From NCBI RefSeq assembly GCF_009377195.2, contig NZ_VJXX01000004.1:186001-250000 (forward strand): DNA of 64,000 nt. Direction: 5' to 3'. Below the pieces are notes generated by a model that saw nothing but the letters and a program-made list of their open reading frames with translations, searched no databases and had not been told where the DNA came from. Position numbers and translations under genes: made by a program. Origin of the DNA: Arthrobacter bussei (GTDB taxonomy: Bacteria; Actinomycetota; Actinomycetes; Actinomycetales; Micrococcaceae). This document shows, piece by piece, positions 1 to 64,000 of the stretch. Position 1 is the stretch's first letter; every line of letters begins with the position of its first letter.

Positions 1-1
1 G

Positions 2-3000
2 CCTCGCGCGCGCCGGCGGTCTCACCGGTACCCGGTCTCAGTTTCGTTCCTGCAGCGCCTCGTCGCGATGTGCCTGGCCGTCGTCCTGGGCGCCGGATCG
101 GTGATCGCCCTGTCCGTGGCAACGGCGCCGAGCGCCGAGGCGGCGCGGATCGCCAACGTGACCGACACCGGAGCAGCGACCTACTCCCAGGTGTTCACGC
201 AGCCGAACGCCGAGAACGTCACCGGCTCGTGGACCGTCGCCGGCAACACCGTGAAGGGAGCCACGGGCGGCACCACCTCGGTGCTGCCGGTCCGCGGTGC
301 CACCGAAGCGACCTTCGCCCCCGGGCTCCCGGCCGGGACGGTCGTCACCCAGCTCGATACCTCGGGGACGGGCTGCACCACCACGCTGAACACCAATGCG
401 TTCTGTGCACCCAACGGTTCCGTCACCATCGCCTTCAGCAAACCCGTGAACAATCCCGTCCTGCACGTCGTCGGGCTGGGCGCCACCACCAGTTCGGGGG
501 GCACCGTCCAGAACACCTACTCGACCTACGGAACCGTCACCTCCGTCCCGGCTGGAGCGACCCTGGGCCAGCCCCAGCCCGGATCCACAAGCCTCGCCGT
601 TGCGAACAACCGCTTCCAGACATCGATCAACCAGCCGAGTACCGCCTGCAACGCGGCCGTTCCCGCGGGCTGCGGCAGCATGGTCATCAATGGCACGGGG
701 CTTACCCAGGTCACGATCACGACGGGCCTGAAGGTCTACGGCGTGGCGACGACGCTGACGGCCACCAACGTCGATCAGTGGAACGCCTTCATCACCCTGC
801 AGGACCAGCCGGTCCCGACGGCGGCTCCGGACACCGCGGCGGTCAAGCGGAACACCCCGGTCACCACCGCCATCCTGGCCAATGACGCGCCGGGCGCAGG
901 CGGTAAGGCCCTGGTACCGGGCTCGGTGATCCTCTCCGCCCCCGGTGTCACGGGCGCCACGGTCAGCGCCGACGGCAAGACGCTGACCGTCCCGAACGAG
1001 GGTACGTACACCGCCAATACCAACGGGCAGGTCGTCTTCACGCCCGTCACCGCGTTCATCGGCACGGCGAGTCCCATCACCTACCGGGTGTCCGACGCCG
1101 ACAACTCGACGGCGTCCTCGACGCTGACCGTCACCGTCACGGCCGATCCCCCCGTTCCGGTGGCGGACGCACCGACCACCACGCAGGGCGTGGCCGTGAC
1201 GTTCGATCCCACGGTCAACGACAACGGCGTCGACTCGCCGATCAACAAACCCTCCGTCCGCCTGCTGGATCCCGCGACCGGCCAGTTCGTCACCTCCCTC
1301 ACCGTCGCGGGCGAGGGTACCTACACCGTCGCCGCGACCGGCGACGTGACTCTCACGCCGGTGGCCGCCTTCGCCGGCGCCGCCCGGCCCGTCACCTACC
1401 GCGTGGCCAACCAGTCCGGCGTCACCGCGACCTCCACCATCACCCCCACCGTCACGGGCGTGGCCCCCCGTGCCGCCGCTGACACCGCCACCACCGGCCA
1501 GAACAACCCGGTGACCCTGAGCCCGGCCGGCAACGACCGCCCGGGGATCGACGGCGGCACGCCGATCGACCCGGCCTCCGTGCGCCTCGTCGGCGCCAAC
1601 GGTGCCCTCGTCACCGACCTCACCATCCCCTCGGGCCGCTTCGTCGTGGACACCTCGACCGGCGTCGTCACCTTCACGCCGGCCCGTGGCTTCACGGGCA
1701 CCACGCCGGCCGTCACCTACCAGGTGGCGGACACCCGTGGTCTGACCGCGCGAAGCACCATCACCGTCGGCGTCAGCGCCGTCACCCCGACCGCGAGCGG
1801 TGACACCGCCGAGACCCGCCAGGGCACCGCCGTCACCCTCGAGGTCGTCGCCAACGACCTCCCGGGTAACGCCAACACCGCGCTGGATCCCCGCACGGTG
1901 GTGCTGTCCGTCCCCGCGAACACACCCGGCGCAGTGCTGTCGGCGGACCGCAAGACCCTCACCGTCCCGAACCAGGGCACCTACACCGTCAACGCGACCA
2001 CAGGTGCCGTGACCTTCCAGCCCGTCACCGCCTTCACCGGGCCCGCCACGGCGGTGCCCTACACCGTGTCCGACGTCGACGGCCGCACCGCGACGGCGAA
2101 CATCACCGTCACCGTCACCGGCGTACCGCCGCGTACCGCCCCGGACACCGTGGTCACCCCGCAGAACACCCCCGTGACCGTGAACCCTGCGGCGAACGAC
2201 GCCCCGGGCATCGACGGCGGTACCCCCGTCAACGCCTCCTCGCTCCGCCTCCTCGGCGCCGACGGCACCGCCGTGGCCACCCTGGCACTCGCGGGCCAGG
2301 GCACGTTCACCGTCAACACAACCTCGGGCGCGGTCACGTTCACGCCCGCCGCCGGGTTCTCCGGGCGCGTACCCGACGTCTCCTACCGCATCGCCGACAC
2401 GGCCGGGCTCACCTCCACGGGCCTCCTGACCGTCTCGGTCACGGCCGTGCGCCCGGTGGCCAACGATGACCGCGGCAGCACCACGCAGGCAGCCGCAGTC
2501 ACGGTGCCCCTCCTCACGAACGACGCCGCGGGCAATGCGGCCACGCCGCTCCGTCCCGCCACCGTGCGGCTCTCCGCCGTCGGCGCGAACACGCCCTCCG
2601 CGGACGGGCGCACCCTCACCGTCGCCGGGCAGGGCACCTACACCGTCGACCCGACGACCGGCGCCGTGCGGTTCGTCCCCGTGGCCGCCTTTACCGGCGC
2701 CACCACCGCGGTGCCCTACACGGTCGCGGACGCCGACGGGACCACCGCCACCGCGAACCTCGTCATCGACGTCGTTCCCGTTGCCCCGCGCGCGGCGAAC
2801 GACGCCGTCGGCACCGACCAGAACACGCCGGTGACCTTCGCGCCCAGCGCCAACGACCGTCCCGGCGTCGACGGCGGCAGTGCCCTCGTGCCCGGCTCCC
2901 TCCGCCTGGTCAACGGCGCCGACCAGGCGGTGACGGACCTGCAGCTCGCCGACGGCCGCTACACCGTCAACACGGCCACCGGCGCCGTCACCTTCACCCC

Positions 3001-6000
3001 GCGCGCGGGCTTCTCCGGCACCATGCCGCAGGTCACCTACGCCATCAGCGACGCCGCGGGCCAGACCTCCCGTGCCACGATCGACGTGCAGGTCGCCGCC
3101 GCCACGCCCGTCGCGAACCCGGACGCGCAGACGACGACGCAGGCCACTGCCGCCACCCTCGATGTGCTCGCCAACGACCGCGCGGGCAACGCGAACACAC
3201 CCCTCGTGCCGGGGACCGTGCGCCTCGTCGCCCCCGCCGGCTCCACCCTCGGCGAGGAGGGTCGCCGCCTCACCGTGCCCGGCCAGGGGACCTACCTCGT
3301 GAACGTCGAGAACGGACGCGTCACCTTCCTCCCGCTCGCCTCCTTCACGGGCAGCGCCACACCGGTGACCTACCGCGTGGCCGACACCAGCGGCACCGTG
3401 GCCGAGTCGCAGCTCAGTGTCACCGTCACCGCCGTCGCCCCACGCGCCACGGACGACGCCCGCACCACACCCCAGAACACCCCCGTGTCACTCGACCCCG
3501 CCGAGAACGACCGCCCCGGAGTGGACGGCGGCAGCGCCGTGGTCCCGAACACCCTCCGCTTCATCGGTGCGAACGGCCAGCTCGTGGAGAGCCTCACCCT
3601 CACCGAGGGCCGCTTCGCAGTCGACACCGCGACCGGTCGCGTCACCTTCACCCCGGCGCCCCGGTTCTCCGGTGTGGTGCCGCAGGTGCGCTACTCCATC
3701 GCCGACGGCAACACCCAGCGCTCCAGCGCCGGGATCAACATCACCGTGACCGCCGCCGTGCCGGTCGCCGCCGACGACGTCGCCACGACACCGCAGGCCT
3801 CCCCGGTGTCCCTCGAGGTGCTCGCCAACGACCGCGCCGGCAATCCCGCACTGCCGCTCGTCCCGGACACCGTGGTCCTCTCCACCGTCGAGGGCGGGAC
3901 GCTCTCCGCCGACCGCAGGCGACTCGAGGTCGCCGGCGAGGGCGTCTACACCGTGAACGTCAGGGGTGTGGTCACCTTCACGCCGGTCACCGCCTTCGTC
4001 GGCACCGCGCGCACTGTCCCGTACTCCGTCTCCGACATCGCCGGGCAGACCTCCTCGGCGCAGCTCACCGTCACCGTCGTCCCCGTGGGTCCCCGCATGG
4101 TGGCCGATGCCGCCGTGACCGAGCAGAATACGCCGGTCACCTTTGCTCCCGGCGCCGACGACCTCCCCGGGGTGGACGGCGGCAGTGCGCCGATCCTCTC
4201 CACCGTCCGCCTCGTCGGCGCCGGTGGCGCCTCCGTGGACACCCTGACCGTCACCGCCGGTGTCTTCACGGTGAACACCGCCAACGGCAACGTCACCTTC
4301 ACGCCCGCAGCCGGCTTCACGGGACTCGTGCCCCAGATCCAGTACCGCATCACGGACGGCAACCAGCAGACCGGCACCGGGACCATCGACGTCCAGGTGA
4401 CGCCCGTGAGCCCCGTCGCGAACGACGACGCCGCTACGACCCCGCAGGCGCAGGCCGTACCCGTGGACGTCATCGCCAACGACCGCGCGGGCAACGCACG
4501 GACCCCGCTCACCGCCGGGTCCGTGGTGCTGTCCGCCCTCGACGGTGTGCAGCCCACGGAGAACGGCAAGCGCCTCGCCGTGGCCGGGCAGGGTGTCTAC
4601 ACCGTCGGGCCCAGCGGCGTCATCACGTTCACGCCCGTGGCATCCTTCACCGGCGCCGCGACACCCGTGGTCTACACGATCGGCGATGCCGACGGACGGA
4701 CGGACAGCGCCGAGCTCAGCATCAGCGTCACTGCCGCGCCGCCGCGGACCGTCGCCGACGCCGCCACCACGCCGCAGAACACGCCCGTGAGCCTCGACCC
4801 GGCGGCCAACGACCTCCCCGGCGTCGACGGCGGCAGCGCCCCCGTCGCAGCGACCGTCCGCCTGCTGACCGCGCAGAACCTGCCGGTCACCGAGTTGTCC
4901 CTGCCCGGTGCCGGCGTCTTCCGCGTCTCCGTGACCGGTACGGTGACGTTCACTCCCGAGCCGGGCTTCAGCGGGTCGGTCCCGCAGGTGCGCTACCGCA
5001 TCAGCGACGGCATCGGACAGTCCTCCACGAGCGTCATCGACCTCCAGGTCGTCGCAGCGCGGCCCGTCGCGAACCCGGACGCCGGGACCACGCGCCAGGG
5101 CACCGTGATCCCGGTGGATCTCGCGGCCAACGACCGCGCAGGCAACGCCGCGCTCCCGCTGGACGCCGCCACCGTGGTCTTCACCGCGATCGCCGGTGGC
5201 ACGCTGTCGGACGACGGCAGGAGCCTGACCGTCGACGGCGAGGGTGTCTACACCCTGGTCGAGGGCGTGGCGACCTTCACGCCCGAGCCCGCCTTCGTGG
5301 GTGCCGCCCGCGCAGTGCCCTACTCCATCAGCGATGCGGCGAGCCAGACGGCTTCCTCGCAGCTCCGCATCACCGTGACGCCCGTGGGCCCCCGCACCGT
5401 GGCGGACGCCGCGGTCACCGAGCGCAACACGCCCGTCACGTTCCAGCCCGGCGAGGACGATCTCCCCGGCGTGGACGGCGGCAGCGCCCCCGTGCTCACC
5501 ACCCTGCGCCTCCTCGACGGCGACGCTCCGGTCACGAGGCTCGCTGTGACCGCGGGCGTATTCACCGTGGACACCGCCACCGGGGATGTCACCTTCCGTC
5601 CCGCCCAGGGATTCACCGGAGAGGTGCCGCAGGTGCGGTACGTCATCACCGACGGCAACCGTGCCACAGGGATCGGCACCATCGACGTCGTCGTCGGTAG
5701 CGCGGTTCCCAGCGCGGGCGACGACACCGCCCGGACGCGCCAGGGCACACCGACCCCGGTCACGGTCCTCGCGAACGACCGCCCCGGCAACGGGGCGACG
5801 CCGCTGGTCCCCGGCAGCGTCGTCCTCACGGGTGCCGGCGGTGGCACGGTGTCCGACGCCGGCAAGACCCTGACGGTCGACGGCCAGGGTGCCTACACGG
5901 TGGACGCCGACGGCGTGGTCACCTTCACGCCCGTCGCTCCCTTCATCGGCGCGACCACGCCGGTCCAGTACCGGGTGTCCGACGTCGACGGCCAGCCGGC

Positions 6001-9000
6001 CACGGCCCTGATCCGCGTGACCGTCGCCCCCGTGGGCCCGCGGATGGTGGCCGATGCCGCCGTGACCGAGCAGAACACGAACGTCACCTTCTTCCCGGGC
6101 GAGGACGATCTCCCCGGCGTCGACGGCGGCTCCGCGCCCGACCTCACGACGCTGCGCCTGCTCGACGGCGACACGCCGGTGGAGACGCTGACCCTCGCCG
6201 AGGGCACCTTCACGGTGGACACCACCACGGGTGCCGTCACCTTCGATCCGGCACCCGGCTTCTCCGGCCGCGTGCCCGAGATCCGCTACCGGATCCTCGA
6301 CGGGAACGGGCAGACCGGGGTCAGCACCATCGATGTCCTCGTCGCGGCCGTCATCCCGGTGGCCAACGACGACGGCGCCACCACGCGCCAGGCGCAGCCG
6401 GCCATCATCCCGGTGGTGGGGAACGATCGCGCCGGTAACGACGCGACCCCGCTCGTCCCCGGAAGCGTCGTCTTCACCGGCGCCGACCAGAGCGGCGGAA
6501 CCCTCTCCGACGACGCCAGGACGCTCACGGTCGACGGCGAGGGCACCTATGCCGTGGACGGGAACGGCGTGGTGACCTTCACGCCGCTCGCGCGCTTCAC
6601 GGGTGCGGCCGCCGAGGTCCAGTACGCCATCCAGGACGTCGACCGGCAGCGCACCACCGCGGTGATCCGCGTGATCGTGACTGCCGTGGGCCCGCGCATG
6701 GTGGCCGATGCAGCCGTGACCGAGCAGAACACGAATGTCACCTTCTTCCCGGGCGAGGACGATCTCCCCGGCGTCGACGGCGGCTCCGCGCCCGACCTCA
6801 CGACGCTGCGACTGCTCGACGGCGACACACCGGTGGAGACGCTGACGCTTGCCGAGGGCACCTTCACGGTGGACACCACCACGGGTGCCGTGACGTTCGA
6901 CCCGGCACCCGGCTTCTCCGGACTCGTGCCCGAGATCCGCTACCGGATCACCGACGGGAACGGGCAGACCGGGGTCAGCACCATCGACGTGACCGTGCAG
7001 CCCGCCGTCGTGCAGGTCAACGACGACCGCATCTCGACGCCGCAGAACGCGCCGGTCACGGTGGCCGTGCTCGGCAATGATGTCGCGGGGAACCAGAACA
7101 CGCCCCTCGACGTCACCAGCGTCCGCCTGCAGACCTCGGACGGCGTCGCTCCCTCGGCGGACGGCCTCAGCCTGACGTTCCCGAACCAGGGCACCTTCAC
7201 CGTGAACACCACCACGGGCGCGGTCGTCTTCGTCCCCGTCGCGGCGTTCACCGGGGCCACCCGGGCCGTCACCTACTCGGCGGCGGACGTCGACGGCAGC
7301 ACGGGCACCGCAACCATTGTGGTCGACGTCGCCGCCGTGGCCCCCCGCGCAGCAGCGGATGCGCAGACCACCGAGCAGAACACGCCCATCACCTTCCCCG
7401 TCGCGGCGAACGATCGCCCCGGGGTCACCGGCGGAGCGCCCGTCGTCCCTTCGAGCGTCCGTCTGGTCGGTGCGGGCGACGCGCTGGTCACCACTCTCGC
7501 CATCGCCGGTCGGGGAGTCTTCACGGTCGCCGCGAACGGTGACGTGACCTTCACGCCGGAGGAGGGCTTCACGGGTCGGGTGAATCAGATCCAGTACTCG
7601 ATCGCGGACACGAACAACCTGCGCTCACGGGCCACCGTCGACATCACGGTCAGCGTGGTCACGCCGACCGCCGACGCCGACATCGCGCGGACGCCCCAGG
7701 GCCGTGCAATAGCCCTCGACATCCTGGACAACGACCTGCCCGGCAACGTGAACACCCCGCTCGCTCCGAGCAGCGTGGTCCTCAGCGCGCCGGGCATCGC
7801 CGGGGCGGAGGTGTCGCCGGACGGCCGCACCGTGGTCGTGCCGGATGAGGGCACCTACGCCTACACCACCGACGGGACGGTGAGTGACCTGACGTTCACG
7901 CCGCTCCCGGCCTTCGTGGGAGCTGCACGCGCCATCACCTACTCGGTGTCCGACGTCGACGGCTCGGTCGACACCGCGACGGTCACGGTCACGGTCGACG
8001 CCGTGGCGGCACGCGCCATCGCGGACGGCTACTCCACGGGCCAGAACCAGCCCATCACGTTCTCCCCGGCGGCCAACGACCTCCCCGGTGTCACGGGCGG
8101 CAGCGCCGTGGTCCCGAGCACGCTCCGATTGGTGGGGCCCGGTACCACCTTCGTGACGGAGCTCGACGTCGAGGGCGGCCTGTTCACCGTGGACGTCGGA
8201 ACCGGCGAGGTGACATTCACTCCGGACGCCACCTTCTCCGGACCTGTGCCCACCGTGTCCTACCGGGTCGCGGACGGCAACCGGCTCACCAGCACGGCAA
8301 CGATCGACATCGCCGTCGCGGCCAGCATGCCGATGGTCAACGACGACGCCGCCCGCAGCCTGCAGGGCGAACCAGCGTCGGTGAACGTCCTCGCGAACGA
8401 CCGCCCGGGCAATGCCGGTACCCCGTTCGTCGCGGCCACCGTGGTGCTCCGCGAGATCGAGGGAGGCGTGCTGTCCGAGGACGGCAAGACTCTGACGATC
8501 GACGGCCAGGGCACCGTCGAGGTGGCGCCGGACGGCACCGTCACGTTCACCCCCGTGGCCCGCTTCGTCAACGACGCCACAGTGGTCACGTACGCGGTGA
8601 CGGATGCCGGCGGCAACGTGGCAGAGGGCGCCATCGCCTTCAGCGTCACTCCGCTGGGCCCGCGGGCTCTCGCCGACGCGGCGTCGACAGGCCAGAACAC
8701 TCCGGTGACCCTCGAGGTCCTCGCCAACGACACGCCGGGTGTCGAGGGCGGCAGTGCCATCGACCCCGCCACGGTCGAGTTCATCGGTGCAGCCGATGAC
8801 GGCTCGTTCACCACGGCCGGTGGAAACTTCCGCGTGGACGGCGCCGGCGTCGTCACCTTCGCCCCCGCGCCCGGCTTCAGCGGTAACGCGACCGCCGAGT
8901 ACCGCGTGACGGACGTCGCCGGAGCCACGGGCCAGGCCGTCGTCACGGTCCGCGTGGTCGGCGTGCGGCCGGTCGCGAACAACGACGCCGAGACCACCGG

Positions 9001-12000
9001 TCAGGGCGAAGCCGTGCGTGCGATCGTGCTCGACAACGATCGTCCCGGCAACGCTGCCACCCCCCTCGACATCTCCAGCGTGCAGCTCGAGGCCCTTCCC
9101 GGCGCCGGCCCCACGCTCGAGGGGAAGGAACTGACGGTCCCGAACCAGGGCACCTACCGTGTCGACGCCGCCGGCGTCATCACGTTCACGCCGCTCGCCG
9201 CCTTCACCGGCGACGCGACGCCCGTTCCCTACGTGGTGTTCGACGCCGACCGTCAACCCGCCCGCGCCACCCTCTCGGTCACGGTCGCAGCCGCGGCTCC
9301 GCGCGCCGTCGCGGATGCGGCGTCCACGCCGCAGAACACGCCCGTGACACTGGACCCCGCGGCCAACGACCTCCCGGGTGTCGACGGCGGAAGCGCGCCG
9401 GTCGCGGCGTCCGTGCGACTGCTCGACGGCGACCAGGCCGTCACCACCCTCGACGTCGACGGCGGCACCTTCGCGGTCGACATCGAGACGGGCATCGTGA
9501 CGTTCACGCCAGACCTCGCCTTCAGCGGAGCGGTGCGGCCGGTGACCTACCGGGTGTCCGACGCCAATGACCGGAGCTCCACGTCGACGCTCACCGTCGT
9601 CGTCCGCGGGGCCACCCCCATCGCGAACCCCGACATCGTCACCACGCGCCAGGACCAGGATGCGATCATCCCGGTGGTCGCCAATGACCGGCCCGGCAAT
9701 GCGAACCTGCCGCTGGTCGCGGGCAGCGTGGTCTTCACCGGAGTGGGAGGAGTCCTCTCCGATGACGGCAGGACGCTGACGGTCAGCGGGGAGGGCGTGT
9801 ACAGGGTCGATGCCGACGGGATCGTGACGTTCGACCCCGAGGCGGGCTTCGTGAACGCAGCCACCGAGGTGGAGTACTCCATCCGCGACATCGCCGACCA
9901 GCTCGCCACGGCGAGGATCCGCGTGACGGTGACCCCGGTGGGTCCCCGCATGGTCGCGGACGCCGCGGTGACGCAGCAGAACACACCCGTCACCTTCCAG
10001 CCGGGCGAGGACGATCTCCCCGGCGTGGACGGCGGCAGCCCCGTGGATCTCAGCACGCTGCGCCTGCTCGACGGCACCACGCCCGTGGACACGCTGACGG
10101 TCGCGGGCGCCGGTACCTTCACGGTGAACAGGGCCACCGGCGACGTCACCTTCGTGCCGGTGGCAGGCTTCACCGGAACTGTGCCCGAGGTGCGGTACCA
10201 GGTCGAGGACGGCAACGGACAGGTGGGCACCACCTCGATCGACATCCTCGTGACCGCCGTGACCCCGGTGGCCAACCCGGACGAGAGGACCACGCGCCAG
10301 GACGAGACCGTGATCATCCCCGTGGTCCTGAATGACCGCCCGGGCAACGACAACACTCCGCTGGATCCGGCCACCGTCGTCTTCACGGGCGAGGGCGGCG
10401 GGATCGTCTCCAACGCGGGCAAGACCCTCACCGTCACGGATCAGGGCGACTACACCATCGACGACGACGGCGTGGTCACCTTCGACCCGCAGGCGGCCTT
10501 CGTGGGTACGGCTACACCGGTGCAGTACTCGGTCCGGGACGTCGACGGCCAGACCGTCACGGCCCAGATCCGCGTGACCGTCACCGCCGTGGGACCGCGC
10601 TTGGTGGCGGACGCCGCCGTGACGCAGCAGAACACGCCCGTGACCTTCCAGCCCGGCGAAGACGATCTCCCCGGCGTCGACGGCGGCAGCCCGGTGGACC
10701 TCACCACGCTGCAGCTCCTCGACGGCGACGAGCCCGTGGACACCCTGAGGCTGCCCCAGGGCACCTTCACCGTGAACAGGGCCACCGGCGACGTCACCTT
10801 CACCCCTGCCGCCGGAGTGGTCGGCGCCGTCCCCGAGATCCGCTACCAGGTGCAGGACGGCAACGGGCAGGTGGGAATCAGCACGATCGACATCTTCGTC
10901 ACCGGCGTCACGCCCGTCGCCAACTTGGACGTCGTCTCGACGCGCCAGGACGAGAACGCGGTCATCCCTGTCGTTGCCAACGACCGCCCGGGCAATGAGC
11001 GCACGCCGCTCGATCCTGCGACCGTGGTGTTCACGGGCGTGGGGGGTACCGTCTCGGACGGCGGCAGGACGCTGACGGTCGACGGCGAGGGTGTCTACAC
11101 GGTCGACGGGGACGGCGTGGTCACCTTCGATCCCGAGGCCTCGTTCGTGAACGACGCCACGCCGGTGCAGTACTCGATCGAGGACGCCGACGGTCGCACC
11201 GTCACCGCCGAGATCCGTGTGACCGTGAGCCCGGTCGGGCCGCGCATGGTGGCGGACGCCGCCGTGACGCAGCAGAACGTCCCGGTGACCTTCCAGCCGG
11301 GGGCGGACGACCTCCCCGGCGTCGACGGAGGCAGCCCCGTGGACCTCACCACGCTGCGCCTGCTCGACGGCGACGAGCCCGTGGACACGCTGTCCCTGCC
11401 CCAGGGCACCTTCACGGTGAACAGGGCCACCAGTGATGTCACCTTCGACCCCGAGGACGGCTTCAGCGGCTCGGTACCGACGGTCCTCTACCGGGTGGAG
11501 GACGGCAACGGGCAGATCGGTACCAGCACCATCAGCATCACCGTGGGCTCCGTGACACCCGTCGCGGGCGAGGACCTCCTGACCACGCGTCAGGCAGTCC
11601 CGGCCACGGCGAACCTGCTCGCGAACGACGTCCCGGGCAACGGGGCGACGCCGCTGGATCCCACCACCGTGGTCTTCACGGGCGTGGGCGGAGGAACGGT
11701 CTCGAACAACGGGAAGACCCTCACGGTCTCCAACCAGGGCGTCTACACGGTGGACGCCGACGGCGGACTGGTGTTCACCCCTCAGGTGGGCTTCGTCAAC
11801 GCCGCCTCGCCGGTGCAGTACCGGGTGGCCGACGTCGACGGTCAGACCACCACGGCGACCATCCGCGTGACGGTCACGCCGGTGGGCCCGCGCATGGTCG
11901 CGGACGCCGCGGTCACGCAGCAGAACATGCCGGTCACCTTCCAGCCCGGTGAGGACGACCGCCCCGGCGTGGACGGCGGCAGCGACGTCGACCTCGGCTC

Positions 12001-15000
12001 GCTCCGCCTGCTCGGCGCGAACGACGCCCCGGTCACGGTGCTCACCCTCGACGAGGGCGTGTTCCGGGTGAACACGGCGAACGGCGATGTCACCTTCACG
12101 CCGGCAGCCGGCTTCGCCGGACCCGTGCTCGAGGTGCGTTACCGCGTGCTGGACGGCAACGGCCAGGTGGGCATCAGCACCATCGACGTCCTCGTCACGG
12201 CGGTCACTCCGGTGGCGAACCCGGACCTGGCGACCACGCGTCAGGCGCAGGCAGCCGTGATCGACGTCGTCGCCAACGACCGCCCCGGCAACGACAACAC
12301 CCCGCTGGACCGCACCTCCGTGATCTTCACGGGCGACGGCGGAGGGGTGGTCTCGGACAACGGGAAGACGCTCACCGTCGCCGACCAGGGCGTCTACCGG
12401 ATCAACGCGAGCGGAGTGGTGACGTTCACGCCCGCAGCCTCCTTCGTGGGGGAGGCCACCGCCGTCGAGTACGAGGTCCAGGACGCCGACGACCTCGCCG
12501 TCAGGGCGGACATCCGCGTGACGGTGACCCCGGTGGGCCCGCGCATGGTCGCGGATGCCGCGGTGACGCAGCAGAACACCCCGGTCACGTTCCAGCCCGG
12601 CGCCGACGACCTCCCCGGCGTCACCGGCGGAAGCCCGGTCGACGTGACCTCGGTGCGCCTGCTCAACGGCACCGCCCCGGTGACCGTGCTGTCCCTCACG
12701 GACATCGGCGTCTTCCGGGTCGACGCCACCAACGGTGACGTGACCTTCACGCCGGCCGCCGGGTTCTCCGGTGCCGTGCCCGAGGTGCGTTACCAGATCG
12801 AGGACGGCAACGGCCAGGTGGGTGTCAGCACCATCGACATCCTCGTCACCGGGGTCACGCCGACCGCGGGCAACGATTCCGGGACCGTTCTCCAGGGCGA
12901 GGTCTCGAGCATCGACGTCCTCGCCAACGACGTACCCGGCAACGCGCGGACCCCGCTCGTCCCCGAGGGCCTGGTACTCGGCGCGGTGGACGGCGGAACC
13001 CTCTCCGAGGACGGCCGGACGCTCGCCGTCCCGAACCAGGGCACCTGGCGCGTGCAGGGGAGCACTGTCACCTTCACTCCGATCGCCTCCTTCACGGGGG
13101 TGGCCACCCCCGTGACCTACACCGTGCAGGACAGCGACGGACAGCCGGCGACGGCGACCATCACGGTCTCCGTCACCGCCGTGGCTGCCGTGGCCGTGGC
13201 CGACGCCGTGACCACCGAGCAGAACACGGCCGTCACGTTCGCCCCGGCCGAGAACGACCGCGCCGGCGTCCAGGGCGGCAGCGCCCCGGTGCCGGCGAGC
13301 GTACGGCTCCTGGATGCGGCAGGTGCCGAGGTCACCGAGCTGGTGCTCGCCGCGGGGAGGTTCACGGTGGACACCGACACCGGACGCGTGACCTTCACGC
13401 CCGCCGTCGGCTTCGCCGGCAGCGTGCCGGAGGTGCGCTACAGCATCCGTGACGGCATCGGTCAGCGCTCGGTCGGCTCCATCTCCCTCGACGTCGTGTC
13501 CGTCGCCCCGGTGGCGAACGCGGACAGCAGGACGACGACGCAGGCCGAGGCCGTCCCGGTGCCGGTCCTCGCCAACGACCTCCCCGGCAACGAGGCATCA
13601 CCCTTCGACCCCGCCACCGTGACGCTCGGCGGCCCGGACGGCAGCGGCGCTGAGCTCTCCGAGGACCGCCGGACGCTCCAGGTCCCGGGTCAGGGCACCT
13701 TCAGGGTGGATCCTGCTTCCGGCACTGTCCTGTTCACGCCGGTACCCGCCTTCACGGGAACCACCGCAACCGTGACGTACACCGTGCGTGACATCAACGG
13801 CACGGAGGTCTCCTCGACACTGTCCGTGACCGTCACCCCGGTGGCGCCCCGCGCCGTGGCCGACGCCGTGACCACCCAGCAGAACGTGGGCGTCACGATC
13901 ACCTCGGCCGCGAACGACCTCCCGGGAGTGACCGGCGGCAGCACGCCGCTGGCCTCCTCCGTGAGGCTCGTGGACCCGGCAACCGGCGACGCCGTGGACA
14001 TCCTCGTCGTCACCGGTGGCGTGTTCACCGTGGACACTTCGACCGGCTCCGTGCGCTTCGAACCCACACAGGGCTTCGCCGGCGCGGTGCCGCAGGTCGA
14101 GTACGTGATCACCGACGGCAACGGGCAGTCCTCGCGCTCGACCATCGATGTCAGCGTCGACGCCGTCTCACCCACGGCGGGCAACGATCCCGTCGAGGTG
14201 GCGCAGGGCGGGTCCGCACGGATCACCGTCCTCGCGAACGACACCGCGGGCAACGCCGCGACGCCGCTGGTACCGGGCTCCGTGGTGCTCACGGCGGTGG
14301 AGGGCGGCCAGCTCTCCGCCGACGGCCGCACCCTGGTGGTCCCCGGCCAGGGCACCTACACGGTGGACGCGGAGTCGGGTGTCGTCGTCTTCGATGCCGA
14401 TCCGGCCTTCACGGGCCGGGCCACGAGCGTGACCTACACGGTCACGGACGTGGACGGCACCTCCGCCGGCGCCTCGATCCAGGTCGAGGTCACACCCGTG
14501 GCACCGCGCGCGGTCGACGACGTCGTCCGCACCGGCCAGAACCAGCAGGTCACCTTCGACCCAGCGGCGAACGACCGCCCCGGGGTGGACGGCGGCACGC
14601 CGCTCGTTCCCGCCTCGGTGCGACTGCTCGACGCAGCGGGCGCCGAGGTCACGGAGCTCGTCCTCGCAGCGGGCACGTTCACCGTGGATCCCGCCACCGG
14701 CAGCATCACCTTCGCACCGGCTCAGGGATTCACCGGGACGGTCCCGCAGGTGACCTACGTGGTCACGGACGGCAACGGCTCGCGTGGTACGGCCGGCATC
14801 AGCCTCACGGTGCTGCTCGTCAACCCGGTGGCCAACGACGACTCCGCGTCCACCGTCCAGGGCCGTGCGGTCTCCGTCGACGTCCTCAGGAATGATCTCG
14901 CGGGCAACGACGAGACGCCGTTCGACCCGACCACCGTGGTGCTGAATGCCGTGGACGGCGGAGAGCTCTCGGCCGGTGGCCGCCAGCTCGACGTCCCCGG

Positions 15001-18000
15001 TGAGGGCACCTGGACGGTCGCTCCCGACACCGGGGTGGTGACGTTCCTGCCGGAGCCCGGCTTCGCGGGAACGGCCACGACGGTCACCTACACGGTGCGT
15101 GACGTGGACGGGCAGGGCGTGTCCGCGGACATCACGGTCGAGGTGACCGCCGTCGGGCCCCGTGTCCGCGCGGATGCCGTCGGCACGGCCCAGAACACGC
15201 CGGTGACGCTCGATCCCGCGGCGAACGACCTGCCGGGGATCGAGGGCGGCAGCGCCCCCGACCGCGCCACCCTCCGGTTCGTGGACGGGGACGGGCAGCT
15301 CGTCACCACGCTCACCGTCAGCGGGGGCAGCTACACGGTGGACACCACCACGGGCATCGTCACCTTCCGGCCGACCACCGGCTTCATCGGTTCGGCCGCG
15401 ACCGTGACCTACTCGATCGCGGATGCGAACGGGGAGCGCGGCCAGGCGACCATCGACGTCGCGGTGGGGGCCACGGCCCCCACAGCGAACGACGACGCCG
15501 CCACCACCACTCAGGGCGCGTCCGTGCCGATCGAGGTCCTCGGGAACGACGTCCCCGTGGACGGGCAGACACCGCTCGTCCCCGGATCCGTCACACTGCG
15601 GCCGCTCGCCGGCGCCGAGCTGTCCGAGGACCGCCGCACGCTCGTGGTCCCCGGCCAGGGCACCTGGACCGTCGGCGCCGACGGTGCCATCACCTTCCAG
15701 CCGGTAGTCCTCTTCGTGGGGGCCACCTCGCCCGTGACCTACGTGGTCCTCGACGACAACGGCGAAGTGGCCTCGGCCGCCGTCGTCGTCGACGTCGAGG
15801 GTGTGGGTCCGCGCGCGACGGCGGACACCACGCGCACCGGCCAGAACACGCCGGTGACCCTCGCGCCGGCCGCCAACGACCTGCCCGGTGTCGAGGGGGG
15901 CACGCCGGTCGATCCGGCCTCCGTGCGCCTGCTCGATGCGGACGGCGGACCCGTGCAGGAGCTCGCCGTCGACGGCGGCACCTTCACGGTGGACACGGCG
16001 ACGGGCGGGATCACCTTCACGCCGGCACCCGGATTCGCCGGGTCGGTGGGGACCGTGCGCTACGTCGTCGCCGACACGGGCGGCCGCACGGCCACCTCGA
16101 CGATCGACATCAGCGTGCTCGCGGTCACCCCGCTCGCCGGGGACGACGCCGTGACCACCCGGCAGGGCGTCCCGGTCACCGTGGACGTGCTCGGGAACGA
16201 CTCCGCGGGCAACGACACCACTCCGCTCGATCCGGCCACGGTGGTCCTCACCGCGCCGGCGGGTGTGGAGGGTGCCGAGCTGTCCGAGGACGGGAAGACG
16301 CTGCAGGTACCCGGCGAGGGTACCTACCGCGTGGATCCGGAGACCGGTGCCATCACCTTCACCCCCGCAGGTTCCTTCACGGGTACCGCGGCGCCGGTGA
16401 CCTACGCGGTCAGCGACGTCGACGGCGCCACGGTGAGCGCGTCCTTCACCGTGACGGTGGCCGCGGTGTCACCGCTCGCTCGGGACGATTCCGCGGTCAC
16501 CGAGCCGGAGACGGCGGTGCGGATCGACGTGCTGTCCAATGATCAGCCGGGCAGCGCCGGCGCCCTCCTGGTGCCCACGAGCGTCGGGCTCCTGGCGCCC
16601 GAGGGCGTCGAGGATGCCGTGCTCAGCGCCGACGGCCGGGGCCTGCTCGTGCCCGGCGAGGGCACCTACTCGGTGAACGCATTCACCGGGGAGGTCACCT
16701 TCACGCCGGCGGACGGCTTCGACGGGACCACCACGGCGGTCGGGTACTCGGTGGCCGATACGAACGGCACCCGGACGCAGGCACGCATCGTCGTCGTCGT
16801 CGGTGACGCTGCGCCGGGCCTCGCGGTGGACAAGATCGCGGCACTCGAGGACGCCAACGAGAACGGTGTGGCGGACCCGGGCGAGACCATCAGGTACGTC
16901 TTCGACGTCACGAACACCGGCAACGTCACCCTGACCGACGTCGCCGTCCAGGATCCGAAGGTCACGGGGCTCGCCCCCGAGTCCGCGACGATCCGGCGCG
17001 GCGAGACGGTCCGCTTCACCGCCGACCCCTACACGGTGACGGCGGAGGACATCGCCGCAGGCGCCGCGGACAACTCGGCGACGGCGACCGGACGCACGGC
17101 CGCCGTGCCGGGAGCGCCCGCCGAGGCCGTGCAGAGCGCGCCGGACACCACGAGCACGGTGACGGTGGAGCGTGAGGCACTGCTGACGGTCGAGAAGACC
17201 GCCGAGCTGTCGGGTGACGACGACATCGCGAACGAGGGCGAGATCATCACCTACTCGTTCCGGGTCCGGAACGCCGGCAACGTGGTCATCAGCGGTGTCA
17301 CGGTCGACGACCCTCAGGTCACCTTCCCCGACACCGGTGATCTCACGCTGGCACCGGGGGAGGCGCGCACGCTCGAGGCCGATCCGTACCGCGTGACGGC
17401 GGAGGACGTCGCCGCGGGCTCCGTGCTCAACACGGCGACCGTGGGCGGTACGGCCCCGACGCTGCCGAACGGGGATCCGGCGCCGCCGGTGCTCTCGGCA
17501 CCGTCGACCGTCGAACTGCCCGCCGGTGATCCGGAGCTGGTGCTCGAGAAGATCGCCGACCTCGACGACGTCAACGGGAACGGGCTCGCCGACGCCGGTG
17601 AGACCATCGCGTACTCGTTCAGGGTCACCAACACCGGGCCCGTCCTCATCGAGGACGTCCGGGTGGAGGACGATCGCGTCACGGGTCTGGACGAGCCTCG
17701 CGGCATCGCTCCTCGTGCCACGGAGACGTTCGAGGCCGACCCGTACGTGGTCACGGACGAGGACGTCACCGTCGGCTCGATCACCAACACCGCGCGGGCC
17801 TTCGGGTTCCTCGACGGCGAGCGGATCGGGTCGCCGCAGGACACGGTCACCACCACGCCCGTCCCGGCCCGGCCCTCGGTGAACGTCGAGAAGGACGTCT
17901 CGGCGGGCGACGACGGAGACGTCACCGACGGCCAGGACGTCGACTACACGGTCACGGTGAAGAACGACGGCAACGTGGACCTCGCCGAGGCGGTGGTCGA

Positions 18001-18490
18001 GGACGACCTGACGGACGTGCTGGACGACGCCATGCTGAAGCCCGGCACCTCGGCCACCAGGGGCGAGGTGACCGTCACCGGCGGGCAGTTGCGCTGGACC
18101 GGTCCGCTCGCCATCGGCGAGGAGGCCGTGATCACCTACGGTGTGACGGTCTCCGGCGACTCCGGCGACTCCGGCGACTCCGGCAACGGGGTGCTCCGGA
18201 ACTCGGCGACCGCCATCGGCGTCGTCGATCCGCCGGTCGATCCGCCTGCCGGTCCTGTTGATCCGCCCGTGGATCAGCCGGCGCCACCGACGCCTGCTCC
18301 GCCGGTCACCGACGGCGACGTCACGGTCAACCCCGTGGTGGACGCTCCGCCGGTGGTCCACCCGATCCCGGGGCTCGCCGTGACCGGCGCACAGCTGACA
18401 GGGATCGTCGCCTCCGCGCTCGGCCTGCTCGTGGCCGGCGGAATCGCACTGGTGGTCATCCGGCGGAGACGCGCGGCGGCGGACGACTAG
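2..18490 (+). CDS. Giant cell-wall-anchored fibrillar adhesin with CshA-like repeats (5' end outside window)
   Basis: The reading frame is open to the left edge. An Arg-rich stretch ending HRYPVSVSFLQRLVA precedes the hydrophobic core and SAEAA cleavage site, so the Met at 68 is probably internal to the signal peptide and the true start lies upstream. After the signal comes a non-repetitive head (to about nt 814) holding four Cys residues, possibly two disulfides. About 49 repeats of roughly 109 residues follow (815-16803), resembling CshA-type fibril repeats. Four DUF11-like domains (about 16807-18230) share an ExxxYxxxVxNxG pattern. A Pro/Asp/Val-rich linker leads to LAVTG (18374-18388), a membrane helix and an Arg cluster. 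LAxTG is the signal preferred by class E sortases of high-GC Gram-positives, so the protein should be covalently wall-linked. CshA-family proteins form surface fibrils and bind host or partner-cell ligands; the ligand here is unknown. No sortase gene is in the window. Confidence 0.9.
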   Translation, partial: PRARRRSHRYPVSVSFLQRLVAMCLAVVLGAGSVIALSVATAPSAEAARIANVTDTGAATYSQVFTQPNAENVTGSWTVAGNTVKGATGGTTSVLPVRGATEATFAPGLPAGTVVTQLDTSGTGCTTTLNTNAFCAPNGSVTIAFSKPVNNPVLHVVGLGATTSSGGTVQNTYSTYGTVTSVPAGATLGQPQPGSTSLAVANNRFQTSINQPSTACNAAVPAGCGSMVINGTGLTQVTITTGLKVYGVATTLTATNVDQWNAFITLQDQPVPTAAPDTAAVKRNTPVTTAILANDAPGAGGKALVPGSVILSAPGVTGATVSADGKTLTVPNEGTYTANTNGQVVFTPVTAFIGTASPITYRVSDADNSTASSTLTVTVTADPPVPVADAPTTTQGVAVTFDPTVNDNGVDSPINKPSVRLLDPATGQFVTSLTVAGEGTYTVAATGDVTLTPVAAFAGAARPVTYRVANQSGVTATSTITPTVTGVAPRAAADTATTGQNNPVTLSPAGNDRPGIDGGTPIDPASVRLVGANGALVTDLTIPSGRFVVDTSTGVVTFTPARGFTGTTPAVTYQVADTRGLTARSTITVGVSAVTPTASGDTAETRQGTAVTLEVVANDLPGNANTALDPRTVVLSVPANTPGAVLSADRKTLTVPNQGTYTVNATTGAVTFQPVTAFTGPATAVPYTVSDVDGRTATANITVTVTGVPPRTAPDTVVTPQNTPVTVNPAANDAPGIDGGTPVNASSLRLLGADGTAVATLALAGQGTFTVNTTSGAVTFTPAAGFSGRVPDVSYRIADTAGLTSTGLLTVSVTAVRPVANDDRGSTTQAAAVTVPLLTNDAAGNAATPLRPATVRLSAVGANTPSADGRTLTVAGQGTYTVDPTTGAVRFVPVAAFTGATTAVPYTVADADGTTATANLVIDVVPVAPRAANDAVGTDQNTPVTFAPSANDRPGVDGGSALVPGSLRLVNGADQAVTDLQLADGRYTVNTATGAVTFTPRAGFSGTMPQVTYAISDAAGQTSRATIDVQVAAATPVANPDAQTTTQATAATLDVLANDRAGNANTPLVPGTVRLVAPAGSTLGEEGRRLTVPGQGTYLVNVENGRVTFLPLASFTGSATPVTYRVADTSGTVAESQLSVTVTAVAPRATDDARTTPQNTPVSLDPAENDRPGVDGGSAVVPNTLRFIGANGQLVESLTLTEGRFAVDTATGRVTFTPAPRFSGVVPQVRYSIADGNTQRSSAGINITVTAAVPVAADDVATTPQASPVSLEVLANDRAGNPALPLVPDTVVLSTVEGGTLSADRRRLEVAGEGVYTVNVRGVVTFTPVTAFVGTARTVPYSVSDIAGQTSSAQLTVTVVPVGPRMVADAAVTEQNTPVTFAPGADDLPGVDGGSAPILSTVRLVGAGGASVDTLTVTAGVFTVNTANGNVTFTPAAGFTGLVPQIQYRITDGNQQTGTGTIDVQVTPVSPVANDDAATTPQAQAVPVDVIANDRAGNARTPLTAGSVVLSALDGVQPTENGKRLAVAGQGVYTVGPSGVITFTPVASFTGAATPVVYTIGDADGRTDSAELSISVTAAPPRTVADAATTPQNTPVSLDPAANDLPGVDGGSAPVAATVRLLTAQNLPVTELSLPGAGVFRVSVTGTVTFTPEPGFSGSVPQVRYRISDGIGQSSTSVIDLQVVAARPVANPDAGTTRQGTVIPVDLAANDRAGNAALPLDAATVVFTAIAGGTLSDDGRSLTVDGEGVYTLVEGVATFTPEPAFVGAARAVPYSISDAASQTASSQLRITVTPVGPRTVADAAVTERNTPVTFQPGEDDLPGVDGGSAPVLTTLRLLDGDAPVTRLAVTAGVFTVDTATGDVTFRPAQGFTGEVPQVRYVITDGNRATGIGTIDVVVGSAVPSAGDDTARTRQGTPTPVTVLANDRPGNGATPLVPGSVVLTGAGGGTVSDAGKTLTVDGQGAYTVDADGVVTFTPVAPFIGATTPVQYRVSDVDGQPATALIRVTVAPVGPRMVADAAVTEQNTNVTFFPGEDDLPGVDGGSAPDLTTLRLLDGDTPVETLTLAEGTFTVDTTTGAVTFDPAPGFSGRVPEIRYRILDGNGQTGVSTIDVLVAAVIPVANDDGATTRQAQPAIIPVVGNDRAGNDATPLVPGSVVFTGADQSGGTLSDDARTLTVDGEGTYAVDGNGVVTFTPLARFTGAAAEVQYAIQDVDRQRTTAVIRVIVTAVGPRMVADAAVTEQNTNVTFFPGEDDLPGVDGGSAPDLTTLRLLDGDTPVETLTLAEGTFTVDTTTGAVTFDPAPGFSGLVPEIRYRITDGNGQTGVSTIDVTVQPAVVQVNDDRISTPQNAPVTVAVLGNDVAGNQNTPLDVTSVRLQTSDGVAPSADGLSLTFPNQGTFTVNTTTGAVVFVPVAAFTGATRAVTYSAADVDGSTGTATIVVDVAAVAPRAAADAQTTEQNTPITFPVAANDRPGVTGGAPVVPSSVRLVGAGDALVTTLAIAGRGVFTVAANGDVTFTPEEGFTGRVNQIQYSIADTNNLRSRATVDITVSVVTPTADADIARTPQGRAIALDILDNDLPGNVNTPLAPSSVVLSAPGIAGAEVSPDGRTVVVPDEGTYAYTTDGTVSDLTFTPLPAFVGAARAITYSVSDVDGSVDTATVTVTVDAVAARAIADGYSTGQNQPITFSPAANDLPGVTGGSAVVPSTLRLVGPGTTFVTELDVEGGLFTVDVGTGEVTFTPDATFSGPVPTVSYRVADGNRLTSTATIDIAVAASMPMVNDDAARSLQGEPASVNVLANDRPGNAGTPFVAATVVLREIEGGVLSEDGKTLTIDGQGTVEVAPDGTVTFTPVARFVNDATVVTYAVTDAGGNVAEGAIAFSVTPLGPRALADAASTGQNTPVTLEVLANDTPGVEGGSAIDPATVEFIGAADDGSFTTAGGNFRVDGAGVVTFAPAPGFSGNATAEYRVTDVAGATGQAVVTVRVVGVRPVANNDAETTGQGEAVRAIVLDNDRPGNAATPLDISSVQLEALPGAGPTLEGKELTVPNQGTYRVDAAGVITFTPLAAFTGDATPVPYVVFDADRQPARATLSVTVAAAAPRAVADAASTPQNTPVTLDPAANDLPGVDGGSAPVAASVRLLDGDQAVTTLDVDGGTFAVDIETGIVTFTPDLAFSGAVRPVTYRVSDANDRSSTSTLTVVVRGATPIANPDIVTTRQDQDAIIPVVANDRPGNANLPLVAGSVVFTGVGGVLSDDGRTLTVSGEGVYRVDADGIVTFDPEAGFVNAATEVEYSIRDIADQLATARIRVTVTPVGPRMVADAAVTQQNTPVTFQPGEDDLPGVDGGSPVDLSTLRLLDGTTPVDTLTVAGAGTFTVNRATGDVTFVPVAGFTGTVPEVRYQVEDGNGQVGTTSIDILVTAVTPVANPDERTTRQDETVIIPVVLNDRPGNDNTPLDPATVVFTGEGGGIVSNAGKTLTVTDQGDYTIDDDGVVTFDPQAAFVGTATPVQYSVRDVDGQTVTAQIRVTVTAVGPRLVADAAVTQQNTPVTFQPGEDDLPGVDGGSPVDLTTLQLLDGDEPVDTLRLPQGTFTVNRATGDVTFTPAAGVVGAVPEIRYQVQDGNGQVGISTIDIFVTGVTPVANLDVVSTRQDENAVIPVVANDRPGNERTPLDPATVVFTGVGGTVSDGGRTLTVDGEGVYTVDGDGVVTFDPEASFVNDATPVQYSIEDADGRTVTAEIRVTVSPVGPRMVADAAVTQQNVPVTFQPGADDLPGVDGGSPVDLTTLRLLDGDEPVDTLSLPQGTFTVNRATSDVTFDPEDGFSGSVPTVLYRVEDGNGQIGTSTISITVGSVTPVAGEDLLTTRQAVPATANLLANDVPGNGATPLDPTTVVFTGVGGGTVSNNGKTLTVSNQGVYTVDADGGLVFTPQVGFVNAASPVQYRVADVDGQTTTATIRVTVTPVGPRMVADAAVTQQNMPVTFQPGEDDRPGVDGGSDVDLGSLRLLGANDAPVTVLTLDEGVFRVNTANGDVTFTPAAGFAGPVLEVRYRVLDGNGQVGISTIDVLVTAVTPVANPDLATTRQAQAAVIDVVANDRPGNDNTPLDRTSVIFTGDGGGVVSDNGKTLTVADQGVYRINASGVVTFTPAASFVGEATAVEYEVQDADDLAVRADIRVTVTPVGPRMVADAAVTQQNTPVTFQPGADDLPGVTGGSPVDVTSVRLLNGTAPVTVLSLTDIGVFRVDATNGDVTFTPAAGFSGAVPEVRYQIEDGNGQVGVSTIDILVTGVTPTAGNDSGTVLQGEVSSIDVLANDVPGNARTPLVPEGLVLGAVDGGTLSEDGRTLAVPNQGTWRVQGSTVTFTPIASFTGVATPVTYTVQDSDGQPATATITVSVTAVAAVAVADAVTTEQNTAVTFAPAENDRAGVQGGSAPVPASVRLLDAAGAEVTELVLAAGRFTVDTDTGRVTFTPAVGFAGSVPEVRYSIRDGIGQRSVGSISLDVVSVAPVANADSRTTTQAEAVPVPVLANDLPGNEASPFDPATVTLGGPDGSGAELSEDRRTLQVPGQGTFRVDPASGTVLFTPVPAFTGTTATVTYTVRDINGTEVSSTLSVTVTPVAPRAVADAVTTQQNVGVTITSAANDLPGVTGGSTPLASSVRLVDPATGDAVDILVVTGGVFTVDTSTGSVRFEPTQGFAGAVPQVEYVITDGNGQSSRSTIDVSVDAVSPTAGNDPVEVAQGGSARITVLANDTAGNAATPLVPGSVVLTAVEGGQLSADGRTLVVPGQGTYTVDAESGVVVFDADPAFTGRATSVTYTVTDVDGTSAGASIQVEVTPVAPRAVDDVVRTGQNQQVTFDPAANDRPGVDGGTPLVPASVRLLDAAGAEVTELVLAAGTFTVDPATGSITFAPAQGFTGTVPQVTYVVTDGNGSRGTAGISLTVLLVNPVANDDSASTVQGRAVSVDVLRNDLAGNDETPFDPTTVVLNAVDGGELSAGGRQLDVPGEGTWTVAPDTGVVTFLPEPGFAGTATTVTYTVRDVDGQGVSADITVEVTAVGPRVRADAVGTAQNTPVTLDPAANDLPGIEGGSAPDRATLRFVDGDGQLVTTLTVSGGSYTVDTTTGIVTFRPTTGFIGSAATVTYSIADANGERGQATIDVAVGATAPTANDDAATTTQGASVPIEVLGNDVPVDGQTPLVPGSVTLRPLAGAELSEDRRTLVVPGQGTWTVGADGAITFQPVVLFVGATSPVTYVVLDDNGEVASAAVVVDVEGVGPRATADTTRTGQNTPVTLAPAANDLPGVEGGTPVDPASVRLLDADGGPVQELAVDGGTFTVDTATGGITFTPAPGFAGSVGTVRYVVADTGGRTATSTIDISVLAVTPLAGDDAVTTRQGVPVTVDVLGNDSAGNDTTPLDPATVVLTAPAGVEGAELSEDGKTLQVPGEGTYRVDPETGAITFTPAGSFTGTAAPVTYAVSDVDGATVSASFTVTVAAVSPLARDDSAVTEPETAVRIDVLSNDQPGSAGALLVPTSVGLLAPEGVEDAVLSADGRGLLVPGEGTYSVNAFTGEVTFTPADGFDGTTTAVGYSVADTNGTRTQARIVVVVGDAAPGLAVDKIAALEDANENGVADPGETIRYVFDVTNTGNVTLTDVAVQDPKVTGLAPESATIRRGETVRFTADPYTVTAEDIAAGAADNSATATGRTAAVPGAPAEAVQSAPDTTSTVTVEREALLTVEKTAELSGDDDIANEGEIITYSFRVRNAGNVVISGVTVDDPQVTFPDTGDLTLAPGEARTLEADPYRVTAEDVAAGSVLNTATVGGTAPTLPNGDPAPPVLSAPSTVELPAGDPELVLEKIADLDDVNGNGLADAGETIAYSFRVTNTGPVLIEDVRVEDDRVTGLDEPRGIAPRATETFEADPYVVTDEDVTVGSITNTARAFGFLDGERIGSPQDTVTTTPVPARPSVNVEKDVSAGDDGDVTDGQDVDYTVTVKNDGNVDLAEAVVEDDLTDVLDDAMLKPGTSATRGEVTVTGGQLRWTGPLAIGEEAVITYGVTVSGDSGDSGDSGNGVLRNSATAIGVVDPPVDPPAGPVDPPVDQPAPPTPAPPVTDGDVTVNPVVDAPPVVHPIPGLAVTGAQLTGIVASALGLLVAGGIALVVIRRRRAAADD
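815..16803 (+). repeat. About 49-unit CshA-like repeat array, two alternating repeat types
   Basis: I counted 49 units by eye. Type A carries a core like ANDRPGNxxTPL, followed by GxTLTVxGQGTYTV and VTFTPxxxFxG. Type B carries QNTPVTF, then DLPGVDGGS, GxFTVxxxTGxVTFTP and a DGNGQ-like segment. From unit 3 to unit 48 the types alternate strictly B-A (23 dyads of about 654 nt). The first two units and the last A-like unit (about 16470-16803) are more divergent. Repeats contain essentially no Cys and little Lys, and are rich in Thr, Val, Asp, Gly and Ala, as expected for beta-sandwich stalk modules. Confidence 0.85.
18152..18187 (+). repeat. 9-bp in-frame tandem repeat (SGD units) in the last DUF11-like domain
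   Basis: The nonamer TCCGGCGAC occurs three times in a row, followed by a fourth copy with one change. It encodes SGDSGDSGDSGN inside the fourth DUF11-like domain of the giant adhesin. Unit gain or loss would keep the frame, so this is a possible length-variable loop. Confidence 0.8.
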
Positions 18491-18499
18491 ACGCACCTG

Positions 18500-18540
18500 G
18501 GGGCGTGCCCGTACCGGTCCTCCCGGTAGGGGCACGCCCT
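18500..18540 (+). terminator. Hairpin terminator after the giant adhesin gene
   Basis: The inverted repeat GGGCGTGCCC / GGGCACGCCC is continued inward by TACCGG / CCGGTA around a short loop, starting 10 nt after the stop codon. It is followed only by CTTCC, a weak T-tract typical of high-GC terminators. Confidence 0.75.
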
Positions 18541-18621
18541 TCCGCTGTCACCCGGGTCCGGCTGCGCCATCGGAGCGTCGTCCGGGGCGCACCGACCGAC
18601 GGCGCCGCGCCCGGAGCACCG

Positions 18622-19854
18622 TCAGTCCAGGGGTGTGACCTCGTAGGTGTGCCCGGCCGCCCTCAACCGTTCCACCAGGACGTTCCCGAGGGCGGTCGCC
18701 GGGGTGAGGGAACCGGTGGCACCCGGGAGGTTCTCGACGTCGAGGGCCAGTGAGAGCGCCGTCTCGCCGGCCATCACCGCCGTGGCGGCGTACCCCGGAT
18801 CGCCGGGGCCCGAGGCGGTGGCCCGGTAACGCCGGCCACTCTCCGTGGCCGCGGTCACCTGGGAGCGGAACCAGCCGGCCTGCCGTGCAGCCTCACCCGG
18901 TCCGGCTCCTGGCGCCGGAAGGACCCGGTCGAGGATCTTCCGCGTGGGTGGGAGGGCGAGCGCGGCACCGAACGCCCGCAGACCGAGTGCGGTCGCCCCC
19001 GCCATCACCGTGCCCTTCACTCCACGGCCTGTCCCCATGACCTCGCCGTAGCGCAGGGACCGGCCGTACGCCCAGCCCTGCAGCGCATTGCTGCGGCGCA
19101 CGATCCGCGTGTTCGCGGACGCCATGACGAAGGGCGCCGTCCGCCGGCCGTCCGCCGCCCGGCCGACCCAGCCCAGGTCCCGCGGCTGCCGGGTCGAGGG
19201 CTCGGCGGACCGGTCCGGGCTGAGGGAGAAGGGATCCGCCGCCAGCGACCGCTGCACGGGGTCCGACCGCATGCCGTCCAGCTGGCCACGCATCGAGTCG
19301 ACCGTGCCCCCGCTGAAACCGCCCCTGGCGGTCGCGACGAGCTGGACCTCGGTCAGACCGCCTGCGCCGTCGGCCTCCGCAGCCTGATGCAGGAGGAGTA
19401 CCGCCAGATCGGAGGGGACAGAATCGTACCCGCAGGCATGGACGATCCGCGCGCCGGTCGTCCGCGCGATCTCGTCGCATCGGTCGATGGCCTCGCGGAC
19501 GAAGGACGACTCGCCCGTGAGATCCCCGTAGTGGGTGCCGGCGCGGGCGCAGGCCTCGACGACCGGCAGCCCGTACTTCGCGTAGGGGCCCACCGTGGTG
19601 AAGAGCACGCGGGTCCCCGCGGCCAGCGACGCGAGCGAGTCGGGGTGCTCCGTGTCGGCCTCGATGAGGGACCAGCCCCGTGCGGCGGCGGGCAGCCTGG
19701 ACCGCACCGCCTCGAGTTTCTTCCTCGACCTGCCGGCGAGTCCCACCCGAAGATCCGCCGGGGCGTGGTCCGCGAGGTAGCCGGCGATCAGTTCGCCGAC
19801 GAAGCCGGTCGCACCGAAAAGGACGAGGTCATGGGCGCGCGCTGAGGTCTCCAT
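18622..19854 (-). CDS. Saccharopine dehydrogenase-like NAD(P)-binding oxidoreductase (trans-acting enoyl reductase type)
   Basis: A 410-residue protein. The N-terminus has a Rossmann fold with the glycine motif GATGFVGELIAGYLA (residues 14-28) and AGRSRKKLE at the end of the second strand. A TVGPYAKYG segment and the CGYDSVPSD motif follow, both characteristic of the saccharopine-dehydrogenase-like group that includes mycobacterial trans-acting enoyl reductases. These are NAD(P)H-dependent enzymes acting on lipid-linked or polyketide enoyl substrates; true lysine-pathway saccharopine dehydrogenases differ in the C-terminal half. It lies 39 bp downstream of the GH76-like gene on the same strand, so the two may be cotranscribed. 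The actual substrate cannot be read from the sequence. Confidence 0.8.
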   Translation of the reverse strand: METSARAHDLVLFGATGFVGELIAGYLADHAPADLRVGLAGRSRKKLEAVRSRLPAAARGWSLIEADTEHPDSLASLAAGTRVLFTTVGPYAKYGLPVVEACARAGTHYGDLTGESSFVREAIDRCDEIARTTGARIVHACGYDSVPSDLAVLLLHQAAEADGAGGLTEVQLVATARGGFSGGTVDSMRGQLDGMRSDPVQRSLAADPFSLSPDRSAEPSTRQPRDLGWVGRAADGRRTAPFVMASANTRIVRRSNALQGWAYGRSLRYGEVMGTGRGVKGTVMAGATALGLRAFGAALALPPTRKILDRVLPAPGAGPGEAARQAGWFRSQVTAATESGRRYRATASGPGDPGYAATAVMAGETALSLALDVENLPGATGSLTPATALGNVLVERLRAAGHTYEVTPLD

Positions 19855-19893
19855 CCCAGCAGTCTTGCACCGCCGGGGCCGGTGCGCAGCCGG

Positions 19894-20955
19894 TCAGGCC
19901 CGGGCGGTTCCGGTGGACCCGGCCGCGGACCGCGCCTCGAGCACCATCCACGCCTGCAGTTGGGACGACAGGCTGACCGGGCCGTTCTGCACCGGCGGGA
20001 AGATCAGCGTCCCCCCTGCGCTCAGCCGGCCGTCCCACAGGTGCTCCGCCGTCGCGTCGAGCAGCCGCTGGGCCGTCGCCGACGCGACAGGGCCGATGCC
20101 GGCGACCGCCGCCTCGGCGAGGTACCGGGCGAGGATGCCGGTGAACAGGCCGGCGTCACCGCCCGCGGCCAGCGGCAGCACGCCGTCGTCGTCGGCCACA
20201 CCGCGCGCGATGGCACCGACGAGATCCGCGGCGGTGGAGAGATTGTCCGCCCCTCCGACCTCGATCAGCGCGCCGAGCACCGTGCCCTGGTTGTACGTGT
20301 GGAGGCCCCGGTCCACACGCCCGTCGGCCTTGACCCCGTCCAGGAAGAGCCCGCTGTCCTCGTCGAACAGGCGGTCGCGGAGCCAGTCGAGCAGGTCCTG
20401 CGCCCGCGCGGTGTCACCGGCCCGGGCGAAGAACACCGCCGCCGGCGCCGTGCTGGGCGTGTTCTTGTAGTCCCGCGTGGTGTTCCAGTAGACCCCGCCG
20501 CCGAGCTCGGCGGTGTGGGCCGAGCGCAGTGCGGCGCCGAGGATCCGCACCCGACGCCGTGGCCGGCGTCGCGCCTCGACGGCGTCGAGGCGCTGGAGAG
20601 CGAGCGCCAGCCATGCCATGTCGTCGTAGTAGGAGTTCCGCCAGCGGCCGCCGTTGCGGAGCCAGATGCCGCGTGCCAGCTTTCGGGCCTCGGGCAGCGC
20701 ACCGGTGCCGTCACCTGCGCTGTCACCTGCGCCGTCGCCATCGCCGTCGCCTGCGCCGGAGGTCCGGAGGTGCTCGTCGAGGAGGCAGTCCAGGAAGTGG
20801 GCCTGCCACCAGTAGTGCCAGTGGCTGCGGGCGCTCGTCGGTGGCGGGAAGGCGATGGAGCCGAGCCGGGTACCGGGGACGTGCAGGCTGCGCCGCGCGA
20901 AGAGCTGCCGCACGCCGGCCGCAGTGATCGAAGCGGCGTCGTCGGGGATGGGCAT
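19894..20955 (-). CDS. Glycoside hydrolase family 76-like protein (alpha-1,6-mannanase family)
   Basis: A 353-residue (alpha/alpha)6-barrel type protein. The segment [14 protein letters not shown] contains the adjacent Asp pair (D111-D112) that forms the catalytic site of GH76 endo-alpha-1,6-mannanases. Aromatic segments [24 protein letters not shown] and [10 protein letters not shown] also match the family. Unlike most characterised GH76 enzymes it has no signal peptide, which suggests a cytoplasmic location or a role other than extracellular mannan degradation. A Gly/Asp-rich low-complexity insert (residues about 67-86, [11 protein letters not shown] and onward) interrupts the N-terminal part and is encoded by short DNA repeats. 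Divergently transcribed from the hydroxyacyl-CoA dehydrogenase gene. Family call is confident; mannan specificity is inferred. Confidence 0.82.
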
Positions 20956-21098
20956 GTGACCACCCTAGCCACGTCGGCGTCGCCCGGCGCTGGGCAGGAT
21001 GCGCAATGGATTCCCTGCCGGGTGCGCAGTGGGCCACGTCACAGTACGCTGGGCGCGAGGACGGACCAACGGCGGTCCTCCCGGGCGGAAGGGTCGGC

Positions 21099-21884
21099 AT
21101 GGACATCAGGGGATCGGTGGCACTCGTCACCGGAGGTGCGTCGGGACTCGGCCTCGCCACCGCCCGGCGGCTGGTCGACGACGGCGCCTCGGTGGTCCTC
21201 GTGGACCTCCCGCAGTCCGCCGGAGCCGACGCAGCGCGTACCCTCGACCCCTCGGGCGAGCGGGTCAGGTTCACCCCCGCCGATGTCGCCGACGCCGCTC
21301 AGGTGCAGGCGGCCGTCGACGTCGCCGTGGGCCTCGGCCCGCTGCGCATCGTGGTCAACTGCGCGGGGATCGCGACGCCGGGCAAGGTCCTCGGGCGCGA
21401 CGGCGTCCTGCCGCTCGAGCAGTTCACCCGCGTCATCACCGTCAACCTCGTCGGCACCTTCAACGTCATCCGCCTCGCCGCGGACGCCATGGCCCGGACG
21501 GCGACCGTCACCGGTACCGGCGGCTCGGACGAGCGAGGGGTCATCATCAACACTGCGTCGGTCGCCGCCTTCGACGGGCAGATCGGCCAGCCCGCCTACG
21601 CCGCGTCGAAGGGCGGGGTCGCAGCCATGACGCTCCCGATCGCGCGTGAACTCGCGCGGTCGCTCATCCGCGTGGTCACCATCGCCCCCGGCATCTTCGA
21701 GACGCCCATGATGGCGGGCCTGCCCCAGGAGGCCCAGGATTCATTGGGCGCCCAGGTGCCGCACCCGTCCCGTCTCGGCAAGCCCGTCGAGTACGCGGCG
21801 CTCGCAGCACACATCATCGAGAACCAGATGCTCAACGGCGAGACGATCCGCCTCGACGGTGCCATCCGCATGGCGCCCAAGTAG
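21099..21884 (+). CDS. SDR-family 3-hydroxyacyl-CoA dehydrogenase (HSD10-like)
   Basis: A 261-residue short-chain dehydrogenase. It has the cofactor motif TGGASGLG near residue 12, [25 protein letters not shown] with the catalytic Tyr-x3-Lys (YAASK), and the C-terminal [15 protein letters not shown] typical of type-2 3-hydroxyacyl-CoA dehydrogenases. This group oxidises 3-hydroxyacyl-CoA with NAD+ in fatty-acid or branched-chain amino-acid breakdown. I chose the ATG at 21099, preceded by GGAAGGG, over an in-frame ATG at 21006, whose extra 31 residues are not family-like. The acyl-CoA dehydrogenase gene follows after 46 bp, supporting a two-gene beta-oxidation-type operon. Confidence 0.88.
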
Positions 21885-21930
21885 CCGCACCAGGTTCTCC
21901 CGGTCTCAGCTCGATTGAAAGGACGGCTCG

Positions 21931-23094
21931 ATGGAGAGCCAGCTTCCCACCGCCGATTTCCTCGGTTTCGAATCCCTCCTCGCCGGTCACGAGCGCGAGA
22001 AGCTCCAGGACGTCCGTGACTTCCTGGCCAAGGAGGTCGCCCCGCGGTGCGCCGAATGGTGGAACAGGGCCGAGTTCCCGCACGAGATCCTGCCGAAGCT
22101 CGCGGGCCTGAACCTCAGCACACCGGTGCAGCAGGGCTACAGCCATCTGTTCAGTGGGCTCGTGATCGCCGAGATGACGCGGGCCGACACCTCGATTGCC
22201 ACATTCTTCATGGTGCACCACGACCTCTTCGTCGAAGCCCTGCACATGTTCGGCAGCGAGGAGCAGAAGGCCCGGCTGCTGCAGGACGCGATGGACCTGA
22301 GGATCACCGGCGCGTTCGCCCTGACGGAACCCCTGCACGGGTCCGACGTCGCCGGCGGCATGGCCACCACGGCCACCCGCGACGGCGACTCCTGGATCCT
22401 CAACGGCGCCAAGCGGTGGATCGGCAACGGCACGTTCTGTGACTACATGCTGCTCTGGGCCCGGGACACGGAGACCGGGGGAGTGCGCGGCTTCATCCTC
22501 GACGCCACGCTGCCCGGCGTCACCCGCACCACCATCGCCAACAAGACGGCCCTGCGCACCGTCCAGAACGCCGACATCACCCTCACCGACGTGCGGGTGG
22601 GCGAGTCCGACCGCTTCGCCGGCATCGAGACCTTCAACGACACCCGGCAGCTCCTGCTCGGCTCCCGCATCCTCGTCGGCTGGCAGGCCGTGGGCCAGCA
22701 ACTGGCCGCGTTCGACGTCGCCCGGCAGTACGCCGTGGAGCGCCACCAGTTCGGCAGGCCGATCGCGGGCTTCCAGCTCGTCCAGGACCAGCTCGTCACC
22801 ATGATGGGTAACACGACCGCCTGCCTCGGTGTCATGGCGCACATCGCCCAGCTGCAGGAGCAGGGCGCATCGGACATGCCGCAGGCCGCCTTCGCCAAGT
22901 CCTTCACGACGGCGCGCATGCGGGAGACCGTGGCCCTCGGGCGCGGGATCCTCGGCGGGAACGGGATCGTGACGGACTACGGGATGGCGAAGATCTTCGC
23001 GGATGCCGAGGCCGTCTACACCTACGAGGGCTCCTACGAGATCAACAGCCTGATCGTCGGGCGGGCGCTGACGGGGATCTCGGCCTTCGCCTGA
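21931..23094 (+). CDS. Acyl-CoA dehydrogenase
   Basis: A 387-residue flavoenzyme of the usual family length. It has an N-terminal helical domain, the FAD-contact segment FALTEPLHGSDVAGG, WILNGAKRWIGNGTFCD, and RHQFGRPIAGFQLVQDQL in the C-terminal helical domain. The catalytic base is probably E366 in YTYEGSYEIN, the glutaryl-CoA-dehydrogenase-like position. It introduces a trans double bond into an acyl-CoA and passes electrons to ETF. An AAAGGA ribosome-binding site precedes the ATG. It probably acts before the upstream hydroxyacyl-CoA dehydrogenase in the same pathway. Chain-length or branched-chain specificity is not determinable by eye; the motif set is closest to the glutaryl-CoA/short-chain branch. 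Confidence 0.9.
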   Translation: MESQLPTADFLGFESLLAGHEREKLQDVRDFLAKEVAPRCAEWWNRAEFPHEILPKLAGLNLSTPVQQGYSHLFSGLVIAEMTRADTSIATFFMVHHDLFVEALHMFGSEEQKARLLQDAMDLRITGAFALTEPLHGSDVAGGMATTATRDGDSWILNGAKRWIGNGTFCDYMLLWARDTETGGVRGFILDATLPGVTRTTIANKTALRTVQNADITLTDVRVGESDRFAGIETFNDTRQLLLGSRILVGWQAVGQQLAAFDVARQYAVERHQFGRPIAGFQLVQDQLVTMMGNTTACLGVMAHIAQLQEQGASDMPQAAFAKSFTTARMRETVALGRGILGGNGIVTDYGMAKIFADAEAVYTYEGSYEINSLIVGRALTGISAFA

Positions 23095-23114
23095 CGTCGC
23101 TGGGCTCGTCCAGG

Positions 23115-23220
23115 GGCGCGTCCCGGCCCGGATGCGGCGTCCTGCACGCGCTTCCGGGCGCGGGCGCGTCCCGGCCCGGATGCGGCGTCCTGCACGGGCT
23201 TCCGGATGCCGGGCGCGTGT
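23115..23220. repeat. 48-bp tandem repeat, about 2.2 copies, upstream of ppc
   Basis: The 320-bp gap between the acyl-CoA dehydrogenase and ppc holds two near-identical 48-bp units beginning GGCGCGTCCCGG and containing GGATGCGGCGTCCTGCAC. A third partial unit starts GGCGCGTGTCGGG. I see no start site or gene in it. The remainder of the gap (23221-23414) should carry the ppc promoter; a TAGGAT hexamer at 23341 is a possible -10 but no convincing -35 is visible. Confidence 0.75.
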
Positions 23221-23414
23221 CGGGCGGCGACACGCCGGAGAACGGGACCCTGAGGCAGTCGACCCCGTGCACGAAGCGGCGGCGGGGTGGCTCCGGAGGT
23301 CACATGACGGACGTGGTGAGGCGCACGCCACATCTCTGGGTAGGATCCCAACAGCAATCCGTCGTATCCAGTGCCGCATACGCCTCGTTTTCCGTGCCCT
23401 GAAAGCAGGCTGTC

Positions 23415-26258
23415 GTGACAGTGCCCCTCGAAGTGTCCTCCGTGCGTGCCACCGATCCGTTCGGTGCGGCCGACGGCGACATCAGCCACGATCTCCGCGC
23501 CGACGTGCGCCGGGTCAGCACCCTGCTCGGCGAATCGCTCGTCCGGCAGCACGGCCAGGAGCTGCTCGATCTCGTGGAGCGCGTCCGGCTGCTCACCAAG
23601 CAGTCGAAGGAGTCCGGCACCGTGGACGACGCCGGGGAGCGGGCCGCGCTCGCGGCGCAGGTACGCGACCTCCTCGCGGCCCTGCCGATCGACCGGGCCA
23701 CGGAGCTGGTGCGCGCCTTCGCCGCCTACTTCCACCTCGCCAACGCGGCCGAGCAGGTGCACCGTGTACGGGGGTTCCGCACACGGTCGGAGGAGGACGG
23801 CTGGCTGGCGCAGACGGTCTCTCGCATCGCCTCCGACGCCGGCCCGGAAGCGCTCGCCGCCGTCGTGCAGGAACTGGACGTCCGCCCCGTCTTCACGGCA
23901 CACCCCACCGAGGCCTCGCGGCGCTCCGTGCTCGACAAGCTCCGGCGCCTTTCCGACGTCCTCGCGGAGACCGCGGTGGAGGGCTCGCAGCAGCGCCGGC
24001 GGCAGGACCGGCGGCTCGCCGAGGTGATCGACCTGATCTGGCAGACCGACGAGCTGCGGCAGGTGCGGCCCACGCCCATCGACGAGGCGCGCAACGCCAT
24101 GTACTACCTGGGGGACATCCTCACGACCTCCATGCCCGAACTGCTCGAGGACCTCTCGGACCTCCTGGCGCAGCACGGCGTCACCCTGCCGGCCGCCGGG
24201 GCGCCGCTGCGATTCGGCTCGTGGATCGGTGGGGACCGCGACGGCAATCCGAACGTCACGGCTGCGGTGACCCGCGAGATCCTCCAGATCCAGAACCAGC
24301 AGGCCGTCCGTATCTCCATCCACTTCATCGACCGGCTCATCTCCTCGCTGTCCTCGTCCACGGCGATCGTCGGAGTGTCCGGGGACCTGACCGCGTCCAT
24401 CGAGCGCGACCTCGCGAACCTCCCGCGGCTCGACAAGCGCGTCCTGGAACTGAACGCGCAGGAGCCCTACCGGCTGAAGCTCACCTGCGTGAAGGCCAAG
24501 CTGCTCAACACCGCGGCCCGGGTGCAGAACCAGACGGCGCACGAACCGGGGCGCGACTACGTCGATACCGCGCAGGTCCTCGCGGACCTCGCGCTCGTGG
24601 GGGACTCGCTGCGGGAGCACGCGGCGGGCCTGGCGGCCGACGGCGCCCTCGCCACGGCGTCGCGCGTCATCTCCTCGGTGGGCCTCCACCTCGCCACACT
24701 CGACATCCGTGAGCACGCCGACATGCACCACGACGTCGTCGCGCAGCTGACCGACCGGTTGGGCGAACTGGATGTGCCCTATCTGGAGCTCGACCGTGCG
24801 GGCCGCCTCCGGGCGCTGTCCCGCGAACTCGCCTCCCGGCGTCCGCTCGCGACGGTCAACCCACCGCTCGACGACGGCGCACGCCGAACCTTCGACGTCT
24901 TCCGTGAGATCGCCTCGGCGCTGCGCACCTACGGCCCCGACGTCATCGAGACCTACATCGTGTCCATGACCCGTGGGGCCGACGACGTCCTGGCGCCCGT
25001 GGTGCTCGCACGCGAGGCAGGACTGGTCGACGTCGTCGGGGACGGGTCCGGCGGACCGGACTCGGGCGCGTTCGCGAAGATCGGCTTCGCGCCGCTGCTG
25101 GAGACCGTGGACGAGCTGCGCGTCTCCGCCGAGATCGTGGACACCCTGCTGTCCGATCCGACCTACCGCGAGGTGGTCCGCCTGCGGGGTGACCTGCAGG
25201 AGGTCATGCTCGGGTACTCCGACTCCAACAAGGAGTCCGGGGTGCTGACCAGCCTCTGGGAGATCCACAAGACCCAGCGGCGCCTGCGCGACGTCGCAGC
25301 GAAGCACGGCGTCCGCCTCCGCCTCTTCCACGGGCGAGGCGGATCGGTGGGCCGTGGTGGCGGTCCCACGTACGACGCCATCCTCGCGCAGCCGAACGGC
25401 GTCCTCGAGGGCGAGATCAAGTTCACGGAGCAGGGCGAGGTCATCAGCGACAAGTACTCGCTGCCGGCGCTGGCCCGCGAGAACCTCGAACTCTCCCTCG
25501 CCGCTGTGATGCAGGGCTCCGCGCTGCACCGCACACCGCGCACGTCCGAGGACGATCGCGGGCGGTGGGCCGACGTCATGGAGACCGTGTCCGACGCCGC
25601 CTTCGCGCGGTACCGCGGGTTGATCGACCACCAGGACCTGCCCGCGTACTTCCTCGCCTCGACGCCGGTGGAGCAACTGGGCTCGCTGAACATCGGCTCG
25701 CGTCCGTCCAAGCGTCCTGACTCCGGCAGCGGTCTCGGCGGTCTCCGTGCCATCCCGTGGGTGTTCGGCTGGACGCAGTCCCGGCAGATCGTCCCGGGCT
25801 GGTTCGGCGTCGGCTCCGGCCTGCGTGCCGCCCGCGAGGCGGGCCATGAAGGCCTGCTGTCCGAGATGCTGGAGCGCTGGCACTTCTTCCGCACCGTGGT
25901 CTCCAACGTCGAGATGACCCTCGCGAAGACCGACCTGGAGATCGCCGCGCACTACGTGGAGGCGCTGGTCCCGGCGGAACTCCAGCACCTCTTCGGCGTG
26001 ATCCGGGCGGAGTACGAGCTGACGCTCGCCGAGATCCGGCACCTCACGGGGGAGCAGGAGCTCCTCGACGACCAGCCGGTGCTCAAGCGGTCCCTCGCCG
26101 TGCGCGACCAGTATCTCGACCCGATCTCCTACCTGCAGGTCGAGCTGCTGCGCCGCGTGCGGGCGGAGGCCGACGGCGGACAGCCCGACGGTCGGCTCCA
26201 GCGAGCCATGCTCATCACCATCAACGGCGTGGCCGCGGGGATGCGCAACACGGGCTGA
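23415..26258 (+). CDS. ppc: Phosphoenolpyruvate carboxylase
   Basis: A full-length 947-residue enzyme that carboxylates PEP with bicarbonate to oxaloacetate, the anaplerotic supply for the TCA cycle. Landmarks in order: [12 protein letters not shown] with catalytic H163, [32 protein letters not shown], the glycine-rich loop [35 protein letters not shown], and the C-terminal [16 protein letters not shown], whose penultimate Thr-Gly end is family-typical. Translation starts at GTG 23415 after AAAGCAGG. The gene stands alone, with tandem-repeat-containing gaps on both sides. Together with pckG at 56934 the window encodes both directions of the PEP-oxaloacetate node. Confidence 0.97.
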
Positions 26259-26279
26259 CCGCGGCGCGGCGCGCCTCTA

Positions 26280-26460
26280 CCGGTGCCTACGCGTCCCTGC
26301 GTCTCCGGCGCGTGCGCCTTCGCCGGTGCCTACGCGTCCCTGCGTCTCCGGCGCGTGCGCCTTCGCCGGTGCCTACTCGTCCTGCATCTCCGGCGGGTGC
26401 GCCTCTGCCGGTGGGTGGGCGTCCGCCGGTGCCTACGCGTCCCTGGTTCTCCTGCGCTCG
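26280..26460. repeat. 43-bp tandem repeat downstream of ppc
   Basis: Units starting CCGGTGCCTACGCGTCC begin at 26280, 26323 and 26366 (period 43 bp; the first two are identical over the full unit). Two degenerate units start at about 26408 and 26426. The 307-bp gap between ppc and the next gene holds nothing else apart from the ribosome-binding site of that gene. An in-frame Arg/Leu/Cys-rich translation runs through the repeats but lacks a ribosome-binding site and any protein-like pattern, so I treat this as non-coding. Confidence 0.8.
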
Positions 26461-26565
26461 TCGACCGGAACAGCGTGCTCGACGGAATAGGGGCAGGGAG
26501 TGGCCGGTTGCCGCCAGTGGAACCCGAACACCGCCGGCAGCGACCGGACGAGCAGGAGGAGCACC

Positions 26566-27504
26566 ATGAAGGCAGTCTTTTACGAGAAGTACGGCGATCC
26601 CGACGTCCTGCAGTACGGCGAGCAGCCGGACCCGAAGGTGGGGCCGGACTCGGTGCTCGTCGACGTGCGGGCCTCATCGGTGAACCCCGTGGACTGGAAG
26701 ATCACCGCCGGGTATCTGGATGCGGCCCTGCCCACCTCCTTCCCCGTGATCCCGGGGTGGGATGTGGCCGGCGTCGTGGTGCAGCCCGGACCGTCCGTCA
26801 CCGAGTTCGAGACCGGTGACGAGGTGATCGGGTACGTCCGCATGGACACCGTGGGGCTGGGCACCTTCGCCGAGCAGGTCGCCGCTCCGGTGCGGACGCT
26901 CGCCCGCAAGCCGAGGAACATCTCCTGGGCGGAGGCGGCGACCATGCCGCTGGCCGGGCTCACCGCCTACCAGTCGCTGCAAGCCGTCGGCGTCGGGGAG
27001 GGTGACACCGTCCTGGTGCACAACGGCGCCGGTGGCGTGGGAACCTATGCCATCCAGATCGCGACGGCGTGGGGCGCCCGGGTGCTGGCCACCGCGTCCG
27101 AGAAGAACCACGAGTTCCTGCGTTCCCTGGGTGCGGAGCCGTTGACCTACGGGGAAGGGCTCGCGGAGCGCCTCGCCGAGGCAGCGCCGGAGGGGCTCGA
27201 CGCCGTCGTCGACTTCGTGGGCGGTGAGGACTGGGTCGCCTCCCTGGAGCACCTGAAGTCACCGGAGCGGATCGCCTCCGTCGCCGACGCCGAGGTCAAG
27301 GACCGGGGCGGGCGCTACATTTTCGTCCGCCCGAACCCGGCGGATCTCCTCGCCCTGACCGAACTCGTCGAGGCGGGCAGCGTCACGCCGGTGCTCGCGG
27401 AGAGCTTCCCGCTCGAGCGGGCCGCCGATGCCTTCCGCAGCAGCATGGACGGCCATGTCCGCGGCAAGATCGCCGTCACCGTCGGCGATCAGGGCCAGGA
27501 GTAG
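26566..27504 (+). CDS. NADP-dependent quinone oxidoreductase-like enzyme (zinc-free MDR family)
   Basis: A 312-residue medium-chain dehydrogenase/reductase. The N-terminal GroES-like domain contains SSVNPVDWKITAGY and FPVIPGWDVAGVV. The nucleotide-binding domain has VLVHNGAGGVGTYAIQIA, matching AxxGGVG of the quinone-oxidoreductase branch, and the C-terminal HVRGKIAVTV is typical. Catalytic-zinc ligands are absent, so it is a reductase of quinones or enones rather than an alcohol dehydrogenase. The start is the ATG at 26566 with AGGAGGA 7 bp upstream; the in-frame extension back to 26500 is not conserved-looking. It is probably monocistronic. Confidence 0.87.
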   Translation: MKAVFYEKYGDPDVLQYGEQPDPKVGPDSVLVDVRASSVNPVDWKITAGYLDAALPTSFPVIPGWDVAGVVVQPGPSVTEFETGDEVIGYVRMDTVGLGTFAEQVAAPVRTLARKPRNISWAEAATMPLAGLTAYQSLQAVGVGEGDTVLVHNGAGGVGTYAIQIATAWGARVLATASEKNHEFLRSLGAEPLTYGEGLAERLAEAAPEGLDAVVDFVGGEDWVASLEHLKSPERIASVADAEVKDRGGRYIFVRPNPADLLALTELVEAGSVTPVLAESFPLERAADAFRSSMDGHVRGKIAVTVGDQGQE

Positions 27505-27679
27505 CCGCGCCGGCATCCCGAGGTAGCCGGTCGAGGCGTCGTACCCGTCGGGGGCGGCGCCTCAGGTGCGCAAGGGCCGCCTGTCCTGCGGTGAGATCGC
27601 GCTCGTGTGACTAGCCGGACGTGCCCGGTCACACCCCCCCGGGCGTGGGAGTGGTCCACGGTCGGGGAAGGCTCGCGTC

Positions 27680-29278
27680 CTAGGAGCGCGAGTCCTCGTA
27701 GTCGTCGTCGCCCAGCAGGTCGATCGGTTCGCGGAGGGCGTCCTCCTCCGCCCGCAGCCAGCGTCGGTAGGCGTGATCGACGCGGTGCCGGCGGGAACCC
27801 GCGGTGATGAGGAGCAGGAAGATCGCGAGGGCCGCGGCGAGTGCCACGGCCAGCGAGGCCGGCTCACCCAGTGCCCGCTCGACGGCGATCCACAGGAGAC
27901 CCCATGACGTGGCCGCGGCGACCGACAGCCGGCCGCGATCGGTGGAGCAGATGACGGCCGCCGTCAGGAGGATCGCTGCGATACCGACGATCGCCCAGGT
28001 GGTGCCCTGCCACTCGAAGAGGTCGAAGCGTCCGGCGGTGAAGAATGCCGCTGCGTTCGCTCCGGCCGCCAGCAGCACCCAGCCGAGGTACAGGCCGATC
28101 GGCGCGTCCACGAGCGCACCCTCCACCCGTGTCTGGGTGGGATGGGAGTTCAGGGTGCGCACGGCTGCCAGGAGCGTGAAGAACAGCAGCATGATGACGA
28201 TGAGGCTCACCGTGAGCCCGCCGGCCTGGGCACTCAGGATCCATGCGAGGTTCAGCAGCATCGAGGCCGCGACGGTCCAGCCGAGGCGCCGTTGCCGTCC
28301 GGTGCGCCGCTGCGACGGGAACCACTGGTACACCGTGTAGGCCACGAGCCCTGCGTAGATCACGCTCCAGATCGAGAAGGCGGACGACGACGGCGCCAGG
28401 AGCGTCGCGTCCGGGGAGAACAGGCCACCTGCCGCATCCCTGATCGACGGGCCCCCGAAGGCGCCGACCCCTGCCGCCGAACCCAGGATGCAGGCGATCG
28501 CGCAGAGCGTCACGGCTGCCTGCCGGACGACGTCGGCGTCCCACCCCCCGATGTGGCGGATCGTCGCGGTTCCGCCGCGGCTGATCGCCTTCCCTGCGGC
28601 GCTGCTTCCTCCGGCGATCGCCATTCCTGCGGCGCTGCTGCCGCGGCCGATGGCCTTGCCGGCAGTGGCGCTGCCCTGGCTGATCGCCCTACCGGTAGCG
28701 ACGCTTCCGCGACCGATCGTCCTTCCGGTCACCCCTGCGGCACGGCGGGCCCTCTCCGCCGCAACCCGTGCCTTCGCTGCCGCGACCCGCCGCCGTTCGC
28801 CTGCGGCGGTGGAGGACATGCTGACCGTGGCGCTCGTGTCCGCCGGGACCCGCGCCTCCTCCATGTCGGCCATGTCGGCCTTGTCGGATCTGCCGGACCT
28901 GCCGGGCCTGCCGGACCTGCCGGGCCTGCCGGACCTGCCGGACCTGTCGGCGTTGTCGGCTTTGCCGGCGTTGTCGGCCTTGTCGGCCTTGTCGGCCTTG
29001 TCGGCAGTGGCAGCGGTGTCGGAGCCGGAGCGTGTGGACTCCACGGTTCCTGCGCCGGCCGTCGCCGACGTGCCCTTTGCGGGTTCGGGGCCTGCGGACC
29101 GTGGAGCCGGGGAATCCTCGCTCGTCGCGGGAACGACCCGGGGCCGCGCTGCCTTGAGCCGTTCGAGGACGCTCGCGGTGTCCGAGGGCAGCTCGGGCGC
29201 GGGGCTTCCCTGCGCGATCCTCGGCGGCCCCGCCGGCTTCTCAGGGAGCGTCGGACCCGGGTTTCTCGGGGTGCTCAT
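27680..29278 (-). CDS. TspO/MBR-like membrane protein with long repeat-rich N-terminal extension
   Basis: A 532-residue protein. The C-terminal half (from about residue 253) has roughly eight predicted membrane helices and the pattern FSIWSVIYAGLVAYTVYQW, characteristic of tryptophan-rich sensory (TspO/MBR-like) proteins; classic TspO has five helices and about 160 residues. The N-terminal 250 residues are unusual: a Pro/Ser-rich start, a triplet tract of KAD then RSG/RPG units (residues 92-138), an Ala/Arg helix (157-182), and five 11-residue repeats (185-239). The C-terminus is acidic (DLLGDDDYEDS). Its start overlaps the end of the DedA gene by 38 bp, suggesting translational coupling. Function is unknown; TspO relatives bind porphyrins or other small hydrophobic ligands. 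Confidence 0.72.
   Translation of the reverse strand: MSTPRNPGPTLPEKPAGPPRIAQGSPAPELPSDTASVLERLKAARPRVVPATSEDSPAPRSAGPEPAKGTSATAGAGTVESTRSGSDTAATADKADKADKADNAGKADNADRSGRSGRPGRSGRPGRSGRSDKADMADMEEARVPADTSATVSMSSTAAGERRRVAAAKARVAAERARRAAGVTGRTIGRGSVATGRAISQGSATAGKAIGRGSSAAGMAIAGGSSAAGKAISRGGTATIRHIGGWDADVVRQAAVTLCAIACILGSAAGVGAFGGPSIRDAAGGLFSPDATLLAPSSSAFSIWSVIYAGLVAYTVYQWFPSQRRTGRQRRLGWTVAASMLLNLAWILSAQAGGLTVSLIVIMLLFFTLLAAVRTLNSHPTQTRVEGALVDAPIGLYLGWVLLAAGANAAAFFTAGRFDLFEWQGTTWAIVGIAAILLTAAVICSTDRGRLSVAAATSWGLLWIAVERALGEPASLAVALAAALAIFLLLITAGSRRHRVDHAYRRWLRAEEDALREPIDLLGDDDYEDSRS
28562..28726 (-). repeat. Five tandem 33-bp units encoding 11-residue repeats
   Basis: Reading on the minus strand, five consecutive undecapeptides GRTIGRGSVAT, GRAISQGSATA, GKAIGRGSSAA, GMAIAGGSSAA and GKAISRGGTAT lie directly before the first membrane helix of the TspO-like protein. 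The consensus is G-(R/K)-A-I-x-x-G-S-x-A-x. Confidence 0.85.
28859..29013 (-). repeat. Triplet-residue low-complexity tract (KAD and RSG/RPG units)
   Basis: Nine-bp and three-codon repeats such as TTGTCGGCC (plus strand) encode runs of KAD/NAD followed by RSG/RPG units, then KADMADM, in the TspO-like protein. The tract switches from acidic-basic alternating to strongly basic and back, and is prone to slippage in multiples of 9 bp. Confidence 0.8.
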
Positions 29279-29876
29279 GCGTCGTTTTGGCCTTCCGGTG
29301 TTTCTTCAGGGCGAGGATTGCCGCCGTGATGGCTCCCACCAGCGTACCGACCGCCATTCCGAGCAGGGCGCTCACCCCTGCGGGCAGGCCGGTGGACGCT
29401 CCTGCCACGAACCCGAGGCCCACGAGCCAGGCCGTCCACAGCAGGCCGCCGCCGGCGGCAGCGAGCATGAACGGGCGCAGGGGCAGCTCGGCGATCCCGG
29501 CGACCGCCACGCTGGCCGTGCGGCCGCCCGGGAGGAACCGGACCGCGACGACGGCCGCGTACGTGGGGGAGCTGCCGGCCTTCTCGATGGCGTTGCGCAG
29601 CCCGCGGTGGATGGATCGTCCCCAGCGGAACCGGTCGAGGAAGTGCGTCAGCCTGCGGCGGAAGAGCAGGAAGAGGGCAACGTCGCCCACCCAGCTCCCG
29701 GCGAAGGCCACGACGACCGCGAACGGGAGGAGGAGCATGCCGTGCGCCGACATCGTGCCGGCGCCGATGACGAGGAGCTCCGAGGGCACGACGGGGAGGA
29801 TCACGTCCACGACGATCACGGCGAACATGACGAGGAGGTAGAGCGGTGCTGGGATGTCCGTGCCGGGCAGGTCCAC
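29241..29876 (-). CDS. DedA-family membrane protein
   Basis: A 211-residue integral membrane protein of the DedA/SNARE-associated (VTT domain) family. It shows DVILPVVPSELLVIGAG near the N-terminus, GSWVGDVALFLLFRR, and the hallmark FLPGGRTASVAVAG corresponding to the family F/YxxGxR segment, followed by further hydrophobic helices and a basic, His-rich cytoplasmic tail. DedA proteins act in phospholipid flipping, including undecaprenyl-phosphate recycling. The start is GTG. It lies between the RluA-type gene (62 bp upstream) and the overlapping TspO-like gene, in a five-gene minus-strand run. Confidence 0.87.
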   Translation of the reverse strand: MDLPGTDIPAPLYLLVMFAVIVVDVILPVVPSELLVIGAGTMSAHGMLLLPFAVVVAFAGSWVGDVALFLLFRRRLTHFLDRFRWGRSIHRGLRNAIEKAGSSPTYAAVVAVRFLPGGRTASVAVAGIAELPLRPFMLAAAGGGLLWTAWLVGLGFVAGASTGLPAGVSALLGMAVGTLVGAITAAILALKKHRKAKTTHEHPEKPGSDAP

Positions 29877-29938
29877 CCTGCAAATCTACCGTCCAGCACC
29901 CCTGCGTGGACGGCCGTCTCGTGCCCGGACCATGGCGG

Positions 29939-30853
29939 TCAGGCGAATTCGGCGAGTGCCAGGCGTGACGCGTAGGTCCGCTCGGTGCCGTCCACCGGAT
30001 CGGTGAACGCGATGCTGTGGGCGAGGAGTTGCAGGGGCCGGGCGTAGTCGTCCGGGGCCTGCGGATGCAGCACAGGGTAGAACGGGTCGTTGATGATCCC
30101 GAGCCCGAGGGAGGCCATGTGCAGCCGGAGCTGGTGCGTCTTGCCCGTGTGCGGCTGCAAGCGGTACAGCCCGCGCCCCGCCCGCTCGTCCAGGAGGCTG
30201 ACGGTCGTGTGCGTGTTCGCGGGTCCCTCCACCTCCTGCGCCAGGAGGTAGGTGCGCGACTTCACGATCCTGCTCCGGACGTCCAGCGGCGCCGTGTCAA
30301 GGCCCAGTTCCGGGCGGACGGGCGCGACGGCCCGGTATTCCTTGCTGATGCGCCGGTTCTCGAACAGCAACTGGTAGGCGCCCCGTGTCGCGGGGTCGAC
30401 GGCGAACATCAGGACACCCGCCGTCATCCTGTCCAGGCGGTGCATGGGGATCAGGTCCGGTAGGCCGAGCTCCACCCGGAGGCGGACCAGGGCCGATTCC
30501 GCCACGTACATGCCGCCGGGGGTGGTCGGCAGGAAGTGTGGTTTGTCGACGACGAGCAGCCGCTCGTCCTGGTGGAGGATCGACAGCTCGACCGGGAGAC
30601 GTTCCTCGACGGGCAGTTCGCGGTAGTACCAGACGAAGGTGTGCTCACCGAGCGGTGTGGTCCTCGTCAGCACCTCGCCTCCGAGCGCCACGACCTCGCC
30701 GCGGTCGAAGCGCTCGCCGATGCCGTCGGGGTCCACGTGGTCGAAGCGGTCGAGGATGTACTCGAGGGCCGTCTCCCACGGGCCCTCCGCCGGGAGCCGC
30801 AGCCGCGTGGCATTGACGCCGTTGCGCACGGGCAGGGGTGAGCGCATCGCCAT
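29939..30853 (-). CDS. RluA-family RNA pseudouridine synthase
   Basis: A 304-residue enzyme. The catalytic motif PMHRLDRMTAGVLMF supplies the nucleophile Asp (D141). RISKEYRAV, LQPHTGKTHQLRLHM and a GIINDPFYP segment complete the RluA-family signature. It isomerises uridine to pseudouridine in 23S rRNA or tRNA; the target cannot be assigned because RluA/C/D-type enzymes are separated only by subtle features. An S4-like N-terminal part may be represented by residues 45-75. It sits 48 bp downstream of nei2. Confidence 0.88.
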   Translation of the reverse strand: MAMRSPLPVRNGVNATRLRLPAEGPWETALEYILDRFDHVDPDGIGERFDRGEVVALGGEVLTRTTPLGEHTFVWYYRELPVEERLPVELSILHQDERLLVVDKPHFLPTTPGGMYVAESALVRLRVELGLPDLIPMHRLDRMTAGVLMFAVDPATRGAYQLLFENRRISKEYRAVAPVRPELGLDTAPLDVRSRIVKSRTYLLAQEVEGPANTHTTVSLLDERAGRGLYRLQPHTGKTHQLRLHMASLGLGIINDPFYPVLHPQAPDDYARPLQLLAHSIAFTDPVDGTERTYASRLALAEFA

Positions 30854-30901
30854 CAGGGCGTGACCTGCCCGTGGTGGTCCATCCGGTGGTGACTCATCCC
30901 G

Positions 30902-31720
30902 TCAGGGTAGTGCCGCTCCCGCGGGTGCTTCCACCCGGGGCTGGCAGTGCGGGCAGTAGTACAGCTCGCGGAGTTCGGTCTCCTTGTCCCCGAGCTGTTC
31001 CAGCGCCACGGGTGTGCCGCAGCGCAGGCACCCGCGACGGGACCGGCCGTAGACCCAGAGCGTGTTGCCGCGGAGCTGGCCCGTGGTCGCCCGGGTGCTG
31101 CGGGCCTTGTTCGCCTCCAGCAGCTTCTTGGACAGCTCGACCATGCGCGGCAGGTTGGGTACCTCGCCCACGGGGGTCAGCGGATGCACCCCTGCGAGGA
31201 AGCACAGCTCGCACCGGTAGACGTTGCCGATCCCGGCGAGGTTCCGCTGGTCGAGGAGGGCGAGCCCGATGGGCCGCTCGGGCTGGTCGCGGAGCCGCCG
31301 AATCGCTTCGTCCGGATCCCAGTCCGGCCCGAGGAGGTCCGGTCCGAGGTACCCCACGGCGTCGTCCTCCTCCGCACGCGAGATCACCCGCAGAAAGCCG
31401 AGTTCGAAGCCGACGACGACGGCGTCCTCCGTCTCGAGGATGCACCGCGCCTTGAAGGCAGGGCGTCGCCACTTCTCGCCGTGCGCGTAGACGTGCCAGA
31501 GCCCCTCCATCTTCAGGTGGGAGTGGATGTCCCAGCCGTCGTCCCCGCCGCCACGGATCAGCAGGTGCTTCCCGCGGGCCACGGCCTCCTGCACGGTGTC
31601 CCCCGTGAAATCGACGGTGGCGAACTTCGGCACCCGGACGTCGCAGCGCGTCAGCACCCGGCCCGCGAGCGCCCGGTGCAGTTCACGGGCCGCCCGCCAG
31701 ACGGTGTCCCCCTCAGGCAC
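30902..31720 (-). CDS. nei2: Fpg/Nei-family DNA glycosylase (Nei2-like endonuclease VIII)
   Basis: A 272-residue protein starting with PEGDTVWRAARELHRAL after the initiator, giving the catalytic N-terminal Pro and adjacent Glu once Met is removed; the D in the EGDT form is typical of Nei rather than Fpg. SHLKMEGLW and LDQRNLAGIGNVYRCELCFLAG (helix-two-turn-helix) follow. A C-terminal four-Cys zinc finger (CLRCG ... YYCPHC) completes it. It excises oxidised pyrimidines and nicks the DNA. The GTG start overlaps the lhr stop by 8 bp, so the two are translationally coupled. Actinobacteria often keep lhr beside a Nei-type glycosylase, consistent with a shared repair role. Confidence 0.9.
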   Translation of the reverse strand: MPEGDTVWRAARELHRALAGRVLTRCDVRVPKFATVDFTGDTVQEAVARGKHLLIRGGGDDGWDIHSHLKMEGLWHVYAHGEKWRRPAFKARCILETEDAVVVGFELGFLRVISRAEEDDAVGYLGPDLLGPDWDPDEAIRRLRDQPERPIGLALLDQRNLAGIGNVYRCELCFLAGVHPLTPVGEVPNLPRMVELSKKLLEANKARSTRATTGQLRGNTLWVYGRSRRGCLRCGTPVALEQLGDKETELRELYYCPHCQPRVEAPAGAALP

Positions 31721-34700
31721 GGATCCTCAGTCCCTTCGGTGTGGTGTAGAACCCGGCATCGGCGAGCGCGCGTCCGATGTCCGTGTCGAGGATCTCGCCG
31801 CCGTTCACCTTCTCGAGCGCCATCTTGTCCGCGGCGCCGCGCCGGATGATCAGCACGAGGGCCAGCGCCGCGGCACGGAGGACGAGCGCATCCTCGGTGA
31901 ACGTCAGGAGGGTCTTGCCGCCCCGTTCGACATACAGGGCCAGGGCTCCGTCCACGAGCACCACCAGCGCGCCGGCCTTCCGCCCGGCTCGGTGCCCGCC
32001 CTCCGCCTGCGGCCAGCTGAGGGCCGCCCCGTAGGGGTTCGCCGGATCCGTGGCGGCCAGGGCGACGGCGTTCAAGGGCGCGGCCTCACCACCGAGGACG
32101 TCCTGGGCCGTGGGCAGCTGGTTGTCGGCGCTGAAGGACCGTAGGCGGTCCACCGTCGCCGGCACGGCGAACTGCGCCGCCCCGAGGTGCTCGATGAAGT
32201 AGCCGCGGCGGCACCGGCCCATCTCCTCGAGCCGCGCCAGCACCTTGTACATGAGGCCGAATCCGCCCGGGATGCCCTCGTTGCCGACGGCGCCGCGCGT
32301 GACCACGCCGTAACGGTCGAGCAGGAGCTCGGCGGTGGCGTGCGCGTGGAGCGTCGTCTCGGCCTCCACCGCGGGCAGCATGTTCCAGCGTCCCGCGGCC
32401 AGGGGAGGAGTGGGCCGCTGGTAGCCGCCCGCCCCGCCGTCGTCGGCTGCGGCACTGAGGCGCATCGACGCGCCGGTCAGGGACTTCCCCGGGGCGCGGC
32501 CGAGCCGTCCGGCCCGCGAGGTGCGGGCGCGTGCCGGAACGGGGCGTTGCTTGTGGGCCGTCTTCCCGTTGGCCAGCAGCGAGCGCACCGGCGTGAAAGT
32601 GTCATTGCTGATGCGGCCCGCCCATACGAGGTCCCAGAGCGCGGTGACGACGGCGGTGTCCGAGGTGACCTCCTGGACATCGAGCAGGTTGGTCAGCTGC
32701 CGGAGGAAGTACCCGCCGCCACCGGCCAGCAGATCCAGCAGCGCGGAGTGCAGCGACGTGGGCTCGAAGGCCGGATCGGGGCGCAGCGTGAGCGGGGCGT
32801 TCTCGGCCAGGTGCAGGGCGATCCAGCCGTCGTTCCCGGCGAGCGACCCGGCCCCCGACCACACCACCTCGCCCGTCGCGGTCAGCTCGTCGAGCATCGC
32901 CGGGGTGTAGTTCGCCACGCGCTGGGCGAGGATCAGGGGCTCCCACGCCGAGGCGGGGATCGGGACGCCGGAGAGCTGGTCGATCACGGTGACCACGCCG
33001 TCGAGTCCCCGCAGACCCGACCCGATGTGCTGCCAGGCGGGGAGGAACCTGCCGTAGGCGGTCGGGTCGACGGGCTCGACCTCCTGGCGCAGCGCCGCGA
33101 GCGACCGGCGGCGGAGGCGGCGCAGCACCTCGACGTCGCACCACTCGCTGGAGGCCGGCGCGTGGAGGGTGATGGTGCCCGGAGCGGCGCCCGAGTCCGC
33201 GGAGATGTCGAGGACGGGGACCGATTCCGCGGGCCGGAACTCCCCCTCGACCACGCGCCCGGCGCCGGCGAGGCGCTGCAGGGATCCCGTGACGACGGCG
33301 ACACCGAGGCCCAGCTGGGCTGCCGCCTCGGCGGCGGTGAACGGACCGTGCGTGCGGGCGTAGCGGCCCACGAGGTCGCCGAGCGGATCCGCGACCGGCT
33401 CGATGAACGCCAGCGGGATGCCCATCGGCAGGGGTACGCCGATGGCGTCGCGCAGACGAGCGGCGTCCTCGACGGCGGAGATCCGCTCTACTCCGGCGAT
33501 GTTCACGGTGAGCGCGCGATTGGCCTTGACGAGGACGGCGACGTGCTGCCGGACGAGGTCCACCGATGCGGTACCGCGGAGCGGTGCGTCCTCGCCCGAG
33601 CCGCCCGCCGTGGTGGCGTCACCGGCGGTGGCGTCGCCGACGCCGGGGCGGGCAACGACGCCGGCGTCGTCACGAATCGCAGTGGCTCCGGCACCGTCGG
33701 CCGGTGCGGTGGTGTCGGCGGGCGCGTCGAGCCGCTCGGCGATCTCACCGACCGTGAGGGGCCCGAGGATGCGGATCAGGTCGGCGACGCCCTCGAGCCC
33801 GCGGACCCGCCGGTCCGCCTTCAGGCGCTGCAGCTCCAGCTCCGTCTCGGCGATGACCCGGGCGTCGAGCAGTTCGCGCAGTTCCGCGCGGCCCAGCAGT
33901 TCGTTGAGGAGGGTCGGGTCGAGGGACAACGCCGCGGCCCGTCGTTCGGCGAGCGGCGAGTCTCCCTCGTAGAGGAACGAGGCGACGTAGCCGAAGAGCA
34001 TGGACCGGGCGAACGGCGAGGGCTGCTGCGTGGTGACCTCGACGATCCGCAGTTCCCGGCGCTCCAGCGATGCGGCGAGGTCCTTCAGCGCCGGGAGGTC
34101 GTAGACGTCCTGCAGGCACTCGCGCACGGTCTCGAGCACGATCGGGAAGGTCGGGTACTTCTTGGCGACGTCGAGCAGCTGGGCGGAACGCTGGCGCTGC
34201 TGCCACAGCGGGGTGCGCTTGCTCGGGTTCTGGCGCGGCAGGAGCAGGGCCCGCGCGGCACACTCCCTGAACCGCGAGGCGAAGAGTGCGGAGCCGCCCA
34301 CCTCTGCGGTCACGATCCCGTCCAGCTCCTCCGCGTCGAACAGGAAGAGATCGGCTCCGGGTGGTTCGTCGTCCATGAGCGGCACCCGCAGCACGATGCC
34401 GTCGTCGGAGGCCATGGCGGACCCGTCCATGCCGTACCGCTGCTCGAGCCGTGCGCCGACGGCGAGGGCCCACGGGGCGTGCACGGGCATGCCGAACGGG
34501 CTGTGGAGCACCACGCGCCAGTCGCCGAGCTCGTCGTGGAAACGCTCGACGACGAGCGTGCGGTCGTTCGGGACCACCTCGGTGGCCTCGCGCTGCTCGG
34601 TCAGGTAGGTGATGAGGTTCCCCGCCGCCCATGCGTCGAGGCCGATCCTCTCGCACCGTTCCTGCGCCTTCTCGGGCGTGCTCCCGGACATCTCCCGGTT

Positions 34701-36722
34701 GAAGGCGCCGAGGGCTCGGCCCAGTTCCACCGGCCGTCCGAGGGAGTCGCCCTTCCAGAAGGGCAGCTTGCCCGGCTGACCGAACGCCGGGGACACGAGC
34801 ACGCGGTCATGCGTGATCTCCTCGATGCGCCAGCTCGTGGCACCGAGCGCGAAGACGTCTCCCACGCGGGACTCGTAGACCATCTCCTCGTCGAGTTCGC
34901 CGACGCGGCGCCCGCCCGCGCGGGGTCCCTCGCCCTCGGAGCCCACGAGGAAGACGCCGAAGAGCCCGCGGTCGGGGATGGTGCCGCCGGAGGTGACGGC
35001 GAGGCGCTGTGCTCCGGGCTTGCCCGTGATGGTTCCCTCGACGCGGTCCCAGATGATGCGGGGCCGGAGCTCGGCGAACTCGTCGGAGGGGTACCGGCCG
35101 GCGAGGAGGTCGAGGGTCGCGTCGAAGGCCGAGCGCGGGAGGGTGGCGAACGGCGCCGATGCGCGGACGACGTCGAACCACTCCTCGACGTCGATGGTGC
35201 CCAGCGCTGCCGCCGCGACGGTCTGCTGGGCCAGGATGTCCAGGGGATTGGTGGGGATGTACAGGGGCTCGATCTTCCCGGCGAGCATGCGCTCCACCGT
35301 CACGGTCGTGTTGACGAGGTCCCCGCGGTGCTTGGGGAACAGGACGCCCTGCGACACCTCGCCCACCTGGTGTCCCGCGCGCCCGACACGCTGCAGACCG
35401 CTCGCCACGGAGTGCGGCGACTCGACCTGCACCACGAGGTCCACCGCGCCCATGTCGATCCCGAGTTCCAGGGAGCTCGTCGCGACCACGCAGCGCAGGC
35501 GCCCCGACTTGAGGTCGTCCTCGATGAGGGCGCGCTGGTCCTTCGACACCGAGCCGTGGTGGGCGCGTGCCAGCAGCGGTTCGGCGCCGGTGCTCTGGCT
35601 GGCCTGCGCCATCATCTGTGCGGGGGTCGCGGTCGTATGGGCATAGGGCTGGGCGGAGGAGGATGCCGCCGTCGCTCCGGGGGCGTCAGGGGCGTCGGGG
35701 TCGCCGACGGCCGCCCACACGGCATCACGCTCGAGGCGCTCCGCGTGGATCTCGTTGAGCCGCGCGGTGAGGCGCTCGGCGAGCCGCCGCGAGTTGGCGA
35801 ACACGATCGTGGACCGGTTCTGGCCGATCAGATCGACGATCTTCTCCTCGACGTGCGGCCAGATGCTGGCCTGGGGCACGGCGTCGCCGTCGTCGTCGCC
35901 CGGGGCCACGGCCCCGCCGAGTTCCGTCATGTCCTCCACCGGGACGGTGACGGTCAGGTCCCACTGCTTCTTCGACGGCGGTGCGACGATCTCCACCGGT
36001 GCGTTCCCGGAGAGGAAGCGCGCCACCGTCTCCTTCGGCTCCACGGTGGCGGACAGGCCGATGCGCTGCACGGGCTTGTCCAGCAGGGCGTCGAGACGGG
36101 CGAGGGACACGGCGAGGTGCGCGCCGCGCTTGGTGCCGGCGACGGCGTGGACCTCGTCGATGATGACGGTGTCCACCTCCATGAGCGTCTCCCGCGCCTT
36201 CGACGTCAGCATCAGGAACAGTGACTCGGGCGTGGTGATGAGGATGTCCGGCGGCCGGGTCAGCATGGCCCGCCGCTCGGCCTGCGGCGTGTCGCCGGAG
36301 CGGACGCCCACCGTGATGCTCGGAGCGGGCAGCCCGAGGCGCTTCGCGGTCTGCGTGATGCCGATCAGGGGCGCGCGGAGGTTCCGCTCGACATCGACGC
36401 CGAGCGCCTTCAGGGGTGAGATGTAGAGGACGCGCGTGGTGCGCTTCGGCTTCTTCGGCGGGGCTTTACGGCCCTTCGCCGGCACCTCGGGGACGTCCTC
36501 GTCGGCATCGCCGCTCCCCTCGCCCGAGGCGATGAGCCGGTCCAGGGCCCAGAGGAACGCGGCGAGGGTCTTGCCCGAGCCGGTCGGGGCGACGACGAGG
36601 GCGTTGGAGCCCGCGGAGATCGCGGACCACGCGCCCTCCTGCGCCGGCGTGGGCTCAGCGAAGGCCCCGGCGAACCACTCATGGGTCGCGGGGGTGAACC
36701 TCGTCAGCACCGGCGTCGTCAC
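31713..36722 (-). CDS. lhr: Lhr-family ATP-dependent DNA helicase
   Basis: A 1669-residue superfamily-2 helicase. Domains: RecA1 with Walker A APTGSGKT (residues 45-52) and DEVH box (186-189), RecA2 with SSLELGIDMG and QRVGRAGHQ, a winged helix, the Lhr core domain, and the long Lhr C-terminal extension. I chose the GTG at 36722 (V-TTPVLTRFTPATHEWF). The frame extends back to 36998, but that part is unrelated to the family, and a run of ATGs beside the GTG is out of frame. Three low-complexity inserts stand out: between motifs I and Ia (PAKGRKAPPKKPKR), before motif IV, and an Ala/Gly/Asp-rich one near 33560-33740. Lhr is an ATP-driven 3'-5' DNA translocase/helicase in DNA repair. Confidence 0.94.
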   Translation of the reverse strand: MTTPVLTRFTPATHEWFAGAFAEPTPAQEGAWSAISAGSNALVVAPTGSGKTLAAFLWALDRLIASGEGSGDADEDVPEVPAKGRKAPPKKPKRTTRVLYISPLKALGVDVERNLRAPLIGITQTAKRLGLPAPSITVGVRSGDTPQAERRAMLTRPPDILITTPESLFLMLTSKARETLMEVDTVIIDEVHAVAGTKRGAHLAVSLARLDALLDKPVQRIGLSATVEPKETVARFLSGNAPVEIVAPPSKKQWDLTVTVPVEDMTELGGAVAPGDDDGDAVPQASIWPHVEEKIVDLIGQNRSTIVFANSRRLAERLTARLNEIHAERLERDAVWAAVGDPDAPDAPGATAASSSAQPYAHTTATPAQMMAQASQSTGAEPLLARAHHGSVSKDQRALIEDDLKSGRLRCVVATSSLELGIDMGAVDLVVQVESPHSVASGLQRVGRAGHQVGEVSQGVLFPKHRGDLVNTTVTVERMLAGKIEPLYIPTNPLDILAQQTVAAAALGTIDVEEWFDVVRASAPFATLPRSAFDATLDLLAGRYPSDEFAELRPRIIWDRVEGTITGKPGAQRLAVTSGGTIPDRGLFGVFLVGSEGEGPRAGGRRVGELDEEMVYESRVGDVFALGATSWRIEEITHDRVLVSPAFGQPGKLPFWKGDSLGRPVELGRALGAFNREMSGSTPEKAQERCERIGLDAWAAGNLITYLTEQREATEVVPNDRTLVVERFHDELGDWRVVLHSPFGMPVHAPWALAVGARLEQRYGMDGSAMASDDGIVLRVPLMDDEPPGADLFLFDAEELDGIVTAEVGGSALFASRFRECAARALLLPRQNPSKRTPLWQQRQRSAQLLDVAKKYPTFPIVLETVRECLQDVYDLPALKDLAASLERRELRIVEVTTQQPSPFARSMLFGYVASFLYEGDSPLAERRAAALSLDPTLLNELLGRAELRELLDARVIAETELELQRLKADRRVRGLEGVADLIRILGPLTVGEIAERLDAPADTTAPADGAGATAIRDDAGVVARPGVGDATAGDATTAGGSGEDAPLRGTASVDLVRQHVAVLVKANRALTVNIAGVERISAVEDAARLRDAIGVPLPMGIPLAFIEPVADPLGDLVGRYARTHGPFTAAEAAAQLGLGVAVVTGSLQRLAGAGRVVEGEFRPAESVPVLDISADSGAAPGTITLHAPASSEWCDVEVLRRLRRRSLAALRQEVEPVDPTAYGRFLPAWQHIGSGLRGLDGVVTVIDQLSGVPIPASAWEPLILAQRVANYTPAMLDELTATGEVVWSGAGSLAGNDGWIALHLAENAPLTLRPDPAFEPTSLHSALLDLLAGGGGYFLRQLTNLLDVQEVTSDTAVVTALWDLVWAGRISNDTFTPVRSLLANGKTAHKQRPVPARARTSRAGRLGRAPGKSLTGASMRLSAAADDGGAGGYQRPTPPLAAGRWNMLPAVEAETTLHAHATAELLLDRYGVVTRGAVGNEGIPGGFGLMYKVLARLEEMGRCRRGYFIEHLGAAQFAVPATVDRLRSFSADNQLPTAQDVLGGEAAPLNAVALAATDPANPYGAALSWPQAEGGHRAGRKAGALVVLVDGALALYVERGGKTLLTFTEDALVLRAAALALVLIIRRGAADKMALEKVNGGEILDTDIGRALADAGFYTTPKGLRIRA

Positions 36723-36864
36723 CCCATCATCATGCCCCAGCGCACCGACACTCGGTCCTTCCGCGGATGCTCCGTCCGCCGCACCGCAGGGCTGCCGCCG
36801 AACGGGGGTGGAGCGCAGTAGGTTTCGACCAAGGGCTGGACGGAACGGCTGACGGGAGCAGGGC

Positions 36865-37458
36865 ATGACGGCCGGAGCAGGCATGGTGCAGCGACCGGGA
36901 ATCGCCGGACACGTGTCCAACAACTGGGTGCCGGTGGCCGCGATCGGCGTGCTCTTCCTCGGCGGGGCGGTCGCCGCGGTCGTGGTCGACGGCGACACCG
37001 GCCGGATCGCGGCCTACTTCGTCGTGAGCACGCTCGTGCTCGTCCTCGTGACGGCACCCTGGCTCGTCCGTCATCCGCCGGCGATCAGCGCCCGGACGGG
37101 CGCCTACCTGGTCCTTGCCGTCGTGGTCGAGCTCGGGGCGCTGCTCGGCGGGGCCGTGGCGGCGTTCCACGGCCTGGGCGCGTGGGTGGTCCTGGGGATC
37201 GGCCTCGCGGTGTACGGGCTGCTGGAGCGGGGGCGCGTCATGGTGACTGCCGGCGTGGCCACGGCCCTCCTCGGGCTCGCGTCGATCGTCGCCGGCCGGT
37301 CGTGGGTGACGCTGGTCCTCGCCCTGTCGACCGCCGCGCTCATCGGGTTCGCGGCGTGGCGCCTGCGGGAGACGGGCCGGCAGCAGCCGACGGACGGCCC
37401 CCGGGACGGCCCGCCTGCAGCAGCTAGGAAACGGGCTGCAGGGTTCCCACCCGCATGA
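36865..37458 (+). CDS. Small membrane protein of unknown function
   Basis: A 197-residue protein with about six hydrophobic helices (from WVPVAAIGVLFLGGAVAAVVV to WVTLVLALSTAALIGFAAW) and a Pro/Arg/Gly-rich cytoplasmic tail. I do not recognise the family. An appropriately spaced GGGAGC precedes the ATG. It is divergent from lhr across a 142-bp gap, and its 3' end overlaps the convergent lipoprotein gene by 35 bp. Confidence 0.65.
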   Translation: MTAGAGMVQRPGIAGHVSNNWVPVAAIGVLFLGGAVAAVVVDGDTGRIAAYFVVSTLVLVLVTAPWLVRHPPAISARTGAYLVLAVVVELGALLGGAVAAFHGLGAWVVLGIGLAVYGLLERGRVMVTAGVATALLGLASIVAGRSWVTLVLALSTAALIGFAAWRLRETGRQQPTDGPRDGPPAAARKRAAGFPPA

Positions 37459-38149
37459 GCACGATCGAACCGGCCGAGCACGCCGCGATGTCCTGCGGCA
37501 GGACGAGCGAGTCGGTCGCGCCCGGGGGGTACACGCGGACACCCGCGGCCTGCGTGATGCCGCAGTCCGCGCCGTAGTTCTCGGCGGTGGTCTGCTGGAG
37601 GGTGGTGCTCGCCGAGGCTCCCGGCGCGAGGGTGACGGCGGCGGCCGCCGTCCCGTCCCGCTCCGCGGGGGCTCCGATCTGCGTGCCCGCCGCGTCCACG
37701 TAGGAGACTCCCGGGTACCCCTGGACGGTGCACTCGTGGCCGGACGCATTTGTGAGGACGAGGGTGCGGTAGACGCTGCCCGCGGCACCGCCACCGAGCT
37801 GGTCCTCCACCGCGCCGGTCAGCTGCGCCGCCGTGCAGGGACCGCCGGCGGTCGGCACGGAGGCCGAGGGGCTCGCTGACGCGGACGGCGACGCGGCGCC
37901 GCCAGGGGCAGCGGAGGCCGACGGCGTCGCGGAGGCGGTTCCCGTGGGACCCGGTGCGGCGGACGGTGCAGTGGACGGTGCAGTGGTCGGGGCGGCGGAA
38001 GGGGTGGAGGACGCGCTCGCGGTTCCGGCGGACGTCGCCGCCGTCCCGCCGTCGTCGGACCCGGAGGCGGTGCAGCCGCTCACCGCCGTCAGTGCTCCAG
38101 CGGCCATCACGGCCGCGATCCAACGCTTGCTCCCCAGCAGAGTAGTCAT
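37424..38149 (-). CDS. Lipoprotein with DUF4232-like domain
   Basis: A 241-residue exported lipoprotein. A signal sequence ends in the lipobox LTAVSGC with the lipidated Cys at residue 26. A long Ser/Thr/Ala/Pro-rich spacer (about residues 27-100) would lift the globular domain off the membrane. The C-terminal domain (from GPCTAAQL) contains LVLTNASGHECTVQGYPGV, a Cys-rich beta-sandwich pattern typical of actinobacterial DUF4232 proteins. Function is unknown. The 5' region contains an ATTGTTAC octamer at 38208, 59 bp upstream. Confidence 0.82.
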   Translation of the reverse strand: MTTLLGSKRWIAAVMAAGALTAVSGCTASGSDDGGTAATSAGTASASSTPSAAPTTAPSTAPSAAPGPTGTASATPSASAAPGGAASPSASASPSASVPTAGGPCTAAQLTGAVEDQLGGGAAGSVYRTLVLTNASGHECTVQGYPGVSYVDAAGTQIGAPAERDGTAAAAVTLAPGASASTTLQQTTAENYGADCGITQAAGVRVYPPGATDSLVLPQDIAACSAGSIVLMRVGTLQPVS

Positions 38150-38226
38150 TCCCTCACCCTACGTCCGGGTGCGGCAGCCGCCGACGGCGCGGGCGGGGCG
38201 TGGTGCGATTGTTACCGGAACGGCCT

Positions 38227-38682
38227 TCACTCGTGGTGGTAGGACCGTCCGCCTGCGATCTCCTGCGCGCGGTACACCTGCTCCGCGAGGATCAGCCGGA
38301 CGAGCTGGTGCGGGAAGACGAGCGGGGAGAGGGACCAGACGAAGTCGGCCCGCTGGTGTACCGGCCGGTCGACACCGTAGGCACCGCCGATGATGACCGT
38401 GACACCGCGGGAGGTCTCGAGCGGTGCGAGGAGGGTTCGGGACAGCGCGGGGGAGTCGACGGCCGTACCGCGCTCGTCGAGCAGGATCACGAAGTCCGAG
38501 CCGAGCCTGCCGAGCAGCCGCTCGGACTCCTCCTTGCGGGCGGCGTCGTTCTCGCGCGCCGAGTGGGAGATCAGCTGCCAGGAGAGATCGAAGGGCTTCT
38601 TCAGCCGCTTCGCGTACCGCTCGATCCCCTCGGACACCCAGCTCTCGTGCTTGCGGCCCACTGCGAGCACCCGTATTGCCAT
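38227..38682 (-). CDS. rlmH: 23S rRNA (pseudouridine1915-N3)-methyltransferase RlmH
   Basis: A 151-residue SPOUT methyltransferase of exactly the usual length. It shows AVGRKHESWVSEGIERYAKR at the N-terminus, LLDERGTAVDSPALSR, the SAM-binding knot region VIIGGAYGVD, and the diagnostic C-terminus HQLVRLILAEQVYRA ... GGRSYHHE. It methylates pseudouridine 1915 of 23S rRNA in helix 69 on the 70S ribosome. It is divergent from the glycopolymer operon. Confidence 0.96.
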   Translation of the reverse strand: MAIRVLAVGRKHESWVSEGIERYAKRLKKPFDLSWQLISHSARENDAARKEESERLLGRLGSDFVILLDERGTAVDSPALSRTLLAPLETSRGVTVIIGGAYGVDRPVHQRADFVWSLSPLVFPHQLVRLILAEQVYRAQEIAGGRSYHHE

Positions 38683-38780
38683 GCGTTCAGGCTATCGCGG
38701 GTGCCCGTGGATCACCTCGGGACTGAACGGCGGGTGAACGCTAGGCAAAGGACCGGCGCCTCCACAAGGAAACTGCGACC

Positions 38781-38835
38781 TTAATTTTTTCCTGACCGGC
38801 GGAATATGCCGTAAGTACGCTTACTAAATTCTTGG
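38781..38835. promoter_or_regulatory. AT-rich island with small inverted repeat upstream of the glycopolymer operon
   Basis: This stretch is strikingly AT-rich for the window (TTAATTTTTTCC, GGAATATGCCG, TACTAAATTCTTGG). It includes an inverted repeat GTAAG-TACG-CTTAC at 38811-38824. It lies in the 180-bp divergent gap before the first gene of the operon and probably holds its promoter; no clean -35/-10 pair is assignable by eye. Confidence 0.4.
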
Positions 38836-38862
38836 AGCTACTCACGGACGAAGGGGGCGGCA

Positions 38863-40326
38863 ATGTCGACCATCACCGGCGGAATCGACGCTACACATAC
38901 AGCGGGCAGCGAGGAGCGCCCCCGACGACGAACGGTCGGCGTGGTCCTCGCCGGCGGAGTGGGTACCCGCATGGGCCTCGAGATCCCGAAGCAACTGGTC
39001 CCCGTGGCCGGGCGGACCAGCCTCGAGCACACCGTCGACATCTTCCAGCAGTGCCCGTTCATCGACGAGATCATCGTGATGATGGATCCCGGGTCCATGG
39101 ACCGCGCGGAGCTCCTCGTCACTCGCGAGAAGTTCCCCAAACTGACCGGACTCCTGCCGGGCGGCCGGGACCGCAACGAAACTTCCTACCTGGCCCTGCG
39201 CGAGATCGCGACGCCGGGATCCAAGGTCGTCTTCCACGACGCCGTCCGTCCGCTCCTGGACCCGTCCATCATCCGCGCGTGCGTCGAGGCGCTCGACACC
39301 TACGACGCAGTGGACACCGGTATCCCGTCGGCGGACACCATCATCGAGGTCGACGAGCACGATCTCATCCGGTCGGTCCCCCCTCGCGCGTCGCTCCGTC
39401 GGGGCCAGACACCCCAGGCCTTCCGGTGGGACACGCTCATGGAGGCGTATGGTGCAGCACGGAAGGATCCCCATTTCGCGGCGACCGACGACTGCTCGGT
39501 GGTGCTGACCTACTGTCCGGACGTCCCGATCATCGTGGTGCCGGGCCACGAGGCGAACATCAAGATCACCCATCCCATCGACATCCACCTGGCCGACAAG
39601 CTCTTCCAGCTCAAGCACCAGCACGTGGACCCGGTCCCGGTGCCCGCGTCATCCCTGCGCGGGAAGGTCGTGGTCGTGTTCGGCGGCAGCTCGGGCATCG
39701 GCGGAGAACTCGGCCGGCAGCTCCAGGAGGAGGGCGCCTTCGTGGCCTGCCACAGCAGGACCGGGAGCGGGACCTTCGTCGAGGACCGCGCCTCGGTGTC
39801 ACGAGCGCTCGCCGACGCCGCGGCGCAGTACGGGCGGATCGACCATGTGGTCCTGACCGCGGGGGTCCTGACCATCGGCGACCTCGTGGGCCTCTCCGAC
39901 GAACAGCTCCAGCACGACGTCGGCGTGAACCTCATGGCGGCCTTCGTCGTCGCACAGGAGGCGCACACCCACCTGGCGGACTCGCACGGGTCGCTGCTGC
40001 TCTTCTCCTCGAGCTCCTACACGCGCGGCCGCGCCAAGTACACGGTGTACTCGGCCACGAAGGCGGCGCTCGTGAACCTGACGCAGGCGCTCGCGGACGA
40101 GTGGAGCTGCGACTCCATCCGTGTGAACTGCATCAGCCCGAGCCGCACCGCCACGCCGATGCGGGAGAAGGCCTTCGGCCACGAGGACGAGCACACGCTC
40201 GTACAGGCGGCCGACGTCGCCCGCGTCAGCGCGCAGGTCCTCGCCTCCGACATCACGGGTCAGGTCTTCGATGTCCGCCTCCCGCAGGTCGACCCGCTGG
40301 CCGCACAGCTCGAAAGTGTCCGGTGA
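38863..40326 (+). CDS. Bifunctional ribitol-5-phosphate cytidylyltransferase / SDR reductase (CDP-ribitol synthase, Acs1/Bcs1-like)
   Basis: A 487-residue two-domain protein. The N-terminal IspD/TarI-type cytidylyltransferase has VLAGGVGTRMG (residues 29-39), IPKQLVPVAGR, HDAVRPLL and ASLRRGQTPQAFRW. The C-terminal half (from about residue 265) is a short-chain dehydrogenase with VVVFGGSSGIGGEL, LTAGVL and the catalytic YSATK (Y396, K400). This domain order matches Haemophilus Acs1/Bcs1, which reduces ribulose-5-P to ribitol-5-P and activates it to CDP-ribitol. CDP-ribitol feeds poly(ribitol phosphate) teichoic acids or capsules. GAAGGGGGCGG precedes the ATG. The next gene overlaps by 4 bp (GTGA), so this is the first gene of a coupled operon. 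Substrate assignment rests on domain architecture. Confidence 0.88.
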   Translation: MSTITGGIDATHTAGSEERPRRRTVGVVLAGGVGTRMGLEIPKQLVPVAGRTSLEHTVDIFQQCPFIDEIIVMMDPGSMDRAELLVTREKFPKLTGLLPGGRDRNETSYLALREIATPGSKVVFHDAVRPLLDPSIIRACVEALDTYDAVDTGIPSADTIIEVDEHDLIRSVPPRASLRRGQTPQAFRWDTLMEAYGAARKDPHFAATDDCSVVLTYCPDVPIIVVPGHEANIKITHPIDIHLADKLFQLKHQHVDPVPVPASSLRGKVVVVFGGSSGIGGELGRQLQEEGAFVACHSRTGSGTFVEDRASVSRALADAAAQYGRIDHVVLTAGVLTIGDLVGLSDEQLQHDVGVNLMAAFVVAQEAHTHLADSHGSLLLFSSSSYTRGRAKYTVYSATKAALVNLTQALADEWSCDSIRVNCISPSRTATPMREKAFGHEDEHTLVQAADVARVSAQVLASDITGQVFDVRLPQVDPLAAQLESVR

Positions 40327-41894
40327 GCGCGCGCGCCCTGACAGCCGATACCGATCGGCTGGTGATCACCGGCGCCCCCGTCCCGAGCGGTGACGCGCTC
40401 TCCGTGCTGCTGGCCGGACGCCGCATCTGGACGGTCCGCGCACCGGAGTCCGACGACGACGGATCGCTCACCGTCCCGTGGCCCCCGTCCCTGTCGGAGC
40501 GCCTGACGGGCACGGCCCGCCTGGCAGTCGAGCACGGCGGCCGCGAGATCGCCGCGGGCACCGCCGTGTTCGACGCCGCGGGCGGGGAGTTCGACCTGTC
40601 CGAGCCGGGCACGGGCGTCCCTCAGGTCGTGAACAAGTGGGGGCGGATCGCCCGGTCCTTCGAGGGCCGTGACGCCGCGCTGATCGACCACGTCCTCGAC
40701 GAGGCGGAGCACCTCATCCAGGTGCTCCGACGCACCGCCGGCATCGACCTCTTCGTCACCGGTGGCACGCTGCTCGGTCCGGTGCGCAACGGGCGGATCA
40801 TGGCGCACGACGACGACGCCGACCTCGCCTACCTGAGCACCCACACGAACCCGTCCGACGTCGTGCTCGAGAGCCTCCGCATCGAGCGGACCCTCGTGCA
40901 GGAGGGCTACGAGGTGGTGCGGCACTCGAGCGGCCACCTCCAGCTGATGTTCCCCGGTGGGACCATCACGGACCACTTCTACCTCGACATCTTCACCTAC
41001 TTCGAGTGCGAGGGCTGGTTCTACGGGACCTTCCACGCCCGCGAGCGAGCGGAGAGTGTCACCCTCCACCCCCTGAAGCCGTTGCCGGTCAACGGGCGGA
41101 TGCTGCCCGGTCCGGCAGAGCCGGAGCAGCTCCTGGCCGCGATCTACGGGCCGTCCTGGGAGGTCCCGGACCCCACCTTCACCTTCGTCACGCCGCCCGC
41201 GGCCTTCCGCCGCTACTACTGGTGGCTCAACCACTTCGACGTCGACCGCGAGAACTGGGAGGACCACCACCGCGCCGAGATCGAGGGCGGCCCGGTGACG
41301 GCGCCGTCGGGCCTCGCCGTCGCGGCGACGAGCGCACTCCCGCCGTCGTCGGCCGTCCTGGATCTCGGCTGCGGGCTCGGTGCGGACGCGCGGTACCTGG
41401 CCGAGCGCGGGCACCGCGTCCTGGCGGTCGACTACAGCCGGCCCGCGCTCGCGTGGGCGAGGGAGAACGTGGCGCCCGACGGCGGTGCGATCGAGTTCGA
41501 GCGGGCCAACCTGACCATGGCCCGGCACGCGCTGCACCTGCGGAAGCGGTGCGCCGAGCTCGACGGCACCGTGCACGTCCTCGCGAACCACCTCTTCAAC
41601 GCGTTGAGTCCGCTCGGCTGGGACACCACGCTGCTGCTCGTCAAACACCTGCTGGCGGCGCCGGGGAGCCGCGCGTTCGTCGAGGTGGGGGTCGCGGGAG
41701 CCGAGGGGTCGGCCAGCTGGGCCGAGTACCAGCCCGTCGACTGGACCAGGTTCCAGGAGCAGCTGGCCCGGTACTCGCTCGTGGCGGAGGATCAGCCGGA
41801 CTCCGGGCCGGGACAGCACCGGGACGGGCACGGCAAGGACAGGGAACGCACGGTACTGAGCCGGCGCGTCCTCGTGAGGAGGGAGAAGGGATGA
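40323..41894 (+). CDS. LicD-like phosphotransferase fused to a SAM-dependent methyltransferase
   Basis: A 523-residue protein starting at GTG 40323, which overlaps the upstream stop. Residues 1-100 form a beta-rich N-terminal part. Residues about 115-300 are LicD-like: FVTGGTLLGPVRNGRIMAHD runs into DDDADLAYL, giving the nucleotidyltransferase-fold Asp cluster (D163-D165, D167). A later LDIFTYF and VNGRMLPGP segment matches LicD proteins. Residues about 335-510 are a class I methyltransferase with VLDLGCGLGADARYLAE (D347). LicD proteins transfer phosphocholine, and the related fukutin/FKRP enzymes transfer ribitol phosphate from CDP-ribitol. Next to a CDP-ribitol synthase, ribitol-phosphate transfer is the favoured role, with the methyltransferase modifying or capping the product. 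That is inference. Confidence 0.82.
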   Translation: MSARALTADTDRLVITGAPVPSGDALSVLLAGRRIWTVRAPESDDDGSLTVPWPPSLSERLTGTARLAVEHGGREIAAGTAVFDAAGGEFDLSEPGTGVPQVVNKWGRIARSFEGRDAALIDHVLDEAEHLIQVLRRTAGIDLFVTGGTLLGPVRNGRIMAHDDDADLAYLSTHTNPSDVVLESLRIERTLVQEGYEVVRHSSGHLQLMFPGGTITDHFYLDIFTYFECEGWFYGTFHARERAESVTLHPLKPLPVNGRMLPGPAEPEQLLAAIYGPSWEVPDPTFTFVTPPAAFRRYYWWLNHFDVDRENWEDHHRAEIEGGPVTAPSGLAVAATSALPPSSAVLDLGCGLGADARYLAERGHRVLAVDYSRPALAWARENVAPDGGAIEFERANLTMARHALHLRKRCAELDGTVHVLANHLFNALSPLGWDTTLLLVKHLLAAPGSRAFVEVGVAGAEGSASWAEYQPVDWTRFQEQLARYSLVAEDQPDSGPGQHRDGHGKDRERTVLSRRVLVRREKG

Positions 41895-42163
41895 CGGACA
41901 TGACCGATACGACGGATCTGACGGAGACGATGGACACCACCGCGGTCGGGGATGGGGGCCTGCGGTTCGAGGTCACCGAACACGACGATCTCGCACTCCA
42001 GCTGGATGCGCTGCGCACGGCCGTGGAGCAGTTGCGCGCGGAGGTGGTGCGGCTCGATGCCGACCTCGACGAGTCGCGGCGCCTGAACCTGCGCGCTGCC
42101 GAACTGCTCGACGTCGTCTACGAGGAACTGGGTGCGCGACGGGCCGGTGACGGACGTGTCTGA
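41891..42163 (+). CDS. Small coiled-coil protein of the glycopolymer operon
   Basis: A 90-residue protein starting at ATG 41891, which overlaps the upstream stop as ATGA, with GGAGAAGGG as ribosome-binding site. The N-terminal third is Asp/Thr/Met-rich and looks disordered. Residues about 33-80 form a leucine heptad coiled coil (LALQLDALRTAVEQLRAEV ... LDADLDESRRLNLRAAELLD). I do not recognise the family. Its position suggests a scaffold or partner of the LicD-methyltransferase or the glycosyltransferase. It overlaps the next gene. Confidence 0.7.
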   Translation: MTDMTDTTDLTETMDTTAVGDGGLRFEVTEHDDLALQLDALRTAVEQLRAEVVRLDADLDESRRLNLRAAELLDVVYEELGARRAGDGRV

Positions 42164-43487
42164 GGCGGGAAGGCCCCTCGAGATCATCGGCGGATTCGAG
42201 AGCACCTTCATGCCCGCCCACGACCGCGACATCTTCGAGACGACGGAGCACGACCTCCGGTGGCGCGAGGATCTCGGGCTGCTGTCCCGCTCCGGCATCA
42301 CGCGGCTGCGGTATCCCGTGCGGTGGCACCGGATCGAGGAGGTGGAGGGGAGCTACGACTGGTCCTCCACCGACGAGGTGATGGCGTACCTGCGCAACGA
42401 GGGGTTCCGCCCGATCGTGGATCTCGTCCACCACACCAGCTATCCCGCCTGGCTCACCGACGGCTTCGCGGACGACCGCTTCGGAGCCGCCTACCTGCGG
42501 TACGCGGAGGCCTTCGCCCGCCGGTATCCGTGGGTCGAGGAGTACACGCTCTTCAACGAGCCGTTCTCCACCCTGTTCCTCTGCGGGCACGAGGCCATCT
42601 GGCCGCCCTACCACTCCGGGCTCCGTGGATTCGTGGACCTCATCCTCAACGTGATGCCCGCGGTGGCCACGGCCTCGGCCCTCTATCGCGACCTGCTGCC
42701 GGACGCCCGGCACGTCTGGGTCGACACGTGCGAGTTCCACACCGGCTCCGACGCATCGGGGCAGCGGTACGCGGACATGGCCAACTACCGCCGGTTCCTG
42801 GTCATCGATGCCTTCCTCGGCAGGGGGTACGACGTCGACAGCCAGCTGGGCAGGGACCTCGCCGCCGTGGGTGGCGAGCGCCTCCTGTCCCTGCCCACGG
42901 GGACGATCGACGTCCTGGGCCTCGACTACTACGCCCACTGCCAGTGGGACTTCTCCGAGGCCGGCGGCACGGCCCCGACACCCACGCCGCTGCCGCTCTC
43001 GGACCAGATCCTGCAGTACTGGGAGCGCTACGGGATGCCGTGCATGCTGACGGAGACCAACGTCCGCGGCCATACCGCGGATCGTGCCACCTGGCTGAAG
43101 TACGTGCTCGAGCAGTGCGAGGCCGCGCAGGCCCGCGGCGTGGCGATGGACGGCGTGTGCTGGTTCCCCGTCGTCGACTCCACGGACTGGAACTCGCTGC
43201 TCTTCCGCTGCGAGGGACAGGTGGACCCCGTCGGCGTGTACTGGCTCGACGCGGACCTCCGGCGTCACACGTCGGTCATGTCGACGTCGTACGCGCTCGC
43301 CGCCCAGGGAGTGCGGTCCGCCGACCTGCCCGCCTACCGGCTCGCCGAACCCGTGGCGACCTGGCTGCAGGGCTACCGGCCGCAGATGGCCCACTGGGAC
43401 TGGCAGCAGCCGCCCGGGACCGACATCGGTTCAAGCCTTCCCCGCACCACCACACGAATGGAATTGAGGATCGTCGATGCACAGTGA
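42132..43487 (+). CDS. GH1-like glycoside hydrolase (clan GH-A)
   Basis: A 451-residue (beta/alpha)8-barrel protein. GITRLRYPVRWHRIEEVEGS and VDLVHHTSYPAWLTDG resemble family 1 glycosidases. The acid/base is probably E143 in YTLFNEPF and the nucleophile E308 in CMLTETNVRG, numbering from GTG 42132. A second in-frame GTG at 42147 is an equally possible start. No signal peptide, so it is cytoplasmic. Either start lies inside the preceding coiled-coil gene. Within an operon building a surface polymer, the enzyme could act on a glycosylated intermediate or as a transglycosylase rather than in sugar catabolism. Exact substrate unknown. Confidence 0.8.
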   Translation: MRDGPVTDVSEAGRPLEIIGGFESTFMPAHDRDIFETTEHDLRWREDLGLLSRSGITRLRYPVRWHRIEEVEGSYDWSSTDEVMAYLRNEGFRPIVDLVHHTSYPAWLTDGFADDRFGAAYLRYAEAFARRYPWVEEYTLFNEPFSTLFLCGHEAIWPPYHSGLRGFVDLILNVMPAVATASALYRDLLPDARHVWVDTCEFHTGSDASGQRYADMANYRRFLVIDAFLGRGYDVDSQLGRDLAAVGGERLLSLPTGTIDVLGLDYYAHCQWDFSEAGGTAPTPTPLPLSDQILQYWERYGMPCMLTETNVRGHTADRATWLKYVLEQCEAAQARGVAMDGVCWFPVVDSTDWNSLLFRCEGQVDPVGVYWLDADLRRHTSVMSTSYALAAQGVRSADLPAYRLAEPVATWLQGYRPQMAHWDWQQPPGTDIGSSLPRTTTRMELRIVDAQ

Positions 43488-44613
43488 ACTCATCGTCCTG
43501 TCACACCTGCGCTGGGGTTGGGTCTGGCAGCGGCCGCAGCAGCTCGTCTCACGCCTGAACAAGGCTCCGGGCCGGAAGACCTGGTTCGTCGAGGAGCCCC
43601 TCACGCCTCCCGACGTGGAGGTCACGCAGAACCGCCTCGGCATCGCCGAGGCGGACGGTCTCACGCGCGTCTTCCTGGAGATCCCCGAGCAGGGCCGGCA
43701 CGTGGGCTTCTTCGACGAGGTCATGCCCGACTACGTGGAGCAGCTACCCGCGCTGATCGGCCCGCCCTCGGGCGACCGTGTCGTGTGGATCTACACCCCG
43801 CTGGTCCTGGAGGCGGCTCTCGCCCTCGAGCCGACCACCCTCGTCTACGACGTCATGGACGATCTCGCCGCCTTCAGGAACGCGGCCCCCGAGCTGCTCG
43901 TCCGCCAGCGGCAGGCGCTGAAGCGGGCCGACGTCGTCTTCGCCGGCGGGCGGTCGCTGCACCGCTCGGTGGTGAAGCAGGGGAGGGAGGACGCCCACCT
44001 CGTGCCCAGCGGCGTGTCCGTGGGCCACTACGCGGCCACGGCCCGGAAGGCCGATCCCGGGCGCGACCGGCCGGTGGCCGGCTACGTGGGGGTGCTCGAC
44101 GAGCGGATCGACTTCGCCCTGGTCGCGGGGCTCGCCGAGCGCCTGCCCGAGTGGGAGATCCGGATGGTCGGCCCCATCTGCAAGATCGAGGAATCGGACC
44201 TGCCGCAGGCGCCGAACATCGCCTACCTCGGCCAGCAGGCCTACGAGGACCTGCCCGGGCACATGGCGCAGTTCGACGTCGCGCTCATGCCGTTCGCGCT
44301 CAACGAGGCCACGAAGTCGATCAGCCCCACGAAGACGCTCGAGTACCTCGCCTCGGCGCTGCCCGTCGTCTCCACCAGGGTGCCGGACGTCGTCGCGGAC
44401 TTCCCGGGGGTCGTGGACCTGCAGGACGATGCCGACGGCTTCGCGGCCGCATGCCAGGACCTGCTGGGGAGGGCCGGCGAGAAGCCGTCACCCGAGCTCC
44501 GGCGGTTGCTGAAGCGGCACGACTGGAACCGGATCGCCGAGCTGATGGACCAGCAGGTCTTCGGCCGCGAACGCTCGACGCCGGAGCGTGCCACGGCCGA
44601 GGCGACCGCCTAG
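43477..44613 (+). CDS. GT4-like glycosyltransferase
   Basis: A 378-residue GT-B fold glycosyltransferase. It starts with the characteristic LSHLRWGWVWQRPQQLVSRL, followed by YTPLVLEAALAL and VYDVMDDLAAF. The C-terminal nucleotide-sugar domain has AGYVGVLDERIDFALVA, MVGPICKIE, NIAYLGQQAYEDLP and SISPTKTLEYLASALPVV, the acidic/donor-binding segment typical of GT4-type enzymes. It overlaps the GH1-like gene by 11 bp and has GAGGA before the ATG. It probably adds a sugar to the glycopolymer or its lipid carrier in the cytoplasm. Donor sugar unknown. Confidence 0.87.
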   Translation: MHSELIVLSHLRWGWVWQRPQQLVSRLNKAPGRKTWFVEEPLTPPDVEVTQNRLGIAEADGLTRVFLEIPEQGRHVGFFDEVMPDYVEQLPALIGPPSGDRVVWIYTPLVLEAALALEPTTLVYDVMDDLAAFRNAAPELLVRQRQALKRADVVFAGGRSLHRSVVKQGREDAHLVPSGVSVGHYAATARKADPGRDRPVAGYVGVLDERIDFALVAGLAERLPEWEIRMVGPICKIEESDLPQAPNIAYLGQQAYEDLPGHMAQFDVALMPFALNEATKSISPTKTLEYLASALPVVSTRVPDVVADFPGVVDLQDDADGFAAACQDLLGRAGEKPSPELRRLLKRHDWNRIAELMDQQVFGRERSTPERATAEATA

Positions 44614-44617
44614 CGCC

Positions 44618-45526
44618 ATGCCGACGGCCAGCAGGCGGGGGGATGCGCACCTCTCCCGGGAGCATCCTCCCGCCGATCACCTCCTCCTCCACTTCAGCGA
44701 CACCCACTTCGTGGCCGACGGCCTGCTCTACGGCGGAGTGGACGGCCGCGACCGGTTCGCCCGTCTCCTCGCCGGGATCGGCGCATCAGGGCTCCGGCCG
44801 GATGCCCTGATCTTCACCGGCGATCTCACGGATTCGGGAGATCCGCAGGCGTACGGGGCGCTGCGCGACGTCGTCGAGCCCTTCGCGGCGCGTCTCGACG
44901 CCCCGGTGATCTGGCTGATGGGCAACCACGACCACCGGCCTGCCCTGCGATCGGTGCTCCTCGGCGAACCGCCCGAGGAGACGCCGCTGCACCGCTGCTA
45001 CCGGCTCGGGGGGCTCCGCGTCATCACGCTGGACACCTCCGTGCCCGGACACCATCATGGCGAGCTCGACGACGGCCAGCTCGCGTGGCTCGAGGCCGAG
45101 CTGTCACGCCCGGCGCCCGAGGGCAGCATCCTGGCGCTCCACCATCCGCCGATCCCCATGGTGCAGGATCTCGCGGTCCTCACCGAGCTGCGGCGGCAGG
45201 ACCGGCTGGCCGAGGTGGTGGCGGGGAGTGCCATCCGGCTGATCCTCGGCGGGCACGTGCACTTCCCGTCATCGTCGCTCTTCGCCGGCATCCCCGTGTC
45301 GGTGGCGCCGTCCACCTGCTACACGCAGGACCTCACCGTGCCGGTCGGCGGCATCCGCGGGAGGGACGCCGCGCAGGGCTTCAACCTGGTCCACGTGTAC
45401 CCGCACACGATCGTCACGTCCGTCGCCACGCTCGGGTCCGGACCGACGGTCGGGGAGTACGTCGCGCCCGAGGAGGCCGGACGGCGGCTGGCGGCGGCGG
45501 GACTGGGGGTGCGCGGACGGCCGTGA
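44618..45526 (+). CDS. Metallophosphoesterase (CpdA / class III cyclic nucleotide phosphodiesterase-like)
   Basis: A 302-residue protein with the complete dinuclear-metal signature: FSDTH (D28, H30), TGDLTDSG (D69), MGNHDHR (N103, H104), HHPP and GGHVHFPSS. The order and spacing match CpdA/Rv0805-type phosphodiesterases. It starts at ATG 44618, 4 bp after the upstream stop; an upstream in-frame GTG lies inside the previous gene. Although the family is named for cAMP hydrolysis, many members act on other phosphodiesters, and its place at the end of a CDP-ribitol operon makes a phospho-glycan or nucleotide substrate plausible. Confidence 0.85.
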   Translation: MPTASRRGDAHLSREHPPADHLLLHFSDTHFVADGLLYGGVDGRDRFARLLAGIGASGLRPDALIFTGDLTDSGDPQAYGALRDVVEPFAARLDAPVIWLMGNHDHRPALRSVLLGEPPEETPLHRCYRLGGLRVITLDTSVPGHHHGELDDGQLAWLEAELSRPAPEGSILALHHPPIPMVQDLAVLTELRRQDRLAEVVAGSAIRLILGGHVHFPSSSLFAGIPVSVAPSTCYTQDLTVPVGGIRGRDAAQGFNLVHVYPHTIVTSVATLGSGPTVGEYVAPEEAGRRLAAAGLGVRGRP

Positions 45527-45534
45527 CGGTGCGC

Positions 45535-45563
45535 CGACGACGACGACGACGACGACGACGACG
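45535..45563. repeat. CGA trinucleotide microsatellite, about 9.7 units
   Basis: An uninterrupted CGA run of 29 nt starts 9 bp after the metallophosphoesterase stop codon and ends 58 bp before the next ATG. It is intergenic, so length changes would not shift a frame but could alter the leader of the DJ-1-like gene. Confidence 0.9.
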
Positions 45564-45621
45564 CCGGACGGCGTGCGGCGGGGCCGGGCGTAGGGTGGGA
45601 GGCTGACGAGAGGAGCACCCC

Positions 45622-46389
45622 ATGAAGAAGATCCTCATGGTTCTGACCAGCGTTTCCGAGATCGGCGACACCGGGGAGAAGACCGGCTACAACGTGGCCG
45701 AGGCCGCCCATCCCTGGAAGGTCTTCACGGACTCCGGGCACTTCGTCGATTTCGCATCGATCCAGGGCGGGCAGCCTCCGCGCGACGAGGTGGACACCTC
45801 GGATCCCGTGCAGGTCGCCTTCACGGAGGACGAGACCACGCGTGCCGGTCTCTACAACACGGCCCGCGTCGACGTCGTCGACCCCGCCCAGTACGACGCC
45901 GTCTACCTCGTGGGCGGGCACGGGACCATGTGGGACTTCCCGGACAGCGAAGGTCTCCAGAAGCTGGTGGCGAGCGTCTACGACGCAGGCGGCCTGGTCG
46001 GAGCGGTCTGCCACGGGCCGGCCGGGCTGGTGAACGTGGAGCTGGACAACGGGTTCCGCCTCGTCGAGGGCCGGAAGGTGGCCGCCTTCACCAACGACGA
46101 GGAGGTCGCCGCGGGCAAGGACACGGTCATCCCCTTCTTCCTGGCGGACCGGCTCGAGGAGCAGGGCGCCACCCACGTGTCGGCGGATGTCTTCGAGGAG
46201 AAGGTCGTGGTCGACGACCGCCTGGTGACCGGCCAGAACCCGGCGTCGGCAGCGGGCGTCGCCAAGGAGATGGAGAAGCTGTTCGCGGTGGTCATCCGGC
46301 AGGAGAAGGCCGAGGAGCAGCACGAGACGGAGACCCTGCGCGCCGAGAAGGACGCTATCAAGGCTGCCGCGGCCGGCGACGAGGACTGA
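45622..46389 (+). CDS. DJ-1/PfpI-superfamily protein (class I glutamine amidotransferase-like, Hsp31-like)
   Basis: A 255-residue protein. It shows KILMVLTSV at the first strand, YDAVYLVGGHGTMWDF, and the nucleophile elbow GLVGAVCHGPAGLV with C130-H131. FTNDEEVAAG and LVTGQNPASA complete the Hsp31/glyoxalase-III-like subgroup pattern. Members act as glutathione-independent glyoxalases, deglycases or chaperones. The C-terminal 35 residues form an extra charged helix (EEQHETETLRAEKDAIKAAA) not usual in the family. GAGAGGAG precedes the ATG. It is separated from the glycopolymer operon by 95 bp and the CGA repeat, so probably an independent unit. Confidence 0.88.
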   Translation: MKKILMVLTSVSEIGDTGEKTGYNVAEAAHPWKVFTDSGHFVDFASIQGGQPPRDEVDTSDPVQVAFTEDETTRAGLYNTARVDVVDPAQYDAVYLVGGHGTMWDFPDSEGLQKLVASVYDAGGLVGAVCHGPAGLVNVELDNGFRLVEGRKVAAFTNDEEVAAGKDTVIPFFLADRLEEQGATHVSADVFEEKVVVDDRLVTGQNPASAAGVAKEMEKLFAVVIRQEKAEEQHETETLRAEKDAIKAAAAGDED

Positions 46390-46498
46390 CGCCGGCACTC
46401 CTGGCCGGGGACGCGAGCCGGTGGGCGCCGGGCCGGGCGTCGATCGTCGTCGTGCCCGCCCCTTCCGGTGGTATGGATCGGGGCGGTAGCGTGACGGC

Positions 46499-47350
46499 GT
46501 GATCATCCCAGCCAGCTCCCAGACCACCGCGGCGGTCGCGGATCACTACGACGAGCTCGATCCGATCTACCGCAGGGTATGGGGTGAGCACGTTCACCAC
46601 GGGCTCTGGACCACGGGTCGCGAGTCGCCGGCCCAGGCCGTCGACGCGCTCAGTGAGACGGTCGCCGATCGACTGCACCTCCGGCCCGGGGAGGAGTGCG
46701 TCGACATCGGCTGCGGCTACGGATCGACGGCCCGGCAACTCGCGGCCTCCCACGGCGTCCGGGTGACCGGCTTCACGCTCTCGGCCGGGCAGGCGGAGTA
46801 TGCCGCATCGCGTCCCATGGACGGCGTCGACGTGCGGCTCGGTGACTGGCTCGTCAACGGGTTGGCCGGAGCCTCCGCCGACGCTGCGTGGGCCATCGAG
46901 TCGAGCGAGCACATGGAGGACAAAGCCGGGTTCTTCGGCGAGGCCCACCGCGTACTCGCTCCCGGTGGCCGCTTCGTCGTCTGCGCCTGGCTGGCCGAGA
47001 CCGGCGCCGGCAGGTGGAAGGTGCGGCATCTCCTCGAGCCGATCTGCAGGGAGGGCCGCCTGCCCTCCGTGGGTACGCGCGAGGAGTACGAGGCGCTGGC
47101 GGAGGCGGCCGGCTTCACGGTGATCGGCTACGAGGACGTCAGCCGCAGGGTCGCACGCACCTGGACGATCTGCGTCGGCCGGTTCCTCAAGGCCCTGTTC
47201 GTCGACCGCGAGACGCGTCACCTCGCCGCCCGCGGACGCAACCGCGTCTTCATGCTGAGCCTTCCCCGCCTGATCCTGGCCTACCGCACGGTTGCGATGC
47301 GCTACGGCATCTTCACCTTGTCGAAGACGGGCCAGGACACCGCGTTGTGA
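46499..47350 (+). CDS. SAM-dependent methyltransferase (cyclopropane synthase/tocopherol methyltransferase-like)
   Basis: A 283-residue class I methyltransferase. The sequence VADHYDELDPIYRRVWGEHV HHGLW at the N-terminus and CVDIGCGYGSTARQLA (motif I) resemble the small-molecule methyltransferases related to cyclopropane-fatty-acid and tocopherol enzymes; WAIESSEHMEDKAGFFGEAH is the following strand. It starts at GTG 46499 with only a weak upstream purine tract. Substrate unknown. A strong hairpin follows the stop. Confidence 0.82.
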   Translation: MIIPASSQTTAAVADHYDELDPIYRRVWGEHVHHGLWTTGRESPAQAVDALSETVADRLHLRPGEECVDIGCGYGSTARQLAASHGVRVTGFTLSAGQAEYAASRPMDGVDVRLGDWLVNGLAGASADAAWAIESSEHMEDKAGFFGEAHRVLAPGGRFVVCAWLAETGAGRWKVRHLLEPICREGRLPSVGTREEYEALAEAAGFTVIGYEDVSRRVARTWTICVGRFLKALFVDRETRHLAARGRNRVFMLSLPRLILAYRTVAMRYGIFTLSKTGQDTAL

Positions 47351-47371
47351 GTCCGGTCCTCTCCGGGCGGA

Positions 47372-47417
47372 CTCGCCGGGGGAGCCGCGGCGTCCGCTCC
47401 GCGGGTCCCCCGGCGAG
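47372..47417. terminator. Long hairpin between convergent genes
   Basis: Outer arms CTCGCCGGGGGA / TCCCCCGGCGAG are perfectly complementary, with inner arms GCCGCGG / CCGCGGG-like pairing. It lies between the methyltransferase and the convergent MerR gene and has no T-tract, so it would rely on stem strength as many high-GC terminators do. The rest of the 144-bp gap shows nothing. Confidence 0.65.
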
Positions 47418-47494
47418 GGTTGATGGCCCGGCCGTGCCGAACGGCGGAGGCCGTGTGTCGGATGTGCCGCTCGCGGGCGCTTCCGTCACCGATG

Positions 47495-48250
47495 TCAGGA
47501 CGTCTGCTTCCCGGCGGTGACCTGCTCCTCCGCGAGAGCTACGCCGGCGAGGGCGCTTGCCCGCGCCAGGACGTCGAGCTGCGCCGGGTTGTAGAGGGCC
47601 GCAAGCGATTCGACGACCGTGTTCCTGGTGACCTCCACGCTCTTGGACAGGTGCTTCCCCGGCTCCGTGAGCCATGGGTAGTCCCGGAGGGCCTTCGCGA
47701 TGGTCGGTGCGTAGCGCTCCGCGAGTTCTGCACGGGCTGGTTCGTCGGCATCAGGGGCCAACGCGTCGAACTCCCTGCCCGGCGACTCCGGGTCCTCCCG
47801 GATCATGGTCCGCAGGTCCTGCATCGCCTCGTGGTCGTACAACTGGGAGTAGATCAGCATCAGGGACTGGTCCGGCTCGGACAACCGGGGTGCCACGTCC
47901 TCGAATCCGGCAGGGACCCCGGTCACCGATGAGCCCTGCAGGATCGCCTGGATCTCCGCCCTGGCGCGCTGCAGCCTCTCGATGCTCATCGCAAGGTCCG
48001 CGTCGATGGCCCTCAGTGCCTCGGAGGAGGAATGTCCGTCGAGGGTCACCTCGTCGATCTGGTCCAGCGGAACGTCCAGGTCCCTCAGCCGGCGGATCTT
48101 CAGGAGACGGACGAGGTGCCGGACCTGGTACTGCTTGTAGCCGTTGGACATCCTGTCCGGCTGCTCGAGAAGCCCGACCTGGTGGTAGTGACGGACCGTG
48201 TTGACCGTCGTCCCCGCCAGTTCGGCGATCTCCCGCGTACTCCACGCCAT
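47495..48250 (-). CDS. MerR-family transcriptional regulator
   Basis: A 251-residue regulator. The N-terminal winged helix-turn-helix reads STREIAELAGTTVNTVRHYH followed by QVGLLEQPDR, SNGYKQYQ and VRLLKIRRLRDLDVPLDQI, the canonical MerR DNA-binding signature. A coiled-coil dimer helix follows (residues about 85-108). The roughly 140-residue C-terminal domain is helical and lacks the metal-binding Cys of metal sensors, so it probably senses an organic ligand. It is 55 bp downstream of the small exporter on the same strand; their shared promoter has a dyad placed exactly in the spacer. Confidence 0.9.
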   Translation of the reverse strand: MAWSTREIAELAGTTVNTVRHYHQVGLLEQPDRMSNGYKQYQVRHLVRLLKIRRLRDLDVPLDQIDEVTLDGHSSSEALRAIDADLAMSIERLQRARAEIQAILQGSSVTGVPAGFEDVAPRLSEPDQSLMLIYSQLYDHEAMQDLRTMIREDPESPGREFDALAPDADEPARAELAERYAPTIAKALRDYPWLTEPGKHLSKSVEVTRNTVVESLAALYNPAQLDVLARASALAGVALAEEQVTAGKQTS

Positions 48251-48305
48251 GCTCGTCCGTCCTTCCGCAGTCGCGCCACGCCCGTCGGTCCGTCAAGTAT
48301 CGCCG

Positions 48306-48830
48306 TCACCAGCCGAGGAACCCCACGAACCCGGTCGCGAGGGCCGCGATGACGCCGGTCCACAGGAGGATGGCGATCGCCTGCCAGAACAGGACCCGCT
48401 CCGTCCGGACCCCGGATGCTGCGAAGAACGCGGCGGTGAGCTGCGTGGGGAGCGCCAGCGGGGCGAGGAGACTCGCGCCCGGTACACCGAATCGGGAGAG
48501 CCAGCCCTGCAGCCGGCGCTGGCCCTTGGCGCGCCGCTCCGACGGAGCGCCGGATGCAGGATACGTCGTCGCGCCGTCGTTCCCGCGACCGGCCACGACT
48601 CTCTGGCGGACACGCGAACTGATGGTCACGACGGCGAGCACGCTCAGGAAGTTGCCGATCATCGCTGCGAGTGCCGCCACCACCGGGTTGATCCCGAGGA
48701 TGATGCCGATGCCGGCCGCACCCTCACCCTCGATATAGGGGACCATGCCGGCGACGCCGACGCCGAGCGGCTGGACCAGTTCGGGCAGCTGCTGCACCCA
48801 TTCCCTGATGCCTTCGTACGGGTTGTCCAC
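48306..48830 (-). CDS. Small multidrug export family membrane protein
   Basis: A 174-residue membrane protein with about four helices. GMVPYIEGEGAAGIGIILG with INPVVAALAAMIGNFLSVL match the small multidrug exporter (COG2426-type) family, as does the later GVPGASLLAPLALPTQLTA. Members are annotated as exporters by similarity, but transport has rarely been shown. The GTG start is preceded by a good AAGGAGA. It is the first gene of the exporter-merR transcription unit. Confidence 0.75.
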   Translation of the reverse strand: MDNPYEGIREWVQQLPELVQPLGVGVAGMVPYIEGEGAAGIGIILGINPVVAALAAMIGNFLSVLAVVTISSRVRQRVVAGRGNDGATTYPASGAPSERRAKGQRRLQGWLSRFGVPGASLLAPLALPTQLTAAFFAASGVRTERVLFWQAIAILLWTGVIAALATGFVGFLGW

Positions 48831-48878
48831 GATGTTCTCCTTCGTCTCTCGCGGCAGCGGAGGCGGGTTGTTCCGCCG

Positions 48879-48907
48879 CTTTTACCACGTTCTATTCGTG
48901 GCGTCAA
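48879..48907 (-). promoter_or_regulatory. Promoter with dyad operator in the spacer (exporter-merR operon)
   Basis: On the minus strand, TTGACG (48907-48902) is followed by a spacer of exactly 17 bp and then TAAAAG (48884-48879), with a TG at the extended -10 position. The spacer is entirely one dyad, CCACG-N7-CGTGG (in plus-strand terms 48885-48901). MerR-type regulators bind dyads between -35 and -10, though usually with 19-20 bp spacing. The -10 is 48 bp upstream of the GTG start. Confidence 0.65.
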
Positions 48908-49249
48908 GAGCGTTGTGCCGGGCTGGATTATTCCAGGTGCTCACCATTGAAGAGGCTGTGCCGGGAACAGGGTCAAGGCGTCCGGATGGTGCGGTCGGTC
49001 ACGGTCCGCACGTCGGCCGGAGCCGACCGTTCCGGCACGCCCGTCGCCCTCAATCCTTGGGGTCGACCCTGGAGTTCTTCCATCCGCCGCGGTGGGACAT
49101 CGACAAAGGCGCCGACGGTGGTGCCCCTTGGAGAACCAGGGCTCCCAGCCCTCATCACAGCGACAATCAGGAGCGACCGATGAGATCCTGCTGCATGCCG
49201 CGTCTACCGTGGACGGGTAAGCGATGGGACGACGCAATGGAGGTATCTG
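48908..49249. other. Intergenic stretch without recognisable gene
   Basis: This gap lies between the divergent exporter promoter and the RibD-like gene. I see no coding signature on either strand: the open frames here lack ribosome-binding sites and protein-like composition. Only the GGAGGT site at 49236-49241 serving the next gene is recognisable. Confidence 0.6.
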
Positions 49250-49825
49250 ATGTCACGGGAACTGGTGTGGACGGGATTCATGTCGCTCGACGGAGTCGTC
49301 GATTCACCTGGCGGTGTCGAAGAGGGTCACCGCGGAGGCGGATGGGTGCTCAGTACCGAGTTCCTGCCCGAGGCCTTCGCCCTCAAGGGTGAGGAGTTGG
49401 AGGAGACGACGGCGCTCATGTTCGGGCGCCGGAGCTATGAGGCGTTCGCCCCGGTCTGGATCGGCTCCGAGGACCACACGGCGTACAAGGACCTCCCCAA
49501 GTACGTGGTCTCGACAGGTCTGGAGGAGCACTCGCTTGTCGATGGGTGGGGCCCGACGGAGATCCTGCGCTCCGTCGAGGACGTCGCCGCACTCAAGCAA
49601 GGCGACGGCGGTGCGATCTTCGTGCACGGGAGCGCCGAGCTCGCGCGGGCCCTGGCCGAGGCCGATCTCATCGACCGGTACAACCTCCTGGTGTTCCCCG
49701 TCCTGCTGGGTGCAGGAAAGGGACTCTTCAGTACGGCGGACACGGACCGGCAGCACCTGCATCTGCGCGAGTCCGAGGCCTACCCCAATGGCGTGCTGAA
49801 GGTCGTCTACGACGTCGTCCACTGA
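49250..49825 (+). CDS. Dihydrofolate reductase-fold protein (RibD C-terminal domain-like)
   Basis: A 191-residue protein with FMSLDGVVDSPGG at the N-terminus, LMFGRRSYEAFAPVW, KYVVSTGLEE, and AIFVHGSAELARALAEADLI followed by DRYNLLVFPVLLGAGKGLF. This is the pattern of the many stand-alone RibD C-terminal-like reductases of the DHFR fold in actinobacteria. They bind NAD(P)H, and their substrates are mostly unknown. An excellent GGAGGT precedes the ATG. A strong bidirectional hairpin follows. Confidence 0.88.
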   Translation: MSRELVWTGFMSLDGVVDSPGGVEEGHRGGGWVLSTEFLPEAFALKGEELEETTALMFGRRSYEAFAPVWIGSEDHTAYKDLPKYVVSTGLEEHSLVDGWGPTEILRSVEDVAALKQGDGGAIFVHGSAELARALAEADLIDRYNLLVFPVLLGAGKGLFSTADTDRQHLHLRESEAYPNGVLKVVYDVVH

Positions 49826-49880
49826 GGTGAGCGCGTGCCCGCCGGGCGCCTGACGCTGCTTCGTCCCTTCCCGAGCAGCA

Positions 49881-49923
49881 AGAAGGCCCCTGTTCCCCTA
49901 CCTGCAGGGAACCGGGGCCTTCT
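49881..49923. terminator. Bidirectional hairpin terminator
   Basis: AGAAGGCCCC and GGGGCCTTCT are perfectly complementary, with inner TGTTCCC / GGGAACC pairing around a short loop. It is placed to stop both the RibD-like gene (plus strand) and the tRNA-Ser transcript (minus strand). Confidence 0.85.
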
Positions 49924-49927
49924 CGGG

Positions 49928-50017
49928 TGGCGGTGACGGTGGGATTTGAACCCACGTTGGCTTTTACACCAAACAACATTTCGAGTGTTGCACCTTCGGC
50001 CGCTCGGACACGTCACC
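49928..50017 (-). tRNA. tRNA-Ser (CGA)
   Basis: On the minus strand the acceptor stem is GGTGACG / CGTCACC, with a discriminator G and encoded CCA (plus-strand 49928-49930). The anticodon loop CTCGAAA with stem CAACA/TGTTG gives anticodon CGA (plus-strand 49981-49983). A long variable arm (TTGG...CCAA) and the T-loop GTTCAAATC confirm a class II serine tRNA. It reads UCG codons. Confidence 0.96.
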
Positions 50018-50074
50018 AACGCCGCTACTTTACCGGGTGCAGCGCCCGAGTCCCAAAACGGGATCGGTGGGAGG

Positions 50075-50563
50075 CTAGGGGAGCTCGACGACGTCGTTCT
50101 TGCCCGAGCTCGGCTTGCTTCCCGTCACCAGTCCCTTGACCATCTTGACGGCCGAGACGACACGGGGTGCGTCCATCGACCAGTACTCGGCGGTGTGGGC
50201 GTCGACGTGGATGAGGGCGACGGAGGGATCGTCGCGGCCGTCCTCGAACCATGCGGAGACCGAGGGTCCCCAGAGCTCGTCGATCTTCGCCTGGTCCTTG
50301 GTGAGCGTCGCCGTACCGGCGACGGAGACATAGCCCTTGCCCGTGCTCGCCGAGACATTCACCTGCGGGTTGGCGCAGATCTCGTCCGCCTTGGGAGAGG
50401 GATCCTCCGTGAAGAACCAGAGGTCGCCGTCGAAGTCCTTGGCCTGCAGGGCCAGCGGCCGGCTCACGAGCTGGCCGTCGAGGTTCACGGTGGTGAGGAT
50501 CGCGATGTCGGCCTTGCCGAGGATGTCCTGTACTTCCTTCAAACCGTCCTGCTGATCTGCCAC
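50075..50563 (-). CDS. Pyridoxamine 5'-phosphate oxidase-like flavin-binding protein (general stress protein 26 type)
   Basis: A 162-residue split-barrel protein. It shows ADIAILTTVNLDGQLVSRPL, DGDLWFFTEDPSPKADEI, VNVSASTGKGYVSVAGTATL and the C-terminal AEYWSMDAPRVVSAVKMVKG, typical of the GSP26-like branch that binds FMN/FAD or F420. The physiological substrate is unknown; true pyridoxamine-phosphate oxidase residues are not all present. It starts at GTG and follows tadA by 39 bp on the same strand. Confidence 0.85.
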   Translation of the reverse strand: MADQQDGLKEVQDILGKADIAILTTVNLDGQLVSRPLALQAKDFDGDLWFFTEDPSPKADEICANPQVNVSASTGKGYVSVAGTATLTKDQAKIDELWGPSVSAWFEDGRDDPSVALIHVDAHTAEYWSMDAPRVVSAVKMVKGLVTGSKPSSGKNDVVELP

Positions 50564-50602
50564 GTCTGCTCCTTCGAGGGGGATACTGCGGATTTCCTCA
50601 GC

Positions 50603-51100
50603 CTACGCAGTATTCGCGGGACCGGCCCGTCGGGTGACGAAGAACTCCCTCAGCAGGTGCGCGCACTCCTCCTCACGAACACCCGGGAACACCTCGGTCC
50701 AGTGATTGAGCCGGGGCTCGCGGAGCACGTCGAACACCGATCCCGATGCTCCGGCCTTCCCGTCCCAGGCGCCGAACACCACACGGGGGATGCGCGCCAG
50801 GACGGACGCGCCGGCGCACATGGCGCACGGCTCCAGCGTCACCACGAGGGTGCAGCCCTCGAGCCGCCAGGCACCCGTCGCAGCGGCGGCGGCGCGGATG
50901 GCCTGCACCTCGGCGTGGGCCGTCGGGTCCCCGAGCTCCTCGCGCTGGTTCCAGCCCGTGCCGAGCACGGAGCCGTCGGGTCCGACGACGACGGCGCCGA
51001 TCGGGACGTCCCCACCCGCCCGCGTGCGCTCGGCCGCCTCGAGGGCCGATCCCATCCATGACCGGTGCCGGGGGTCGGCGGGCGCAAGGGAGAGGGGCAT
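50603..51100 (-). CDS. tadA: tRNA-specific adenosine deaminase TadA
   Basis: A 165-residue zinc deaminase with the complete active site: AHAEVQAIR (H62, E64) and TLEPCAMCAGA (C92, C95). DVPIGAVVV at the N-terminus and FGAWDGKAGASGSVFDVL are TadA hallmarks. It converts A34 to inosine in tRNA-Arg(ACG), so that one tRNA reads CGU, CGC and CGA. That substrate tRNA is encoded at 56567-56642. It is divergent from upp with a 23-bp gap, a common actinobacterial arrangement. Confidence 0.95.
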   Translation of the reverse strand: MPLSLAPADPRHRSWMGSALEAAERTRAGGDVPIGAVVVGPDGSVLGTGWNQREELGDPTAHAEVQAIRAAAAATGAWRLEGCTLVVTLEPCAMCAGASVLARIPRVVFGAWDGKAGASGSVFDVLREPRLNHWTEVFPGVREEECAHLLREFFVTRRAGPANTA

Positions 51101-51123
51101 GGCTCCAATGGTACTTTTGACCC

Positions 51124-51759
51124 ATGCGCGTACTGGTAGTCGACCACCCCCTGGTAGCCCACAAACTCACGGTCCTCCGGGACAAGGAGACGTCGTCGCC
51201 GGTGTTCCGCCTCCTCACCGAGGAGCTCGTCACCCTCCTGGCCTACGAGGCCACGCGGGACGTCCGTGTCGAGACGGTGCACATCGAGACGCCCGTCACG
51301 AGGACCGAGGGAACCGGCCTGGTGAAGCCCACGCCGCTGGTGGTCCCCATCCTCCGCGCCGGACTCGGGATGCTCGAGGGCATGACGCGCCTCGTCCCGA
51401 CCGCCGAGGTCGGGTTCCTGGGTATGGCCCGCAACGAGGAGACCCTCGAGGCCATCACCTACGCCGAACGCCTCCCCGACGATCTGACGGGCCGTCAGGT
51501 CTTCGTCCTCGACCCGATGCTGGCCACGGGCGGCACACTCCGTGAAGCGATCAAGTTCCTGTTCGCCCGCGGCGCCGCGGACATCACGTGCATCTGCCTG
51601 CTCGCTGCCCCCGAGGGGCTCGCGACGCTGCAGGAGGAGCTCGACGGCCGCAATGTCACGATCGTGCTCGCGTCCATCGACGAGAAGCTCAACGAGAAGT
51701 CCTACATCGTCCCCGGCCTGGGCGACGCCGGCGACCGCCTGTACGGCGTCGTCGGCTAA
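51124..51759 (+). CDS. upp: Uracil phosphoribosyltransferase
   Basis: A 211-residue type I phosphoribosyltransferase of standard length. [20 protein letters not shown] opens the protein; [18 protein letters not shown] and the PRPP-binding [13 protein letters not shown] follow, and the uracil-recognising C-terminal [15 protein letters not shown] closes it. It converts uracil + PRPP to UMP for pyrimidine salvage. It is transcribed divergently from tadA. Confidence 0.97.
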
Positions 51760-51870
51760 CTGCCACGACGCCCTGCTGCACAGATCATCGCGCGGCGATA
51801 GATGCTGCTCCCGCGGAAGGGTCCACGTCGAAGGGTTGCGCCCGTCGCCGCGAGCCGGTCCAATGGGGCG

Positions 51871-53208
51871 ATGACGAACGGGACCAGCACGTCCGAGCCC
51901 AGCACGGAGGGCGCGCTCAAGCGGGCCATCGGTGCGCCGCTGCTCTTCGCCTTCATCGTCGGTGACACCCTCGGCGCAGGGATCTACACGCTGGTCGGCA
52001 GCATGGCAGCCGACGTGGGCGGGGTGATCTGGCTTCCGCTGCTCATCGCGCTGGTGGTGGCCCTGCTGACAGCCGGAACGTATGCCGAGCTCATCACCAA
52101 GTACCCGCACGCCGGGGGCGCAGCGCGATACGCCGAGCGTGCCTTCAACATCCCCTACCTGTCCTTCCTGGTCGGCTTCCTCATGATGGCGTCCGGTATC
52201 ACCACGGCTGCAGCGCTGGCCAACGCCTTCGCCGGCGACTACCTGGCCGCGCTCATCGATGTGCCGGCGGCTCCGGCGGCGGTGGTGTTCATCGTCCTGC
52301 TCACGCTGATCAACCTCCGCGGCGTCAAGGAATCCCTCACCGCGAATCTCATCGCCTCGGTCATCGAGGTGACAGGTCTCGTCCTCGTGATCGTCCTCGC
52401 CGCCGTGGTGTTCGGAAGCGGCAACGGGGAACCGTCGAGGCTCCTCGAGTTCGCGCCCGAGGTACCGGCGCTGCAGGGCGCCTTCGCGGCGTCGGTCATC
52501 GCCTTCTTCTCCTTCCTGGGCTTCGAGGCGGCTGCGAACATGGCGGAGGAAGTGAAGAACCCCTCGAGGGCCTACCCCCGTGCCCTGTTCGGAGCCATCG
52601 GCACGGCAGCCGTCGTCTATCTGCTGATCGCGGTCGGCGCGGTGATCGTGCTGCCGCCGGCCGAGCTGGCGGTGTCCACCGCCCCACTGCTGGACGTCGT
52701 GACGGCCAGCGGTGTGGCCGTCCCGCCGTGGCTCTTCGGCATCATCGCGCTGGTGGCGATCGCGAATGGAGCCCTGCTGTTCATGGTGATGGCGAGCCGG
52801 GTGGGCTACGGCCTGGCGGAGGCGGGCCTGCTGCCGCGGGCGTTCGGGCGCTGCCTGCCGAAGCGCCGCACCCCGTGGGTGTCGATCGTCGTCGTCGCCG
52901 GGCTGACGATCGTCCTGACGCTCATCGGCAACGTCTCGACCCTGGCGGAGACCACCGTGCTCCTCCTGCTCCTGGTGTTCCTGTCGGCCAACGTGAGCGT
53001 CCTGGTCCTCAAGAAGGACACGGTGGACCATCCCCACTTCTCGGTCCCGCGCATCATGCCGGTGCTCGCCATCATCGCGAGCGTCGTGCTCCTGGCGCAG
53101 CAGACCGGCGTCGTGTGGCTGGGGGCGCTGGCCTACGTCGTCGTGGGCTCGGTCCTGTTCCTGCTGGCACGGGCAGGGCGGAAGCGCGAGGAGAGGGTGT
53201 CCGCCTGA
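51871..53208 (+). CDS. APC-superfamily amino acid/polyamine permease
   Basis: A 445-residue transporter with about 12 membrane helices. The first helix contains FAFIVGDTLGAGIYTLVGS, the APC G-(x)-G-(x)-G substrate-contact signature, then PHAGGAARYAERAF, FFSFLGFEAAANMAEEVKNP (helix 6 and the following loop) and AYPRALFGAIG. Probably imports or exchanges an amino acid; specificity is not readable. I chose ATG 51871 because the 23 residues upstream to 51802 are Arg-rich and atypical. It is 111 bp downstream of upp. Confidence 0.88.
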   Translation: MTNGTSTSEPSTEGALKRAIGAPLLFAFIVGDTLGAGIYTLVGSMAADVGGVIWLPLLIALVVALLTAGTYAELITKYPHAGGAARYAERAFNIPYLSFLVGFLMMASGITTAAALANAFAGDYLAALIDVPAAPAAVVFIVLLTLINLRGVKESLTANLIASVIEVTGLVLVIVLAAVVFGSGNGEPSRLLEFAPEVPALQGAFAASVIAFFSFLGFEAAANMAEEVKNPSRAYPRALFGAIGTAAVVYLLIAVGAVIVLPPAELAVSTAPLLDVVTASGVAVPPWLFGIIALVAIANGALLFMVMASRVGYGLAEAGLLPRAFGRCLPKRRTPWVSIVVVAGLTIVLTLIGNVSTLAETTVLLLLLVFLSANVSVLVLKKDTVDHPHFSVPRIMPVLAIIASVVLLAQQTGVVWLGALAYVVVGSVLFLLARAGRKREERVSA

Positions 53209-53413
53209 CGGACCGAAAGTGCCCTCCATAGGTCCTGCCCGTTCTGACGGGTCATGAGATGATCCCCGAATGAGCCTCTCAGGCGTCCTCGAGTGGACGA
53301 AGGGAGCCATACGGCTCATGTCGGCGGACGAAAGCGGGCCACGGAGCCCCGTTCCTGATATGGCCTTCCCGCCCGTCCACAGGGCCGGCTGACCGCATGC
53401 TGGACTCCGGAGC

Positions 53414-53556
53414 ATTGTTACTTGCGCGTAGGCGATTGTTACGTGCAATAATTCGTCACGTGACCATCACCTCACACGCATCTGCAGCCGTAGTTCCCTC
53501 CCCGGGCGCCATGTCCCGGGCGGCACTCCGCTGTTATCGAATGCACGCGTAACGAT
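53414..53556. promoter_or_regulatory. Cluster of ATYGTTAC elements and a GTCACGTGAC palindrome upstream of the orphan regulator
   Basis: ATTGTTAC occurs at 53414-53421 and 53435-53442 (spacing 21 bp, two helical turns) on the plus strand. ATCGTTAC occurs in the opposite orientation at 53549-53556. A perfect palindrome GTCACGTGAC lies at 53455-53464. All are in the 458-bp gap before the winged-helix gene and are candidate binding sites; no confident promoter hexamers could be assigned. The rest of the gap (53209-53413 and 53557-53666) shows no gene. Confidence 0.55.
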
Positions 53557-53666
53557 CACACCCGATCCACGCACTTCAAGCCCAACGGCGGGCATCATTC
53601 TTCATCCCGACCGGGCACATCCCGCATTCGAGCCGCGATGACGGCACACTTCACGAGGTTGCTTCC

Positions 53667-54473
53667 ATGTCAGTGAACCCAGGCTACGTCCATATCTCCC
53701 TCCGCTCGCCGCAGGGTCGGCAGGTCCGGCAGCAGTTCGCCCCGGCCTTCCAGCCGCACGCCCTGGGCTCGCACAGGCTCCAGGCGGTGCCCGGCGCCGA
53801 CACCCAGCCGATGAGCGCCCCCATCCCCGTCGTGGCACCCAACGGTGTCCCCGGCCCCCAGGCCGTCACCGGTGACACGACCGCGCGGGGCTTCGTGCTG
53901 TACGTGGCGCTCGACGAGGCCACCGCGGCCGAGGCCGGGACCACGTTCGCGAAGCTCGCGCAGGATGTCCGAGCCTACGTCCGCTCCCTGGTCCCGACGG
54001 CGGAGAGCCACGCGGCCGTGGCACTGGCGCCCGCCGATGCGCCCGGCTCCGACATCGACGTCGTGCGTGCGGCGCTCGGCGATCCCACGGTCGCCCGGCG
54101 GCCGCGGGCCGAGGCCACGGCGGCCCAGGCCCAGCCGCAGCCCGCCCGGCCCACCGGGGTGCTCATCGACCTCTCGCGCCGTGAGGTCCACCTCGACGGG
54201 GAGACGCTGAACCTCACGTTCAAGGAGTTCGAGCTCCTCAACTACCTCGTGGAGAACGCCACCCGCACCGTGGGGCGCGAGGAGCTCCTCAGCGGCCTGT
54301 GGCGGAATGCGGACGAGGTGCCCAACGAACGCACCATCGACGTGCACATCCGCCGGCTCCGCTCGAAGCTCGGGCGGCTCGCCAACACCGTCCGCACCGT
54401 CCGGGGCCAGGGGTACCGCTTCTACGACCACCCCGAGGTGGTCGTCTGGGCCGCTCCGGAGTACTCGATCTAG
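53667..54473 (+). CDS. Orphan winged-helix transcriptional regulator (OmpR/PhoB-type DNA-binding domain without receiver)
   Basis: A 268-residue protein. The C-terminal third (about residues 163-258) is a clear OmpR/PhoB winged helix: LTFKEFELLNYLVENATRTV, GREELLSGLW, ERTIDVHIRRLRSKLG and TVRGQGYRFYDH. The N-terminal part has no phosphoacceptor receiver domain. Instead there is a low-complexity start, a GDTTARGFVLYVALDEATAAEAG segment that resembles a small alpha/beta domain, and an Ala/Gln/Pro linker. It is probably a DNA-binding regulator controlled by a signal other than His-Asp phosphorylation, or a nucleoid-associated factor. A large upstream region with repeated motifs suggests autoregulation. 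The sixA-like gene follows after 37 bp. Confidence 0.85.
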   Translation: MSVNPGYVHISLRSPQGRQVRQQFAPAFQPHALGSHRLQAVPGADTQPMSAPIPVVAPNGVPGPQAVTGDTTARGFVLYVALDEATAAEAGTTFAKLAQDVRAYVRSLVPTAESHAAVALAPADAPGSDIDVVRAALGDPTVARRPRAEATAAQAQPQPARPTGVLIDLSRREVHLDGETLNLTFKEFELLNYLVENATRTVGREELLSGLWRNADEVPNERTIDVHIRRLRSKLGRLANTVRTVRGQGYRFYDHPEVVVWAAPEYSI

Positions 54474-54510
54474 CCTGCTGCAGGGCCACGGGAAGCCATA
54501 GACTGCGGGA

Positions 54511-55047
54511 ATGGCCTCCCACCACCTGAAGAAGCTCATGCTCCTGCGCCATGCGAAGGCCGAGTTCCAGGAGGGCGTGTCCGACCACGAGCGTTCCCTG
54601 AGTTCTCGCGGCCACGCTGATGCGCCCCTGATCGGCCGGTGGATGGTCGAGCACGACTCCGTCCCGGACTCCATCCTCGTCTCCTCCGCGCTGCGGACAC
54701 GGCAGACCTGCACCTGGATCTGCAAGGAGCTGGGGGACAGGGCTCCGACACCGAAGCTCGAGGACGAGCTGTACGCGGCCCGTCCGTCCGAGATGCTCGC
54801 GCTCATCAACCACGTGCCGCCGACCGTCACCAGCCTGCTCGTGATCGCCCACAACCCGGGCGTCCAGGAACTCGCCATGCGCCTGGCCTCCGTGAACTCG
54901 GACGAGCGTGCCGTGATGGACCTGGCCACGGACTACCCGACGGCGGGCCTCACCGTGCTGACGTACGACGGCGAGTGGGCCGAGCTCGACGGGCGCGACG
55001 CCGACGTGACGGACTTCGTGGTCCGGCGGGCCTCCACCCTCCGCTAG
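54511..55047 (+). CDS. sixA: SixA-like phosphohistidine phosphatase (histidine phosphatase superfamily)
   Basis: A 178-residue protein with the catalytic LMLLRHAKAEF (H14), SLSSRGHADAP, ILVSSALRTRQT and LVIAHNPGVQELA with the second catalytic His. This is the SixA pattern. SixA-type enzymes remove phosphate from histidines of phosphorelay or PTS-type proteins. Its placement 37 bp after an OmpR-type regulator lacking a receiver is suggestive of a shared signalling role but not proof. It is tail-to-tail with the reductase gene, 9 bp apart. Confidence 0.88.
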   Translation: MASHHLKKLMLLRHAKAEFQEGVSDHERSLSSRGHADAPLIGRWMVEHDSVPDSILVSSALRTRQTCTWICKELGDRAPTPKLEDELYAARPSEMLALINHVPPTVTSLLVIAHNPGVQELAMRLASVNSDERAVMDLATDYPTAGLTVLTYDGEWAELDGRDADVTDFVVRRASTLR

Positions 55048-55056
55048 CGCCGGCGG

Positions 55057-56475
55057 CTACATCCCGTACTTCTCGAGCAGCCGGAGCCAGACCTCGCTCA
55101 CGGTCGGGTAGGCGGGGACGGCGTGCCACAGGCGGTGCAGCGGTACTTCACCCACGACGGCGATCGTCGCCGAGTGCAACAGTTCCGAGACCTCCGGGCC
55201 GGCGAAGGTCACGCCGACCAGGACCTTGCTGTCCTCGTCGACGACGATCTGCGCCCAGCCCGAGTAGTCGTCGCCGTGCAGCGACGATCCGGCGACGGCG
55301 ATCGGCAGGGAGGTCTCCGACGCGTTGACGCCGTCCTTCCGGGCCTGCTCGAGCGTGCGGCCGACCATCGCGATCTCGGGATCGGTGAAGACCACCTGGG
55401 GGACGGCGACGTCGTCGGCCGTCGCGGCGTAGGGGCTCCAGTCCTCGGCGGTCGCGCCGAGCGTGCCCGCGGCGCGGGCCGCGATCGCGTCCCCGGTCAT
55501 CCGGGCCTCGTACTTGCCCTGGTGCGTCAGCTGCACCCTCCCGCCGGCGTCGCCGACGGCGTAGAGCCAGCCCCCGGCGTCAGGCACCAGGCCCGTGGCG
55601 TCGCCACGGATCTTCTTCGGTTCGAGTCCGAGTTCCTCTAGCCCCAGCCCCGTGGTGTGGGGGTGGCGTCCGGTGGAGACGAGAAGGCGTTCGGCGGTGA
55701 CGGTGCCGCCGTCCCCGACGTCCAGCACGAACATCCCGTCCACCTTCCGCACGGCATTCGTCGCGGTATCGGTCAGGACGGCGATGCCCTCGCCGCGGAG
55801 GGCTGTGAGCACGAGCCCGGACGCCTCCGCGGGATAGGTGCCGAGGATGCCGCTCCGGGCGATCACCGTCACCTCGGCCCCGAGGCGGGCATAGGCCTGG
55901 GCCAGTTCGACCCCCGCGACACCGCCGCCGAGGACCGCGAGGCTCGCAGGAACCGTCTCGGCCGACGTCGCCTCCCGCGTGGTCCAGTAGTCGAGATCCG
56001 CCAGCCCTTCGATGGGAGGGATGGTCGGCGTCGATCCTGTCGCGAGGACGACGGCGTGCGCCGCGCGGTACCGGCTCTCCGACCCGTCCTTGTGGCGGAT
56101 GCTCACTTCGCGTTCGCCGGTGACGGTGGCCCAGCCGCGCTCGAGCGCGATGCCGGCAGAAGCGACCCACTCCTCCTGCGACGCGTCGTCCCAGCCGGAG
56201 GTGAAGGACGTGCGACGGGCGAGGACCTGCTGCGGATCGATGGTGCCGGTGACGGCCTCACGCGCACCGGCGACGGCGCGGGCCGCATTCAGGACCGTAC
56301 CCGGGCGGAGAAGGGCCTTGGAGGGCATGCAGGCCCAGTAGGAGCATTCGCCGCCCACGAGATCGGACTCGACCAGCACTGCGGTGAGGCCTTTCTGCAC
56401 CACCCGCCCCGCGACGTTCTCGCCCACTGCGCCGGCGCCGATGATGATGACATCCGTGGTCTTCGATTCGCTCAT
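55057..56475 (-). CDS. FAD-dependent pyridine nucleotide-disulfide oxidoreductase
   Basis: A 472-residue flavoprotein of the lipoamide-dehydrogenase/mercuric-reductase family. FAD motif VIIIGAGAVGENVAG (residues 9-23), redox-active GGECSYWACMPSKA (C44, C49), NAD(P) motif LAVLGGGVAGVELAQAYARL, and a YAVGDAGG second FAD motif are present. The C-terminus has HAVPAYPTVSE where lipoamide dehydrogenase has His-Pro-T-x-S-E: the catalytic His is replaced by Tyr, so ordinary lipoamide dehydrogenase activity is doubtful. The start is the ATG at 56475; the frame continues upstream only through the tRNA-Arg gene. GGAAAGC serves as ribosome-binding site. Confidence 0.88.
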   Translation of the reverse strand: MSESKTTDVIIIGAGAVGENVAGRVVQKGLTAVLVESDLVGGECSYWACMPSKALLRPGTVLNAARAVAGAREAVTGTIDPQQVLARRTSFTSGWDDASQEEWVASAGIALERGWATVTGEREVSIRHKDGSESRYRAAHAVVLATGSTPTIPPIEGLADLDYWTTREATSAETVPASLAVLGGGVAGVELAQAYARLGAEVTVIARSGILGTYPAEASGLVLTALRGEGIAVLTDTATNAVRKVDGMFVLDVGDGGTVTAERLLVSTGRHPHTTGLGLEELGLEPKKIRGDATGLVPDAGGWLYAVGDAGGRVQLTHQGKYEARMTGDAIAARAAGTLGATAEDWSPYAATADDVAVPQVVFTDPEIAMVGRTLEQARKDGVNASETSLPIAVAGSSLHGDDYSGWAQIVVDEDSKVLVGVTFAGPEVSELLHSATIAVVGEVPLHRLWHAVPAYPTVSEVWLRLLEKYGM

Positions 56476-56520
56476 AGGCAGAGCTTTCCACCGACCCGGC
56501 GGGTGGGCAACCACATGAAG

Positions 56521-56546
56521 AAGGCCCCGACCTGAGCCGGGGCCTT
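56521..56546. terminator. Hairpin terminator of the tRNA-Arg transcript
   Basis: AAGGCCCCG and CGGGGCCTT form a perfect 9-bp stem around a short loop, between tRNA-Arg and the reductase gene, both on the minus strand. On the minus strand it is followed by CTTCTTC. Confidence 0.75.
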
Positions 56547-56566
56547 CCTGTGGTCCGTCAGAACCG

Positions 56567-56642
56567 TGGTGCGCGCGAAGGGATTCGAACCCCCAACCTT
56601 CTGATCCGTAGTCAGATGCTCTATCCGTTGAGCTACGCACGC
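56567..56642 (-). tRNA. tRNA-Arg (ACG)
   Basis: On the minus strand the acceptor stem is GCGTGCG / CGCGCGC (one G-U pair), with discriminator A and encoded CCA. The anticodon loop CTACGGA with stem TCTGA/TCAGA gives anticodon ACG (plus-strand 56607-56609). The T-loop GGTTCGAATCC is canonical. A34 is the substrate of TadA encoded at 50603-51100. Confidence 0.97.
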
Positions 56643-56759
56643 ATCCGTAGGTCGCCGATTCGCGCTGCGAATCCGTCCTACGAGCGGGCCGTTTGGCCGT
56701 AGACAACTTTAGCGTGGATCGTGCGTGACGCCTAATCAGTCTGCTCGTTCATCTGCGAC

Positions 56760-56787
56760 TAGACCGGTCTACGTGACCTTCGTCACA
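56760..56787. promoter_or_regulatory. Crp/GlxR-like site abutting a 12-bp palindrome upstream of pckG
   Basis: CGTGA-N6-TCACA at 56772-56787 matches the Crp/Fnr/GlxR consensus TGTGA-N6-TCACA at nine of ten defined positions. A perfect palindrome TAGACCGGTCTA at 56760-56771 lies immediately beside it. Both are about 150-170 bp upstream of the pckG ATG. The remaining upstream region (56643-56933) holds a hairpin GATTCGC-GCT-GCGAATC at 56657-56673 near the tRNA and no gene; a TAGCAT at 56893 is a weak -10 candidate. Confidence 0.55.
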
Positions 56788-56933
56788 GACCGGGGGAGCG
56801 TAAGCGCTCGACATCATTGATGCTGCGCGGATCGAGCCCAGCGTACTCCCGATGTTTCGCGCATCCGCCCCGGATCGGAAACACGGCGCCCCTAGCATCG
56901 GTACACATCGAGCACCCGACGAAGGGAAGATCC

Positions 56934-58811
56934 ATGGGCGATCCCGTACGGCAGTCCGCATCCGGCATCACGACCACCGAGGACGGCGCCCGGCGCGCGT
57001 CCGAGCCAGGAGCGGCACCGACGACCCACCCGGGCCTCCTCGCCTGGGTCCAGGAGGTCCGGGAACTGACCCAGCCCGCCGACGTGGTCTGGGTCGACGG
57101 CTCCGAGGCGGAGAACACGCGGCTGACCGACGAGCTCGTCGACGCAGGCACCTTCGTCCGGCTGAACCCCGAGACCTTTCCCAACTCCTTCGCCGCGTTC
57201 TCGGATCCCAAGGACGTTGCACGCGTGGAGGAGCAGACCTTCATCTGCTCAACGGACGAGCGGGAAGCCGGATTCACGAACAACTGGATGGATCCCGGGG
57301 AGATGAAGGTCAAGCTCACCGGCCTGTTCACCGGGTCGATGCGCGGGCGCACCATGTATGTCATCCCCTTCGTCATGGGACACCTCGACGCCGAGGACCC
57401 GAAGTTCGGGGTCGAGATCACCGACAGCGCCTACGTGGTCACCTCGATGCGCATCATGGCCACCATCGGGACCGCCGTCCTGGACCGCATGACGGAGCTG
57501 CACGCGCCCTTCGTGCCCGCGCTGCACTCGCTCGGCGCCCCGCTCGAGCCCGGCCAGGCCGACGTGCCGTGGCCGTGCAACGAGGAGAAGTGGATCGTGC
57601 ACTTCCCCGAGGAACGTTCCATCTGGTCCTACGGCTCCGGATACGGCGGCAATGCCCTGCTCGGCAAGAAGTGCTACGCCCTGCGGATCGCATCCGTCAT
57701 GGCGCGGGACGAGGGCTGGCTCGCCGAGCACATGCTGATCCTCAAGCTCACCTCGCCGCAGGACAAGACCTACTACCTCTCGGCAGCCTTCCCGTCGGCC
57801 TGCGGCAAGACCAACCTCGCCCTGCTCGATCCCACGATCGACGGCTGGAAGGTCGAGACCCTCGGCGACGACATCACCTGGATGCGCTTCGGCAAGGAGG
57901 GCGAGCTGCGGGCGGTCAATCCCGAGGCCGGCCTCTTCGGCGTCGCGCCCGGCACCGGCTGGCACACCAACCCGAACGCGATGCGTGCGATCGCCAAGGG
58001 CAACTCGGTGTTCACGAACGTGGCGCTCACCGACGACGGCGGCGTCTGGTGGGAGGGCATGACGGAGGAGGTGCCCGAGCACCTCACCGACTGGCAGGGC
58101 CGTGACTGGACCGCCGGGATGGACCATCCCGCCGCGCACCCGAACGCCCGGTTCTGCACGCCGATCGACCAGATCGACATGCTCGCCGAGGAGTTCAACC
58201 GGCCCGACGGCGTCGAGCTCTCCGCGATCCTCTTCGGCGGGCGCCGGAAGACGACCGTCCCCCTCGTCACCCAGTCCCGCAGCTGGGCCAACGGGATCTT
58301 CATGGGTTCCACCCTCTCGTCCGAGACGACGGCCGCAGCCGCCGGCGAGATCGGGCGCGTGCGGCGCGACCCGATGGCGATGCTCCCGTTCATCGGGTAC
58401 GACGCCGGTGACTACCTGCGCCACTGGCTCACCCTCAGCGCCGGCGCGGACCAGGCTCGCCTGCCGAAGATCTTCCTCGTCAACTGGTTCCGGCGGACGG
58501 CGTCCGGCGGCTTCGCCTGGCCGGGCTTCGGCGACAACTCCCGCGTCCTCAAGTGGGTCGTCGAGCGGCTCGAGGGCACGGCGGATGCCGTCGAGACGCC
58601 CATCGGGTACGTCCCCACGGGCGACGCGCTGGACGTGAGCGGGCTCGACATGACGCCTGCGGAGGTCGAGGCGGCCGTGCATGTCGACGCCGTCGAGTGG
58701 GCCGAGGAACTCGAGGGGATCGGGCAGTGGTACGACCGCTTCGGGGAGTCCCTGCCCCCCGAGCTCAGGGGCCAGCTCGACGAGCTCAAGCAGCGCTTCA
58801 GCAACGCCTGA
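56934..58811 (+). CDS. pckG: Phosphoenolpyruvate carboxykinase (GTP)
   Basis: A 625-residue GTP-type enzyme that decarboxylates and phosphorylates oxaloacetate to PEP for gluconeogenesis. Landmarks: [19 protein letters not shown], the active-site P-loop [13 protein letters not shown] with C290, [11 protein letters not shown] (kinase-type metal motif), [27 protein letters not shown] and [10 protein letters not shown]. Start chosen at ATG 56934 after AAGGGAAG; the in-frame ATG at 56817 lies in the regulatory region. An upstream Crp/GlxR-like site suggests cAMP-type catabolite control. A strong terminator follows. Confidence 0.97.
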
Positions 58812-58824
58812 CGGTCCCTCGCAG

Positions 58825-58855
58825 GAGAGGCCCCTTCCGATGGAAGGGGCCTCTC
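58825..58855. terminator. Terminator between convergent pckG and phosphomannomutase genes
   Basis: GAGAGGCCCCTTCC and GGAAGGGGCCTCTC form a perfect 14-bp stem with a 3-nt loop. It can stop transcripts from both sides. The following 87 bp contain short GTCGTCGGTGCCGTC repeats and no gene. Confidence 0.85.
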
Positions 58856-58942
58856 GTCGTCGGTGCCGTCGGCGGTTCCGTCGTCGGTGCCGTCATGGGT
58901 GGTGCCGACTGTGCTGCAGGTTGTGGTGCCGGTGGCGCTCCG

Positions 58943-60349
58943 CTAGTCGCGGATCACGGCGAGGACGCGCTGCACCAGGTCCTCGAGGGTCTGCGGGTCC
59001 ACCGCCTCGGCGTTCAGGCGGAGGTACGGCTCGGTGTTCGAGGGGCGCAGGTTGAACCACCAGTCACCGTGGTCGGGCGTGAAGGTGAGGCCGTCGAGGT
59101 CGTCCACCACCACGCCGTCCTGCTCGAACTCGGTGCGGGCGCGCGCGATGGACGCCTGGAGGTCGGCGACCTTCGAGTTCACCTCGCCGGAGGAGAAGTA
59201 GGGCTCGTACTCGCGGCCGAGCTCCGACAGCGGGCCGTCCTGCTCGCCGAGCGCGGCCAGGACGTGCATGGCCGCGAGCATGCCCGTGTCCGCGTTCCAG
59301 AAGTCGCGGAAGTAGTAGTGCGCCGAGTGCTCGCCACCGAACACCGCGCCCTCCTTCGCCATGACAGCCTTGATGAACGAGTGGCCCACACGGGTGCGGA
59401 CGGGGCGGCCGCCGTCGGTCCGGATCAGTTCCGGTACCGCGCGTGAGGTGATGAGGTTGTGGATGATCACCGGCTCGGCCTCGCCGGCCGCCTGCGCGCG
59501 GGCGATCTCGCGGCGGGCGACCATCGCCGTGATGGCGCTCGGTGAGACCGGCCGGCCCAGCTCGTCGATGATGAAGCAGCGGTCGGCGTCGCCGTCGAAC
59601 GCGATCCCGATGTCCGCGCCGTGCTCCACGACGGCGGCCTGCAGGTCACGAAGGTTCTCCGGCTCCAGCGGGTTGGCTGGGTGGTTGGGGAACGAGCCGT
59701 CGAGCTCGAAGTACAGGGGCACGATCTCGAAGGGCAGGGCCGGCAGCAGGCGGTCGCCGAGCACCGCGGGAGTGGTCAGGCCGGCCATGCCGTTGCCGGC
59801 GTCGACGACGATCTTGAGCGGGCGCGACGACGAGAGGTCCACCTGCCCTCGCAGGAAGCGCGAGTACTCCTCGAGGACGTCACGGACGCTGGTCTCGCCC
59901 TGGACCTCCACCGCCGGGATGCTGCCATCGGCGAGGTAGCGCTCCGCGCGCTCCTGCACGTCGGCGAGGCCGGTCTCGGAAGACACCGGGACGGCGCCGG
60001 GTCGCGTCATCTTCATGCCGTTGTACTCGGCCGGGTTGTGGCTGGCCGTGAAGGTCACGCCGGCGGCGTCGAGCGTCCCGCTCGCGTAGTAGAGCTCGTC
60101 GGTGGAGATGAGATCGAGGAAGAGGACGTTCGCGCCGCGGCGCGTGGCTCCCTCGGAGAAGGCCTTCGAGAATTCGGGCGACGACGGGCGCATGTCGCCT
60201 CCGACCAGGATGGTCTCGCCCGCGAGGTCCAGGGAATCCACGAAGGCTGCTCCGACGGCCCGGACGGAGTCGACGGTGATGGTCTCGCCGACGATCCCGC
60301 GCACGTCATAGGCCTTGAAGGATGCAGAGAGGTCGAGGAGTGTAATCAC
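58943..60349 (-). CDS. Phosphomannomutase/phosphoglucomutase
   Basis: A 468-residue alpha-D-phosphohexomutase. FKAYDVRGIVGE near the N-terminus, the phosphoserine loop VTFTASHNPAEYNGMK, metal loop AFDGDADRCF, sugar loop FGGEHSAHYYFRDF, and phosphate-binding RPSNTEPYLRLN are all present. It interconverts mannose-6-P and mannose-1-P (or the glucose pair), the step before GDP-mannose. I chose GTG 60349, giving VITLLDLSASFKAYDVRG; the frame extends to ATG 60394. Upstream purine content is weak, so a leaderless GTG start is possible. It is divergent from the RecQ-like gene. Confidence 0.92.
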   Translation of the reverse strand: MITLLDLSASFKAYDVRGIVGETITVDSVRAVGAAFVDSLDLAGETILVGGDMRPSSPEFSKAFSEGATRRGANVLFLDLISTDELYYASGTLDAAGVTFTASHNPAEYNGMKMTRPGAVPVSSETGLADVQERAERYLADGSIPAVEVQGETSVRDVLEEYSRFLRGQVDLSSSRPLKIVVDAGNGMAGLTTPAVLGDRLLPALPFEIVPLYFELDGSFPNHPANPLEPENLRDLQAAVVEHGADIGIAFDGDADRCFIIDELGRPVSPSAITAMVARREIARAQAAGEAEPVIIHNLITSRAVPELIRTDGGRPVRTRVGHSFIKAVMAKEGAVFGGEHSAHYYFRDFWNADTGMLAAMHVLAALGEQDGPLSELGREYEPYFSSGEVNSKVADLQASIARARTEFEQDGVVVDDLDGLTFTPDHGDWWFNLRPSNTEPYLRLNAEAVDPQTLEDLVQRVLAVIRD

Positions 60350-60443
60350 GCTTGGAAGTGTATCGGGTGGTGTCAGGACGCCCGTTGCCCACATGGCGGG
60401 GGAGCCCGGGGCGAGTGGGGGAGGTGGCTGGGATACTGGGGGC

Positions 60444-62558
60444 ATGTCGCCCACCACCACCCTGAACGAGCAAGCAACCGCCATCCTGCACACCCTCGTC
60501 GGCTCGCCCGAGGCACGGTTCCACGACGGACAGTTCGAGGCCATCGAGGCGCTCGTCGAGAGCGGTCGGCGCGCGCTCGTGGTGCAGCGGACCGGATGGG
60601 GCAAGTCCGCGGTGTACTTCGTGGCGAGCCTGCTGCTGCGATCGAGGGGGGCCGGCCCGACGCTCATCGTCTCGCCCCTGCTCGCACTGATGCGGGACCA
60701 GGTGGCCGCTGCTGCACGCGCCGGTGTACGTGCCGTGGCCATCAACTCGGCGAACCAGACCGAGTGGCAGGACATCACGGCGAAGCTCCAGGCGGACGAG
60801 GTGGATGTCCTGCTGGTCTCGCCCGAGCGCCTGAACAACCCGTCGTTCCGGGAGCTGTACCTGCCCGAACTGATGCGGCGGACGGGTCTGCTCGTGATCG
60901 ACGAGGCCCACTGCATCTCCGACTGGGGGCATGACTTCCGCCCCGACTACCGCAGGCTCCGCGACCTCATCATGGGACTGCCGCAGGGCGTCCCCGTCCT
61001 CGCGACCACCGCCACGGCCAACTCCCGGGTGGTGGAGGACGTCGAGGAGCAGCTCGGTGCCGGCGGTACCGACGTCTTCACCCTGCGCGGCGAGCTCGCA
61101 CGGAAGTCCCTCCGGCTCGGGGTCCTCCGGTTGCCGAGCCCGCGCTCGCGCCTCGCCTGGCTCCTCACACACCTGTCCGACCTGCCGGGCAGCGGCATCA
61201 TCTACGCGCTCACGGTGTCCGCCGCCGAGGACACCGCCCGCCTCCTGAGGGAGAACGGCCACGCGGTCCGGGCCTACACCGGACGCACCGACCCCGCCGA
61301 CCGGGAGGCGGCCGAGGCGGCACTGAAGAACAACGAGGTCAAGGCGCTCGTCGCCACGAGCGCGCTCGGCATGGGATTCGACAAGCCGGATCTCGGCTTC
61401 GTGGTGCACCTCGGCGCGCCGTCGTCGCCGGTCGCCTACTACCAGCAGGTGGGCCGCGCCGGCCGCGGGACGCCCAACGCCGACGTCCTCCTGCTGCCGG
61501 GGGCCGAGGACCGCGACATCTGGGAGTACTTCGCCACCGCCTCCATGCCGTCCGAGGACGCGGCCGTCCGGGTGCTCGACGCCCTGGAGCCCGGCGTCGT
61601 CCTGTCCACGCCGGCGCTCGAGACGCGCGTGAACCTGAAGCGCTCGCCCCTCGAACTCCTGCTCAAGGTGCTCGACGTCGACGGCGCCGTCCGCAAGGTC
61701 ACGGGCGGATGGGAGAGCACCGGTACGCCGTGGACGTACGACGCCGACCGGTACCGGCGCATCAGCGAGGCGCGCGTCGTGGAGCAGCGGGCCATGCTCG
61801 ACTACGAGAACACCAGCGGGTGCCGCATGGAGTTCCTGTCGAGGTCGCTGGACGACCCGGCGGCCACGGCCTGCGGGCGCTGCGACAACTGCGCCGGGCC
61901 CTGGTACTCGGACGAGGTGGCCCATGAGGCCTCGGACTCCGCGAACCAGGCCCTCAGCCGCGTCGGCGTCGAGCTGGAGCCGAGAGGCCAGTGGCCGAGC
62001 GGCATGGACAAGCTCGGCGTACCGCTCAAGGGGAAACTCAAGCCCGGCGAGACGAGCCTCCCCGGCAGGGCCCTGGCGCGCCTGACGGATCTCGGCTGGG
62101 GCAACAGGCTGCGGGAACTCATGGCGGACTCCACGGCGGACGCACCGCTGGATCCTGCCGTCGTCGAGGCCGTGGTGCGGGTGCTGGCGCAGTGGGGCTG
62201 GGCCGAGCGGCCGGTCGCCGTCGCGAGCGTCCCGTCGCGTCGGCGTCCGCAGCTCATCGGCTCCCTGGCGACGGCACTCGCCGAGGTGGGACGCATCCCC
62301 TACCTCGGGCAGCTGACCACGCCCCACGGCTTCCCGCAGGGACAGCCGGGTGGCAACAGCGCCTTCCGCCTCGCCCAGGTGTGGGACCACTTCGCCATTC
62401 CCGAGGAGGGTGCGGCCTGGTTCGCGGCGAATCCCGGGCCGGTGCTGCTCGTCGACGACTTCGCCGACAGCCGCTGGACCATCACCGAGGCCGGCCGGGC
62501 GCTCCGCGCGGCCGGCGCCGAAGGCGTGCTGCCGTTCGCGCTCGCCCTGAAGGCGTAG
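60444..62558 (+). CDS. RecQ-family ATP-dependent DNA helicase with C-terminal phosphoribosyltransferase-like segment
   Basis: A 704-residue helicase. RecA1 has an altered Walker A QRTGWGKSAVYF (K54) and the box DEAH (153-156) in VIDEAHCISDWGHDFRPDY; RecA2 has TSALGMGFDKPD and YYQQVGRAGR. A RecQ zinc module follows with C460, C477, C480 and C483. The HRDC domain is not apparent. Instead the C-terminal part ends with PVLLVDDFADSRWT (residues 666-679), resembling the PRPP-binding loop of ComF-type phosphoribosyltransferases, after PYLGQLTTPHGFPQ. The start is ATG 60444; the upstream frame back to 60315 overlaps the divergent gene. Unwinds DNA 3'-5' in recombination and repair. Confidence 0.9.
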   Translation: MSPTTTLNEQATAILHTLVGSPEARFHDGQFEAIEALVESGRRALVVQRTGWGKSAVYFVASLLLRSRGAGPTLIVSPLLALMRDQVAAAARAGVRAVAINSANQTEWQDITAKLQADEVDVLLVSPERLNNPSFRELYLPELMRRTGLLVIDEAHCISDWGHDFRPDYRRLRDLIMGLPQGVPVLATTATANSRVVEDVEEQLGAGGTDVFTLRGELARKSLRLGVLRLPSPRSRLAWLLTHLSDLPGSGIIYALTVSAAEDTARLLRENGHAVRAYTGRTDPADREAAEAALKNNEVKALVATSALGMGFDKPDLGFVVHLGAPSSPVAYYQQVGRAGRGTPNADVLLLPGAEDRDIWEYFATASMPSEDAAVRVLDALEPGVVLSTPALETRVNLKRSPLELLLKVLDVDGAVRKVTGGWESTGTPWTYDADRYRRISEARVVEQRAMLDYENTSGCRMEFLSRSLDDPAATACGRCDNCAGPWYSDEVAHEASDSANQALSRVGVELEPRGQWPSGMDKLGVPLKGKLKPGETSLPGRALARLTDLGWGNRLRELMADSTADAPLDPAVVEAVVRVLAQWGWAERPVAVASVPSRRRPQLIGSLATALAEVGRIPYLGQLTTPHGFPQGQPGGNSAFRLAQVWDHFAIPEEGAAWFAANPGPVLLVDDFADSRWTITEAGRALRAAGAEGVLPFALALKA

Positions 62559-62573
62559 ACGGCCGGACAGCGA

Positions 62574-62600
62574 AAAAGCCCCCGTTCGCACGGGGGCTTT
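62574..62600. terminator. Bidirectional hairpin between the RecQ-like gene and tRNA-Ser
   Basis: AAAGCCCCCG and CGGGGGCTTT are perfectly complementary around TTCGCA-like loop sequence. On the minus strand a T-run of five follows, so it fits best as the tRNA-Ser terminator, but it can also end the RecQ-like transcript. Confidence 0.85.
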
Positions 62601-62604
62601 CCAG

Positions 62605-62692
62605 CGGAGACGGGGGGATTTGAACCCCCGGTAGGCTTTAGGCCCACACTTCATTAGCAGTGAAGCCCATTCGGCCGCTCTGGCACGTCTCC
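62605..62692 (-). tRNA. tRNA-Ser (GCU)
   Basis: On the minus strand the acceptor stem is GGAGACG / CGTCTCC with discriminator G and no encoded CCA. The anticodon loop CTGCTAA with stem CTTCA/TGAAG gives anticodon GCT (plus-strand 62656-62658). A long variable arm (GTGGGCC ... GCCTAC) and GGTTCAAATCC confirm a serine tRNA, reading AGC/AGU. Confidence 0.96.
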
Positions 62693-62811
62693 ATCGGCTA
62701 TCTCTAGCCTCCCAAGGTTACCCAGAAGGGGTCGGCAAGAGCAAAACCGCCGGTCTGGCGTCGGTTGCGGCCCTCGAGGGCCGCTCGAAGCGACCCCGTC
62801 CTGGCCATCCC

Positions 62812-64000
62812 TCAGAGGAAGCCCGTCAGCGCCCGCCACAGGAACTCGAAGCTCAGGGCGTGCATCCGGGCCGCCTGGCGGTTGTCGGCGGCGCCGGCGT
62901 GACCGCCCTCGAGCGCTTCGTGGAACCAGACGTCCCCGATTCCCATCTCCTTCATCCTCGCGGCCATCTTGCGCGCCTGCACCGGACCCACGCGGTCGTC
63001 GCTCGTCGCCGTCCAGATGAGCGTCTTCGGGTACTCGACGTCGTCTCGCAGGAGGTGGTACGGCGAGAAGGTCCGCACGTACTCCCACTCCTCGGGCTTG
63101 TCCGGATCGCCGTACTCCGCGATCCACGAGTAGCCCGCGGAGAGCTTCGAGTAGCGCCGCATGTCCAGTAGAGGGACGCCGCAGGAGATGGCACCGAACA
63201 GCTGGGGATAGGTGGTGAGCATGTTGCCGACCAGCAGCCCGCCGTTGCTCCGGCCGGTGCAGCCCAGCAGGGCGGGCCGGGTCACCCCGCGCTCCACGAG
63301 GTCGGCCGCGATGGCCGCGAAGTCCTCGTAGGCCCGGTGGCGGTCGGCGTGGAGGGCGGCGTGGTGCCACCGCGGTCCGTATTCGCCACCGCCGCGGATG
63401 TTCGCCAGCACGTAGACACCGTGTCGTCCCTCGGGCGTCGTCCGCTCGAGCCATCCCCGCCCGATGACGCCGCTGTAGGCGGGCGTCATGGAGTGCTCGA
63501 AGCCGCCGTACCCGGACAGCAGCGTGGGATTGTTGCCGTCGAGCCGGAGGCCATGTGTGGCGATCTGGAAGTAGGGCACGCGCGTGCCGTCGCTCGAGAC
63601 CGCGAAATGCTGCTCGACCGTGAAGAGGTCCTCGTCGAAGGAGGACGGAGAGGCCTTCACCACCGAGTGGCCTCCTCCGATCGTGCCCCTGTACAGGGTC
63701 GACGGCGTCAGGAACCCGGTCGCGATGAGCCAGTAGTCGTCACCCGCCAGATCGTCCTCGTCGTCGACGGCGTAGGCGTCCACGGAGTGGAGCGGCGGAC
63801 AGGCATCCAGCAGCTCCGCCTTCCAGCCGTCCGACGGGTCGAGGATACGGATCTCCGACGAGACGTCGTGCAGGAGGTTGAGCAGCAGGTGGTTGCGGGT
63901 CCAGCTCCAGGACTGCAGGGACGTGGTGGCATCCGGCTCGAAGACCACCTCGAAGGAGCGGTCGCCGTCGAGGAAGGCCCGCAACCCGATGACGAGCAGC
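62812..64000 (-). CDS. Prolyl oligopeptidase family (S9) serine peptidase, C-terminal part
   Basis: The reading frame is open to the right edge, so the N-terminus is outside the window. The visible part covers the end of the beta-propeller and the whole alpha/beta-hydrolase domain. NPTLLSGYGGFEHSMTPAY, LANIRGGGEYGPRWH, the nucleophile elbow CTGRSNGGLLVGNML, the Asp in TSDDRVGP and the His in LEGGHAGA form the complete S9 catalytic triad with family-typical spacing. It cleaves short peptides, usually after proline in S9A; the exact specificity cannot be read from this fragment. The internal TTG at 63982-63984 is not the true start. Confidence 0.92.
   Translation of the reverse strand, partial: LLVIGLRAFLDGDRSFEVVFEPDATTSLQSWSWTRNHLLLNLLHDVSSEIRILDPSDGWKAELLDACPPLHSVDAYAVDDEDDLAGDDYWLIATGFLTPSTLYRGTIGGGHSVVKASPSSFDEDLFTVEQHFAVSSDGTRVPYFQIATHGLRLDGNNPTLLSGYGGFEHSMTPAYSGVIGRGWLERTTPEGRHGVYVLANIRGGGEYGPRWHHAALHADRHRAYEDFAAIAADLVERGVTRPALLGCTGRSNGGLLVGNMLTTYPQLFGAISCGVPLLDMRRYSKLSAGYSWIAEYGDPDKPEEWEYVRTFSPYHLLRDDVEYPKTLIWTATSDDRVGPVQARKMAARMKEMGIGDVWFHEALEGGHAGAADNRQAARMHALSFEFLWRALTGFL

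Follow-up and report, generated by a model that had tools for sequence, protein, structure and literature searches.

The window, the whole 64,000-nucleotide stretch of DNA analysed here (C34:186001-250000 of a draft genome of 3.63 Mb in 42 contigs, 99% complete; GC 67-73% across the window), opens with a gene that probably encodes a single-chain fibrillar surface protein, whose head and neck would form a portable tip and whose stalk keeps neighbouring domains dissimilar by alternating two repeat types. We propose, tentatively, something broader: that one locus occurs in three states within one genus (empty, sortase pilus or giant single-chain fibril) and keeps the same tip, and that long bacterial Ig-like stalks repeatedly and independently reach two- or four-type alternation, which would let them be long without misfolding or recombinational shrinkage.

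The fibril gene is one uninterrupted open frame in the window (2-18490, + strand, 6,162 codons), and the in-window part of its product has a mass of ~619 kDa. The real start is likely an in-frame TTG 8 nt upstream of the window's first base, behind AGGGGA with a 6 nt spacer (both read by eye in L006), from which the protein has a probable full length of 6,165 aa. The features of the gene and its downstream flank were as follows.

2..139, + strand: signal peptide (as read from the window, residues 1-46); its counterpart in the tip protein of relative G329 is 67% identical
140..811, + strand: four-cysteine head domain, of a family with no Pfam, NCBIfam or PDB match
815..1465, + strand: neck, formed of units 1 (B-like) and 2 (weakly A-like), retained with the head in relatives G329 and G731
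1466..16471, + strand: alternating array, units 3-48, made of 23 A-B dyads of CshA-type Ig-like domains
6038..6330, + strand: unit 17, a near-copy of unit 19 (~6692-6985), a conversion-like tract with approximate ends
16472..16813, + strand: unit 49, B-like and out of the alternation
16814..18220, + strand: four DUF7507/DUF7927/DUF11-type domains at the wall-proximal end (Pfam; starts by eye)
18374..18487, + strand: LAVTG sorting signal, membrane stretch and RRRR tail
18622..19854, - strand: saccharopine dehydrogenase-like gene, a flank outside the fibril gene, which in the empty-site relative G020 adjoins the gene that precedes the fibril gene here

In residues, the head spans 47-270 and units 1-49 span 272-5604; the four DUF7507/DUF11-type domains start at 5,607, 5,727, 5,845 and 5,959 (by eye), and LAVTG, at 6,125, is followed by a hydrophobic stretch and RRRR (by eye). 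The head holds four cysteines (with one more in the signal peptide) and the array none. The array has a net charge of -317 and 13 lysines in 5,333 residues, so that most of the 49 units cannot form isopeptide links, and isopeptide-linked units were rejected. Further downstream lies an ordinary housekeeping neighbour, a phosphoenolpyruvate carboxylase gene (window 23415-26258).

The stalk consists of 49 units of 103-114 residues each. Their boundaries were picked by hand with the aid of a pattern and re-found by a profile (49 matches), which is circular in that the profile was made from the same units. PF19076 and TIGR04225 were both over cut-off in all four quarters of the protein, with 11, 15, 15 and 8 stretches, again 49. 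A genome search with TIGR04225 gave 48 single matches at E<=1e-5, and all among the matches listed fall in the fibril gene; most single matches are individually below the 60-bit cut-off. Together with the LAVTG signal, membrane stretch and RRRR tail, these family matches bear out the preliminary description of a giant wall-anchored protein with CshA-type repeats.

That description had also claimed an alternation of types A and B from unit 3 to unit 48 in 23 dyads, which unlabelled clustering, separate A and B profiles and shuffles all confirmed. Two-way clustering without labels gave 2112121212...1212122, that is, strict alternation over units 3-48; of the end units, 1 and 49 were B-like and 2 weakly A-like. 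Mean identity was 54% within A, 49% within B and 36% between types, and mean identity at lags 1, 2, 3 and 4 was 0.36, 0.55, 0.36 and 0.54, with none of 5,000 shuffles of unit order reaching the observed lag-2 minus lag-1 difference. Within units 3-48, neighbours had a mean identity of 0.351 and a maximum of 0.453 (45 pairs), and next-but-one units a mean of 0.555 and a minimum of 0.355 (44 pairs). Profiles of odd and even units told these 46 units apart by margins of 52 to 125 bits, every one of the correct sign, in a partly circular comparison. Forty alignment columns differ sharply between the types: type A has R at position 2 and PGVDGG, and type B has V or T at position 2, PGN..TPL and a four-residue insert.

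At fourfold-degenerate third positions, agreement was 0.502 for A-A (expected 0.459), 0.501 for B-B and 0.483 for A-B pairs, where codon usage alone predicts about 0.46. As synonymous sites are near saturation, the A and B types are old and most units parted long ago; judged from these codons, the types stayed distinct while their silent sites were scrambled. Lag-2 pairs were somewhat closer (0.526 against an expected 0.460, pair 17/19 excluded), reaching 0.80 for units 38/40, 0.70 for 14/16, 0.69 for 31/33 and 0.68 for 35/37, suggesting that copying or conversion continued. Units 17 and 19 (window 6038-6330 and 6692-6985) share 93% of amino acids, 92.5% of DNA and 0.84 of fourfold sites, being near-identical over ~300 bp, and look like an A-to-A conversion tract that leapt over a differing B unit. 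Type-A units 29-37 are up to 80% identical. Clade tests of growth from units 1-2 versus import of a ready stalk rejected neither, with p-AU of 0.62 (B) and 0.31 (A) for array units alone, and 0.59 (B) and 0.26 (A) with Cryobacterium units added.

Sequences flanking the fibril gene are conserved in congeners that carry something else at the site. Flank identity to G329 was 80% in DNA over 7.5 kb upstream and 82% over 5.5 kb downstream, and to G731 it was 74-86%. Between these syntenic flanks, both relatives have a gene that shares the signal peptide, head and units 1-2 and continues into a SpaA-type stalk; identity of the G329 tip gene to the window was 67% in the signal peptide, 58% in the head, 77% in unit 1 and 84% in unit 2. 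Downstream of the G329 tip gene are a SpaH/EbpB-family major pilin (301.5 bits, cut-off 95) and a class C sortase (257 bits, cut-off 160), to which the G731 proteins are 92% and 94% identical. The relative with the most similar flanks, G020 (94-95% identical to the window's), is without the fibril gene and has an empty site, the fibril-upstream gene adjoining the saccharopine dehydrogenase-like gene; its major pilin and class C sortase lie elsewhere, on contig C5.

The upstream gene, which we take to be ydeI-like, had no family match. Its own matches numbered 36, in 35 of 38 genomes, and 30 loci were compared: 14 were empty (a downstream flank gene adjoining), four occupied (the window, G329, G731 and G021) and 12 not judgeable within 1.5 kb. 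In G021 (L166:4467-11743) the same pilus operon was seen at the locus (pilin 87%, sortase 85%), with a SpaA stalk at 70% and a signal peptide at 60%. Its head differs: it gave no match to the head profile, and Pfam found DUF7933 and SpaA-type domains. As the same mast carries a different head there, head and mast seem to be exchanged separately.

The preliminary description had called the protein CshA-like, which holds for the stalk and fails for the head, where there was neither a CshA_NR2 match nor a GEVED domain behind it. The window head matched nothing in Pfam at E<=1 or in NCBIfam at E<=0.1, and the head profile had no PDB match at E<=1. Kinship with CshA_NR2 (PF18651) was ruled out by sequence: there were no NR2 matches in the window's own genome and none in the head at E<=1, and hhalign of a 16-head alignment against a four-member NR2 alignment gave a probability of 0.04%; the two could nonetheless share a fold. 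Nor was GEVED (PF20009) among the Pfam matches of residues 1-1470 at E<=0.01; it does occur in the head proteins of G151, G644 and G702. Searched against Pfam, the 16 aligned heads gave just two single matches (0.03-0.07), each in one member. Three cysteines are among the positions conserved in all 16 aligned heads.

As a single query the head matched one of 38 relatives (its own genome) and seven of 394 genomes of the class. A four-row head profile found it in 16 of 347 genomes of the order (own included, three marginal) and 3 of 38 of the genus (own included). Matches in G347, G374 and G394 (E 1.6e-5 to 4.6e-4) were left out of the head set, as were those in G433, G532 and G622 (E 2.7e-4 to 8.5e-4), which still stand inside the count of 16 of 347; G367 (E 8.3e-5) stayed in, since its head is followed by a GEVED-like stretch and by CshA units. 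The stalks behind these heads are of CshA type in the window, G644 and G367, SdrD_B in G413 and DUF7507 in G436 (10) and G151 (51, counted with a profile of its own units); Big_9 stalks (G521a) and SpaA-type stalks occur as well. The G151 gene (L047/L048, G151:C1:2973107-2992426, - strand) is a 6,440-codon frame of the same head family with GEVED, 51 DUF7507-type repeats of period four and an LPDTG anchor. G521 has two head genes (L109 and L110), one in a pilus operon and one, G521a, in a 5,466-codon frame with ~36 Big_9-type units and SpaA_3 domains too.

Of the 16 aligned heads, 12 could be judged for neighbouring genes, contig ends or N runs excluding G367, G203, G492 and G630. A pilin and class C sortase, all over cut-offs, lie beside six (G329, G702, G521b, G473, G643 and G534). 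None was found beside the other six (the window, G151, G436, G521a, G644 and G413) by tblastn with the two G329 proteins at 1e-4, in searches that took in 1.5 to 18 kb upstream and 5 to 45 kb downstream. A seventh pilus case, G731, was added later, and G521 holds one of each mast. SpaA-type domains were present in all five pilus tips scanned (G329, G702, G521b, G473 and G534), and also in G521a and, weakly, in G413. Because of the last two, the groups are divided by neighbouring genes and long single-family arrays and not by SpaA; G521a, single-chain and with SpaA_3, makes stalk content split less cleanly than neighbouring genes do. As the mast classes were set up with the loci already in view, and these loci are related, the count describes and does not test. 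The L(P/A)xT(G/A) anchor pattern was found in none of four of the six pilus tip frames (G521b, G473, G643 and G534), and the G643 frame may be broken. On the head tree the mast types are mixed: the label needs three changes, and shuffled labelings needed as few in 79 of 500 cases for pilus and in 97 of 500 for single, so the tree does not show mast types to be clustered. An AU test rejected each mast type as one clade (p 3e-4 and 9e-54), with groups named post hoc, the four unjudged rows counted outside and two rows long-branched.

At the window's own locus, no major pilin or class C sortase was found beside the fibril gene in the window and its flanks, and we do not class the gene as a sortase-pilus tip; genome-wide, nothing matched a major pilin and nothing passed the class C sortase cut-off, a single 40-bit match being the class E gene. 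The preliminary description had staked its reading on the presence of a class E sortase, and the genome has one, at 232.7 bits (cut-off 160). Three further sortases had class F as their best model (166.5, 165.4 and 114.8 bits; cut-off 166, one just over). Class E sortases take LAxTG, and the fibril protein, with an LAxTG-type signal and this enzyme in the same genome, is a candidate class E substrate. The NCBIfam model Microco_LAVTG covers the anchor fully, at 23.2 bits, below its cut-off of 27. We infer that the class E sortase fixes the fibril protein to the wall at LAVTG.

An A-B-A model (units 29-31), made from an alignment of 22 window triplets, reached a mean pLDDT of 96.4 and a pTM of 0.80. 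A Foldseek search of the PDB turned up tandem domains of cadherin, Ig and RTX-adhesin type; over the 50 matches listed, E ran from 3e-12 to 1e-9 and TM by query length from 0.17 to 0.41. As modelled, the domain fold is clear, and the placement of the domains is unmatched among these structures. By sequence, a search of residues 1-1470 found one CshA entry, 6szc (E 5e-5, around unit 2). In the A-B-A model these are ordinary tandem beta-sandwich domains, which leaves unsupported the earlier suggestion of heterodimer-like steps; the alternation is accounted for no less well by divergence of neighbours (for folding or recombination) or by mere history.

By the usual yardstick of 3.5-4 nm per domain, the domains would stack into a rod of, very roughly, 170-200 nm, and the ~170 nm suggested earlier is a plausible guess. 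This rod would hold the head out as a tip adhesin; a single-sequence structure model of the head was useless (pLDDT 35.9), so the word adhesin rests on the head's position. Head and neck would act as a portable tip, and as the same tip sits on a sortase pilus at the same locus in two congeners, the long single chain may stand in for pilus polymerisation here. The two old alternating types would keep neighbours ~35% identical, the likeliest gain being less domain-swap misfolding and less slippage between neighbours; that folding or recombination is the reason for the alternation is something we infer.

Other arrays were compared with that of the window. Among 38 relatives TIGR04225 was over cut-off only in the window genome, three having a match at 1e-5; among 394 genomes of the class (own included), 18 had a match at 1e-10 and 12 were over cut-off. 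The window array is the longest of CshA type met in this analysis, the next-longest being those of G644, with 29 units in a frame of 3,599 codons, and G367, in a frame of 3,399 codons. Clear alternation was seen in four of the nine other arrays put to the test and marginal alternation in one; three do not alternate, and the ninth has period 4. The uncorrected counts of lag-2 shuffles reaching the observed value, out of 5,000, were 0 for G644 and G521, 19 for G203 and Cryobacterium, 242 for G413a, 931 for G153, 2,647 for G303 and 3,639 for G367; the 51-unit DUF7507 array of G151 gave 221 at lag 2 and peaked at lag 4. The absence of alternation in G367 (11 units), G153 (6) and G303 (7) means that it is no general need.

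Units of <76 residues were excluded before the units were compared by profile. Left out of the lag test, although each had at least two unit matches, were G295 (L084), G082 (L085), G052 (L086), a second G367 frame (L049:12043-14667), G492 (L117), G033 (L010), G329 (2 units) and G413b (4 units, clustered only). A short-peptide-pattern scan of genome contigs, which is no census, gave 183 stretches, with one confirmed, in Cryobacterium tepidiphilum. The 33 records of a plasmid search were all <60% identical. In G413 a CshA array (L080, G413:C3:1738191-1741910) is interrupted by an in-frame TAG, which leaves frames of 1,181 and 559 codons, through decay or sequencing error. Beside the CshA array of G303, a genome without such a head in the set, the class C sortase query had a weak match (32% identity, 8e-8). 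A unit tree (FastTree, short sequences) grouped the window's A and B units with the odd and even units of Cryobacterium; G203, G413 and G303 have another type pair in common, and G644 has its own, visible in clustering only with three clusters allowed. Despite sharing the type pair of G203, G303 does not pass the lag test. More than one origin or fixation of alternation follows, provided that this tree is correct.

It is quite possible, short of probable, that the alternation is mere history, two-unit blocks having been copied without selection. Block copying is the simplest source of a period of 2, the DUF7507 array of G151 shows a period of 4 (lag-4 identity 0.66), and the closeness of lag-2 pairs at fourfold sites, marked in some (0.80 for 38/40), points to ongoing copying or conversion. 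Yet the types differ sharply at 40 columns although fourfold sites are near saturation over all pairs, only unit 25 of the 46 array units has a quarter that is not nearer its own type, and other arrays have type pairs of their own in the unit tree. The reading in which divergent neighbours avoid misfolding has evidence against it too, since in G521 the alternation is weak and neighbours are 59% identical. Unlikely, in our estimate, are specific A-B and B-A interfaces, in which type-specific loops would hold adjacent units together as a stiff rod or coordinate calcium at their junctions: the type-specific residues do include loop-like stretches (PGVDGG in A; PGN..TPL and the four-residue insert in B) and the array has its net charge of -317, but Foldseek returned generic tandem beta-sandwiches.

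A length-varying stalk of the Periscope type, as in streptococcal CshA, seems very improbable. The repeat family is the same, and S. gordonii CshA is listed as a Periscope Protein in the part of PMC8201768 consulted; that class was recognised by tandem repeats of 80% identity or more, whereas neighbours in units 3-48 average 35% with a maximum of 45.3%, and of the closest pairs listed none but units 17/19 (93%) and 29/31 (80%) attain 80%, neither pair adjacent. We rejected the class for this array on repeat identity. Scarcely any weight can be given to an assembly artefact or decaying pseudogene: long repeats are a known assembly risk and the genome is a draft in 42 contigs, but the repeats diverge (92.5% DNA identity for the top unit pair, 81% for the next), the frame is open throughout and the flanks are syntenic. 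A single-chain fibril with alternating stalk units and a portable tip is our preferred reading. With one tip borne on either of two mast types at a single locus within the genus, nature has set up an experiment on what a pilus can do that a long single chain cannot, and vice versa. The strict alternation is a clear-cut example of the rule that adjacent Ig-like domains should differ, with no pair of 45 above 45.3% and like units always two steps away. The head represents a family, still lacking a model, whose members turn up both in pilus tip proteins and in giant surface proteins.

The general case, that divergence of neighbours counters misfolding, is already in print: the parts consulted of PMC4660218, PMC8201768 and PMC9704523 state that low neighbour identity does so, and the authors of PMC4647330, as far as consulted, name slippage and misfolding as reasons for module diversity in BAP. 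In a literature search that reached few subscription papers, and those in part, we noticed none that describes CshA stalks with two alternating types or a swap between pilus and fibril at a single locus. The comparisons that follow rest, for published systems, on excerpts of the papers cited.

Like CshA/CshB of S. gordonii (PMC10952558), the window protein is a single chain with a stalk of CshA_repeat domains (PF19076/TIGR04225), an N-terminal non-repeat head and a C-terminal sortase anchor. It differs in having 49 units against 17 in CshA, LAVTG in place of LPxTG, two alternating types (alternation being measured on the window side only) and a head unrelated by sequence to NR2, with GEVED not found. 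The Cryobacterium tepidiphilum protein (L039:7466-11737) has units of the same A and B types, with alternation clear over the first six and units 7 and 8 fitting unclearly; unlike the window protein, it has a CshA_NR2 head with GEVED, a 1,424-codon frame and an LAHTG anchor. The SpaA-type pilus tip proteins of the same genus (G329 in L046, G731 in L160) share locus, signal peptide, head and units 1-2, and differ in the SpaA-type stalk and in the SpaH/EbpB-family major pilin and class C sortase that follow. Acinetobacter BAP (PMC4647330) likewise has a giant Ig-like stalk of diversified modules, but of several module types and in a Gram-negative, strict two-type alternation not being among the features described in the text consulted. 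Titin Ig arrays (PMC4660218) resemble the fibril in their tandem Ig-like domains with divergent neighbours and belong, by contrast, to an intracellular muscle protein among whose features, as described in the portion consulted, two-type alternation does not appear.
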